Source of the DNA: Chamaelirium japonicum
Taxonomy: Eukaryota; Streptophyta; Magnoliopsida; Liliales; Melanthiaceae
DNA length: 64,000 nucleotides
NCBI GenBank assembly: GCA_947650365.1
Contig: OX393555.1
Coordinates: 77,939,995-78,003,994 of the forward strand
Direction: 5' to 3'
Positions within the stretch are counted from its first letter, which is position 1. The number at the start of each line of letters is the position of its first letter. Made by a program: the position numbers and the translations under genes. Of this stretch, positions 1-64,000 are shown piece after piece. The notes below the pieces were generated by a model. That model did no database searches. It had not been told where the DNA came from and saw only the letters and a program-made list of their open reading frames with translations.

Positions 1-505
1 GGCTTTCGCTTCAACCACAGCTCCCAAGGAGTTAGGGGTACTGACTTTGATAGAACAAAGTTCAAAGTATATGCTGCCGTCTCTAGGGCATATCCCCAAA
101 AACTAGGTGGCAATGTTGCATAACTCATCATAGTCCGAACCATGTCTAACAAAGTTCTGTTTCTCCTCTCAGATACACCATTCTGTTGTGGTGTCCCTAG
201 TGCAGTCAACTGGGATACGATCCCATGCTCACGCAGGTACCCAATAAATTCATCCGATAGGTATTCGCCTCCTCGATCCGATCAAAGAGACTTGATACTT
301 TTACCCGTCTACTTTTCTGCTTTAGCTCTGAACTCCTTGAACTCATCAAAGGATTCAGACTTCCGCCGCATTAGGTATATGTATCCAAACCTCAAGTGAT
401 CATCCGTGAAGGTGATGAAATACTCGAAGCCTCCTATGGCACGGACACTTATGGGCCCACATACATCAGTGTGTACCAACTCCAATACCTCCTTAGATCG
501 CTACC
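1..505 (-). pseudogene. copia integrase core, frameshifted and interrupted by stops
   Basis: Downstream of the frameshift near 500, the minus strand reads an rve-type integrase core in a new frame. Visible are the first catalytic aspartate in LVHTDVCGP, a DDH segment, SDRGGEYLSDEF with the second aspartate, and TPQQNGVSERRNRTLLDMVR with the catalytic glutamate. Two in-frame stops lie between the first and second acidic motifs, around 285-320. Both are explained by single C-to-T changes from Gln (CAG) or Arg (CGA) codons. The sequence continues past position 1, so reverse transcriptase and RNase H should lie just to the left of the window. Confidence 0.85.
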
Positions 506-1972
506 TTTGACTCGGAAAGACCTTTTAGTCATCTTGCCTTCCAGGCAAGACTCACACGTCGGTAGGCTTTCTGAAACATCTGGACTTAAGAGTCCTACCT
601 TAACCAACCTGTGAATCCTGTCTGAGGCTATGTGTCCAAGCCTTAGATGCCAAAGGAGTGTTGGATTATCTAAGGGATTTTTCCTTCTAGATGAATTAAT
701 CATACAAGCTTCAGTTATGTTATCCTGCTTATGATTGGAGTTAATTACATAGAGACCATTCTGTATCTTTCCCTTACAAACAAAGGAACCATTCAATTTA
801 ATTGATACACCAGAAGCATCAAATAAAACTGAAAAACCTTCATTATTCAATAAGGAAACAGAAATTAAATTTCGTCTCAAGGACGGTACATAAAGTATGT
901 CTCTAAGTAATAAACTTTTTCCATCAAGGAACTGCAAGATGACATCTTCAACTGCTTCAGCCTCTGCCACGGCCTCAGTTCCCATGCTTAGGATTATCTC
1001 CCCATCACCCAGTTTTCTTGTCTCCTTGAACCCCTGCAAATTATTGCAAGCATGGTTAGTGGAACCAGAATCCACAATCCATGAGACTGGAGAACAACTG
1101 GATGCTACTAGGGATTCCACTATGTGGATTTGAGATATACCTGTCTCAGCCTTCTTGGGAGCCGTGCGGCAGTCGCCCTTCCAGTGCCCCATCTTGCTGC
1201 ATTGGAAACATTTTCCTTTGCGCTTCACCGGACCATTCTGCTTAGGAACCTGCAACTGCACCTGGCCCATCTTCACGGGCTTCTTAGACTTTCTTTTCTG
1301 AAACTTGCCTTTGGCTTTCAGAGAAGAATTCCGCTCTACGTTCAGGGATTGGGCTCCTACCTTCATCCCGTCCTCTGCCGCCTGGAGCGCCGCTAGGAGC
1401 TCTACGTTAGACATCTCCAACCGGTTAAGGTTGAAGTTGGTAACGAAGCCCTCAAACGCTCCTGACAGAGACGCGAGAAAAATATCGGTCTGGATCTCTG
1501 CATCCAAGATGACATCGAAGGAACCAAGCTCGTTCACATAGCCAAACAACTTCAGCATATGATCCCGAACTAAAGTCCCCTCTGCCATCTTCGTGGACAC
1601 CAATTTCTTGATGGTCAGGTAACGAGTTACCCGACTACGACCCTCGAACATTTCCTTCAGGTAGAGCATCATGTCTGAAGCAAAGGCCATGTCTTCGACT
1701 TGCTTCTTAAGGACGGTCTGCAAGGATGCCACTATATAGCACTTGCACATCTCATCAGCATCTAGCCAGTCTTTCCATTCCTTTAACTGGGCCTCAGTTG
1801 CACTTGGTCCCGGCATGGCCGGTTGAAGGGTACTTAGGGCAATTGTGTGTTTGCCAACCCTTAGGACGAGCATCAGGTTACGCTTCCAGTCCTCGTAGTT
1901 TGGTCCCGTAAGTTTGTTATCATTAAGTATGGAGGCAAGGGGGTCGAGCTTGGTCATGATTTCTGTAAACAA
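449..1972 (-). CDS. copia gag-protease-GAG_pre-integrase (5' part of a broken polyprotein)
   Basis: A 507-codon minus-strand frame starting at the ATG that ends at 1972. Residues about 10-210 are a copia-type gag (UBN2-like) with the KLTGPNYEDWKRNL segment near the start. A CCHC zinc knuckle (CFQCSKMGHWKGDC) lies near residue 255. The aspartic protease active site WIVDSGSTNHAC lies near residue 297. A GAG-pre-integrase module follows (LLWHLRLGHI, then CESCLEGK) near residues 435-480. The gag packages element RNA and the protease cuts the polyprotein. The last about 20 residues are out of frame: a one-base deletion near 500 shifts the reading frame and leads to the stop at 449. The integrase continues in another frame to the window edge. 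Domain calls are family knowledge; the frame break is seen directly. Confidence 0.85.
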   Translation of the reverse strand: MFTEIMTKLDPLASILNDNKLTGPNYEDWKRNLMLVLRVGKHTIALSTLQPAMPGPSATEAQLKEWKDWLDADEMCKCYIVASLQTVLKKQVEDMAFASDMMLYLKEMFEGRSRVTRYLTIKKLVSTKMAEGTLVRDHMLKLFGYVNELGSFDVILDAEIQTDIFLASLSGAFEGFVTNFNLNRLEMSNVELLAALQAAEDGMKVGAQSLNVERNSSLKAKGKFQKRKSKKPVKMGQVQLQVPKQNGPVKRKGKCFQCSKMGHWKGDCRTAPKKAETGISQIHIVESLVASSCSPVSWIVDSGSTNHACNNLQGFKETRKLGDGEIILSMGTEAVAEAEAVEDVILQFLDGKSLLLRDILYVPSLRRNLISVSLLNNEGFSVLFDASGVSIKLNGSFVCKGKIQNGLYVINSNHKQDNITEACMINSSRRKNPLDNPTLLWHLRLGHIASDRIHRLVKVGLLSPDVSESLPTCESCLEGKMTKRSFRVKGSDLRRYWSWYTLMYVGP

Positions 1973-3892
1973 TGGTTCAAAGCAAAATTAGGGTTTACCA
2001 CAATCTATTTCAGGGAATTTAGAAATAGATAATGTCTACTCCAGTCGCTATGTCTTCACCACCTCAAGTGGAGACATCCAAGAATCTAAATTCCCTGGGC
2101 TGGAGCACTGAGACTATCGGCCTTGAATTGGAGACAGCATCTCGGTGAGAGCATGCAACCGCTTCTGCCAACCGGGTTTTTACGACCCAATCTTCATCAG
2201 AATTACCCATGGTAAACTGAAAGACCTCCTAGTCTCCTTTGGGCCAGCTTTATGTGACCCGCGTGTGCAGCAACAGCGGCTTCACACAAGCTTTCGGATG
2301 CTTCCCACAAATCTAGGTGGTGTCGGCAGGGGGGTTCATAGGCTCCCGTGGTGTAGGATAAAACCGTCACCCACTGCCACCGGCATCCTCCATGTCCCGA
2401 AGGAAACCATTAAGCGAACCAGCATGGAAGGAAACACAGCTCTCACCCGGTGGGAATATCGAACTGCGTGCCTCCCACCGAGACCCTTAGCCGATTGATT
2501 GTGGAGGCCAGGGGCTCCCCTTTGGAGGGAACCTCTTACACATCCCTTCTTTATGAGGTTTTATGCATATCTAGAAAGGTCACGACCTCCTAGACTTAGA
2601 CCCTGGTCTACCATGCTCCTACTAGGATTACAAACCTTCCCGCAAAGCATTAGTATCCTCGGAAAATATCATAGTCCCTACCTTGAATACTCAGCTTTCG
2701 CCTTTCTTGCAAGGATCACATTACATAGATTCCAAGGATCCCGATACTTCACTAGTTTGTCCATAATCCTAAGATCTGGAGCCTAGCCTAAGGTCAACGT
2801 GGAAAGGACTCCCACTACGATGACGCCTCGTTCATAATTTGATGCCTGATGTCATAGTAGACCTTATCTCATTACAGATTTCGATGCTGGCCAAATAGGG
2901 ACATCCGACAACCTCCGCCGGAGCTCAACCTAATGGTGGCATAACCAAATTGTGATGAGTTCATACTACCATCAAACATCATCTAGAAACGGGTATCACA
3001 CAGTGAAATCCTAACCTAACTTGGTCGCTAGGACCACGTGGGGAACGGGCATCCCACTAGGGTTATCATACTTCTTATGGAGACATTAGTTAATTATCTC
3101 TAAACAAATCTAACACTGCGTCTATCTCGGTGCACAGTACTTGGCTACCTGAACTACCACGAGGGCGGTTACCGCCTTTCCTTTTAGCTAGCCACCGGAT
3201 TCGCATGTGTTAGAAGCATATAGAGACACCGATGAATCCATAATTTTAGTACTAACCCTAAGCCTGATCTAGAGACAAACTCACAAGCAAGATAATCATA
3301 TTATCATCGGGGTTCTCTAAATACGATATAAAGAGAAACAACAGAAAAACATCCAAACTGAATCAAGTCCAGGGTCCGACCCCTGAACCTGAATAGCACA
3401 GCCAAGATATCCCGCTCTTCCGTTCTGCACAATCTCTGACGACGATCCCCTTCATCGCCAACGTGCACGCTTTCGTCGGGTCTTTGCACGCCATCGTACC
3501 GCTTGCCCGAACCGTGGATGTAGCATCATCTCCTTCTTCCTATGACCGAAAAACTAACACGCTCCGAGCAAGTGCTCGTTCGTGTACAATTTCGCTAGAA
3601 AGAAAAGAAGATAATCCTAGAAACATAGCCAGGGAACCGAGGATAGTCAACCCCCACCCTCGCCCATCTAGAGCCTTAAAATCCACAATAATAATCAATG
3701 CAAAATTAAATCCGGGGTCCGACCCCCGGATGCATGCAATCACAGATTACTATTCAGCGCGGCACCTGCAAAAAGACGATACATAGCACAATCCATATGC
3801 ATGATCTACGCCGAACCCCGACGAAAACATATGCCATCATATATTCACATGATATTTTCACGAATTCATGCATGAAACATACACCAAATCAT
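1973..3892 (-). other. Long non-coding leader of the copia element
   Basis: About 1.9 kb between the primer-binding site and the gag start, with no convincing reading frame on either strand. Long leaders like this occur in some copia lineages. I saw no second element and no strong internal repeat here. Confidence 0.6.
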
Positions 3893-3904
3893 GCTCTGAT
3901 ACCA
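3893..3904 (-). other. Primer-binding site (tRNA-Met type)
   Basis: Read on the minus strand this is TGGTATCAGAGC, the standard initiator tRNA-Met complement of plant copia elements. It lies two bases inside the LTR edge at 3907, which fixes element orientation and LTR boundary. Confidence 0.93.
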
Positions 3905-3906
3905 AT

Positions 3907-5860
3907 TGTTGGAATTTGATCCGCTAATCAGAGTTGCAGCGAAAGCAAAAGAAAGATCCGAAGATCATACGGTGTATGTTTCATTACAATTTCGCTATAA
4001 AACAATCTACATGCAAATTTATGATCTTAGCATATATACGAACACCCTAGAGGCATACTACGATCTACGGAAGACATGAATGCATCTACTTAGGTGTTTA
4101 GATTCATCATACCTTATGGATGTATGATCCGGAGATGACGGAATGATGAAGAACCACACTTGAATCGCAAGAGAAACTGTCGGATAGCACCTTGTTCTTT
4201 GTGAATTGAAGAATCCTCGAAATCCCGTCTCTGAGTGCAGGGATTTCGAACCGACGGAGGAATCCGTTGCGAAGACAATGGCGAGCTGTGAGATTTTCTT
4301 CTCCTCTTTCTCCTTTCTTCCTTCTCCTTCCTTCCTCTTCCTTCTCCCTTCTTCTTCCTCTCTTTTCCTTGGCCGAAACTACAAAGGAGGAGGACTAGGG
4401 GTTGGATTTTTGGAGGGGAGGGAGTAGAACCATTGGGCCGGCCCCTCCCTTCCCTATTTCCTTTATAGGGACGGTCTCCCATGGCTCCAAGGAGGCTAGG
4501 GCCGGCCCTTAGGTGGATAGGGATAAGGGGGGGCGGTTTTTAGGGATTCCGGATGTCTATCGTGAAGCCAAGACAAAAACGCCCTTCACGAAAAGCGGAA
4601 AACTGAAAGAGAGACTGAGTGAGGTGCGCTACTCGGAATCGAGTTCCGTCAGCACCTATGAGCTCCTGGAATTATTCCACTCATTTTAAGATCCATATTC
4701 AATATGTTATGAGCCATATTTTAGTATTTACCAAAATACCCCTACGGCCCGTAACACACATGAATTAGGTTCTTAGGCTTCAGGCTTGCGCTCCACCGTG
4801 CTACTTCGCATCCAACGTATCCAACTAGGACGGGGAACAATTCCTATACGCAACGACAGGGTGGAACCTTCATGGTTCGGGATCTCTAGCTGCAACCGGA
4901 TCCCTGATTAACTGTTCCGGTGACACACCGAAAATTCCTTTAATCAGCCCTAATCCGATTAACCCGCGTAGCCACCCAAAGTGCGACGCGAGTTGAACTC
5001 TAGTGATCCTAAACTTATCTTACTCCCTCGTAACCCTGTTCTCTACTATACTCCGATAATCCTCAGTCCCTCCTATTACTGGTGCCATGATACGACTCGG
5101 GCGGTGGGAAGCACCGTCAGATCCCAATCGATCATCTGACTAGGGTTTGATGACTTGTCATCTATAACACCACACACCTTCTGGTGCTATGCCTAGCATC
5201 CGGAACATCGTCAGTCATACTGACAACCACCAGGCCTGGGTTAACTGTGTGGACAGATTGACTCATTAAAACGCACCCATCCAACACTGGACGTCGGATA
5301 ACCTGTAGGGATTACATGTCACTCAAGCGCCAGCCGGGTAACCCAACGTACTGTGGTATTGGACTATGGAAGGTCCGCACATGTTGGCACATCAAAGCAC
5401 CACACAACTGGTTGGCCCAGTGTACATGGTCCCTCAGGGTTAAGGATGGATTATCTATAGTAGTAAGACGATTTCTGCACCAGTGTCTGAATCACTGAAC
5501 TATGCACCATCTTGGTTCCTGTTCAACACGATCATCGTGCTTGGTCAGGTGAATGGGAATCCCACGTTCCCGTGGTGGAGACTTCACCACATCCTCTACC
5601 TGCCAACAGCTTATTCTCGGTGAAGCGACCAGTATCACCAAAGTTGTGAACTAGTTCTAGGTCTACACAGAACTGGTCCACTGGGTCTCCCAAGCATGGA
5701 TCCTCCATGCGCCTCAGTGGCCTACTGTGTTCCCTAGGGTCCTTTTATTATATGAATATTATCATATACCAGAGTAGTATTCTAATTAAAGCAATAACCA
5801 AAGTCATCTTTATTAATCTTAATACAGAAAATCCACGCTAAGGACACACGAGCTACAACA
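3907..5860 (-). repeat. 5' LTR of the copia element (1954 bp)
   Basis: Boundaries come from the adjacent primer site, the TG...CA ends, and side-by-side similarity with the solo LTR at 46254-47726 plus 62377-62844, which has the same ends. It contains a pyrimidine-rich segment (about 4295-4375) that gives spurious Lys/Arg-rich frames on the minus strand, and a TATA box for minus-strand transcription. No gene. Confidence 0.9.
4459..4470 (-). promoter_or_regulatory. Putative TATA box of the copia LTR
   Basis: The minus strand reads CCCTATAAAGG inside the LTR, followed by a purine-rich stretch. The equivalent TATA is kept in the solo LTR near 46805-46815. The position fits a U3 promoter; no transcript data are available. 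Confidence 0.55.
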
Positions 5861-5870
5861 GGTCATCACA

Positions 5871-7801
5871 GGCTACATTCATACGGATGAATTAGAATGG
5901 CAATATTTATTCGTACAAATGAATTATAATGACTATATTCATACAAATGAATTAGAATGACTATATTTGTACAAATGAATTCAAATAGCTCGTACGAATG
6001 AATTAGAATGGCTACCTTCGTACGAATAAAATAGAATGGCTATATTTGTTCGTATGAATGAATAAGAATAGCTACATTCATATGAATGAATTAGGATAGA
6101 TCTTACGAATGAATTAGAATGGCTACTATTGTACGAATGAATTAGAATGGTTACATTCGTACAAATGAATTAGAATGGCTTATACGAATGAATTAAAATG
6201 GCTCATACAAATGAATTAGAATGACTACCTTCATACGAATGAATTAGAATGGCTATATTTGTATGAATGAATTAGAATGGCTTAATTCATTCATACGAAT
6301 GAATTAGATGGCTATATTCGTACAAATAAATTAGAATGACACATACGAATGAATTAGAATGGTTAAATTCATATAAATGAATTAGAATGGCTATATTTGG
6401 ATGAATGAATTAGAATGCCTATATTCGTTTGTACGAATGAATTAGAATGGTTTGTACAAATAAATTAGAATGGCTATCTTTGTACGAATTAATTAGAATG
6501 CCTATATTCGTACGAATAAATTAGAATGGCTCATACGAATGAATTATAATTGCAACCTTCGTACTAATGAATTAGAATGGCTACATTCGTTCATATGAAT
6601 GAATTAGAATGACTACATTTGTACGAATAAATTAGAATGACTCGTACGAATTAATTAGAATGTCTACCTTCATACGAATGAATTAGAATAGCTATATTCG
6701 TAGGACTGAATTAGAATGACAACATTCGTTCAAACGAATGAATTAGAATGGCTACATTCATACGAATGAATTAGAATGGCTCGTACGAATACATCAAAAT
6801 AGCTACCTTCGTACGAATGAATTATAATGGCTATATTTGTATCAATGAATTAGAATGGCTATATTAATACAAATGAATTAGAATGTCTCATACGACTGAA
6901 TTAGAAAGGCTACCATCATACGAATGAGTTAGAATGGCTATATTAGTATGAATGAATTGGAATGGGTATATTTGTGCGTACGAATAAATTAAAATAAATA
7001 CATTCGTACGAATGAATTACAACAGCTCATACCAATGAATTAGAATGACTACCTTCGTACGAATGAATAAGAATAGCTACATTCATTGAATGAATTAGAA
7101 TTGCTACATTCGTTTGTACGAATGAATTATAATGGCTACATTCGTATGAATGATTTAGAATGGCTGGTACGATTGAATTGGAATAGCTACCTTTGTACGA
7201 ATAAAATAGAATGACTACATTCATATGAATGAGTTAGAATGGCTACATTCGTTCATACAAATGAATTAGAATGACTATATTCATACAAATAAATTAGAAT
7301 GGTTCATACGAATGAATTAGATTGGCTACCTTTGTACAAATGATATAGAATGGCTACGTTTTTATGAATGAATTAGAATAGCAATATTCGTTCGTATGAA
7401 TGAATTAGAATAGCTATATTCGTACGAATGAATTAGATTGGCTCTTATGAAAAAATTAGAATGACTACCTACGTACGAATGAATTAGAATGCCTTTATTT
7501 ATACGAATAATTAGAATGGCTATATTTATTTGTATAAATAAAACATAATAGCTATATTCATACAAATTAATTAGAATGGCTTGTACGAGTGAATTAGAAT
7601 GTCTACCTTTATACGAATGAATTAGAATAAAAATATTCATACGAATGAATTAGAATGGCTACATTCATTCAAACAAATGAATTAGAATGGCTACATTCAT
7701 ACGAATAAATTAGAATGGCTTATACGAATGAATTAGAATGTCTAGCTTCGTACGAATGAATTAGAATGACTACATTTTCACCAATAAATTAGAATGACTA
7801 T
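5871..7801. repeat. AT-rich satellite array, left block
   Basis: Tandem copies of a short module: GAATTAGAATGGCTA followed by a variable spacer and the palindrome ATTCGTACGAAT. Modules of about 23, 28, 28, 32 and 28 bp recur in that order, giving a higher-order period of about 139 bp. This block holds about 14 higher-order units. It is cut at 7801 by insertion of a Tat element and resumes at 20062. Short open frames here (Ile/His/Ser-rich) are by-products of the repeat. Confidence 0.92.
7797..7801. repeat. Target-site duplication, left (ACTAT)
   Basis: ACTAT here matches ACTAT at 20057-20061. Satellite sequence runs up to it on the left and resumes after its partner on the right. Confidence 0.9.
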
Positions 7802-8695
7802 TGTGGGGGGTTCTGAATCGAACCGGGCGGTTCGGGTGGCGAGCACAATCCAACAAGCCAAAATAAAAACAAACCGGGAATTACGTGGAAAACCCCTTCG
7901 CAACGTCGAAGGGGAAAAAACCACGGGCGGGGCGAGAATGCACTAGAACTATCTTTCGGTTACAATCTCTCATCTAAACCCAAATTACATTCCCTGAGGA
8001 CCGGTCTCCCAAACTACCGACCTCTGTAATTTCACTCTGTCTACCGACCGCTGCGGACAGCGTCTGTCTGCAGGTCGCTTGCAAACAGTGTCTGGCTGCT
8101 GACCGACCGACCTCCGCAGACAGACTCTGGGTGCAGACCGACCGACCTCCGCAGACAGCTTCTGGGTGCAGACCGACCGACCTCCGCAGACAGCTTCTGG
8201 GTGCAGACCGACCGACCTCCGCAGACAGCTTCTGGGTGCAGACCGACCGACCTCCGAAGCTCCGCGAATTCCGGGACGAAACGGGCAGCGTCTCCTCCAG
8301 AAGCTGTCTGCGGAGGTCGGTCGGTCTGCACCCAGAAGCTGTCTGCGGAGGTCGGTCGGTCTGCACCCAGAGTCTGTCTGCGGAGGTCGGTCGGTCAGCA
8401 GCCAGACACTGTTTGCAAGCGACCTGCAGACAGACGCTGTCCGCAGCGGTCGGTAGACAGAGTGAAATTACAGAGGTCGGTAGTTTGGGAGACCGGTCCT
8501 CAGGGAATGTAATTGGGGTTTAGGTGAGAGATTGTAACCGAAAGATAGTTCTAGTGCATTCTCGCCCCGCCCGTGGTTTTTTCCCCTTCGACGTTGCGAA
8601 GGGGTTTTCCACGTAATTCCCGGTTTGTTTTTATTTTGGCTTGTTGGATTGTGCTCGCCACCCGAACCGCCCGGTTCGATTCAGAACCCCCCACA
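7802..8695 (+). repeat. Palindromic 5' LTR of element A: inverted U5-R joined to R-U5, no U3
   Basis: Positions 7802-8302 (501 bp) are the reverse complement of 19591-20056 of the 3' LTR plus one extra 35-bp repeat; 466 + 35 = 501, so there is no other length difference. Positions 8297-8695 are the same LTR region in direct orientation, corresponding to 19658-20056. The arms share CCAGAA (8297-8302). The whole U3 (18673 to about 19580), including the TATA box at 19551, is missing. The left arm contains 35-bp units of the form GCACCCAGAAGCTGTCTGC: three with AGAAGC and one with AGAGTC. The 3' LTR has two and one. Two substitutions separate the left arm from the other copies near 7977-7988. Confidence 0.9.
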
Positions 8696-8698
8696 ATC

Positions 8699-8717
8699 TT
8701 GGCGCCGTCTGTGGGAT
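8699..8717 (+). other. Primer-binding site of element A
   Basis: TTGGCGCCGTCTGTGGGA starts a few bases after the LTR end (8695). Element B has the near-identical TTGGCACCGTCTGTGGGA at the same place, which supports both calls. Confidence 0.8.
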
Positions 8718-8823
8718 AGTCTTCGAGACTTCCTACTAATAGCTTTCGACTGTAGACCCGTGGGTGTCGATCAGTCCGAAGCTACCTGCAACCAGCAGTC
8801 CACGACCACACGGTTGAAGAACG

Positions 8824-11800
8824 ATGGCCGGTGGACCGTATCGTACTCGCTCGACGTCGCAGCTCCTGTCCGAAGCCGCACCACTCGGAGATGCGAATGA
8901 CGTCGGGCGTCTTGTTCAACAACCAACGGACACGGAGCGCGTAGTCCCGTTGGCGAATCCTGTACTGGGGGTCGGGGAGTCCAGTCAAGCTCCGGTAGCA
9001 ACCCTGGCTCCTCTGACAGGGGGTCTATCGGAAGCTTTTCTGGTAACAATGATGATGACCCAGCAAGCTCTCACCACCCAGCTCCAAACGATGCAGCGCA
9101 ACTACGAGGAGTTGCGTGACTTCGTGCGGGCCACGCCGGTGGGCGGTCTGCTCAACCAGGGCATGTTGGCCCAAGCGGGACAGAGTCTCCCCACTCAAGC
9201 TGCCCCACCAGTGCAAATGCAGCCGCAACCAGTGCCTCAGGTGGAGGTCAGGGGTAATCGCTCGGTGGAGGTCCAGAGTGCAAATCCCGATGGGCGAGAC
9301 TCGAGCAGCCCGGAGCCTGCGGAGAGAACCAAACATGCGCGAGCGGCGTCGGCACGCTCGGATGTCTGGTCCCGGCTCGGAGCACACCCCCGACAGCCGC
9401 ATGCCTCCAAGCATCACTCGAAGACGGACTCGGCACAAGTGTGTCGCCCGAAGCGAGATGAAGAATGTCATCGTCAACCGAGTGATAGTCACCACACTCG
9501 GATGACGCCAGCTAGTCGGCAGCCGGCTCATACTACTGATCGGAGGAGCGTACACGAGCGCATTCGGGTACATGCGTCGGAGCGACTCGGGGAGCGAGAG
9601 GAGATCCAGCGAGACCGACCGGGGGTCCGAGCTCCCGACCGGTTGGAGGAAGTCGCCATCCGAGGAGCCGCACGGTCGCCGCTTGTCGAGAGGCTACTCC
9701 GGGAGCCGTTCCCTCGAGGATGGAATCCTCCACGCCTTCCCAAGTTTGACGGATCGAAAGACCCGGTGGAGCATGTACTGGCTTTCCGGGATGCCTTGGT
9801 CCCGCATGAGGATGATCATATCCTCTGCCGGACCTTCGCCAACAGCTTGTCGGGAACCCCCCTCGAATGGTTCCACAAGCTTAGGCCCTCGTCCATCTCC
9901 TCCTTCTCGGAGCTGAGCACGCGGTTCATCGACCAGTACCGATGTAATCGCCGGGAGCTGAAGACTCTGGAGTCACTCTTCGGGATGAGTATGACCCAGA
10001 AGGAGACGCTCCGACAATTCTACCATAGGTTCAGGTCCGAGTACCTGAGCTTGGCGGACGCAGACGGGCAGGATCGCATGGTGATCGCGGCCTTCAAGAA
10101 CGCCATCCAGCCTGCCCAACTCGTCAACGCGTCGCTCATCAAGCGGACTCCGGAGACGATCGACGAGCTGTCGCGGCGCGTTGAGAAGTATATCAAGATT
10201 GAAGACGCGGACCGCAAGAGGAAGGCGGTGGAAACCAGGGTCCCGCACCAGGGCTACGCCAAGCCTGCTGCTGTGAAGAACGTCAACAAGCAGCAGGGGG
10301 ATGCGACACGGCACGAGGCGAAGCGGCAAAGGCAAGACAGGCCAGCGAGGCCGCAGTGGAACAGGGAGTTCACAGTACTGAACGCCCCCATTGACCAGAT
10401 TCTGGAAGCCATCAAGGGCGAACCATACTTCAAGTGGGCGCAACCGCTTGAACCTGGAGAGAGAGGAGCCAGAGATGCGTCAAGGTACTGCGAGTACCAC
10501 CAGGGCCAAGGCCACACTACCCTACAGTGTCGGGCGCTCAAACATCATATTGAGGATCTCATTGAGGCCGGCCATATTGGCTGCTTCATTGACCTCCCTC
10601 AACGCAAAGAGACTAAAGCAGTAGGGGAAGTCCAGCGAGGAGCGACGGCGCAGCGCTTACCGGGCCCTCCACCAGAAAGACGCCAGCTCCGAGAGGTAGA
10701 CGGCGTCTACGGGTACCCTGGCCCTGTACCGTCGGCAAATGCCGTCGACCGACAGGTGCGGCGTATTGAACAAACAAGGCAAGTCCACCATGTGGTGCTT
10801 GACCCTGTCATCCGTCCTGAGCCAAAAGTGGAAGCTGCAGTACAATTTTCGGCTGCTGATTTGGTCGGAATAGAGAGGCCTCACAACCATCCCCTGGTCA
10901 TACGGCTGCAGATAGCCAATTGCCTAGTGAAGAGAATTCTGGTCGACGCCGGAAGTTCAGTTGATGTGCTCTTCCTCAGCGCCTTCGACGCCATGCAGCT
11001 AGATCGTGGACAAATGACCGAATCGTCATCGACGATAACGGGCTTCACGGGGGAGGCTGCAAGGGTGGTTGGTGAGATCACCCTCCTGATCACAATAGGA
11101 CATCTCACTAACCTCACCCGGTTCATTGTGATCGAAGCTCATTCGGCATACAACATTATCCTCGGAAGACCGTGGCTCCACCACTTGGATGCGGTCCCCT
11201 CATCGGCCCATCAGGTGGTAAAGTTTTGGACCGACAAGGGTGTGATGAGCATTCGAGGTGACCAGTCCTCGGCAGCCAAGTGCGAGCTCAGTGCCATCCA
11301 TCTGAAGACGACATGCCAAATCGAAGGGGGAGAGCCAGGTGAAGGCGGCGATGAGTTGGGCATCCTCAACCTCTGGACTGCGAGGCAAAGTCGAGAAGCA
11401 CCCACGCTCCAGCACCACGCCCTATCAAGCGTACGAGCGCGAGGAGACCAAGCATCTGAGAAGACCGACCTGTCAGTTGAACTTAAAGAACTGACAGTGT
11501 CGGGGGACCTGCTGAAGACCGACCTGTCGGCTGAACGTAAAGAGCTGATAGTGTCGGAAGACCTGCTGAAGACCGACCTGTCAGCTGAACGTAAAGAGCT
11601 GACGGTGTCGGGGGACCTACAGAAGACCGACCATTCAGTTGAACGTAAAGAACTGAATGCGTCAAGGAGCTTGAAGAAGACCGGTCAGTTAGCTGAACTT
11701 AAAGAGCTAACTAGCCCGAGCGACCCGATGGAGATCGACCTACCAGCTGAAGGTAAAGAGCTGAGCAGGATGACGCACCCCCAAAAGACTGACCAACCGG

Positions 11801-11946
11801 TTGAATTTAAAGAACCGGACGAGTTGGAGAGCCCGAACGCGGAGTGGGAGGAGTCGCCTGCCGTCGAGCCAATTCTGCCCGTGGACTTAGGAGAAGCGGG
11901 TCATCCGAGGATAACTTTTCTCGGGTCGCAGCTGCCGAAGCCATGA
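8824..11946 (+). CDS. Gag-protease polyprotein of Tat element A
   Basis: 1040 codons, starting about 107 bases after the primer site. Residues 1-290 are a low-complexity basic/polar region. Residues about 296-465 are the retrotransposon gag domain (PRLPKFDGSKDPVEHVLAFR, then LEWFHKL and SLFGMSM). Near residue 555 is a CX2H-type finger (CEYHQGQGHTTLQC), the Tat version of the zinc knuckle. The aspartic protease lies around residues 690-800, with active site LVDAGSSVDVLF (DAGS rather than DTGS) and the later ILGRPWLH motif. The C-terminal residues 880-1002 are seven copies of an about 18-21 residue unit of the type KTDLSAERKEL. Product: virus-like-particle protein plus maturation protease. The stop codon overlaps the pol ATG. 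No inactivating mutation was seen. Confidence 0.93.
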   Translation: MAGGPYRTRSTSQLLSEAAPLGDANDVGRLVQQPTDTERVVPLANPVLGVGESSQAPVATLAPLTGGLSEAFLVTMMMTQQALTTQLQTMQRNYEELRDFVRATPVGGLLNQGMLAQAGQSLPTQAAPPVQMQPQPVPQVEVRGNRSVEVQSANPDGRDSSSPEPAERTKHARAASARSDVWSRLGAHPRQPHASKHHSKTDSAQVCRPKRDEECHRQPSDSHHTRMTPASRQPAHTTDRRSVHERIRVHASERLGEREEIQRDRPGVRAPDRLEEVAIRGAARSPLVERLLREPFPRGWNPPRLPKFDGSKDPVEHVLAFRDALVPHEDDHILCRTFANSLSGTPLEWFHKLRPSSISSFSELSTRFIDQYRCNRRELKTLESLFGMSMTQKETLRQFYHRFRSEYLSLADADGQDRMVIAAFKNAIQPAQLVNASLIKRTPETIDELSRRVEKYIKIEDADRKRKAVETRVPHQGYAKPAAVKNVNKQQGDATRHEAKRQRQDRPARPQWNREFTVLNAPIDQILEAIKGEPYFKWAQPLEPGERGARDASRYCEYHQGQGHTTLQCRALKHHIEDLIEAGHIGCFIDLPQRKETKAVGEVQRGATAQRLPGPPPERRQLREVDGVYGYPGPVPSANAVDRQVRRIEQTRQVHHVVLDPVIRPEPKVEAAVQFSAADLVGIERPHNHPLVIRLQIANCLVKRILVDAGSSVDVLFLSAFDAMQLDRGQMTESSSTITGFTGEAARVVGEITLLITIGHLTNLTRFIVIEAHSAYNIILGRPWLHHLDAVPSSAHQVVKFWTDKGVMSIRGDQSSAAKCELSAIHLKTTCQIEGGEPGEGGDELGILNLWTARQSREAPTLQHHALSSVRARGDQASEKTDLSVELKELTVSGDLLKTDLSAERKELIVSEDLLKTDLSAERKELTVSGDLQKTDHSVERKELNASRSLKKTGQLAELKELTSPSDPMEIDLPAEGKELSRMTHPQKTDQPVEFKEPDELESPNAEWEESPAVEPILPVDLGEAGHPRITFLGSQLPKP
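11461..11830 (+). repeat. Seven coding tandem repeats, each with a stem-loop
   Basis: Each unit (about 54-63 bp) has a left arm, a loop of the type GAACGTAAAG, and a complementary right arm. Unit 1 pairs CTGTCAGTT with AACTGACAG, unit 4 pairs CATTCAGTT with AACTGAATG, and unit 5 pairs AGTTAGCT with AGCTAACT. Units 2 and 3 keep 9 pairs with one or two G-T wobbles; units 6 and 7 keep about 5-6. The arms differ between units but stay self-complementary. The repeat lies in frame between protease and the pol start. Confidence 0.85.
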
Positions 11947-14900
11947 CGATATTTCTCAAGGCAAACCTGGACGTGTTCGCATGGTCAGTTGAGGACATGC
12001 CAGGCATCAACCCCGAGGTAGCCTGTCATCACCTCAATATACGAGAAGGAGCTGCGCCTGTACGTCAGAAGCCCCGGTCGCTAGCACCGGAAAAAGCAGC
12101 AGCTGTCAACATGGAGGTAGAGAAGCTGCTACGAGCTGGCATCATCAGAGAGGCTCGGTACCCGAAGTGGATCGCTAACGTGGTTGCCGTCCCCAAGAAG
12201 TCAGGAGCCATTCGTGTCTGCATCGACTTCACGAATCTCAACCAGGCGTGCCCGAAGGACAGCTACCCGCTACCACGCATCGATACCCTGGTGGATTCCA
12301 CGGCGGGACACGAGAGGCTCTCGTTCATGGACGGTTACTCAGGCTATCACCAGATCCCCATGAATCCGGAAGACCAGGAGCACACGACCTTTGTCACGGG
12401 TCGAGGGCTTTTCTGCTACAAGATGATGCCTTTCGGGCTGAAGAACGCTGGAGCGACGTACCAGAGGCTGGTAAACAAGATGTTCGTCGACCAAATCGGA
12501 AGGAACGTGGAGGTCTACGTCGACGACTTGCTGGTGAAGAGTCAGGCTGAGGATACGCACATGCAAGACCTGGAGGAAACCTTCGCAACCCTGCGTAGGT
12601 ACAGTATGAAGTTGAACCCGGCCAAGTGCGCCTTCGGCGTGACGTCGGGAAAATTTCTGGGATACTTGGTCACCCGACGGGGAATCGAAGCCAACCCAGA
12701 GCAGATCCGAGCTTTGGAGGAGATGCCGTCGCCCAAGTCACGAAAGGAAGTCCAGAAGCTTACCGGACGGATCAACGCCCTCAATCGCTTCATTTCCAAG
12801 TCCTCAGATCGGTGTCGGCCCCTGTTCGAGAGGCTGAGTAAGCTCGCACCTTTCGACTGGGACCAACGCTGTGAAGAGGCGTTTCAAGAGCTAAAGACGT
12901 ATCTTGGCCGACCCCCTATCTTGACAGCCCCCCGGCCAGGTGCAACGCTGGGGGTGTATCTTTCGGTATCGGAGGCAGCAATCAGCGCTGTACTGATATG
13001 CGAGAGTGAAGGAGTGGAGAAGCCTGTCTACTACGTCAGCCGCATCATGACGTCAGCTGAAACTCGGTACGCGCGGATCGAACAAGTTGCCCTGGCATTA
13101 GTGTACGTGTCAAGGAGGCTTCGCCCGTACTTCGTCGCTCACCCCATCGAGGTCATCACCGAGCACCCCCTGAAGGAAGTACTGGATAACTCTACTCGGG
13201 CAGGTCGGCTGAGCAAGTGGGCTGCAGAGCTGCAAGAGTTTGGTCCTCGGTATGTGCCTCGGAAAGCAGTCAAGGGCCAAGCACTTGCGGACTTCCTCAG
13301 CGATTTTCCGGCGGAAGACACTGCACCGGTACCAGAGACGTTAGAAGACCTGTCGATAGCTGCCGGTCGACCCGTGGGAGTCGGTGTGGCAGCAGGACAG
13401 GAAGACGAAGAACAGGGCTGGAGATTGTTTGTGGATGGCTCGTCGTGCGCAGTCGGGAGTGGTGTGGGGGTAGTCCTAGTAACCCCCGACCACACGAAGC
13501 TCGAAAAATCAGTGCGGCTACTTTTTCCGACGACGAATAATGTAGCGGAGTACGAGGCGATGCTGACAGGACTGGAGATGGCGACAGCGCTGGGGGTGAC
13601 CAGCCTGCAGGTCTACGGCGACTCCCAACTGGTAATCAATCAGATTACCGGTAGGTATGAAGCCCGCGACGCAAGGATGCAAGCCTACCTGAAGCTTGCT
13701 CGGGAGTTGATTGCCAAGTTCGAAGACATAAGCTTCAACCAGTTCCCCAGAGCGGAAAACAAGCAGGCGGATGCCCTTGCTAATCTAGCATCGGTACTCG
13801 GAGAAGACAGAGAGAAGCGGGTCTTCATCGAGGTGCAAGCTGACCCACGAACAGTCGGCCCCGCAGAAGATAGTTGCCTGACGAGGAGGACACAAGCCGT
13901 TGAAGCGGCCCATACCATTGCGGTCGGAGCGGATTGGATAGGCAACATGAAGAAGTACCTACTTGATGGGATATTACCAGAGGACGTCGATGAGGCCCGA
14001 AGAACCAAGGCGCACGCTCCAAGATATACCCTCATCGACGACGAGCTGTACAAGCGCTCGTTTGGCGGACCGTACCTCAAGTGCCTCACGAAGGAACAAG
14101 CGGCAGCAATTATGAAAGAGGTACACGAAGGGGGGTGCGGGAACCATTCTGGAGGAAGAGCCCTGGCGCGGAAGATAAAGTTGCAGGGCTACTACTGGCC
14201 AACCATGGAAGCGGATGCGGGGGGATATGCAAAAAGATGCTTGCAATGTCAAAAGCATGCCCCCTCCATACATCAACCCGCAGAAGAGCTGCACCCAGTA
14301 TCCAGCCCTTGGCCCTTCCAACAGTGGGGGTTGGATATCTTGGGCCCCTTCCCGACGTCGCCCAACCGGAGGAAGTTCCTCCTCGTCGCCACCGACTACT
14401 TCACCAAGTGGGTGGAGGCAATCCCGTTGCTGAAAATCGGGGAAGTTCAAGTAGGAAAGTTCCTATGGAGCAGCATCATCTGCCGATTTGGACTGCCGCG
14501 GGCTTTCGTTGCAGACAACGGGCGACAGTTCGACGCGGAGTCAATCAAGAAGTTCTACGCCAGTAACAACATCAAGTTATTCTTCTCTACACCGCGGTAC
14601 CCCCAGAGCAACGGGCAGGCAGAGTCGACGAATCGTGCCATTCTCGACATACTGAAGAAGAAGCTGGAGCAGAAGAAGAGATTGTGGGAAGAAGCTCTAC
14701 CCGGAGTTTTATGGGCATATCGGACGACACCGAAGCGACCGACGGGAGAGTCCCCGTTCAGCCTTACCTACGGCTCTGAAGCAGTCCTGCCAACGGAGAC
14801 CCTGGTCCCGACACAGAGAACGGTCGTAGCTGCCGACCCGAAGCTGAATGACGAACTCCTGCTTGATGGCCTGGACCTGCTGGAAGAGAAGAGGGAGAGA

Positions 14901-15179
14901 GCGAGGGCGCGCCTAGCTAACTACCATCAAGCCATCAAGAGGGCATATGATCGCAAAGTCAGAAGGCGGGTATTCAAACAAGGGGACCTAGTTATGCGGA
15001 AGGTCTTCGACAACACCAAGGAGCTGGGAAGTGGCAAGCTGGGAGCTACTTGGGAAGGACCGTACATCATCGATGGTATGGGGAAAAATGGAGCCTACCG
15101 CCTGAAGACTCAAGACGGCGACGCGCTGGCGAGGCCATGGAATGCAGCCAATCTTCGCAAGTTCTACCAGGGTAGTTAA
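11943..15179 (+). CDS. Pol polyprotein of Tat element A (RT, RNase H, archaeal-like RNase H, integrase)
   Basis: 1078 residues if it starts at the ATG at 11943, which overlaps the gag-protease stop as ATGA (frame -1). The open frame extends upstream to 11844, so a frameshift fusion is also possible. Reverse transcriptase: FTNLNQACPKD, MPFGLKNAGATYQRLV and catalytic VYVDDLLVKS near residue 191. The Ty3-type RNase H follows (SAVLICESEGVEKPVYYVS). The second RNase H begins near residue 495 (RLFVDGSSCAVGSGVG, YGDSQLVINQ, NKQADALANLA), diagnostic of Tat. Integrase: HHCC zinc module (HEGGCGNHSGG ... CLQC) near residue 726; catalytic residues in WGLDILGPF, VADNGRQFD and NGQAESTNRAI; a C-terminal WEGPY module. 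Converts RNA to DNA and integrates it. No disabling change seen. Confidence 0.95.
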   Translation: MTIFLKANLDVFAWSVEDMPGINPEVACHHLNIREGAAPVRQKPRSLAPEKAAAVNMEVEKLLRAGIIREARYPKWIANVVAVPKKSGAIRVCIDFTNLNQACPKDSYPLPRIDTLVDSTAGHERLSFMDGYSGYHQIPMNPEDQEHTTFVTGRGLFCYKMMPFGLKNAGATYQRLVNKMFVDQIGRNVEVYVDDLLVKSQAEDTHMQDLEETFATLRRYSMKLNPAKCAFGVTSGKFLGYLVTRRGIEANPEQIRALEEMPSPKSRKEVQKLTGRINALNRFISKSSDRCRPLFERLSKLAPFDWDQRCEEAFQELKTYLGRPPILTAPRPGATLGVYLSVSEAAISAVLICESEGVEKPVYYVSRIMTSAETRYARIEQVALALVYVSRRLRPYFVAHPIEVITEHPLKEVLDNSTRAGRLSKWAAELQEFGPRYVPRKAVKGQALADFLSDFPAEDTAPVPETLEDLSIAAGRPVGVGVAAGQEDEEQGWRLFVDGSSCAVGSGVGVVLVTPDHTKLEKSVRLLFPTTNNVAEYEAMLTGLEMATALGVTSLQVYGDSQLVINQITGRYEARDARMQAYLKLARELIAKFEDISFNQFPRAENKQADALANLASVLGEDREKRVFIEVQADPRTVGPAEDSCLTRRTQAVEAAHTIAVGADWIGNMKKYLLDGILPEDVDEARRTKAHAPRYTLIDDELYKRSFGGPYLKCLTKEQAAAIMKEVHEGGCGNHSGGRALARKIKLQGYYWPTMEADAGGYAKRCLQCQKHAPSIHQPAEELHPVSSPWPFQQWGLDILGPFPTSPNRRKFLLVATDYFTKWVEAIPLLKIGEVQVGKFLWSSIICRFGLPRAFVADNGRQFDAESIKKFYASNNIKLFFSTPRYPQSNGQAESTNRAILDILKKKLEQKKRLWEEALPGVLWAYRTTPKRPTGESPFSLTYGSEAVLPTETLVPTQRTVVAADPKLNDELLLDGLDLLEEKRERARARLANYHQAIKRAYDRKVRRRVFKQGDLVMRKVFDNTKELGSGKLGATWEGPYIIDGMGKNGAYRLKTQDGDALARPWNAANLRKFYQGS

Positions 15180-15288
15180 ATGGGCAAGATGCATGTAACC
15201 GTTTTGTAACTCTGAAGCTAGTCAATAAAAATGCATTTGCTCAACGTTTTTGTTCATGTGAATGAATAATGGTTAGCCGAGGCAACCC

Positions 15289-15870
15289 AAACCAAGTGGT
15301 ACATAACACTCCGAGCGAGTTCTACCACTTGGCCGACCGGTCGACAGGTCCCTGCGAAGGGCAAGACCGGCCGGTGAACAACTGGAAAGATCGGTCGACA
15401 GACCCTGTCAGGGTACGACCGGTTAACCAGTCTAAACCAAGTGGTACATAACACTCCGAGCGAGTTCTACCACTTGGCCGACCGGTCGACAGGTCCCTGC
15501 GAAGGGCGAGACCGGCCGGTGAACAACTAGAAAGATCGGTCGATAGACCTCGTCGGGGTACGACCGGTTGACCAACCTAAACCAAGTGGTATATAACACT
15601 CTGAGCGAGTTCTACCACTTGGCTGACCGGTTGACAGGTCCCTGCGAAGGGCGAGACCGGCCGGTGAACAACTGGAAAGAGCGGTCGACAGACCCCGTCG
15701 GGGTACGACCGGTTGACCAACCTAAACCAAGTGGTATATAACACTCCGAGCGAGTTCTACCACTTGGCCGACCGGTCGACAGGACCCTGTGAAGGGCGAG
15801 ACCGGCCGGTGAACACTTGGGAAAATCGGTTAGCAAAACCCGCGGGGGAACAACCGATCAACTCACGCAA
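15289..15870 (+). repeat. Four 145-bp tandem repeats downstream of pol
   Basis: Units start near 15289, 15434, 15579 and 15724. Each begins CCAAGTGGTA and about 25 bases later has TACCACTTGG, a 10-bp inverted repeat, followed by palindromic GACCGGTC motifs. Non-coding. Sequence between 15180 and 15288 holds only the pol 3' flank. Confidence 0.88.
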
Positions 15871-15904
15871 ATAATCCGGGGTATATCAGCCGTGCTAATA
15901 CAAG

Positions 15905-16170
15905 GACCGGATTTTGGTCGCGCGTCGTCGACGTGTAGTTGCGCGTCGTCGACGTGTAGTTGCGCGTCGTCGACGTGTAGTCGCGCGTCGTCGACGTGTG
16001 GTTACGCGCGTCGACGTGTAGTTGCGCGTCGTCGACGTGTAGTAGCGCGTCGTCGGCGTGTAGTTACGCGCGTCGACATGTAGTTGCGCGTCGCCGGCGT
16101 GTAGTTACGTGCATCGACGTGTGGCTCAGCTTGTCGTCGACGTGTAGATACACACATCGTCGACGAGTAG
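15905..16170 (+). repeat. Minisatellite with GTCGTCGACGTGTAG units
   Basis: About ten imperfect units of about 19-22 bp based on GCGTCGTCGACGTGTAGTT. Related motifs (TCGGCGTGCAG, TCGACGTGTAT) recur at 16745-16805 and 18255-18385. The family is thus found beyond the 3' end of the antisense gene, in its probable intron, and in its 5' leader. Confidence 0.85.
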
Positions 16171-16349
16171 TAAAAGCACAAACAGATCATCGACGTAAAC
16201 TTGAGAGGCAGAGTTGATGAAAAAGGCAACAGTCATGAAGTGCAGATGAAATGTTAAGAGATCCCAGTACAAATAGGAGCTTTGTTTTATTACATCACGA
16301 AACAAAGTAAGGCAGCAAGCAAGGGTGGTCAGTCGTCGTCCTCAGCTTT

Positions 16350-18252
16350 CTACGATCCCGACGGGAGCTTGCCGCGCAGCTTCGCGACCTTCTTGCGCCA
16401 TTCATCCGCCTGCTCCGCAAGGAGCGACTTGCAATGCGCGGTGTATTCAGCCTGCTGCCTGTCAAGCGCAGCCTTGTGGGCTGCTTCGGTCTGGTCAAGG
16501 GAAGCCTTCAAAGCGGCAATTTCGGCCTCGTGAGCGGCTTGAACGGCGTGGGCCTCTGCACGCTGTTCCCTGATCGTAGCTGCCTGCGCCTCGAACTTTG
16601 CCCACACCTCGTAGTTTTCTACCTTAGCAGAATCCAATGCTTCTTGGAGCCCGAAGGGAGACCTTAAGATGCGTCATCCTTTGCATGCCTCCCTCAACAA
16701 GTCGACAGCCCGCCTGACAAAAAAGGAGTGAAGTTAAAACATATCGTTGGCATGTAGTTATGCATATCGTCGGCGTGCAGTCATGCGCGTCGCCGACGTG
16801 CAGTCAACTCGTTAACGACTTACTTACCTCATGAAACTCGTCGAGCTGACGCTCCCAGCCAGGACTACCCACACAATCATCTTCCTCACCGCAATCTTCA
16901 GTAGCTCCGGGAGAACGACGATGGGACGAAGCTTCAGTGGCCCTGAAGGGAGAATGGGGGGGTGGCCTGGTGGCGCCCCCAGACGCAGAGGAGCAAGGTG
17001 AAGGCAGAAACTCTCGGACCTCAGCACGATCAAGCTTTCTAGAGGCAGGGGCAGCAGTTGGTGCGATGGTAGGTGCAGCAGGGGGACCGCGGGGTGAAGC
17101 TCGCCTACGCGACCCAGCCGAGCCAGAAGGTATGGCTCGCTCGTCTCGCCCGAGGGAGGGAGAGGGACTATAACCGGGGCTCATCTCCGACTCCTCTACC
17201 TCCACGTACTGCTTGCCCGTCGACAGCACGTCCTCTACCCAGTCGTCGGGGAGGGAACGAAGGTCGTCGGCGGCGGCACGTCACGTGGAGCGAGCGAGAA
17301 AAGCGCGTCCAGCCTCTTCGTCGCTGGAAGACTCGTTCAGCAAAACTCGCCTCCTTGATTTCCCAGTAGGCGCAGCTACGTTGCGCTCGGCCGGTCGGCT
17401 GCTCTCGCCTGCAGCTTTAGTCGACTTCGCGCGCCGCCTGAAGACCACGCAGAGTTTAGATGTAGCGGTGTTTGGATTGAAGCGTCTGACGGAGCTGACG
17501 TACCTGTCAGGAAGCTCAGAAGAGTAAGAAGTGGGTTCTTCTCCCCTACCGGACGTCGCACCCTGTTTGCCTTTCTTCGAAGTGGAGCTGTAGGACCTGA
17601 CGACCGGTAGCTTCGGAAACAGCTACCGCCAGTCGTCATCGTTGTTTGTCACCTCCTTGATGAGTTGGTCCAACTCCTCTTCAACAGCTCCGGGGCACTG
17701 AAGCTGCCTGGAGGGGTAGTACTCCTCAATGGTCGCGGCGAGTTGGGAGAGACGACTAGGAACGTTGAAGCCACCCCTCCAAGGTCCCCCGACCACAATG
17801 GGGCATTCTTTCCAAGTCCTTACTGAATCAGCTAAACCCCCAATAGGAGGGCGACTGCCTACACGCGCCTGCAGGCTGAAGTATGAGAAGATGCTGCCAG
17901 GCGTCACCTTGTAGTCTTTGAGGAAATACTTCTTCAGCAGGTACGCGACGCAAAGCTGCTGCCCCGCCCGCACCTCTATCTCTTCCATGCAGCGGAGGAT
18001 CCTCCAGCCGTTGCCAGCTAGCTGGCCAGGAGACACGCTCATGCGCTCCAGTAGACGACCAGAGAAACTCGCCAGGGGAAGCCGCATGCCGCAGCGAAGC
18101 TGACCGAGCGTGACGACGGTGTGGTCGTCGTCTGACGAGTCCAGAGGATCGGTAGCGAAAGAAAGCGTAATTTCATCTGGAATACCGTATGCTGCCCGGA
18201 CATCCTCCATCAGTGGGAACTTGTTCGGCACTGTGAACCAGGTGAAAGACAT
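16350..18252 (-). pseudogene. Antisense gene of Tat element A (aORF), broken by nonsense codons
   Basis: Runs opposite to gag-pol, from the ATG ending at 18252 (MSFTWFTVPNKF). The core GQLRCGMRLPLASFSGRLL ... SPGQLAGNGWRIL matches the antisense frame of element B and resembles the 'putative gypsy-type transposon' family (PF04195-like, my inference). One reading frame spans 18252 to 16828 except for a TAG at 17625-17623 and a TGA at 17283-17281. A strong donor (GTAAGTAAG, from 16827) and an acceptor after a T-run (TTTTTTGTCAG, ending 16714) suggest a 114-bp intron. The last part (16637-16350) is an Ala/Glu/Gln-rich coiled coil; it is reached only through another stop, and the splice phase is not clean. 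An upstream ATG at 18456 lies too close to the TATA box to be the start. Function unknown. Confidence 0.75.
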
Positions 18253-18254
18253 CT

Positions 18255-18385
18255 TCGCAGCAGGTCTTCGACGTGTATCCAAGGAGCTGACGCGCAAGCA
18301 CTCGACGTGTATACAAACGAGCTGACGTGCAGGCACTCGACGTGTATACAAACGAGCCGACACGCAAGTCGTCGACGTGTATTCA
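18255..18385 (-). repeat. Short tandem repeat in the antisense-gene leader
   Basis: Three to four copies of an about 36-bp unit containing TCGACGTGTATACAAACGAG, lying between the antisense TATA box and its ATG. Related to the minisatellite at 15905-16170. Confidence 0.75.
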
Positions 18386-18462
18386 GGCGAAACTCCTCCC
18401 AAATGAGCCTTCAGCCACAGAGGAAAGATCTGAAGCAGAGGAGAAAAACGAACCATCTGACT

Positions 18463-18473
18463 CCTATTTATAG
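18463..18473 (-). promoter_or_regulatory. TATA box of the antisense gene in element A
   Basis: The minus strand reads GTCTATAAATAGG, a canonical plant TATA, about 215 bases before the ATG at 18252. Initiation about 30 bases downstream would place the repeat at 18255-18385 in the 5' leader. Confidence 0.65.
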
Positions 18474-18658
18474 ACGAAGTTGGAGATGGGTGGGTTCGAA
18501 TTTCGAAAAGGCGAGGTGGCGGCGCCCGGCGACGCCATATGGTGAGAAGTCAGAAGAAACTCTGGACAGCTTTTTTGAGTTGCAACAGCCCCGAACTGAG
18601 GCGGGCACGCAAATCGAGGCAAATCATCCTGACCGGGCGGGACCGAAGACCGTCCGGT

Positions 18659-18672
18659 CAGGAGGGGGTATT
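18659..18672 (+). other. Polypurine tract of element A
   Basis: AGGAGGGGGTA lies directly before TGTGTGTATC, the inferred U3 start. Element B has the near-identical GGAGGGGGTAAC followed by TGTGGGTGC at its 3' LTR edge (minus strand, around 28614-28625). This comparison is why I place the LTR start at 18673. Confidence 0.75.
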
Positions 18673-18699
18673 GTGTGTATCATTCTTTTTTGGAGCCGG

Positions 18700-19345
18700 T
18701 CGGCCGGTCGGTTGGTCCACAAAGGGGGCAGCACCCCCCCCCTCTCTTTGTAAGTCGGCATGTAGCCAAGCAAGGGGGCCGGTCGGTTGGTTCACCAAGG
18801 AGGCAGCAGCCCCCCCCTCCTTGTGGGTCGGCATGTACCCAAAGGGGGGGGGGTCCGGTCGGTTGTTTCACAGAAGAGGCAGCAGCCCCCCCCTCTGTGT
18901 GGGTCGGCAGGTACCCAAAAGGGGGGGGGGCGGTCGGTTGTTTCACAGAGGAGGCAGCAGCCCCCCCCCCTCCTTGTGGGTCGGCATGTACCCAAAAGGG
19001 GGGGGGCCGGTCGGTTGTTTCACAGGGGAGGCAGCAGCCCCCCCCCTCCTTGTGGGTCGGCATGTACCCAAAAGGGGGGGGGGGGCGGTCGGTTATTTCA
19101 CAGAGGAGGCAGCAGCCCCCCCCCTCTCTTTGTGGGTTGCCATGTAGCCAAGGGGGGCCGGTCGGTTGTTACACAAAGGGGGCAGCAGCCCCCCCCTCTC
19201 TTTGTGGGTGGGCATGTAGCCAAAAGGAAGGGGGGGGTCGGCCGGTCACCAAAGGGAAGCACACCCCCCCCCCTCCTCCTTTTGAGGTCGGCATGTAGAC
19301 AGAGAAAAGGGGGGGGGGTCGGTTGGTTGGTTCATAAAGAGGGTA
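18700..19345 (+). repeat. U3 tandem repeats with long G and C runs
   Basis: About eight units of roughly 75-85 bp. Each has a run of 6-12 G followed by GGTCGGTTG, TTTCACA, GAGGCAGCAG and a run of 6-9 C. G and C runs on the same strand can pair, so each unit is a potential hairpin. Long open frames on both strands here are by-products of the repeat. Homopolymer lengths may carry sequencing error. Confidence 0.88.
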
Positions 19346-19550
19346 GCAGCCCCCCTTCTCGACGGGATGTGTAACGAAATGAGGAGTGAAGCAGCAGTCT
19401 GACACGGCCCGTAGTGCTGACAACGCTCCGCATTTTCCGGCCCAACGTGACCAGGTGTCAACCGCGCGCCACGTCACCGCGGCGGTTGAGCTCATTGCGG
19501 GGACACATCACTCGCCCGATTTTCGCGGAGTGTAACCGTCACCCCGCCAC

Positions 19551-19559
19551 TATAAAAGG
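19551..19559 (+). promoter_or_regulatory. TATA box in U3 of element A
   Basis: CTATAAAAGGGG lies about 30-40 bases before the point (19591) where the inverted copy in the 5' LTR begins, so that point is close to the expected start of R. Confidence 0.75.
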
Positions 19560-20061
19560 GGACCTACCCCTTCAGCAAAAGAGAGAAGATTTCTGGAGGA
19601 GACGCTGCCCGTTTCGTCCCGGAATTCGCGGAGCTTCGGAGGTCGGTCGGTCTGCACCCAGAAGCTGTCTGCGGAGGTCGGTCGGTCTGCACCCAGAAGC
19701 TGTCTGCGGAGGTCGGTCGGTCTGCACCCAGAGTCTGTCTGCGGAGGTCGGTCGGTCAGCAGCCAGACACTGTTTGCAAGCGACCTGCAGACAGACGCTG
19801 TCCGCAGCGGTCGGTAGACAGAGTGAAATTACAGAGGTCGGTAGTTTGGGAGACCGGTCCTCAGGGAATGTAATTGGGGTTTAGGTGAGAGATTGTAACC
19901 GAAAGATAGTTCTAGTGCATTCTCGCCCCGCCCGTGGTTTTTTCCCCTTCGACGTTGCGAAGGGGTTTTCCACGTAATTCCCGGTTTGTTTTTATTTTGG
20001 CTTGTTGGATTGTGCTCGCCACCCGAACCGCCCGGTTCGATTCAGAACCCCCCACAACTAT

Positions 20062-23000
20062 ATTCATTTATACGAATGAATTAGAATGATTACATTTGTA
20101 CGAATGAATTAGAATGGCTCATATGAATAAATTAGAGTAGATACCATCGTACGAATGAATTAGAATGGCTATATTCATACAAATGAATTAGAATGGCTAT
20201 ATTCGTTCGTATAAATGAATTAGAATGGCAACATTCGTACGAATGAATTAGAAAAGCTCGTACGAATGAATTAGAATAACTACCTTTGTACGAAATATTA
20301 GAATGACTATATTCATTCGTATGAATGAATTAGAGTAGCTACATTTGTACGAATGAGTTCGAATGGATCGTACAAATTAATTAGAATGGCTACCTTCGTA
20401 CGAATAAATTAGAATGGCTACATTCGTTCGTTTGAATGAATTTGAATGTCTACATTTATATAAATTAATTAGAATGGCTCGTACGAATGAATTAGAATGA
20501 CTACCTTCGTACGAATGAATTAGTATGGCTACATTCGTACGAATGAATTAGAATAGCTATATTTGTTTAAATGAATGAATTAGAATAGCTACATTCATAC
20601 TAATGAATTAGAATGGCTCGTCCGAACTAATTAGAATGGCTACTTTTGTACGAATGAATTAGAATGACTATATTCGTTCGTATAAATGAATTAGAATGAC
20701 TACATTCGTAAGAATGAATTAGAATGGCTTATACGAATGAATTAGAATAGCTATCTTCATACGAATGAATTAGAATGGCTAAATTCATACGAATGAAATA
20801 GAATGGCTACATTCATTCGTATGAATAAATTAAAATGGCTATATTCGTACGAGTGAATTAGAATGGCTCATACGAATGAATTAGAATGGCTACCTTTGTA
20901 CGAATAAATTAGAATGGCTACATTCGTACGAATGAATTAGAATTGCTATATTCGTATGAATAAATTAGAATGGCTATATTCGTTTCTATGAATGAATTAA
21001 AGTAGCTATATTCGTACGAATGGATTAGAATTGCTTAGTACGAATGAATTAGAACGGCTACATTCGTACAAATGAATTAGATTGGCTATATTCGTCTGTA
21101 CAATGAATTAGAATGTCTATATTGATACAAATCAATTAAAATGGCTCGTACGAATGAATTAGAATAGCTACCTTTGTACGAATGAATTAGAATGACTATA
21201 TTCGTATGAATTAATTAGAATGGTTACATTCGTTCGTATGAATGAATTAGAATGGCTACATTTGTACGAATGAATTAGAATAGCATGTACGAATGAATTA
21301 GAATGGCTAACTTCGTACGAATGAATTACAATGGTACATTCATTTATATGAATGAATTAGAATGACTGCATTAGCATAAATGAATTCAAATGGCTCGTAC
21401 GAATAAATTAGAATGGCTACCTTCGTACAAAAGAATAAGAATGGTTACATTCGTATGAATAAATTAGAATAGATCTTATGAATAAATTAAAATGACTACC
21501 TTCGTACAAATGAATTAAAATGGTTACATTCGTATGAATAAATTAGAATGGCTCGTATAAATGAATTAGAAATGCTATATCCGTACGAATGAATTAGAAT
21601 GGCTCATACAAATGAATTAGAATGACTGTCTTCGTACAAATAAATTAGAATGGATATATTCATATGAATGAATTAGAATGGCTATATTCATTCGTACGAA
21701 TAATTTAGATTGGCTACATTCATACGAATGAATTTGAATGACTCATACGAACGAATTAGAATATCTACCTTTCATGCAAATAAATTAGAATGGCTATATT
21801 TGTATGACTAAATTAGAATGGCTACATTCAATAATACGAATGAATTAGAATAGCTATATTCGTATGAATAAATTATAATTGCTTGTACGAATGACTTAGA
21901 ATTTCTACATTCGTACGAATGAATTAGAATGACAATATTTGTTCGTACGAATGAATTAGAATGGCTACATTCGTACGAATGAATTAAAATGGCTTGTACA
22001 AATGAATTAGAATGGCTGCCTTCATATGAATGAATTAGAATGACTATGTTCATACGAATGAATTAGAATGGCTACATTTGTCCGTATGAATTAACTATAG
22101 TGGCTACATTCGTACGAATGAATTAGAATGGCTTGTACGAATGAATTATAATGGCTACCTTTGTATGAATTAATTAGAATGGCTACATTCGTACGAATGA
22201 ATTTGAATAGCTACATTCATTCGTATGAATGAATTAAAATGGCTACATTCGTACGAATGAATTAGAATGACTTGTATGAATGAATTAGAATGCCTACCTT
22301 TGTACAAATGAATTATAATGGCTACTTTCGTACGAATGATTTAGAATGGCTATATTCGTTCATACGAATGAATTAGAATATCTATATTCATATAAATGAA
22401 TTAAAATAACTTGTAGTAATGAATTAGAATGGCTACCTTCGTACGAATTAATTAGAATGGCTACATTCGTACGAATGAATTAGAATGACTATATTCATTT
22501 GTATGAATGAATTAGAATGACTATATTCGTACGAATGAATTAGAATAGCTCTTACGAACAAATTAGAATGGCAACCTTCATACGAATGAATCAGAATGGC
22601 TACATTCATACGAATAAAATAGAATAGCTACATTCATTCATACGAATGAATTAGAATGGCTATATCTCTACGAATGAATTATAATGGTTCGTACGAATGA
22701 ATTAGAATAGCCACCTTTGTACGAATGAAATAGAATGCCTACATTCGAACGAATGAATTAGAATGGCAATATTTGTTCGTACGAATGAATTTGACTGGCT
22801 ATATTCGTACGAATGAATTAAAATAGCTCGTACGAATGAATTAGAATTGCTACCTTCGTACGAATGAATTAGAATGGCTACATTCGTATAAATGAATTAG
22901 AATAGCTACATTCATTCGAACAAATGAATTAGAATTCCTACATTCGCACGAATGAAATAGAATGGCTAGTACGAATGAATTATAATAGCTACCTTGATAC

Positions 23001-26000
23001 GAATGAATTAGAATGCATATATTTTTTATAATGAATTAGAATGGCTATATTCGTTTATATGAATGAATTAAAATGGCCACATTCGTACGAATGAATTAGA
23101 ATGTCTACATTCGTACGAATGAACTATTATGGCTCGTACGAATGAATTAGAATGTCTACCTTCGTACGAATGAATTAGAATAGCTATATTCGTATGAATG
23201 ACTTAGAATAGCTATATTCGTTTGTATGAATAAATTGGAATGGCTATATTCATATGAATGAATAAGAACAACTCGCACGAACAGATTAGAATGGTTACCT
23301 TTGTACAAATTAATTAGAATGGCTATACTCTTACGAATGAATTGAAATATCTATATTCGTTCGTACGAATGAATTAGAATAGCTACATTCATACGAATGA
23401 ATTAGAATAGCTTGTAGGAATTAATTAGAATGGCTAGCTTCGTACAAATGAGTTAGAATGGCTACATTTGTACGAATGAATTAGAATAGTTACATTCATT
23501 CGTACGAATGAATTATAATGGCTACATTCGTACGAATGAATTAGAATGACTACTTCCATACGAATGAATTAGAATGACTATATTCGTTCATATGAATGAA
23601 TTAGAATGACTATATTCGTACGAATAAATTAGAATGACTCATACGAATTAATTAGAATGACTACCTTTGTACGACTGAATTAGAATGGCTACATTTGTAT
23701 AAATAAATTAGAATGGATTCATTCGTTCGTATGAATGAATTAGAGTAGCTACATTCGTATGAAAGAATTAGAATGGCTCGTACGAATAAATTTGAATGGC
23801 TATATTCATACGAATAAATTTGTATGGCTACATTCATACGAATGAATTAGAATGGATACATTCATTCGTACGAATGAATTAGAATATCTACATTCATACG
23901 AATGAATTAGAATGCTCGTACGAATTAATTAGAATGGCTACCTTTGTACGAATGAATTAGAATGGCTACATTCGTATGAAAGAATTAGAATGGCTACATT
24001 TGCTTGTACAAATGAATTAGAATAGCAATATTCGTACAAATGAATTAGAATGGCTCGTACGAACGAATTAGAATGGCTACCTTCGTACGAATGAATTAAA
24101 ATAGCTACATTCGTTCGTATGAATGAATTAGAATGGCTATATTCGTACAAATGAATTAGAATGGCTATATTCGTACGAATGAATTAGAATGGCTTGTACG
24201 AATGAAATAGAATGGCTACCTTTGTACGAATAAATTAGAATGGCTACATTCGTACTAACGAATTAGAATGGCTACATTCATTCATACGAATGAATTAGAA
24301 TGGCTACATTCGTATTAGAATGGCTTGTATGGATAAATTAGAATGACAATCTTTGTACAAATGAATTAGAATGACTATATTCGTACGAATGAATTAAAAT
24401 AGCTACATTCATTCGTATGAATGAATTAGAATGGCTACATTGGGACAAATGAATGAGAATGGCTTGTACGAATAAATTAGAATAGCTACCTTCGTACGAA
24501 TGAATTAGAATGGCTCTGACGAATGAATTAAAATGTCTACCTTCGTACGAATGAATTAGAATAGCTATATTCGTACAAATATAGTATAATGACTACATTC
24601 ATTCATACGAATGAATTAGAATGGCCATAATCGTACTAATGAATTAGGATAGCTCCTACAAATAAATTAGAATGGCTACCTTCATACGAATAAATTAGAT
24701 TGGCTATATTTATATCAATAAATTAAAATGGCTACATTCGTTCGTACGAATGAATTGGAATGGCTATAGTCATACAAATGAATTAGAATGGCTCGTACGA
24801 ATGAATTAGAATGGCTACCATCATACGAATGAGTTAGAATGGCTACATTCGTACAAAGGAATTAGAATGGCTACCATCATACGAATGAGTTAGAATGGCT
24901 ACATTCGTACAAATAAATTAGAATGGATACTTTCGGATGTACGAATGAATTAGAATGGCTACTTTCGTACGAATGAATTCGAATTGCTCGTACCAATGAA
25001 TTAGAATGCCTACCTTCGTACGAATGAATAAGAATGGCTATATTTGTACGAATGAATTAGAATTTCTATATTCATTCGTACGAATAAATTAGAATGACTA
25101 CGTTCGTATGAATGAATCAGAATAGCTGGTATGATTGAATTAGAACAGCTACCTTTATAAGAATGAATTAGAATGGCTATATTCATACGAATGAATTAGA
25201 ATGGCTACATTCCTTTGTACAAATGAATTAGAATGACTACATTCGTATGAATAAATTAGAATGGCTCGTACGAATGAATTATATTGGCTACCTTCATATG
25301 AATGATATAGAATGGATACATTCGTACGAATGAATTAGAATGGCTATATTCGTTTGTACGAATGAATTAGAATAGCTACATTTGTATGAATGAATTAGAT
25401 TGGCTCTAATGAATGAATTAGAATGGCTACCTTTGTATGAATAAATTACAATGGCTTCATTCGTACTCATGAATTAGAATGGCTATATTCGTTTGTATGA
25501 ATAAAATAGAATGGCTATATTCATACAAATAAATTAGAATGGCTCGTGCGAACGAATTAGAATGGCTACCTTCGTACGAATGAATTAGAATAGCAATATT
25601 CGTATGAATGAATTAGAATGGCTACATTCGTTCGTACGAATGAATTAGAATAGCTTCATTCATATGAATAAATTAGAATGGTTTGTACAAATAAATTAGA
25701 ATGGCTAGCTTCGTATGAATAAATTAGAATTGGTATATTTGTACGAATGAATTAGAATGGCTACCTTCGTATGAATGAATTAGAATGGCTATATTCATAA
25801 GAATAAATTAGAATAGCTTGTATGAATGAATTAGAGTAGATACCTTCGTACAAATGAATTAGAATAGCTATATTCATATGTATGAATGAATTAGAATGGC
25901 TATATTCGTTCGTATGAATGAAATAGAATGACAACATTCGTAAGAATGAATTAGAAAGGCTCGTACAAATGAATTAGAATAGCTACCTTCGTACGAATGA

Positions 26001-26352
26001 ATTAGAATGGCTATATTTGTTCGCATGATGGAATTAGAGTACCTACATTTACACGAATGAATTAAAATGGCTCGTACAAATTAATTAGAATATGTACCTT
26101 CGTACAAATGAATTAGAATAGCTACACTCGTATGAATGAATTTGAATGGCTATATTCGTTCGTACGAATAAATTAGAATGTCTATATTCATACGAATGAA
26201 TTAGAATGGCTCGTACGAATGAATTAGAATGGCTACTTTTGTATGAATAAATTAGAATGGCTATATTCATACGAATGAATTCGAATGGCTACATTTGTTT
26301 GTATGAATGAATTAGAATGGCTTCATTCGTACGAATGAATTAGAATGACTTG
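20062..26352. repeat. AT-rich satellite array, right block
   Basis: Continuation of the array at 5871-7801. Landmarks such as the short CTTGTACG/CTCGTACG module recur about every 139 bp (for example near 22131, 22270, 22410 and 22549), giving about 45 higher-order units. Copies differ mostly by C/T and G/A changes in the CpG-containing palindrome. Ends at the LTR of the chromodomain element. No gene. Confidence 0.92.
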
Positions 26353-27770
26353 TGTCCCGCCCCAGATCTAACTAAAAGGGTAAACCAGTGAAACCCGGGG
26401 GTGATGGGGTTCTAAGGATAAGTAAGGATTATAAGGTCACAAGATTGATTTTATTATTTAATTATTTATTACTAATTTATCATAAACTACTTACTAGTTG
26501 ATGGAGGACAGCTTTGAGGAGAAGCCAACCAATAGCTTGGCCTTGGGGAAAGGCCTATCAGGCATAAATCTTTGAGGAGAAGCTTACCAGGGAAATATTA
26601 CTGATTTTGGTATTATTCAAAGCATCTAAAAACATCCCAAATAGTTTAAAAATATTCAATAAGTCTAACCACTTATTACATAAACAACTGGATATAATAA
26701 AAACTAGCTAACACCTCTAGTGTCCTCTCTTGATAGCTAATTAAGCCCCTCTAGAAAGCGTCTGAGAAGAAACTAGCTACGGTACCTGAAAATAGTGTGC
26801 AAAAATGGGGTGAGTTTACTAGGTAAACTCAGTGAACAGTTAACCCTAAACTAGCTAGGGTAAACCATAGTCGTACTACGCCCTTCTAGAAGTCTACGAG
26901 GGCGACGACCCATACATACACACACTGCAAGTAAGGAAAGTCAACTAGCTACCCATAGCAGTTCTATTATATTACAACTACAACTAGCACATATAAGACA
27001 AGTAATCCTCCAGATTAAAAGTATGCAACTAATTACCGAATGTTAGTTCTACCTACTCCTAAAGTGAACTGGTAGTTTTTTAACTGAGTCTGCCAACAGA
27101 AACCTAGATCCAAGTATACCTAGAGAGCCAAAAATACCCATATAGCCATAAGAGGGCTTGGTCTTTCACCATGGGGAACTCCCGCCCACCTTGATTTTCG
27201 GGGTTATTACCCAGGGGTGGATTACTAGGCCACTAGGGCCTTTACCGCCTGCCCAACCCTATGACCCTACCTACTTGATTCGGATTATGCACAAGCGATG
27301 GTTCACCTCCCATCCTGTGTACTTGAGTCCCCTACCCATGCCCATGAGTAGTGAGTCTTTCCTCTGGGAAGAGAACTTTGACTGAGGAAGTATAACCACT
27401 GGTCTCTCCACTGAGACCACTGATCTCTCCACTAAGACCACCAGCCTTCGTTGCTCAGTAGCAACTAGACTGCACCATGAGACCCATGGTCACCAAACAA
27501 AGTCATTGAACAGAATATAAATAATTAATTAGTATGAGTATCTACTTGTTTGCATGCATCCTAGTATGAATCTAGGTTGAGCCAATCAATGTTGCAGTTA
27601 TCAAAATATTATATGATTATTCAGAGGTAAGGGATAGTATGCCCACCTCTTACATGTAGTACCGGTTTCCTGCCTGTATGCATTGGACATACTATGTCAC
27701 ATACGGTTTTATTAATTATTTTACAGATATAACTACAATCTACTCTAACCATAATAGAATTAATCATGTT

Positions 27771-28613
27771 TGTGGGGGAAAAATCTTTGTACCGATCCGA
27801 AGACTTCACCTCATCAGTCAATTGAAGTGGAATTGGAGATCGTTAATTGATCGATCTGTTGATTGGAAGGTAGGTTTGAAGGTTGATGCTTTGAAGACTT
27901 TGAGCTAACTCTTTTGAGGTGTGAATAGTGAGAGATACAATTAGAGAGAAGGTTGAGACAATGTGTGATCTCGGAGTTCAGCCGAAGCCTACGTCTCCGT
28001 GCTATAGGGAGCAACCCGAATTCACTAACACTTTGTTCAAAGTGACCTCGACAGGCCGAGTGTCACTGATCTCTTCAACTTCTTCAAAGACAAGAAGAAG
28101 ATCGAGGAGAGTTGAAGGATTGAAAGCTGGAAATCTCAGAGCTCTGGTTTTGAAATGGATATCAACTGATGGCACTGATCTATTTTCAGAATTCTGTTTC
28201 TGGTTTTGGAATTTGGGTTTTTGCTCTGGGTTTTTGAACTCAGTCCTCTTTTCCTTCCGAAGGCTCTGCTATTTATAGAATTCTCGAGGAGTGAGTCCGG
28301 TGGTAAATGGCGGTTACTGGTCATTTCTGGAAGATTCCCCAAGCAGGGCTGGTGGGTCCCACGGCTGTCTCCTGGGGATTCCACAGGCAGGACTGGTGGG
28401 TCCCGCGATAGTCTTCATGGGCCCACCAGGCAGGGCCGGTGGGTCCCGTGGTAGTCTTCGTGGGCCCACCAGGCAGGGCCGGTGGGTCCCATGGTAGTCT
28501 TCCTGGGCCCACCAGGCAGGGCCGGTGGGTCCCGCGGTAGTCTTCGTGGGCCCATCAGGCAGGGCCGGTGGGTCCCGTGGTTTGCAAACTTCTTGCCAAA
28601 ATTTGCACCCACA
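27771..28613 (-). repeat. 3' LTR of element B (843 bp)
   Basis: Starts TGTGGGGGAAAAATC and ends TTGCACCCACA; nearly identical along its length to 37492-38330. Contains five to six units of about 43 bp (GGTGGGTCCC ... GGGCCCACC) at about 28345-28580. The following bases, GTTACCCCCTCC, are the reverse complement of the polypurine tract. Confidence 0.92.
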
Positions 28614-28713
28614 GTTACCCCCTCCAAGTTAGCTAGAGACCACCCTGGCTGGCTTGGATTATTGGTGCAAAACTAACAACCCCCTGTCATAAATGCAAAG
28701 AAGCTTATCGAGT

Positions 28714-29450
28714 GTCGGCGTCAAAGGACTGATCGGTCAATTTCTGACTGATCGGTCAAAGTTGACCGATCGATCAATTTCGACCGATCGGTCGAACTTG
28801 ACCGATCGGTCGAACTTGACTGATTGGTCAAAGTTTGACCGATCGGTTAAGTTCAACCGGTCGGGGTTGAAGTGATTGGTCAAAAAATATAGTTTTTTTG
28901 ACCGATCCAATAGAAATTCGACCGATCGGTTGAACTTGACCAATCGGTCAATTTTGACCGATCGGTTAAGTTCAACCGATCGAGGTTGAAGTGATCGGTC
29001 AAAAAACATAGTTTTTTTACCGATCCAGTAGAAATTCGACCGATCGGTCAATTTTGACCGATCGGTTAAGTTCAATCGGTCGAGGTTGAAGTGATCGGTC
29101 AAAAAATATAGTTTTTGACCGATCCAGTAGAAATTCGACCGATCGGTTGAACTTGACCAATCGGTCAATTTTGAACGATCGATTAAGTTCAACGGGTCGA
29201 TGTTGAAGTGATCGATCAAAAAACATAGTTTTTTGACCGATCCAGTAGAATTTCGACCGATCGGTTGAACTTGACCGATTGGTCAAGTTTGACTGATCGG
29301 TTAAGTTCAACCGGTTGAGGTTGAAGTGATTGGTCAAAAAACATAGTTTTTTGATCGATCCAGTAGAAATTTGACCGATCGATTGAACTTGACCGATCAG
29401 TCAAATTTGACCGATCGGTTAAGTTCAACCGGTCAAGGTTGAATTGATTG
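28714..29450. repeat. Palindrome-rich tandem repeat (GACCGATCGGTC) in element B
   Basis: Dozens of copies of the perfect palindrome GACCGATCGGTC and one-base variants, arranged in larger units of about 110-130 bp that end in GGTCAAAAAACATAGTTTTTTGACC and an about 10-bp GATCCAGTAG segment. Lies between the 3' LTR and the antisense-gene promoter. Open frames here (NLTDRSNLTDRS-like) are by-products of the repeat. Confidence 0.88.
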
Positions 29451-29657
29451 GGCAAAAGCGCCTGTATTCTGCCTGATCCTTTGGCAAATTACCCGTTCGT
29501 CTGCCTGTCGAATGGGTAAAGTCTTCAAAAAAATGTGTGAAGCCGGACCGGTGATTCTCCTGGACCGGCGGTTCGATTGGACCGGCGATTCGATTGGTTC
29601 GACGTTTCGTCTGGTTCCAACGCTTCGCCTGGAAGAGCGCTTGCTATGGATTGATGC

Positions 29658-29745
29658 CACGTGTCCCTTTAGAAAACACGGGATTTGACCTGGAGATGAC
29701 ACGTGTCTCTTCGATTTTAGCGCCAGTTTCTCCGGGGTTTATAAG
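29658..29745 (+). promoter_or_regulatory. Promoter of the antisense gene in element B: two CACGTGTC boxes and a TATA box
   Basis: CACGTGTC begins at 29658 and again at 29700; TTTATAAG lies at 29738-29745; the ATG follows at 29848. CACGTG(TC) is the core of plant G-box/ABRE elements bound by bZIP factors. Element C has the same pair ahead of its antisense gene. Promoter activity is inferred. Confidence 0.6.
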
Positions 29746-29847
29746 CCCTTTTGGATCTCATTTCTGCCTCACGCTTTCAGAATTTTTCAAACTCCAGAAC
29801 TATGTGCTCTCGAATTTCTGTTTTCCGTTCTCCCGATCAGCTTTGAA

Positions 29848-31727
29848 ATGGCATCATCCAGCAGCTCGAAGAAGATGAATATTGTGCCTTCGAAGAGGAA
29901 GGGGAAGGAGAGGGCTGAGGTTTCGCCTGTTCAGAAAGGTAGGGTTAAGGGCAAAGCTGCCCTTGGAGTGTTGGGCAAGAGGCATCAAGAAGTGGGGTTT
30001 GTCTCGGCACCGTCCAGACCGGAGCATATCCCGAAGGCCAGCTTCGTGCTGGGTCCATTGATGTCTCTGATGGAGGAGCCTACTTACGAGTACAATACCG
30101 GCGGGAAGCTCACGGACATGAAGAGGGCGAAGTGGCAGAGACTGTTGTCCTTCTTCACAGAGGGAAAGGTCCGACCATCTCTTCCTGGAGTCCAATCTGC
30201 GTTTGGCATTGACAAGCGGACAATCTTCACATCGATGGCCAGCAAGGAGCAAGTGATGGGGACGATAGTCACCATCGGCCAGTTGAATTGCGGATTGCAC
30301 CTCCCACTGCTGCCGTTTGCCGCGAGGTTGCTGAATACCTCCGGACTTTGCCCCGGACAAATATCCGGGAATGCATGGAGGATTATCTACGCATTCTGCC
30401 ACGTGGAGTCCGATTTCCAGGAGGAGCTCAGGGAGTGCTACTCCAGCATCCCGGAGGGTGAGACGGCCAGGATCGAGTTGGGCTACTTCTTCTACCACTA
30501 CAAGTGGGCTTCGAGGAAGGATAGTCTATTATTCAATCTGACTGGCATCTCCGCTCTTCGCCCGATTGTCGACACCATTGACTCCGACAAACTCTCCACC
30601 GACTGGCCGATATCGATTTTCGGTGCGTGAACTCCTCTCTCAGTGCCTAAGACTCCTCGAAATCAGGTACATAAAGAGATCGAGTTGTATTCTGCTAGGG
30701 GAGCCTTTGCTTGGACGTCTGATCGGGTCGAGGCCCTGGACAACCTTTTTTTGGAGCTGACGTGCGGCACGCGTTCGTGGAAGCAGTTTTCGAACTGCCC
30801 CGTTCATCATGGCAATGCCAACCTTCTCCACCGACTGTAGGCCCGGTATGAAGATAACAAGGTCTTGTACTCCGATTATGAGGAGGATCCTCAGTCGGGC
30901 AAGATCGTTAGAAAAGTCCGGGTCGAGCAGAAGGCGTATGGTGCAAGGCGTCGCCTGCCAACGGAGGAGAAGCTGGTGATAAACCGCAGAGGCCAGGTGA
31001 AGAACAGGAAAGTCCTCATGGAGGAGAAGATGAAGAAGAGAAGAACGAAGAAGAAGAGGGAGGAGAAGAAGAAGAAGAAAAGAAAGGAGAAGAAGAAGAA
31101 GAAGAAAAAGGATAAGGGGAAGAAGAAGAAGGAAAGGGAGAAGAAGAAGAAGAGGGAGGAGAAGAAGAAGAAGAGAAGGGAAAAGAAGATGACGAAGATG
31201 ATGATGACGACGAAGACGATGATGAGGATGACGATGAAGAGGAGGGAGAGGGAGGAAATGATGACAAAGGGGGTGGCGAGGAAGAAATTCCTCCCACCCC
31301 CACTGGTGGTAGCGTAGAAGGGGGTGATGAAGAGTCGCAACCCATTCCCATCGACGAGGCTAAGGCCCGTCGTATGGTGGACGTAATGGATGCCGTGGGT
31401 GATAGCCCGAGGGTGCAGCCCACGTACCATTTCGAGGAGCTGAAGCGCCCGACGCGCATTCGGATCAGGTTCTCGGGGAGTAATGGGGTTGCAAGCAACC
31501 CTATGCCCCTCGACCAGATACTTCCGAGCACCCTTCGCCTTGAGGGGGCTACGACGAGCGGGGGCTTGGAGGTTGAACAACCTCCGCCCTTGTCGCGTTC
31601 TTCGGCTGCTCAAGTGGCTGAGGAGATGGCTGCCAATCGGGAACTGTCTCTTGTAGACCTTCTGATCGTAAGCTCGCTTAATCTTCTATTGATACTTGGC
31701 AATTCGAACGATTGCTCGATCTCGTAA
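29848..31727 (+). pseudogene. Antisense gene of Tat element B (aORF), broken
   Basis: Starts MASSSSSKKMNIVPSKRKGK, a basic segment resembling a nuclear-localisation signal. Residues about 75-190 match the antisense frame of element A (IVTIGQLNCGLHLPL, LCPGQISGNAWRII). In-frame stops at 30628-30630 (TGA) and 30838-30840 (TAG) are each one C-to-T change from CGA or CAG. A purine-only tract (31016-31250) must hide a frameshift: the frame after it reads a long acidic run (Glu/Asp) then a Pro/Ser-rich segment to 31727. The coiled-coil end seen in element A is missing; the frame runs into the truncated 3' end of pol on the other strand. Function unknown. Confidence 0.75.
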
Positions 31728-34700
31728 TTCTTCAGCGAAATCCAGATCATTGGCTCGAAGTTCTTCATTGACTCCTTCTTCAACTACTCTGGTCTTCAAA
31801 GTACTTGATATGTTTTCTATTGGGAGCACTGCTTCTGACCCATAGGTTAGGCGGAAGGGTGAGAACCCAGTTGATCTTCTCGGAGTTGTTCGATAGCCCC
31901 ACAGAACTTCTGGTAGGACTTGCTCCCACAATCCCTTCTTGTTATCAAGTTTCTTCTTGAGTATACCCAAAATGGCTCTATTTGAGGCTTCAGCTTGACC
32001 ATTGCACTGAGGGTATCTTGGAGTTGAGTAGAAAAGCTTGATTCCGTTGTTCAGGCAGAACTCTCGGAACTTGTCGGAGTCGAATTAGGCTCTATTATCA
32101 GCAACTAGGACTTGTGGCGTGCCAAACCTTGAGAAGATATTATGTCTGATAAACTTGATGACTTCGTCGTCAAACTCTCGAAAGAGTGGCACTGCTTCAA
32201 CCCATTTGGTGAAGTAATCTGTAGCTAGCAGCAGATACTTCTTCTTGCTGGGTGTTGGTGGGAAAGGACCCAAGAAGTCCAACCCCCATTGATGAAAGGG
32301 CCATAGACTTGTTAGTTGATGGAGCTCATCTGCCGGAAGATGGATAGCTCGTGCATGTCGTTGGCAAGGCTCGCATCTTTGAACCACTTGGTGAGCATCC
32401 TTTGCCATTGTTAGCCAGTAGTAACCTTGTAGTTTCGTCTTGGCTTCAAGAGATCGTCCTCCCGAGTGATTTCCGCAGGCTCCGGAATGGATGTCGACTA
32501 AGATTGCCTTTGCTTGCAAAGGACCAATGTACTTGAGTAACATCCCATTATGTGATTTGAAATATAGATCTTCTCCTTGAATGCTATAGCATGGAAGCTT
32601 TCTTTGAAGTCTTCGGGCTTGCATTGGATCTTTGGGTACCTTGCCATGTTTGAAAAAGTCGAAGATTGGCTGTCTCCAATCCTCGAGCTTATTTGTCGTG
32701 GTAAGGTTCGAAGCCAACTGTTCCCCACCCCCAGATCTTTCTGTAGTGGCGATGATCTATTTTTAGGGGGTGGTATTTGGCGATTCTTGGTAATCGATTT
32801 GTATTGGACTTCCTCCGAGCGAATCTCCAAGAACCGAGGCAGCATTGGCCAAGGCATCTGCTTCTTGATTTTCTGCCCTTGGGATTTCAATGAACTCAAT
32901 ATTAGCAAATCATTGTTGAAGATGTCGCACTAGAGCCAAGTAATTTTGCATTCTTTCTTCTCTCGCCGTGTATTCCCCGTTGATCTGTCTTATGATTAGC
33001 TGGGAGTCGCTGTAGGCGATGAGTCGATCTATCCCCAGGGATTCAGCCATTTCGAGTTCGGAGACAAGTGCTTTGTATTCAGCTTCGTTGTTGGTGGCAT
33101 TGAATCCAAGGAGGATAGCCTTTTGAAGGTGATCAAGTTCGGGGGATATCAAGACTATCCCAATTCCCGAACCGATCATGCTTGAAGCTCCATCAGTGTA
33201 AAGTTTCCATTGAGCTGATGTAGTGGTAGGAGCCTCAAGGTTTGAATTGGTCTTTGCAGCCGGGTTGAGAGGAGGTTCAACTTCATCTTCAAGGCGCATA
33301 TCGATATCTTCTTCCTAAGTTATGGGGTCTTCAACTGGAAAGTCGGCTAGAAAATCAGCAATTGCTTGTCCCTTGAGCGAAGTGCGAGATTCGAACTGGA
33401 TCCCCAGAGCACTCATCTCAATCACCCATTTGGTCATTCGACCCGCTCGACCCGCCTTGTCGATGATATCGTTGAGTGGATGTTCTGAGATGACTGTGAT
33501 CTGGTGGGAAACAAAATAGGGTTGAAGACGACACGATACTGTAAGCAAGGCCAGTATGACCTTCTCCGTCTTTGAGTAGCGGTTCTCAGCTGGAAGAAGT
33601 GTATGGCTGATGTAGTATACCGGATACCCGACACCTTCTCTTCTGCTGACCAGGACCGCACTGATTGCTTGATCGGTGACGGCAAGATAGAGCCAGAGGT
33701 CTTCTTTTAGGAGTGGAGCTGTTAGGATAAGAGCTCGCACAAGATATTTCTTGACATCTTGAAAAGTTTCTTCGCAGGTAGGACTCCACCCAGAGGTATC
33801 TGCCTTTCGTAGCTTGTCGAAAAGCGGCTTGCATTTATCGGAAGACTTCGAGATGAACCGGTTGAGGGCTGCTAACCTTCCGGTGAGGCGTTGAACTTCT
33901 TTCCGATTTGTAGGTGATGGCATGTCCAGAATAGCTCGAATTTGGTCGGGATTGGCTTCGATGCCCCTCCTGGTCACAAGGTGACCTAGGAATTTGCCCG
34001 ATTGAACTCCGAAAGCACACTTGGCTGGATTGAGCTTCATACGGTACTTTCGGAGGATTTAGAACGTTTCAGTCAGATCGGATAGATGGCTCCCCCGACT
34101 GGAGCTTTTGGTGAGGAGATCGTCGATGTATACTTTAACGTTGCGCCCGATTTGATCTTCGAACATCTTGGTGACCAGCCTTTGATAGGTAGATCCAGCG
34201 TTTTTGAGACCGAAGGGCATTACGTTGTAGCAGTAAAGTTCCCGGTGAGTCACAAAGCATGTCTTCTCTTGATCGTCCGAGTGAAGCAGAATTTGATTGT
34301 ACCCAGAGTATCCATCCATGAAAGATAATAGCTCATGGCCAGCAGTGGCATCGACGAGCCTATCTATCCTTGGCATGGGAAATGGATCTTTGGGACAAGC
34401 CTTGTTGAGGTTGGTGAAGTCGATGCACACTCTGACCTTCCCGTTCTTCTTTGGTACAACAACTATATTGGAGATCCAAGTAGGGTACTCTACTTCACGA
34501 ATGAAGCCTGCTGCGAGTAGCTTACTAATCTCTTCTTGAACTGCAACTTGTAGTTCTGGTCGGATTGTGCGTGGCTTTTGTTTGACAGGCTTCACTTCTT
34601 CTTTGATTGCGAGCCGATGGTAAGCGTCATCTGCATTGATACCAGGCATATCTTCGAAGCACCAGGCGAAGACGTCGATGTTGGACTGAAGGAAGGATAC

Positions 34701-35325
34701 CATGTCTCGCGCTTCTGCGTCGCTGAGACCGGTACCGATGAATATTTATTGAGGGAGATCTCCGCTACCGATATTGATTGGAATGATTTCTTCGATTGAA
34801 GGCGAAGCCTCCCACTCGACTGGTGGGGGCTCGGACAGTGGAGTCTCCTTTGGTTGCTATTTGGAAGAAGGACCGGCTTCATCTCTGGATCGCTTTGGGG
34901 GAGCGATATTTATCTTGCGATCGGTTCTTGCAGTAGCTGCCTCGCAGGATTGCCCGGCTTGTTGATCTCCTCGGATACAGAAAATACCCTTTCCTGTTGC
35001 GAGGATGGTAGGAGGATGAGATGGCATTGATCTGGTGGAGAAATGGTCGACCGAGGATGATGTTGTAATTGGATGACCCCTCGACGATGGCGAACCTTAC
35101 CGAGACTCGAGTCTCTCGGCTAAGGTCGAGGGTGAACCTCGATTCGCCCATTTTGATGCTCTGCTCGCCATTGAAGCCAGTGATCACCGTTGGGACGACT
35201 TCAAGACTTGAATATTTGTGTCCCAGACGTTTGAAGCAGTCTGAGAACATTATGTCGATGGAGCTTCCAGTGTCAATGAGGATTCGATTGACAGTGCTCC
35301 CATCGACGATGAGCTTCAAGAACAT
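31655..35325 (-). pseudogene. Protease-RT-RNase H-aRNase H-integrase of element B, many stops
   Basis: Protease at about 35325-34985 (ILIDTGSSIDIMF, ILGRPFLHQ). RT from 34703 (RVCIDFTNLNKACPKD, KVYIDDLLTK) continues past a stop near 34060 into 34040-33315, which also holds the first RNase H. A TAG at 33317-33315 separates it in frame from the second RNase H (KLYTDGASSMIGSGIG, YSDSQLIIRQ; 33299-32910), itself cut by TGA. Integrase at 32717-31686 has HSGACGNHSGG, WGLDFLGPF and a stop next to the second catalytic aspartate (VADNRA then TAA), then NGQAEASNRAI. Pol ends abruptly near 31660, before the GPY/F-type C-terminus seen in element A. Most stops fit C-to-T or G-to-A transitions. Confidence 0.9.
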
Positions 35326-35655
35326 GGGGTCTCGATGTGGAGTATGAACTCCTTGAAGATCAGTGTCATTGAAGATGATGGAGGGCCATGCTAAGCCTTT
35401 GGTGGGTTTCTCGATCTAGGTATCTTCTTTGTCCGCCGTAGAACGGACGTGGAAGATACGTCGAACTTGTCGATCAACTTCCTTCCCGGTCAACAATTGA
35501 TTGTGCAATGTCCCGTGAATGCCAAAGACGTTGGCATTCACAGTGAGAAGTGATCGGTTGGAAGAGATTTGATGGACCCAGCAAGCCTCTTTCCCCTTTG
35601 CAGAGGAACAGTGTTGATCTTGTCCGCCCTTGGCGAACTCTTGGAGATGGCCTTC

Positions 35656-37313
35656 TCACAGTAGGTCTTCAAGATGATATCTCAGTCGATAGCACCGATT
35701 GGTGGAATGGCCGTGGCTCCGGTGGAAGTCGCAGTAGACCGTTTTGTCTGCAGTGACCTTGGTGTCGGGCTGCAGAGGATTAGGCCTCCAGAGGAATTCC
35801 TCGTGTTGAATGCGATCGAGGATTTGCTCGATTGGCAGGTTCCACTCCGTGAAAGTGGTCTTCTTTGAAGGGGAGCGGAGTCCATCGTTTCTCGACCGCT
35901 TGGGCGCGGGAGGAACCCCTGCCTCTGCGTTGTGAGTTTTGGCAGCATACTTGGGGGCTTCTCTCTCAGCGGGTCTTCGCTTCGTCTCTTGCCCTTTTCT
36001 GGCGACTTGATCATCTTCGACTTCAATCTCTCTTTGTATCCGATCGAACATTGAACCCAGAGAAGGAGGAGGGTTGCGAATGAAGTCGTTGTAGATATGG
36101 AGATCGAAACAGAGGGCATTCTGGAAGGCCAGCATGATAGCCTCGTTGTCCAAATTCCTTCCAGAGAGGGCGGCGTGCTCGTTGCAGAATCTCCTTGTGA
36201 AGCTGCGGAGACTTTCGTCAGCACCCATCCTCAGCCGGTAGAGGAAATCAAGTTTCTTCTCCGGCTTCAAGTTCAGCTGGTAGTACTGCACGAAATGATT
36301 GGCCAAGACACTGAACTGGGTGATGGATCCAGCTCGGAGATTATGGTACCAATCAAGGGATGGCTCATCAAGACTCCCAGCGAAGGTGCGGCAGAGTACG
36401 TTGTTTTTCTCCTCGTGCGGCATTAGAGCTTGCTTGAAGGCGAGTATGTGAAGAGTCAGATCTCCTTTAGGCAATTGAATTTGGGGAGAGTGGGAGTCCT
36501 CCATCCCCTTGGAAATATTGATTGGAACAGACTTCGATGGAGAGGTCCGGCGGAGGAGTATCCCTCCCTCCGACCATGCCCTCGACCTAGATGCAGGTCA
36601 AGAGGCAAGATCACAAGGTCTTGCTCAGGCATTTGAGTACCAGCCGGTTGGAGTCAGTGACGAAGGTCCGATCCGATTCCCCGTTGAAGCGGAATAGATG
36701 GAGAAACTCTACTCTTTGAGGGCACTGCTTTCATCTGGTGTCTTCTTGATATGTCGGGCTTTGAAAGTGTCCTCCTGGTGCAGTTACGACCGGAAGAGGA
36801 TTGGGAGGACTCATCGTCGATGTGATCCCATACACTCTGCTTCCACGGGGCAGCAGAGGGGGTTAGGTCGTGACGAATCCTCTCGAGGGCATCAGTGCCC
36901 ATTGATCTCCGTGGCTCGGAGGGGATCGATTGTCGTGGTAGATCGACCCTCTCGTTAGTCGAGGGGATAGGAAGAGTAATCCCGGCCTTGGAGGCTACCT
37001 TCTTAAGGGCATCCCTCTTAGCAGTGAGGGCGGTGTTTAGCTTAGTCAATTGTAGCAGTTGATAATCGACCGCCGAGATTTGATAGGTCAATGGAGGGTC
37101 TTCAGCAGGAGTAGGGGTTGTACGCCCTATTGATTGATGAGGAGGTGGGGCGATCGGTCGATCGACTAATCTTCCGCTCCCTGAGCGGACTCCCATCTCG
37201 GGGACAGCAAGGGGCTGTCCGAAGTTGAGCCTTTGACTCATTGAATGAGTCTCAGGACGAACTTGATGTGCGTTACTTCCCTCTGGATTATCCTGATGCT
37301 TAGTTCTCACCAT
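35656..37313 (-). pseudogene. Gag of element B, interrupted
   Basis: N-terminal part 37313-36654 (MVRTKHQDNPEGSNAHQ...), then a break, then 36504-35656 with the gag core (LHILAFKQALMPHEEKNNVL, LDWYHNLRAG, LYRLRMGADESLRSF) and the CX2H-type finger CDFHRSHGHSTNRC, the same finger type as in element A. The stretch 35326-35655 between gag and protease has no intact frame. This gag is shorter than that of element A, and I see no counterpart of A's hairpin-forming repeat. Confidence 0.85.
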
Positions 37314-37471
37314 TTAGAGGGCGAAGGACACAACCGAGAGTGTCGACGTCCTAACGGTTGTCTGCTCAACCGAAGGGGCTGGAAGTTTTGGCTATCGAGT
37401 GGCTATCGAGATCGGTTGTCTGCTCAACCGATCTGATACTTATTGTAGAGCGGACTTGGCTTCTCGCTCGA

Positions 37472-37489
37472 TCCCACAGACGGTGCCAA
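37472..37489 (-). other. Primer-binding site of element B
   Basis: The minus strand reads TTGGCACCGTCTGTGGGA just inside the 5' LTR, one base different from the site in element A. Confidence 0.82.
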
Positions 37490-37491
37490 AT

Positions 37492-38330
37492 TGTGGGGGA
37501 AAAATCTTTGTGCCGATCCGAAGACTTCACCTCACCAGTCAATTGAAGTGGAATTGGAGATCGTTGATCGATCTGTTGATTGGAAGGTAGGTTTGAAGGT
37601 TGATGCTTTGAAGACTTTGAGCTAACTCTTTTGAGGTGTGAATAGAGAGAGATACAATCAGAGAGAAGGTTGACACAATGTGTGATCTCGGAGTTCAACC
37701 GAAGCCTACATCTCCGTACTATAGGGAGCAACCCGAATTCACTAACACTTTGTTCAAAGTGACCTCGACAGGCCGAGTGTCACTGATCTTTTCAACTTCT
37801 TCAAAGACAAGAAGAAGATCGAGGAGAGTTGAAGGATTGAAAGCTGGAAATCTCAGAGCTCTGGTTTTGAAATGGATATCAACTGATGGCACTGATCTAT
37901 TTTCAGAATTCTATTTCTGGTTCTTGAATTTGGGTTTTTGCTCTTGGTTTTTGAACTCAGTCCTCTTTTCCTTCTGAAGGCTCTGCTATTTATAGAATTC
38001 CCGAGGAGTGAGTCCGGTAGTAAATGGCGGTTTTTGGTCATTTCTGGAAGATTCCCCAAGCAGGGCTGGTGGGTCCCGCGGCTGTCTCCTGGGGATTCCA
38101 TAGGCAAGACCGGTGGGTCCTGCGGTAGTCTTCGTGGGCCCACCAGGCATGGCCGGTGGGTCCCGCGGTAGTCTTCGTGGGCCCACCAGGCAGGGCCGGT
38201 GGGTCCCGCGGTAGTCTTTCTGGGCCCACCAGGCTGGGCCGGTGGGTCCCGCGGTAGTCTTCGTGGGCCCATCAGGCAGGGCCGGTGGGTTTCGTGGTTT
38301 GCAAACTTCTTGCCAAAATTTGCACCCACA
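37492..38330 (-). repeat. 5' LTR of element B (839 bp)
   Basis: Near-identical partner of 27771-28613, with the same TGTGGGGG and CACCCACA ends and the same about 43-bp internal repeats (about 38060-38300). A normal LTR pair, unlike element A. Confidence 0.92.
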
Positions 38331-39588
38331 ATGTTCACCTAGAGAATAGCTCGGTGGTCCACATATGCCCCTCACGCCTATCGGTCCGGTGTACCGTCAA
38401 AAAAGAAACTAACCACCATGGTTTAAAATATATAAGTTGTTATGTCTATGAATTATTCAAACTAGGGATCCAAATAGGTTGGTCTAGGGGTAAGGGACCC
38501 ATTAGATCCGGTCTCGATTGAATCTGACTTCGGTCAGAGGTTTTAGGGTTAACCGGTAAAAATCGGTACATATTTGGTTTAATAGGGTAGAAGGATCCTT
38601 AGTGTCCCAAACTAGGTTTAATACATCGGCATCAAAGATCTGAGCATGATGTCACCAGTTTCGTCCAATTCTGAGATCAGATGGAGAATTGGCAGTCAAA
38701 CCACAATGCACCGACTAGGCCCATAGCTGAAAAGGGATCCTAGATAGTAAAATTACCATACCAATTCTGGTTCAACGTATGGGGCTCTCTGAGCTGGTCG
38801 AAATGCCGCTGGTTTCTTCCGATTCCAAGATCGGATGGAGAAATGGCGGCTGAACCAAAATATGTTGGTTCGCTGGTCTGATTTAAGTGAACCAGGCTGG
38901 TTCACTGTGCTGGGTCGAGTCTACGGTTGATGGTTTGGGTTTGCAGTGCATAAGCCGGGTCGGGTCTGCAGTGCATAAGGCGGGTCGGACTTGGTTTAAG
39001 TTGTTAATGGGTTTGGGTTCAAATAACCCAACTTAATAACAATCCAAAAAATAACATCCATGTCCCTTTCTTCTCTAACGATCAGAAAACAGAGGAATGG
39101 GTTCTTTGGGAACCCATAGACATGGCACCCATTTCCCGACCTTGAGCAGCTGGGAAGGTGCATGGATCTGCACCTCCTTCAAGTGAAGAGGCTAGGGGGG
39201 CATTAGAGACTACTGGGGTGTGGTCCCCATCCGGGTTTAGCCGTGGCAAGGAAGGAAGAGGGGTGGTGATGGATATGGTGGTGTGTGTGTAGATGTCACC
39301 GGTGAGGTTGCCGAAAGTCTCCGGAGCGGTCAAATCGCTTAGAAGACGACCACGACGGCCAAAGGCATCCAGGGAAGGGAGGAGAAAAGGGTCACAGGTT
39401 TTGGGTCTAGTTCGGGTGGAGGAGGAGAGAAGAAAAGGAGGAGGGGAAGACCAACCTGATGGGTTCGGGGTTCAGTTTCTGAGTGGCTCGCCGGTGCTCG
39501 GATTGCCAGGCCACTGTAGATCCTTCCTCCCGCTATCTCTTCTTATTCTCTCTTGTACCGCTCTCTCTCCTTCTCTCTACTCCACTCT

Positions 39589-39590
<2 letters not shown>

Positions 39591-39641
<51 letters not shown>
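39591..39641. repeat. (TC)n microsatellite
   Basis: About 25 uninterrupted TC dinucleotides inside the 3' LTR of the chromodomain element. Confidence 0.95.
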
Positions 39642-39644
<3 letters not shown>

Positions 39645-40551
39645 GTTCACGTAAAAAGGGAGGGAAGGGAGCTGTTATGGTAAGTAGGTCTAGGGATCGG
39701 GTTGGTTAAGACCTTCCTAACAAAGAGGGTGGTGGTTATGGAAGGAAAATATTCGGTTTATCGTTTCAAATCTTCACAGTCATTCCCATCCAAATTTTGA
39801 ATTTTAAAACCCCGGGGAGGGCGATCGAGAGGGTCTAAACCCAGCTAAAAGGCTAGGAGAAAGGTCCTAGGGCTGGCCGGGATCAGTCCCAGGCCATGAA
39901 ATGGGCTCGGTTGGAACCCAGGTGCAATCCGTTTACTTATCTGGCTAAAAAGAATAATCAGCCATAAGTTACAAACTGGAGGTCAGAAATAGGCACAGTA
40001 GGATCTGTTGGAAAGGTCTCGTCGACACGAACACGTTGGCGCTTGGTACATATTTTTTTTGTCGTGTATATCTCCCAATAATAAAAAAATACTCTAAAAT
40101 TTAAAATAGCAATAACTTATAACTCGGGTGTCGGATTGACCCCAACTCAGGCTCGTTGGAAAGCTCTCTCAGAGCCTCACCCAAAGCATCTAGCCTTGCT
40201 ACGATCCAATCACCCAATCTCCTGTGGTAAACCAAACAATACTGATGGTTGGCTAATTATCGAAATTCTAGGGTTTAACTACCGGGCTGCCGAAACAGGC
40301 TGCGCATACACCCGATCGTTGAACGGAATGCATCAATATGACATGCTCGAAAATATAGAAAAAGCGAACGTAAAATATCTCATGGGTTTATGACCCATTA
40401 TTCTGGAAAAAGCCCAGAGGAAAAGTCTGACAACAAAAGACTAAAAGGCCCAATGAGGATTTTTATTATTCTCAAATTTAACACCTCTGGTGTTACAACC
40501 TACACACCTTAAAGAAATTTTTGTCCTAGAAAATTAGATAGAAAATATAAT

Positions 40552-43500
40552 CAGGTATAGAAAATATAAGGATACAAGTGCAACATATCAGGCTCCACCT
40601 CCCAAGTGGCCTCGTCCTCGCCTCGATGACTCCAAAGGATCTTGACCATCCTGATAGTCTTGGTGTGAAGAACCCTATCATCAGAAGCCAAAACATGGAA
40701 TAGACGCTACTCAAATGTGGCATCTATACTGAGCTCCAAGTTCTGCCAATCCAGTACGTGTGACGAGTTTGGCATGTACCTCCGGAGCATCGATACATGG
40801 AACACCGGGTGGACTACTAAGAGGCGTGGTGGCAGGACTAGGCGATATGCCACCTCGCCCACTCTATCCAATATCTCGAACGGTCCCGTAAACCTTGGTG
40901 CTAGCTTTCTTTCTTCCCGAATCGGAAGACACCATGCTTAGAGGAAACCCGCAGGAAAACATGGTCTCCAACCTCGAACTCTAGAGGTCGCGCACGAACA
41001 TCTGCATAGCTCTTTTGCCTGCTTTGAGCTGTGTGAAGCCTTTCCCTAATCAACTGTATCTTCTTCGTCGTCTCCTATACCAACTCCAGTCCCAGAAGAC
41101 TATGCTCTCCAACCTCTGCCCAATAGATAGGGGAACGACAAGGTCTCCTATATAAAGCCTCATAAGGAGCCATACCAATGCTTGCCAAAAAGCTGTTGTT
41201 GTACGAGAACTCCACTAGTGGCAAGTGCTCATCCTAGCTACCGGTGAAGTCTATAGAGCATACCCGAAGCATGTCCTCCAAGATTTGAATGGTCCTCTCT
41301 GACTGACCGTCCATCTGAGGATAAAAGGCCGTGCTAAAACTAAGATGGGTCCCTAATGCAGTCTGTAAGCTCCTCCAGAATCCTGAGATGAACCTGGGGT
41401 CTCGATATGAGACTATGGTCATCGGAATCCCTTGCAACCTGACTATCTATGCTATATAGAGTCTGCTCAGCTCAGGTAGGAAAGAAGTCATCCTGACCGA
41501 AAGGAATTGGGCAGAGTTAGTCAGTCTGTCCACAGTCATCCATACTGAATCATGCCTCCTCCTGGTCAGTGGTAATCCTGAAACGAAATCCATCGTGATG
41601 TGCTCCCACTTCCACTCAGCTACTGGGAGGGGATGAAGGGGTCCTGTAGGCTTCTTGTGCTCTGCCTTAACCTATTGACAGGTCAGGCACTTAGCTATGA
41701 GCTCAGCTACATCTTTCTTCGTACCATTCTACCATAATTGATTCTTCAAGTCCTGGTATATCTTAGGGTTGCGAGGGTGCACCATGTACCGAGAGCGATG
41801 TGCCTCTATGAGAACTTCCTCTCGAACCTCCTGGTTCTTTAGTAGACACAACCTCCTTTTGTACCTCAGCCTACTATCGGAGTCGAGCGACCAATCCTCC
41901 ACTGTCTTTCCTCCAATCAGCCGAGAACGCATCTCTTCCAACTCATCATCCTTAGCCTGGGAGCTTATCACTTGCTTGATCAGGGAGGCTGAGCCTAAAA
42001 ACTGAACAATCGGTTACATAAGAGCTCCCCTCCCAATATCAGGTCATACCCCTCAACAGCTACAAGAAACTCACGCCACCTCCTCTGCCGGAGATTCAGG
42101 TCCTTCTGGGTACAGATGTACCTCAGACTTTTATGATCACAATACATCTCGAAGTCTTCTTCATATAGGTAGTGCCACCACAAACACCACCGCTGCAAGT
42201 TCCAGGTCGTGGGTCGGGTAGTTTTGCTCATGAGGCCTCAACTGTCTCGATGCATAGGTTATCACTTTGTCATCTCGCATCAATACACCTCCAAGTCCAG
42301 ACTGAAACGCATCTGTATAGACCATTTATCCATTCCTACTAACTGGCATTGTAAGAACAGGGGCGGTGGTGAGTTAGCGCTTCAGCTCCTGGAAGGACTG
42401 CTCGCAAGCATCCGACCACTCAAACTTCACCCCTTCTTCGTCAACCGAGTCAGGGGAAATGCCAGTCTCAAGAAACCCTCTACGAACCTCCAGTAGTATC
42501 TCGCTAGACCCAAGAAACTCTGAATCTCAAAAACATTCCTCGGTAACTCCTAACTCAGTACTGCCTCAATTTTCACTGGGTCCATTGAGATGCCTCCTTT
42601 TGAAACCATATGCCCTAAAAACTTCACTTCTCTCATCCAAAACTCAGACTTGCTGATCTTGGCATAGAGCTGGTGATCTCGCAATGTCTGTAGGGCAATA
42701 CTCAGATGCTCTGCATGCTCCTCTTCTGACTTTGAGAAGATTAATACGTCGTCAACGAAGACCACGATGAACCCGTCAAGATAAAGCCTGAAGACCTGGT
42801 TCATCAAGTCTATGAAAACTGTTGGGGCATTCGTTAGATCGAACGACATCACTAGAAACTTGTAGTGCCAGTACCACGTCCGGAACGCTGTCTTCGAGAT
42901 ATCTTTATCCTTTACCCTGAGCTGGTGGTACTCGGTCCTTAGATCAATCTTTGAGAAGAACTGAGCACCCTTCAGCTGGTCAAACAGATCCTCGGTCCTC
43001 AGGAGAGGATACCTATTCTTTACCATGACCGCATTCAATTTCCTGTAATCAATGCAGAGTCGCTTCGAGTCATCCTTCTTCTGGGTAAACAGAACAGGGG
43101 CACCCCATGGGGAGACACTGGAGCGAATATACCCAAGGCTCCTCAACTCCTCTAATTGAGTACTCAATTCCCATAATTCCGTTGGTGCCATCCGAAACGG
43201 GGCAACAGAGATCGGCACCGTCCCCGGAACTAGTTTGATGCTAAACTCCTTTTCCCGAATAGGAGGAAGACCCAGGAGCTGGTCAAGGAACACACCTAGA
43301 AAGTCTAGAACTACTGGGGAGCACCCCAATGGATTCTCGCCCTCGGTCTCACCAATCATTTGTGCTAGGAGACTAAGGTAAGTTCCTCGCCGAGGAGTAG
43401 GATATAGAATAGCCAGCTTCGCTTCCGCAAGAATGAACTCTGAGTTACTAGGTGGACAAAAGGTGATCTTAAAGAAGCAGTCTAGTGAAGCATGGTATGC

Positions 43501-43740
43501 CACCATCCAGTCCATCCCAAGTAAGTTATCCAACCCTTCTAGGTCGAGGATGATCAAGTCGGCCACGAGTTCATTGCCGCCAATGGAAAGCACACATCTC
43601 TTACATACTCGGTCATAGTCGGTGCTAGCCCCAAGGTAGCCACAAATCTAGGGACTATGTAAGAGTGCGTCAATCCAGTATCAAACAAAACTCATGCAAG
43701 GGTAATAAACACAAGTACCATACCTAAGACAATAGTGTAA
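40552..43740 (-). pseudogene. Pol of the chromodomain gypsy element, degenerate
   Basis: On the minus strand: protease active site VLFDTGLTHSYIV near 43690-43660, preceded by a stop; RT in 43593-42550 ([44 protein letters not shown]); RNase H remnants (DHKSLRYICTQKDLNLRQRRW) near 42140-42070; integrase zinc region (EAHRSRYMVHPRNPKIYQDL) near 41800; integrase core 41437-41234 with SYRDPRF where the family has SDRDPRF, so the catalytic Asp is now Tyr; then a chromodomain-like end (VKILWSHRGEDEATWEVEPD) near 40650-40590. Several frameshifts and stops. Chromodomain integrases are known to steer insertion to heterochromatin. This copy is dead. Confidence 0.85.
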
Positions 43741-44152
43741 TAGCTATAAGGGTATGCCTATTCTAACTATGCGAACTAGAAGTACGAACTACTGAACTAT
43801 GGAAGGTAAAACTACACTACGAAGAAGAGTCTAGGATAACATCTATAGCAGATCTAAAAGCTCAAGCATCCTTCTGTCTAATTTGTGACAGAATTCTCAT
43901 ATAGGACCTACATTATCTACTACTCCCGGAACTACGACCCGTAGGACAAAGCATCCATGACAAACACAATACCCACTACTACACCAAGGTAAGATATACG
44001 AAACAACTCAACGAATAAAAGCCTCTCAACGGTTAACTCATCTAATAAGATCTCCTATAACTATAATCCAAATATTATCTACTACTAAAAACTATAATCT
44101 ACAAAGTTAAGTAAGGATGCCTAGTGCAAGAAGATCCTATCATGGTAAGACC
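43741..44152 (-). other. Remnant between gag and protease of the chromodomain element
   Basis: AT-rich, no open frame and no recognisable domain; by position it should be the gag-protease linker. It ends where the LTR of Tat element C begins. Confidence 0.4.
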
Positions 44153-45314
44153 TGTTTGGGGATATTTTTCGCTGGTCCGTATGGTTGTCATGCAAAATAG
44201 AGAATGCGTGAGAACGGCTGGCTCCCTCCGGAGCACAGACCCTCTGACGCTCAAGTCAGAACAGGTACGAACAGGGGAGAGCTGTAGTGGATGAAAGTGG
44301 TAGGGTTTCAGGTTTCGAACCTGTACTTTGGAGCTAGAGGTGGTACCTTTATAGCCTTTGGTCGCCTATTAGAGTATAACGCGTGGTGGTTTTTCTAGTG
44401 CCTTCAGTGCCCCCATGTGTCGGCCCACATAGGTCTTTGATGGCCTTTGTCATCTAGCCTGCCAGGCGATAAGAGAGAGGGGGGGTGGGGGTGGAAGCAC
44501 TTGTCTTGTAGTTGCCAGGTGGAGGTTCTGGAAAGTTCAAGTCTGGGAGGTCCTAGACCGACTTTGGCCAGCTTCTGTGGGCTACAATCGTCCACGTAGC
44601 TCCATGGGGGCAGTGACACCTATTGTTTTGGTGCCGCCTTACTATAGGTGACCTTTGAGGGGAAGAAGGCGAGCTCCCATTCCGTTGATCCACCACCTAC
44701 TTCCTATCGCTAAAAGTCGAGCTCCACGGGTGGGGCGATCGCCTTGGCTATTAACGTAATCAGGCGAGCTCCTGGTCGAGCTGTGGGTGTCTGGTTTGAC
44801 AAGCTCCTGAGCGAGCTGTGGGTGTTCGTAGATACCATTCTAAGTATTCTATTAGCAAAAGGGGAGATCTCTTGGCGTGCGAGCTGGTCGCCAGGCGGGC
44901 TATGAGCACCAGCCACTGGGCGACCTCTACCACGTGCAAGCTAGTCACGTGCGATCAGGGTCGACCCTGGGCGGGCTGTAAACCACGGTCGCAGGCGGTC
45001 TCTATCCCAGATATGCAACGATCCGCTACCTCAAGCGCCGGGCGGGCTACGAGCACCAACCACTGGGTGATCTCTACCACGTGCAAGCTAGTTGCATATG
45101 GTCAGGGTCAGCCATAGGATGGTTGTAAGCCACGGCCACAGGCGGCCTCGCGTAGAGACTCCGGGCGGGCTACGAGCCACGGCCATGGGTGCTGCTTCTC
45201 TCTTTATGTCCTACTCCAATTGCACTGCTCTCGTGACTCTTCAGGTTCCTTCTGCATCTTGGGAACGATTCTTTCTGGTGAGCTCACTGCAGCGGGTATT
45301 TTTAGGGATCATCA
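44153..45314 (-). repeat. Putative 3' LTR of element C (about 1.16 kb)
   Basis: Left end TGTTTGGGGATATTTTTCG resembles the TGTGGGGGAAAAATC end of element B. Right end ...ATCATCA is followed by TTACCCCTCC, like GTTACCCCCTCC in B. The minus strand has GGCTATAAAGG (44356-44346), a TATA box in the right place for a promoter. No second LTR is available to prove the ends. U3 (about 44870-45190) carries degenerate copies of the spacer repeat. Confidence 0.5.
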
Positions 45315-45554
45315 TTACCCCTCCTGAGGGAGCGGCTAAGAAATCACGCCACTCGCTCAAGAGCCTAGCAAGGTTGTCCCGCTCTTGATCGTGCTCCAGA
45401 CTGGTAAGTAGCTAATGAGCCGACACCTGAGGTCAGCCGACCTCTGGGAAGCTCTGTGCCGGGGGCAGGGTCTCCCTTTCCTCTGGTTAAAAAACTTCAA
45501 TTCAAATCCAGTGGTTCACTATTGTCATAAGATCTATTCGCGTTCTCCAGCTTC

Positions 45555-46253
45555 GGGCAGCTATGAGCTCCAGCTACGGCACGACCTCCATGTGCGAGCT
45601 AGCCACATACGGTCGGGGTCAGCTCCAGGTGGGCTGCTAGCTCCAGCTACGGGTGGGAATGTGACCTCAAGAAGGGTGATGCTCCGTCCAAGAGATGCAG
45701 CTATCCGCTACTGCAAGCGCCGGGCGGGCTGGGTGCACCAGCCACGAGCGTCCTCCTTCCTGTGCAAGCCCGTCACAGGCGGTTGGGGTTAGCTCCGGGC
45801 GTGCTACTGGCACCAGCTACAGGTGGCTTTGTACCGAGGGTTATGGCTCCAACCACAGGCGACCTTGCGCCGGGAGTTTTGACTCCCAGTACCTCATGAG
45901 TTAGACTTCGAGGAGGATACGGCTTTGTCCCAGGGATGCAGCTAATCGTTTATACAGCAAGCGCCGGGCGGGCCGTGAGCACCAGCCATGGGCGACTTCC
46001 TCTGCGTGCAAGCTAGTCGCATTCGATTGGGGTCAGCTCCGGGTGGGCTGTTGGCACCAGCCACAAGCGACCTTGCGTCGAGAGTTAACTCGCAGTGCCT
46101 CATGAGACCTCGAGGATGATGCTGCCATGTCCAAGGGACGCAGCTAACCGTTACTGCAAGCGCTGGGCGGGCCAGGAGGACCTGTCGTGGGTGACCTTCT
46201 TCCTGTGCGACCAAGTCGTACGCAGTCGGGGTCCACTCCGGGCAGGCTGTAGG
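45555..46253. repeat. GC-rich tandem repeat of element C, left part
   Basis: Units of about 205-280 bp sharing GCAGCTATCCGTTACTGCAAGC, GGGCGGGCC, AGCACCAGCCACGGGCGACC and GTGCGAGCTAGTCGCA. Landmarks near 45697, 45939 and 46140. Resumes after the nested insertion at 62850. No gene. Confidence 0.8.
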
Positions 46254-47738
46254 TGTTAGAATTGGATCCGTGTATCAGAGTCGCAGCGGAAGCAAAAGAA
46301 AGATCCAAAGATCATACGGTGTATGTTTCATTACAATTTCGCTATAAAACAATCTACATGCAAATCTATGATCTTAGCATATGTGTGGACACCCTAGAGG
46401 CATACTACGATTTACGGAAGACATGAATGCATCTACTTAGGTGTTTAGATTCATCATACCTTATGGATCTATGATCCAGAGATGACGGAATGATGAAGAA
46501 CCGCACTTGAATCGTAAGGGAAACTGTTGGATAGCACCTTGTCCTTTGCGAATTGAAGAATCCTCGAAATCCTGTCTCTGAGTGCAGGGATTTCGAGCCG
46601 ACGGAAGAATCCGTTGCAAAGACGATGGTGAGCCTCGAGATTTTCTCCTCCTTTTTCTCCTTTCTTTCTTCTCCTTCCTTCCTCTTCCTTCTCCCTTCTT
46701 CTTCCTCTCTTTTCCTTGGCCGAAACCACAAAGGAGGAGGACTAGGGGTCGGATTTTTGGAGGGGAGGGAGTAGAACCATTGGGCCGGCCCCTCCCCTCC
46801 CTATTTCCTTTATAGGGCCGGTCTCCCATGGCTCCAAGGAGGCTAGGGCCGGCCCTTAGGTGGATAGGGATAAGGGGGGGGCAGTTTTTAGGGATTCCAG
46901 GTGTCTATCGTGAAGCCTAGATGAAAACGCCCTTCACGAAAAGCAGAAAACTGAAAGAGAGACTGAGTGCGGTGCGCTACTTGGAATCGAGTTCCATCAG
47001 TGCCTATGAGCTCCTGGAATTATTCCACTCATTTTAAGATCCATATTCAATGTGTTCTGAGCCATATTTTAGTATTTACCAAAATACCCCTACGGCCTGT
47101 AACACAAGTGGGCTTCGGGCTTGCGCTCCACCGTGCTACTTCGCATCCAACGTATCCAACTAGGTCGGGGAACAATTCCTATACACAACGACAGGGTGGA
47201 ACCTTCAGGGTTCGGGATCTCTAGCTGCAACCGGATCCTTGATTAACTGTTCCGGTGACACACCGAAAGTTCCGTTAATCAGCCCTAATCCGATTAACCC
47301 GCGTAGCCACCCAGAGTGCGATGCGAGTTGAACTCTAGTGATCCTAAACTTATGTTACTCCCTCGTAACCCTGTTCTCTACTATACTCCGATAATCCTCA
47401 GTCCCTTCTATTACTGGTGCCATGATACGACTCGGGCGGTGGGGAGCACCGTCAGATCCCGATCGATCATCTGACTAGGAATTGATGACTTGTCATCTAT
47501 AACACCACACACCTTCCGGTGCTATGCCTAGCATCCGGAACATCGTCAGTCATACTGACAACCACTAGGCCTGGGTTAACTGTGTGGACAGATTGACTCA
47601 TCAAAACGCACCCATCCAACACTGGACGTCGGATAACCTGTAAGGATTACATGTCACTCAAGCGCCAGCCGGGTAACCCAACGTACCGTGGTATTGGACT
47701 ATGGAAGGTCCACACACGTTGGCACACACTACAAGAAA

Positions 47739-48510
47739 GAGGGTCTTTACCGACGGACATTATTATCACCGTCGGTAATAATACACTTTTTACCGACGGT
47801 GACTATAATATTCGTCGGTATTATAACTTCAATTTTTTAAATTTTTTTTGCACATTTATTACCGACGGTCAAATATTATTCGTCGGTAAAAGTATTTATC
47901 CCGACAGTACATATATGTACCGTCGGTAAAATACTTTATACCGACGGCTAAATAAAGTCCGTCGGTACAATGTCACGACGAAACTCAGGATAAAATCCAA
48001 GCCTCTGGAAAAAAATGGAACCCTGAGTTTCGTCGGCGGTTTTTACCGACGGAGGTTATATGTCCGTCGGTATAAATAATTATACCGACGAAAATTATAT
48101 GGCCGTCGGTACGATACCGACGGTAAAAAAATGTCCGTCGGAAAAATTGTCCCGACGAAACTCAGGGTAAAAACCGAGCCTCTGGAAAAAATGGAACCCT
48201 GAGTTTCGTCGGCGGTTTTTACCGACGGACGTTATATATCCGTCGGTATAAATAATTATACCGACGGACATTATATGACCGTCGGTACCATACCGACGGT
48301 AATAAAATTTCCGTCGGGAAAATTGTCCCGACGAAACTCAGGGTAAAAACCGAGCCTCTGGAAAAAATGGAACCCTGAGTTTCGTCGTATAGGTTTACCG
48401 ACGGATATGATGTTTTCGTCGGTATAACGATTATTTGTACCGACGGTTATTATGTGTCCGTCGGTATAAATATTATTTATACCGACGGACTTAAACGTTC
48501 CGTCGGTAAA
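47739..48510. repeat. 5' subterminal repeats of CACTA, with three hairpins
   Basis: About twenty copies of ACCGACGG or its complement, often as inverted pairs. Three longer inverted repeats at 47976-48035, 48153-48211 and 48329-48387 pair CGACGAAACTCAGGGT with ACCCTGAGTTTCGTCG around an about 28-base loop and are spaced about 177 bp. In En/Spm such subterminal motifs bind the TNPA protein. Confidence 0.88.
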
Positions 48511-48519
48511 AACCCTAAC

Positions 48520-49079
48520 CTATTTAAACTCAGCGCGATCCCCTTCTCTGTTCGATCTGTTTCGATCTTTCCTGCGCGCCCCGCCCCTCTCTCTCGCTCT
48601 CTCTAAATCCGTCCCCCACCCCGGTATTACTCGATCCTGCCCCGCCCCTCTCTCTCGCTCTCTCTCTAATTCCGTCCCCCACCCCGGTATTACTCGAATC
48701 GAGGGAAAGAGGAGGGGGTCCTGCTGGGTCGAGGGAGAAATCGAAAAGCTTCTGGGTGCCTCTTCCTTTCTGGTCTTGGCCGCTGACGAGGTATGGGAGA
48801 CGACCCATTTCTCTCTCTCTCGCTCTCTCTCTCTCTATAATGGTTGGTAATGGGATATGCAGTGCTTGCTTAGATGATGATCAGACATATAATGTAGGGT
48901 TTGCTACTTTGCATATGTGGATGGATTTTCTTTTCACCCGATCGATATTTATTGGTAAATGCTCTCTTAAAATGTATTGTAGGGTTTGCTTGTTTGACAA
49001 TGGTTTTTTCCCTTTAGGGTTTTCTATAATTTTTTTTTTATTTTAATGTTGGTGAGCCGGATTCTATTGGGGTCGTTGC
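48520..49079 (+). promoter_or_regulatory. Probable 5' regulatory and leader region of the CACTA genes
   Basis: Contains two tandem 62-bp copies (from about 48578 and 48640) with CCCGCCCCTCTCTCTCGCTC and CCCCACCCCGGTATTACTCG, then CT-rich tracts around 48805-48835. No reading frame matches a known protein. A TATA or transcription start cannot be fixed by eye. Confidence 0.4.
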
Positions 49080-49625
49080 AGTTTGTATAATTATGTTATT
49101 GCTACCATGAATAGATTATGTTTGGAGTTGAATTTAATGTATTGGGTGATGGTATGTTCTTCGAATGTGATATTCGGTGTTCTTCGTTCGCTGATCCACC
49201 CTCCGAGTCCACTCGAAACTCGGCCGAGTCGACTCGACTCGGCTGAGTTTCGATTCGACTCGGTCCAAAACTCGAGTTTCGATCCGACTCGGCTGATTGA
49301 GTTTCGATTCGACTCGAGTTTTGTCGGGTTTTAGACGAGTTGTTGTGTCAGTTTGTATAATTATGTTATTGCTACCATGAATAGAATATGTTTGGAGTTG
49401 AATTTAATGTATTGGGTGATGGTATGTTTTTCGAATGTGATATTCGGTGTTCTTCGTTCGCTGATCCACCCTCTGAGTCCACTCGAAACTCGGCCGAGTC
49501 GACTCGACTCGGCTGAGTTTCGATTCGACTCGGTCCAAAACTCGAGTTTCGATCCGACTCGGCTGAGTTTCGATTCGACTCGAGTTTTGTCGGGTTTTAG
49601 CCGAGTTGTCGTGTCTACTCGACTC
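49080..49625. repeat. 270-bp tandem duplication
   Basis: Two near-identical copies (49080-49349 and 49350-49625), each ending in a GACTCGA/TCGAGTC-rich low-complexity stretch. No supported gene. Confidence 0.85.
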
Positions 49626-49889
49626 ATTAAGGTTTCGAGTCGAGTCGAGTTTTCGTGTTTTAATTAAAACATTGATTTTTTATATCCTATCAAAACTGAA
49701 TTGAATGGGGGAATAGGGGGCAAAATGTAGTTTTTAGACTAGGGTGAGCGTCGGTTTTGTCGGTCGATTTCGGTGTCGGTTTTGTCGGTTATATTTTTTT
49801 CGGTTTACGAAAAATCAAAACCGAAACCGAAACCGAAATGGTCGGTTTTTGTCGGTTCGGTGTGATATGAGGTATGCTAAAGCCATAAA

Positions 49890-50105
49890 TCTACTCGAGT
49901 GACAGAGAGAACCGTCAGACCCCAAGTGTTTACTTGATGAGGCTCCCTGACTTGTTGACTTACTATCGCATAACTTTGGTGCTATGCCTAGCATTCGAAC
50001 TATCAGCAGTTCAAATGCTGGCCAGCAACCCTAGGTTTACTATGTGACTAGTCTACTCATCATAATACACTCATCCATTAGGGATGTGGATGGCCTGTAG
50101 AAGTT
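49890..50105 (-). repeat. Diverged copia-LTR fragment inside CACTA
   Basis: About 210 bp aligns with 5105-5310 of the copia LTR: shared landmarks are GGTGCTATGCCTAGCAT, TGACTTGT, CTACTCATCA/TTGACTCATTA and CATCCA...GGATG/CGGAT...CCTGTAG. Clearly diverged, flanked by CGGTTCGGTGT-like sequence on both sides, and not at the CACTA ends. Either a captured fragment or an old insertion remnant. Confidence 0.75.
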
Positions 50106-50209
50106 TTGGTTCGGTGTTCCATACCCGGGAACCGAAACCGAAATTGTGCGGAGTCTTATAACATTGTTTGAAATTATATGTCAGGTGTTGTATAGCCAGA
50201 TAGACGAAG

Positions 50210-53200
50210 ATGTCTTCGATCGATAAGAGTTGGATGCGTAATTCGAATCGCATGAGCCAAGAGTACAGAGAAGGAGTCAGGAAATTTCTGGATTTTGCAT
50301 TTGAGCGTCTTGCACCGCTTGATGGAAAAATTGTGTGTCCCTGTATAGACTGCGGAAGGGTGATTAGGAAGGTTCGAGAGGAATGTGAGGTTGATCTGGT
50401 AATGCGTGGCATTGACGTTACCTATACCCGTTGGTTCTCGCACGGTGAGGAGCTAGATGCAGTCCCCATGGCAGCTCACGGTGAAACTTCAAACACAGTG
50501 ATCGCTGATGATAATATTAATACAGACGATGACGATGACATGCAGGGTATGATACATGATTTGCAAGGTGGAATAGGCACGGAAACACCGTCAGGTGATC
50601 AGCCCAATATCGAAGCGGACAAGTTCTACAGATTGCTTAAAGATGCCGAACAACCTCTATACCCGGGGTGTGAGAAGTTTTCAAAACTCTCTTTCACTGT
50701 AAAGCTTCTTCATTTGAAGTGCCTCAATGGTTGGAGTAATAAGTCATTTAATATGTTGGTAGAGTTGCTGAAAGAGGCTTTTCCTATGGGTGAGACAGTA
50801 CCGAAATCATTCTACGAGGCGAAGAAGACAATTAAAGATCTCGGTCTGGGTTATGAGAAAATTGATGCATGCGTGAACGATTGTATGTTGTACCGGAAAG
50901 AGTACGAACATGCGCGGTCATGCCACATATGCGGAGCAACGAGATATAAAGAGACGGATGCCGAGTCTAGTACCAGTCGAAGGAAGAAAAATGTATCTGC
51001 AAAGGTTCTCCTATACTTCCCGCTCAGGGACAGGCTTCAGAGGTTGTTTATGTCATCGAAGACTGCTGAGCACATGAGGTGGCATGCACGAGAACGTACA
51101 GATGACGGGATTATGAGACATCCGGCCGACTCTCTGACGTGGAAAGATTTTGATCATACATATCCTGAATTCGCATGTGAAGTTCGCAACGTCAGGTTAG
51201 GGCTTGCTAGCGATGGCTTCAATCCCTTTGGGAATATGAGTGTGTCGTACAGCATTTGGCCAGTTGTCCTAGTTCCATACAATTTGCCTCCCTGGATGTA
51301 CTTAAAAAAGCCATACACAATGCTCTCCTTGCTCATTCCCGGACCCAGGTCGCCTGGTAATGATATTGACATTTACTTGCAGCCGTTGATTGAGGAGTTG
51401 AACGAGTTATGGGAAGTTGGGGCCGATACGTATGATGCCTCGTTGCGCCAGAATTTTCGGATGCATGCGGCACTTCTATGGACCATCAACGATTTTCCTG
51501 CATATGCCAACTTATCCGGGTGGAGTACTAAAGGAAAATTGGCGTGCCCTACATGCAATAAGGAGACAGATTCATTACGATTGAAGAACGGAGGCAAGTT
51601 CTGTTATATGGGCCATCGAAGATTCCTTGTTGACGGCCATAAGTGGAGGCAGAACAAAAGAGCTTTCAACGGCAAGAAGGAACTTGCAAAGGCCCCGGAG
51701 CAGCTTTCGGGGGTAGAAGTCTTGTGCGAATTGGATCAGCTTGATGCCGTGGCACTTGGAAAAGGTAAAAAGAAGAGAACGCATGAAGATTCTACGCGTG
51801 AGCATAACTGGAAGAAGAAGAGTATTTTCTTTAAACTACCGTACTGGAGCAGCCTACTCTTGCGGCATAACTTGGATGTCATGCATATTGAGAAAAATGT
51901 GTGTGACAACATTATAGGAACACTGCTGAATCTCGACGGTAAGACGAAGGATAATCTTAAATCTCGTCTCGATCTTAAGGAGTTGGGCATCCGAAAATCA
52001 CTTCATCCCCAAGAGATTGGGGATAAGTATGTGTTGCCAGTTGCATGCTACACCATGAGCTCACAGCAAAAGGCAGCCTTATGTGCATTCCTACGGTCTG
52101 TGAAAACGCCAGACGGTTATTCTTCGAATATCGCACGATGCGTGCAAGAGAACGGCCGGAAGTTGTCTGGATTAAAGAGCCACGATTGTCATGTTCTTAT
52201 GCAGCGATTGTTATCTCTTGCTATACGTGGGAATTTAACCGAAGAGGTGTCCGGTCCGTTAATTGAGCTCAGCACTTTTTTCAGACAGTTGTGCTCGAAG
52301 GTACTTAGAGTGGACCAACTTGAACAGATGGAGAGGGATATTGCGCTCACATTGTGCAAGTTAGAGATGATATTTCCACCTTCATTCTTTGATGTCATGG
52401 TGCATTTGACCGTTCACTTGGCAAATGAGGCCAAACTCGGCGGCCCAGTTCATTACCGGTGGATGTATTTTATCGAGAGGTAATCGTCTCGTCTCATTCG
52501 CACAATGTATTTGATCGTTCTTGATATATTCATACAAAAATTTTTTTCTCAAATTAGGTACTTGCGAACATTGAAATCATATGTTCGTAATAAAAGTCGT
52601 CCGGAGGGATCAATTGCTGAAGGATACCTAGCAGAAGAATGTCTAACATTCTGCTCAAGATACCTACATGGTATAGACACGCGATTCAATCAACTTGAGC
52701 GGAACTATGACGGTGGTCCAATAGACTTCGATGGGGGTCTGTCTATATTTGCCGAAATGGGTAGACCTGTAGGAGGAGGCAAAACCCGTCGATTGTCTGT
52801 AGATGAGATTCAACAGGCACATATGTATGTGTTGCGCCAATGTGATGAAGTGTGGCCATTCATTGAGTAAGCATTTTACGATCATTTACTCATTCTTTTA
52901 GTCCATTCATTAAGTATATGTGCTAATTATAATCTAATTCATAACCGGTAAAACAGGAAGCATAAAGCCATCATTAATAATCGGGGTATTCGAAATGCTC
53001 CCCAAATTCATGATCGTGAATTCCCATCGTGGTTCGAGAAACACGTAAGTATTCACATCATTACTGAATTTCATTGACATCCATTACCGAACAATAATTA
53101 TGTGTTCATATCATGAATGTCGTGTGGTTATTATAGGCACAGGAGCTGCACGACAACCACGATCCGCTGATGAATGAGGATCTCTGGCGCTTATCTTGTA

Positions 53201-53811
53201 GTCCTTTGCAAGACGCAATATCGTACGATGGTTATATCGTGAACGGTTATAGATTTCGGACGAAAGATAGTGAAAAATCACGAAGAACCCAAAATAGTGG
53301 GGTTGTCGTCAACGGTGAGCAAGAAGAATTAGAAAATATCGACTTCTACGGCGTCCTCAACGAGATTCTCGAGATTAAATTCCTTGGCCAAAATCGGATC
53401 GTATTATTCAAATGCGATTGGTATGATGTTAATAATCGCGGGACTGGTTATAATGTCGACAAATACGGTTTTATCAGCATCAACACTGCCAAGAGATTGA
53501 ATACCCAATATGAAGATCCATTCATTTTTGCCTCTCAAGCGCAACAGATATTTTATGCACCGGATAATACCTCTCCAGGTTGGCAAATTGTAGTCAGGTC
53601 ACCACCCAGAGATTTTTACGACATGGGAGACAAGGATGCGGGGGTCGTCGATGATGATTTGGATGCATACCAGAATGATGAGATAATCATTGTCGACGCA
53701 GTGCACGACGAAAATGAAGATGTCGACAATATAAACTGGACAGCGAATGCAGATCAAATAATAGAAGAGGGAAGCGATGAGAGTGACAGAGATGAGACAG
53801 AAAATGACTAG
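50210..53811 (+). CDS. tnpD: TNP2/tnpD-type CACTA transposase (four exons)
   Basis: Exons 50210-52479, 52558-52866, 52957-53044 and 53137-53811, joined at GT-AG introns that keep frame; 1113 residues. Residues 1-90 are the transposase-associated domain (MSSIDKSWM, FLDFAFERL, CPCIDCGRV, WFSHGE). The large TNP2 domain (Transposase_21) spans about 190-620, with HICGATRYKE, LACPTCNKETDS and NLDVMHIEKNVCDNIIGTLL. Residues about 700-830 match DUF4218 (FFDVMVHLTVHLANEA, GGPVHYRWMYFIERYLRTLK); residues about 965-1045 match DUF4216 (VLFKCDWYDV, YEDPFIFASQAQQIFY). The C-terminus is acidic. In En/Spm this protein cuts the element ends. The first frame alone would stop inside intron 1, so splicing is needed. 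No disabling mutation seen. Confidence 0.93.
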
Positions 53812-53929
53812 ACCGTATGTAAATCAAATTGTTTCATATTTAAATCATACTGTTTCACCGATTCATATGTAAATCATACCGTTTCATATGTAAATCATAC
53901 CGTTTCACCGATTTACGATCCGACCGATT

Positions 53930-55025
53930 CACCGATTTAGAGTCTAAGAGTTGGAAAATCATAAGTTAGCGTGTTTCGGATATGAAATAGGTTTCGATTC
54001 GATCGGATCGTCATCGGATCGGCATCCGATAATTCGAACTTGGAATTATTCCGTATTTCGGACTTGCGAGCGGGTTCTAATTGGATATTTGACCAATTTA
54101 CGCTCTGATTCACCGATTTAGAGTCTAAGTGTTGGAAAATCATAAGTTAGCGTGTTTCGGATATAAAATAGGTTTGGATTCGATCGGATCATCATCGGCT
54201 CGGCATCCGATAATTCGAACTTAGAATTATTCCGTATTTCGGACTTGCGAGCGGGTTCTAATTGGATATTTGACCAATTTACGCTCCGATTCACCGATTT
54301 AGAGTCTAAGTGTTGGAAAATCATAAGTTAGCGTGTTTCGGATGTGAAATAGGTTTGGATTCGATCCGATCGTCATCGGATCGGCATCCGGTAATTCGAA
54401 GTTGGATTTATTCCGTATTTCGGACTTGCGAGCGGGTTCTAATTGGATATTTGACCAATTTACGCTCCGATTCACCGGTTTAGAGTCTAAGTGTTGGAAA
54501 ATCATAAGTTAGCGTGTTTCGGATATGAAATAGGTTTGGATTCGATCCGATCGTCATCGGATCGGCATCCGGTAATTCGAAGTTGGAATTATTCCGTATT
54601 TCGGACTTGCGAGCGGGTTCTAATTGGATATTTGACCAATTTACGCTCCGATTCACCGGTTTAGAGTCTAAGTGTTGGAAAATCATAAGTTAGCGTGTTT
54701 CGGATATGAAATAGGTTTGGATTCGATCCGATCGTCATCGGATCGGCATCCGGTAATTCGATGTTGGAATTATTCCGTATTTCGGACTTGCGAGCGGGTT
54801 CTAATTGGATATTTGACCAATTTACGCTCCGATTCACCGATTTAGAGTCTAAGTGTTGGAAAATCATAAGTTAGCGTGTTTCGGATATAAAATAGGTTTG
54901 GATTCGATCCGATCGTCATCGGATCGGCATCCGATAATTCGAACTTGGAATTATATTCCGTATTTCGGACTTCCGAGCGGGTTCTAATTGGATATTTGAC
55001 CACTTTACGATCCGATTAACCGATT
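53930..55025 (-). repeat. 181-bp satellite array, left (about 6 copies, inverted relative to right array)
   Basis: Monomers of 181 bp whose orientation is opposite to those at 56985-61375. Copies differ at several positions. On both sides lies a short GTTTCATATGTAAATCATAC minisatellite (53816-53925 and 55028-55200). The 68-codon frames in each copy are incidental, since 181 is not a multiple of 3. Confidence 0.93.
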
Positions 55026-55202
55026 TAGAGTCTAACTGTTTCATATTGTTTCATATTGTTTCATATTGCGAGCGGGTTCATATTGTTTTATATTGTTTCA
55101 TATGTAAATCATACTGTTTCATATATAAATCAAACTGTTTCATATTGTTTCATATGTAAATCTTAAATCTTACTGTTTCATATGTAAATTAAATTGTTTC
55201 AG

Positions 55203-56903
55203 ATGGCATCACGGTCATATGTTCGTAGAGGCAGAGGCAGAGGCAGGGGTGGGGTAGCTCAGAGCGCTCCGGCTGCCACCCCAGGGTCCGAGGCTGAGCC
55301 GTCCGGATCTGGTAGTGCTGTTCCTCTCTCCACACCAGCTCCTGCTGTGGTCACAGCCTCCGGAGCTTCGAGCAGTGCTCAGCACTCGGCTGCAGCGTCT
55401 ACGCCCACAGGTAATGTTTAGATCTAAAGTTTTATACATGTTGTAAATACTTCTTCAGTACTGATGTATATTTTATTTGCAGGGTCGACCAGGTACGTAG
55501 GCGACCGGGGCGTGACGACGGCCCGGCGCTTGTCGGCCTTACGCGAGCCGCTGTCCCTACAGTGGAGCGGCCATACCTTTGTGGGCGAGCACGCTTCTGA
55601 CGCCGCCACGTGGGTCGGCATGATAGTACGGGAGGAGAGGAATGCCCCGATTGTGGGGTTAAGGGGGTGGAAGAACATTGATGCATCCTATAAGGAGAGG
55701 ATGTATCAGCAGTTTTTGGTACGTTAGTTTCATTAAAGCATTTTAGAATAATATCGTACTTCTTTATAATTTGATTTGATAAAATGACTTGTTTCTAAAT
55801 TGATTTTACAGGAGAAATTTAAATGGGAGAACATGGAAACCGACACCCATCGGGAGGACTTGTGGAAGACGATGGGTGAGCGGTACAGGGATTACCGTCA
55901 CGAGCTCTACAAGCTCTACGGTTACTTGGTCGGCCAGCCGGCTGAGGAGGTACAGGCTGCGGCCGGGACGAGAGACGCGCCACCGCTACACATTCTACAG
56001 TTTTTGGTCGCTCACTGGGCCACCCCTAGCTTTCAGGTATAATTTTAATTTTGTTGATTCGTACTTGTTTTAATGTTATACTAAAAATTTGTATTGATGT
56101 TTCAAAATTTAATCGATTGACACAGGTGAAATCTGCTGTAGGCAAGCAGAATAGAAGTGCCTCGACGACACCTGCTCCAGTGAAGGGGAGGACCTCCATG
56201 CCCCAGCTTGCCCAGCAGCTGGTAAATGATACAAACATTGTTATTATTTAAAGCTCTATACATGTTATATTAACTCGTCTATTTATTTTATATGTCCAAC
56301 AGACACAGTCCTTGGGCCACGAGCCTAATAGGATTGACCTTTTTGAGGCCTCTAGGAGGCGGCGTATCGATGGGGCATTTCTGGACGACAGGGTTGCCTC
56401 GCAAGTGGTAAGTAATTAAATTACTGTTAATATATTCTTATACATATGCCATAAAATATCATTGAATATCATTGGTTGTTTTTATATAGGAGAGGATGCG
56501 ACTTATGGTGACCCCGTCGGGCGAGGCCGGCTCCTCCTCCAGCTCAGTATCTGTCGACTCAGCGATGGATACTGTGCTGAGACCTGCCACGCACGGCCGT
56601 GTCCTCTGTACGGGCCTTGGAGTCACGCCCTCCTCCTACTTTGGACGAGAGGGTATGCGCTCGAGGGCACGGGACACCCAGACCGGTGCTATCACTCAGC
56701 TGCAGTCTGCGCTAGACGCGGAGCGAGAGCAGAGGCAGGCCCTCGAGCAGAGGATGGAGGCGGAGCGAGAGCAGAGGCAGGCCCTCGAGCAGAGGGTTGA
56801 GGCGGAGAAGAAGGCCCTCGATGAGGAAAGAGAAGCTCGCAGGGAACTGGAGCGTAAATTTAATGAATTCATAAGCCGGTCTAGCGGTGGCTCATCCTCA
56901 TGA
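55203..56903 (+). CDS. tnpA: tnpA-like CACTA protein (Transposase_24/Ptta type, six exons)
   Basis: Exons 55203-55410, 55483-55718, 55812-56036, 56126-56221, 56303-56407 and 56490-56903; all introns are GT-AG and keep one frame; 427 residues. The N-terminus is Arg/Gly-rich (RRGRGRGRGG), then Ala/Ser/Pro-rich. The middle has WSGHTFVGEHASDAATWVGM, ERYRDYRHELYKLYGYL and FLVAHWATPSFQ, fitting the plant En/Spm Transposase_24 family. The end is a predicted coiled coil with two DAEREQRQALEQR-like units (residues about 355-415) and a Ser/Gly tail. In En/Spm, TNPA binds the subterminal repeats and helps bring ends together. Exon 1 is preceded by TTGTTTCAG, so an upstream non-coding exon is possible. 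Exon structure is my prediction from splice signals. Confidence 0.85.
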
Positions 56904-56984
56904 TCAGGTACTTACTAATCTTTATAATATTAGCAAAAAATATGAATCTTACTAATTTGAGTTTTGATCATATTATCACACTTA

Positions 56985-59900
56985 TGATTTTCCAACACTT
57001 AGACTATAAATCGGTAAATCGAATCGTAAATGGTCACTCTCTCTCTCATGGTAATGATGTAGCCGGTAATGATGTAGCCTCTGTTTTTCTTTTAAATACG
57101 GAATAATTCCAAGTTCGAATTACCGGATGCCGATCCGATGACGATCGGATCGAATCCAAACCTATTTCATATCCGAAACACGCTAACTTATGATTTTCCA
57201 ACACTTAGACTCTAAACCGGTGAATCGGAGCGTAAATTGGTCAAATATCCAATTAGAACCCGCTCGCAAGTCCGAAATACGGAATAATTCAAAGTTCGAA
57301 TTATCGGATGCCGATCCGATGACGATCGGATCGAATCCAAACCTATTTCATATCCGAAACACGCTAACTTATGATTTTCCAACACTTAGACTCTAAATCG
57401 GTGAATCGGAGCGTAAATTGGTCAAATATCCAATTAGAACCCGCTCGCAAGTCCGAAATACGGAATAATTCCAAGTTCGAATTACCGGATGCCGAGCCGA
57501 TGACGATCGGATCGAATCCAAACCTATTTCATATCCGAAACACGCTAACTTATGATTTTCCAACACTTAGACTCTAAATCGGTGAATCGGAGCGTAAATT
57601 GGTCAAATATCCAATTAGAACCCGCTCGCAAGTCCGAAATACGGAATAATTCCAAGTTCGAATTACCGGATGCCGAGCCGATGACGATCGGATCGAATCC
57701 AAACCTATTTCATATCCGAAACACGCTAACTTATGATTTTCCAACACTTAGACTCTAAATCGGTGAATCGGAGCGTAAATTGGTCAAATATCCAATTAGA
57801 ACCCGCTCGCAAGTCCGAAATACGGAATAATTCCAAGTTCGAATTACCGGATGCCGAGCCGATGACGATCGGATCGAATCCAAACCTATTTCATATCCGA
57901 AACACGCTAACTTATGATTTTCCAACACTTAGACTCTAAATCGGTGAATCGGAGCGTAAATTGGTCAAATATCCAATTAGAACCCGCTCGCAAGTCCGAA
58001 ATACGGAATAATTCCAAGTTCGAATTACCGGATGCCGAGCCGATGACGATCGGATCGAATCCAAACCTATTTCATATCCGAAACACGCTAACTTATGATT
58101 TTCCAACACTTAGACTCTAAATCGGTGAATCGGAGCGTAAATTGGTCAAATATCCAATTAGAACCCGCTCGCAAGTCCGAAATACGGAATAATTCCAAGT
58201 TCGAATTACCGGATGCCGAGCCGATGACGATCGGATCGAATCCAAACCTATTTCATATCCGAAACACGCTAACTTATGATTTTCCAACACTTAGACTCTA
58301 AATCGGTGAATCGGAGCGTAAATTGGTCAAATATCCAATTAGAACCCGCTCGCAAGTCCGAAATACGGAATAATTCCAAGTTCGAATTACCGGATGCCGA
58401 GCCGATGACGATCGGATCGAATCCAAACCTATTTCATATCCGAAACACGCTAACTTATGATTTTCCAACACTTAGACTCTAAATCGGTGAATCGGAGCGT
58501 AAATTGGTCAAATATCCAATTAGAACCCGCTCGCAAGTCCGAAATACGGAATAATTCCAAGTTCGAATTACCGGATGCCGAGCCGATGACGATCGGATCG
58601 AATCCAAACCTATTTCATATCCGAAACACGCTAACTTATGATTTTCCAACACTTAGACTCTAAATCGGTGAATCGGAGCGTAAATTGGTCAAATATCCAA
58701 TTAGAACCCGCTCGCAAGTCCGAAATACGGAATAATTCCAAGTTCGAATTACCGGATGCCGAGCCGATGACGATCGGATCGAATCCAAACCTATTTCATA
58801 TCCGAAACACGCTAACTTATGATTTTCCAACACTTAGACTCTAAATCGGTGAATCGGAGCGTAAATTGGTCAAATATCCAATTAGAACCCGCTCGCAAGT
58901 CCGAAATACGGAATAATTCCAAGTTCGAATTACCGGATGCCGAGCCGATGACGATCGGATCGAATCCAAACCTATTTCATATCCGAAACACGCTAACTTA
59001 TGATTTTCCAACACTTAGACTCTAAATCGGTGAATCGGAGCGTAAATTGGTCAAATATCCAATTAGAACCCGCTCGCAAGTCCGAAATACGGAATAATTC
59101 CAAGTTCGAATTACCGGATGCCGAGCCGATGACGATCGGATCGAATCCAAACCTATTTCATATCCGAAACACGCTAACTTATGATTTTCCAACACTTAGA
59201 CTCTAAATCGGTGAATCGGAGCGTAAATTGGTCAAATATCCAATTAGAACCCGCTCGCAAGTCCGAAATACGGAATAATTCCAAGTTCGAATTACCGGAT
59301 GCCGAGCCGATGACGATCGGATCGAATCCAAACCTATTTCATATCCGAAACACGCTAACTTATGATTTTCCAACACTTAGACTCTAAATCGGTGAATCGG
59401 AGCGTAAATTGGTCAAATATCCAATTAGAACCCGCTCGCAAGTCCGAAATACGGAATAATTCCAAGTTCGAATTACCGGATGCCGAGCCGATGACGATCG
59501 GATCGAATCCAAACCTATTTCATATCCGAAACACGCTAACTTATGATTTTCCAACACTTAGACTCTAAATCGGTGAATCGGAGCGTAAATTGGTCAAATA
59601 TCCAATTAGAACCCGCTCGCAAGTCCGAAATACGGAATAATTCCAACTTCGAATTACCGGATGCCTAGCCGATGACGATCGGATCGAATCCAAACCTATT
59701 TCATATCCGAAACACGCTAACTTATGATTTTCCAACACTTAGACTCTAAATCGGTGAATCGGAGCGTAAATTGGTCAAATATCCAATTAGAACCCGCTCG
59801 CAAGTCCGAAATACGGAATAATTCCAAGTTCGAATTACCGGATGCCGAGCCGATGACGATCGGATCGAATCCAAACCTATTTCATATTCGAAACACGCTA

Positions 59901-61375
59901 ACTTATGATTTTCCAACACTTAGACTCTAAATCGGTGAATCGGAGCGTAAATTGGTCAAATATCCAATTAGAACCCGCTCGCAAGTCCGAAATACGGAAT
60001 AATTCCAACTTCGAATTACCGGATGCCGAGCCGATGACGATCGGATCGAATCCAAACCTATTTCATATCCGAAACACGCTAACTTATGATTTTCCAACAC
60101 TTAGACTCTAAATCGGTGAATCGGAGCGTAAATTGGTCAAATATCCAATTAGAACCCGCTCGCAAGTCCGAAATACGGAATAATTCCAAGTTCGAATTAC
60201 CGGATGCCGAGCCGATGACGATCGGATCGAATCCAAACCTATTTCATATCCGAAACACGCTAACTTATGATTTTCCAACACTTAGACTCTAAATCGGTGA
60301 ATCGGAGCGTAAATTGGTCAAATATCCAATTAGAACCCGCTCGCAAGTCCGAAATACGGAATAATTCCAAGTTCGAATTACCGGATGCCGAGCCGATGAC
60401 GATCGGATCGAATCCAAACCTATTTCATATCCGAAACACGCTAACTTATGATTTTCCAACACTTAGACTCTAAATCGGTGAATCGGAGCGTAAATTGGTC
60501 AAATATCCAATTAGAACCCGCTCGCAAGTCCGAAATACGGAATAATTCCAAGTTCGAATTACCGGATGCCGAGCCGATGACGATCGGATCGAATCCAAAC
60601 CTATTTCATATCCGAAACACGCTAACTTATGATTTTCCAACACTTAGACTCTAAATCGGTGAATCGGAGCGTAAATTGGTCAAATATCCAATTAGAACCC
60701 GCTCGCAAGTCCGAAATACGGAATAATTCCAAGTTCGAATTACCGGATGCCGAGCCGATGACGATCGGATCGAATCCAAACCTATTTCATATCCGAAACA
60801 CGCTAACTTATGATTTTCCAACACTTAGACTCTAAATCGGTGAATCGGAGCGTAAATTGGTCAAATATCCAATTAGAACCCGCTCGCAAGTCCGAAATAC
60901 GGAATAATTCCAACTTCGAATTATCGGATGCCGATCCGATGACGATCGGATCGAATCCAAACCTATTTCATATCCGAAACACGCTAACTTATGATTTTCC
61001 AACACTTAGATTCTAAATCGGTGAATCGGAGCGTAAATTGGTCAAATATCCAATTAGAACCCGCTCGCAAGTCCGAAATACGGAATAATTCCAAGTTCGA
61101 ATTATCGAATGCCGAGCCGATGACGATCGGATCGAATCCAAACCTATTTCATATCCGAAACACGCTAACTTATGATTTTCCAACACTTAGACTCTAAATC
61201 GGTGAATCGGAGCGTAAATTGGTCAAATATCCAATTAGAACCCGCTCGCAAGTCCGAAATACGGAATAATTCCAAGTTCAAATTACCGGATGCCGAGCCG
61301 ATGACGATCGGATCGAATCCAAACCTATTTCAAAATCGAAACACGCTAACTTATCATTTTTTAACGCTTAGACTC
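56985..61375 (+). repeat. 181-bp satellite array, right (about 24 copies, highly homogeneous)
   Basis: Exact 181-bp spacing from 57190 to 61172 (23 full steps), plus a degenerate copy at 56985-57180 and a truncated last one. Most copies between about 57371 and 60800 are identical or differ by one or two bases (for example GCCTAGCC for GCCGAGCC near 59665). Monomer landmarks: CCAACACTTAGACTCTAAATC, AATTAGAACCCGCTCGCAAG and GACGATCGGATCGAATCC. Confidence 0.95.
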
Positions 61376-61427
61376 AGTTATAGATATAAACCATTTTTTT
61401 AACAAATACATGTTAATTGCAGGAGCA

Positions 61428-61551
61428 GGGCGGCGTCAGGGGATCGATGAGAGCACCAGCGTTGGTGGTGGGCGGGCGTGGTTGAGATAGGGCGGCGTCA
61501 GGGGATCGATGAGAGCACCGGCGTTGGTGGCGGGCGGGGGTGGTTGAGATA
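61428..61551 (+). repeat. Two 61-bp tandem copies, possibly 3' exon sequence
   Basis: GGCGGCGTCAGGGGATCGATG starts both copies; the second differs at three or four positions. Preceded by TTAATTGCAG, an acceptor-like site. From there to 61825 the sequence is AT-rich with several GGTAATATTTGATAAATTGT copies and no gene. Confidence 0.7.
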
Positions 61552-61826
61552 GGACATGTATCATCTCTCAGTTCTGGATTGTGTAAATATTGTTTTGTAA
61601 TATATGGTTATTTTTTCTTCTATCTATAATTGTCGGCCGGGAACTGTGGTAATATTTGATAATTTGCTGTAATTTTTTATCAATTTAGGTAATATTTTAT
61701 AAATTGTGGTAATATTTGATAAATTGTGGTAATATTTGATAAATTGTGGTAATATATTGTGGTATTGAATCACAGGAATTAAATAACATTATTTATGTAA
61801 ATTTATTAAAAAAAAAAAGATACTTA

Positions 61827-62360
61827 TTACCGACGGAAATAAATTATTCCGTCGGTAATAATATTTTTATTTTTTTTAAATTATTAATGATTTGCCGACG
61901 GCATATAATATCCGTCGGTAATATATATAGTATTACCGACGGGTAATATATATATCCGTCGGTAATATATATAGTATTACCGACGGTGATATTAATTTGG
62001 TCGGTAATATATATATTATTACCGACGGGTAATATATATATGTGTCGGTAATATATATAGTATTACCGACAGTATAAACTATACTCGTCGGTAAAATGTT
62101 TATATATTACCGACGGATTCTTATAGTTCGTCGGCAATACTATATTATATTAGTTTTAAATTGATTAAATATTACCGACGGCGTTCTAATTACCGTCGGT
62201 ATTAATTATTAATACCGACGGTAATATTTGGTCCGTCGTATTGTTTTCCCCGACGCCTTTTTTCCCGACAGCCAGCGACGGAAATATCTTCCGTCGCTAT
62301 ATAATATTACCGACGAAATTTTAATATTACCGACGGATATTGTCCGTCGGTAATAACTGT
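61827..62360. repeat. 3' subterminal repeats of CACTA
   Basis: About 25 copies of ACCGACGG or CCGTCGGTA, mostly as inverted pairs separated by AT-rich spacers of about 10-20 bases. The long hairpins of the 5' end are absent here. Confidence 0.88.
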
Positions 62361-62849
62361 TTTTTTTGTAGTGACATCAAAGCACCACACAACTGGTTGG
62401 CCCAGTGTACATGGTCCCTCAGGGTTAAGGACGGATTATCTATAGTAGTAAGACGGTTTCTGCACGAGTGTCTGAATCACTGAACTATGCACCATCTTGG
62501 TTTCTGTTCAACACGATCATCGTCTTGGTCAAGTGAATGGGAATCCCACGTTCCCGTGGTGGAGACTTCACCACATTCTCTACCTGCCAACAGCTTATTA
62601 TCGGTGAAGCGACCAGCATCACCAAAGCTGTGAACTAGTTCTAGGTCTACACAGAACTGGTCCACTGGGTCTCCCAAGCATGGATCCTCCATGCGCCTCA
62701 GTGGCCTACTGTGTTCCCTAGGGTCCTTTTATTATATGAGTATTATCATATACCAGAGTAGTATTCTAATTAAAGCAATAACCAAAGTCATCTTTATTAA
62801 TATTAATACAGAAAATCCACACTAAGGACACATGAGCTACAACAGTAGG

Positions 62850-63600
62850 CACCAGCCGCAGGTGACCTTGCGTAGGAAGCTTTGACTCGCAGCGCCTCAT
62901 ATGTGAGGCCTCGAGGACGATGTTGCTTTATCCAAGGGACGCAGCTATCCATTACTTCAAGCGTCGGGTGGGCCGGGAGCACCTGTCGCGAGCGACCTCC
63001 TTCCTGTGTGAGCCAGTCGCACGCGATCGGGGTCCACTCCGGGTGGGCTGCAGGCACCAACCGTAGGTGACCTTGTGTATGGGGCTTTGACTCGCAGCGC
63101 CACATGAGTGAGGCCTCGAGGACGATGCTGCTTTGTCCAAGGGACGCAGCTATCCGTTACTTCAACCGTCGGGCGGGCCGGGAGCACCTGCCACGGGCGA
63201 CCTCCTTCCTGTGCGAGCTAGTCACACACGGTCAGGGTCCACTCCAGACGGGCTGTGGGCACCGGCCACAAGCAACCTTACGGCAAGGTCAAGCTAGTCG
63301 CAGGCGGTCGGGCCAGTTCTGGGCGAGCTACGAGCACCAACCATAAGCGACCTTGCGGCGAGAGCTTAGACTCCCAGTACCCCATGAGTGGGGTCTTGAG
63401 GGTGAGGCTGCTGTCCGAGGGAAGCTGCGATCCGCTACTGCAAGCCCGGGCGGGCCATGAGCTCTAGTCGCGGGCGACCTCCTTCGCGTGCGAGCTAGTC
63501 GTATGCGGTCGATGTCAGCACTGGGCGGGCTGCTGGCGCCAGCCATAGGCGATCTGGTGCCTTATCTCCGCCCTTCTTATCGTATTGAAGGCGGCTCAGG
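62850..63600. repeat. GC-rich tandem repeat of element C, right part
   Basis: Continues the repeat of 45555-46253; landmarks GCAGCTATCC at 62941 and 63146 give a period of about 205 bp. The following 63601-63650 shows no feature. Confidence 0.8.
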
Positions 63601-63652
63601 ACCAGGGTCCGATGTCCCGAATCTCATTATGAGATCTCGAGTGGCTCATTGC

Positions 63653-63860
63653 CACGTGTCACTCCTTGAATGACCAGTGGTCCGACAGAGGGGATGTTAC
63701 TGGCATCGTCGTAGCTTTTTGCCACGCGGGGGGACACGTGTCACACCCTGATTAGGAAGTGAAAACTATAGCATCGGCCACCGCTGTGTCGCCTCGCTCG
63801 GCGCACTCGAGCATTAATTACCACTCGATTCATTTACCTTTAATTCACCTATAAAAAAGG
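63653..63860 (+). promoter_or_regulatory. Promoter of the antisense gene in element C: two CACGTGTC boxes and a TATA box
   Basis: CACGTGTC begins at 63653 and 63735, and CTATAAAAAAGG starts at about 63849. The ATG is at 63936, about 85 bases on, similar to the spacing in element B (about 105). Confidence 0.55.
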
Positions 63861-63935
63861 GGGTGAGGATTTTTACCCCTCATTGTTAAATTAGCTCTCC
63901 CTTCCAGCTCGCCCAAACTTCTAATTTCTGCTCCC

Positions 63936-64000
63936 ATGGCTTTCTCCTCTGCTGCTCCCATTCCCGTCGTCCCTAGCCTAGGAGCTGAAGCCTCAGAGCC
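63936..64000 (+). CDS. Start of a probable antisense gene of element C (partial)
   Basis: The frame opens MAFSSAAPIPVVPSLGAEAS and runs off the window. It sits in the same place as the antisense gene of element B (start MASSSSSKK) with a similar promoter. Only 21 codons are visible and no domain can be checked, so the call is positional inference. Confidence 0.4.
   Translation, partial: MAFSSAAPIPVVPSLGAEASE

Follow-up and report, generated by a model that had tools for sequence, protein, structure and literature searches.

The window, by which we mean the whole stretch of 64,000 nucleotides that was analysed, holds a Tat/Retand-like element at positions 7802–20056 whose left end is without a U3. 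The element starts with TGTGGGG at 7802 and lies between two copies of a target-site duplication, ACTAT (7797–7801 and 20057–20061). Its left end is made up of a left arm on the minus strand (7802–8302), an inverted U5-R with the U5 terminus outermost, and a right arm on the plus strand (8297–8695), a direct part of R-U5, the two having the motif CCAGAA in common at 8297–8302. The CCCACA of the right arm ends at 8695 and is followed by ATCT and then by a primer binding site of 18 nt on the plus strand (8700–8717), complementary to the 3' end of tRNA-Lys(UUU). By the tRNA numbering that we assume, this site stops short of position A58.

The coding region lies on the plus strand and consists of an open gag frame of 1040 amino acids with a Retrotrans_gag match (8824–11946) and an overlapping open pol frame of 1111 amino acids (11844–15179) with RT, RNase H, a second RNase H and integrase. 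A domain search placed the second RNase H (RVT_3, aRH) at residues 538–649 in addition to RT_RNaseH at 339–466, that is, between the end of RNase H at 466 and the start of integrase at 750. DIRS-type elements, which have inverted LTRs, carry a tyrosine recombinase instead of an rve integrase, and a DIRS-type element was rejected on the presence of both rve and Integrase_H2C2 domains in pol. Between pol and the 3' LTR there are 3.5 kb (15180–18671, plus strand) with 145-bp and 21-bp tandem repeats, which also hold an antisense frame (17623–18456) and a purine-rich tract adjoining the LTR. The antisense frame of 277 amino acids matched Transposase_28, the domain encoded by the antisense frame of Retand elements, at 19.9 bits (E 0.00091), below the cut-off of 26.2 bits. 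The 3' LTR (18672–20056, plus strand) is a complete U3-R-U5, TGTGTG...CCCACA, in which a TATA lies at 19551 and conserved R sequence sets in at about 19585; a reading made earlier from the sequence only had begun it at 18673, one base too late.

The position of the aRH between RNase H and integrase agrees with the Ogre/Retand group. This group belongs to the Tat lineage of Ty3/gypsy, for which excerpts of PMC6317226 give a second RNase H besides the usual one as the criterion. The length of the region between pol and the 3' LTR is within the 2.9–6.6 kb given for Retand elements, where tandem repeats are often present (excerpts of PMC11963269). As far as the excerpts of these two sources go, the element resembles the Retand lineage in domain order, long pol-to-LTR region, antisense frame and 5-bp duplication, whereas its left end is abnormal and its LTR of 1385 bp is longer than the 315–1194 bp of their clusters.

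The host array of the element is built of a 28-bp unit (TACGAATGAATTAGAATGGCTA...), shows several higher periods as well and occupies 5908–7801 and 20071–26347 of the window. A second Tat-like element on the minus strand (27770–38330), used as a control of normal anatomy, has LTRs in direct orientation that are 95.6% alike, an end repeat AACAT and a primer site of this kind in which one base is mismatched. Farther on, a 181-bp repeat forms two arrays that face opposite ways and are separated by about 2 kb (53924–55040 and 57094–61375). The tRNA and Rfam scans of the window gave no match, and a viral contig scan with a U5 26-mer gave 0 matches; a bacterial promoter scan, a method not meant for plants, gave nothing useful.

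The palindromic left end and the place of its break

Alignment showed the left arm to be the reverse complement of 19591–20056 with one extra 35-bp unit, so that its R-U5 measures 501 nt compared with 466 in the 3' LTR, and with two substitutions, at 7973 and 7982. The right arm is identical to 19658–20056 at 399/399 bases and stops short of spanning the 35-bp unit that differs between the left arm and the 3' LTR. The mirror symmetry stops at the U5 terminus. The alignment of the arms thus bears out what the sequence-only reading had proposed, a left end without U3 in which an inverted U5-R is joined to a direct R-U5. It had also described the left arm as an exact-length inverse plus one 35-bp repeat; the extra unit stands, and the exact length does not, the arm being one unit longer. 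In ordinary LTR pairs of the family 0–3 base differences are normal, and R-U5 lengths are equal within the pair in all 12 of the 12 pairs compared.

The junction is where it had been placed, in the CCAGAA shared by both arms, and a 22-mer across it has one exact place in the 1.52-Gb genome; two more places, with 2 mismatches each, look like ordinary repeat units. The match of 6 nt is weak evidence by itself: such a complement is also available to 7 of 74 alternative end positions. The 5-bp duplication that had been claimed is present, and the flanks, once joined, continue the 28-bp array. Since equal random 5-mers would be drawn from the two flanking arrays with a chance of 0.014, the duplication is good, not overwhelming, evidence.

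The position of the break relative to R can be judged from a purine tract at the U3/R border (19577–19585, plus strand), which precedes a conserved AAGA(T/A)TTCTGG and is hypervariable between elements and identical in sister LTRs. The strings from TATA to R were of 20 different kinds in 35 LTRs (L001–L040 minus L004, L005, L006, L022 and L038) and identical in the 11 sister pairs read. Because the tract varies between elements and is constant in sister LTRs, it would point to the first strand transfer, of which it is perhaps a scar. It lies 26–34 nt behind the TATA, in the region where a plant transcript is expected to start. From this spacing, the border tract and the breaks of two sister copies, R likely starts at 19577–19585.

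The break in the window element, at 19591, is 6–14 nt inside this likely start, in agreement with the earlier claim of a break near the start of R. Two sister copies, in which a junction far from the R start would have counted against the earlier reading, break at the R start as well: C3:65000107 at 19585 through GAAGATT, and C1:71093531 at about 19579–19585. The chance of one break near the R start is about 16 in 1384. For three breaks within 16 nt of it the probability is about 1.5e-6 if breaks are spread evenly over the LTR; this estimate is rough, since odd copies were what the search for loci had aimed at.

Related copies in the genome

The 23-mer at the U5 end occurs, with at most 1 mismatch, at 422 places in the 1.52-Gb genome, 100 of which were listed. 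Forty loci were read (L001–L040), 40 of the 2119 candidates having been scored. The two bases at which the left arm differs read GG in 40 of 41 LTR rows, among them the right arm and the 3' LTR of the window element itself, and the substitution pair of the left arm occurs nowhere else in the genome at up to 1 mismatch. The substitutions are therefore private and identify no donor, and as a sign of a second RNA they were rejected.

Of the U5 ends that lack the primer site behind them, 137 were collected (exact matches only, ends followed by ATC being left out); the window element is the only outward-facing pair within 40 kb among them. The check for other insertions with two U5 ends was thus carried out with the window element as its one result; two U5 ends are rare in this sample, and the exact fault is without a replicate in it. 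The pattern CGTCTCCTCCNGAAB was found at 668 places (326 forward, 342 reverse), most of those among the matches listed (100 of 668) being a subfamily variant. The primer site followed by TTCGAA was found at 654 places, 84 of them exact, and occurs in other families too.

Four loci carry related faults. Three of them were picked by eye as opposite U5-end clusters within 20 kb among the matches listed for the U5-end 23-mer (100 of 422), and the one on C1 was taken from those listed for CGTCTCCTCCNGAAB (100 of 668). The locus C3:64984009-65000613 (16.6 kb; L044, L045, L048–L050) has a U3 end on the left and an inverted block inside; its right-hand R-U5 starts at 19585 and joins the inverted pol-to-LTR region through GAAGATT. 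Read from the right, it is strong-stop DNA primed by a 7-nt match on minus-strand DNA outside R-U5. Its 5-bp repeat, CCTCT, is weaker evidence because the right flank is a CT repeat. The locus C1:71086755-71100207 (L067, L068, L071, L072) is an older copy, at about 93%, in which a direct R-U5 meets pol at the R start and has an inverted U5 scrap behind it; LTR pieces stand tail-to-tail on its 3' side.

The other two loci have U3 at both outer ends. At C3:29018990-29036389 (L053–L055; repeat ATATT) one joint runs from U5 through a complete 76-nt tRNA-Lys(UUU) with CCA, called by ARAGORN, into integrase code by way of an 8-nt match; the captured tRNA is direct evidence for the primer of the family. 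Another joint, PPT-AAA-AGAT-U5, holds an unprocessed U5 end. At C2:99152768-99161751 (L046, L047, L051, L052, L056; repeat TTATT) tail-to-tail LTRs enclose a tRNA-like stretch of about 48 nt that matches tRNA-Lys in about 23 nt, and the copy seems to leave tRNA-Lys for other sequence in the T loop. This locus is less certain because its left LTR starts with TGAGGGG, not TGTGTG. The two U3 ends with their repeats ATATT and TTATT suggest that like-ended integration may also take place in the reverse form.

A probable fault of reverse transcription and its alternatives

We are confident, though short of certain, that the window element arose as a single aberrant product of reverse transcription, integrated in one event with two U5 ends. 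A strong-stop origin is supported by the border tract, the two sister breaks at the R start, the two sister copies that have U3 at both ends and the unique junction. From the observed structure, duplication, unique junction, break near the R start and unequal repeat number, we infer the following order of steps. Minus-strand strong-stop DNA, the complement of U5-R, would have halted a few nucleotides before the 5' end of the RNA, with the 3' terminus ...CCAGAA. It would have skipped the transfer to the 3' R of the RNA and annealed instead, by 6 nt, to a TTCTGG that minus-strand DNA carries in one of its 35-bp repeats. Plus-strand extension across U5 and the primer site would then have replaced the plus-strand strong-stop DNA primed at the PPT. 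With its primer-site end the product would next have undergone second-strand transfer in the normal way, the acceptor being a complete minus strand that another strong-stop molecule had started. The outcome would be a linear product with U5 at both termini, both of which integrase could have joined to a 5-bp staggered site.

Since the R-U5 of the left arm exceeds that of the 3' LTR by a 35-bp unit, where ordinary pairs are equal in 12/12, the two probably derive from different strong-stop molecules. Repeat slippage could also have supplied the extra unit, as 0 of 12 allows a rate of up to 22% at 95%. Two strong-stop molecules would be expected if two RNAs were co-packaged. For the plant element Onsen such co-packaging has been postulated, with many LTR switches at the first transfer (excerpts of PMC5668417); there too two RNAs feed one cDNA, but the products described in these excerpts are recombinants between family members, not inversions.

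On which strand the strong-stop DNA primed is a finer matter. We regard it as close to an even call that the strong-stop DNA made from one RNA used as its template the minus strand started on the second RNA. The right arm equals the 3' LTR over 399 bases while the left arm is off by a 35-bp unit, and the copy at C3:64.98-65.00 Mb shows strong-stop priming on minus-strand sequence outside R-U5; against this, identity of right arm and 3' LTR is equally expected within a young family, and the left-arm substitutions are without a donor at up to 1 mismatch. Self-copying of the strong-stop DNA after it had formed a hairpin, with the 3' LTR supplied by another strong-stop molecule, is plausible while falling short of even. 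The left arm has three TTCTGG sites, at 8160, 8195 and 8230, of which the middle one fits the right arm, and minus-strand strong-stop DNA of HIV-1 is known to self-prime (Guo et al. 1997, via excerpts of PMC4668388). However, in folding predictions at 25 C the last six bases were 57–77% unpaired and about 1% paired to a TTCTGG site, which would count mildly against a stable hairpin, and the two base differences between the arms, private as they are, would necessarily have arisen after the copying. Of the self-primed strong-stop DNA that the sequence-only reading had put forward, the end near the R start, the priming on minus-strand sequence and the integration by two U5 ends thus find support, while priming on itself was not established.

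Explanations outside reverse transcription fare worse. Two opposite insertions in the array followed by an R-to-R deletion, or some other rearrangement after integration, would be compatible with flanks that belong to one tandem array and with a 6-nt overlap, usual in end joining; the equal duplications (chance 0.014), a break near the R start (about 16 in 1384), the near identity of the arms and the sister copies that break at the same place all speak against it. We consider this course improbable, weakened above all by the duplication and the place of the break. Host repair that joined two finished or broken cDNA ends before integration is more improbable still: the joint PPT-AAA-AGAT-U5 at C3:29.02 Mb does resemble end joining of an unprocessed U5 end, but a 500-bp fragment would have had to end near the R start by chance, where strong-stop DNA ends naturally. 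An assembly or sequencing fold-back, of which palindromes are a usual artefact, was rejected as very improbable, as the mirror stops at the U5 terminus and gives way to the flanking array with the duplication, and neither the number of repeats nor the base at two positions is the same in both arms.

Strong-stop DNA that mis-primes is commonly taken to lead nowhere. Should the reading as a single aberrant product be true, a natural copy shows that a mis-primed strong-stop product can finish synthesis and integrate with two U5 ends, and the sister copies suggest that integrase accepts two U3 ends as well. A genome that holds several such fossils with 5-bp repeats lets one read from sequence how reverse transcription fails and which ends a plant integrase chooses. 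As a tentative generalization, strong-stop DNAs of both strands may mis-prime repeatedly at short matches in this Retand-like family while integrase pairs any LTR termini, so that U5/U5, U3/U3 and internally inverted products integrate cleanly. The window copy itself has a left end without a U3 promoter and a 400-bp inverted repeat of R-U5, and a read-through transcript of it could form double-stranded RNA against its family.

A search of the open-licence literature (titles and starts of abstracts) found no description of an integrated LTR made of inverted U5-R joined to R-U5, and strong-stop self-priming was not found in the excerpts of PMC5371799. The HIV-1 case (excerpts of PMC4668388) is alike in that strong-stop DNA primes synthesis instead of being transferred to the 3' R; there, however, it concerns cDNA in reverse transcription and is driven by the TAR hairpin, whereas here an integrated product with a duplication is seen, no TAR-like fold was shown and hairpin and other strand are not separated. 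In grasses, template-switch complexes with duplications were also attributed to faulty strand transfer from a single 5-bp duplication round a composite, two new ones being clearly identified among 4704 elements scanned (Sabot and Schulman 2007, excerpts of PMC1950507); in those complexes the ends are normal and all three LTRs and both interiors run in direct order, in contrast to the inverted arm and two U5 ends found here. HIV-1 proviruses with asymmetric LTRs (PMC9278108) likewise have LTRs that differ within one provirus through a strand-transfer error, but in the excerpts of that source these are mostly deletions of the 3' LTR and no inverted U5-R arm was found; genomic inversions made up 1.3% (n = 1) and inversion with deletion another 1.3% (n = 1).

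Copies of tRNA-Lys and a possible two-part primer site

Copies of the 3' half of tRNA-Lys were found at 44 places in the genome, 43 of which start with TGG, the complement of CCA; tRNA genes are usually without CCA. Six were read (L073–L078), and three of these follow a U5 end of the window element's family. The tRNA identity is lost after 38–44 nt in five of the six, the search pattern itself having a length of 38. The 76/76 tRNA match of L076 is circular: the reference used for it was copied from that very place. Independent support for L076 comes from ARAGORN.

In the window, a further stretch that looks complementary to tRNA-Lys, CCACGACCACACGGTT at 8800–8815, follows the primer site at a distance of 100 nt. 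It is exact over 11 nt to the captured UUU copy, the other tRNA type having CCACGACCACACGG. Primer read-through on tRNA-Lys with a landing on this second box would be the same loose strand transfer. The box is kept with at most 1 mismatch in 18 of 19 readable 5' loci, and together with the primer site it possibly forms a two-part primer site.
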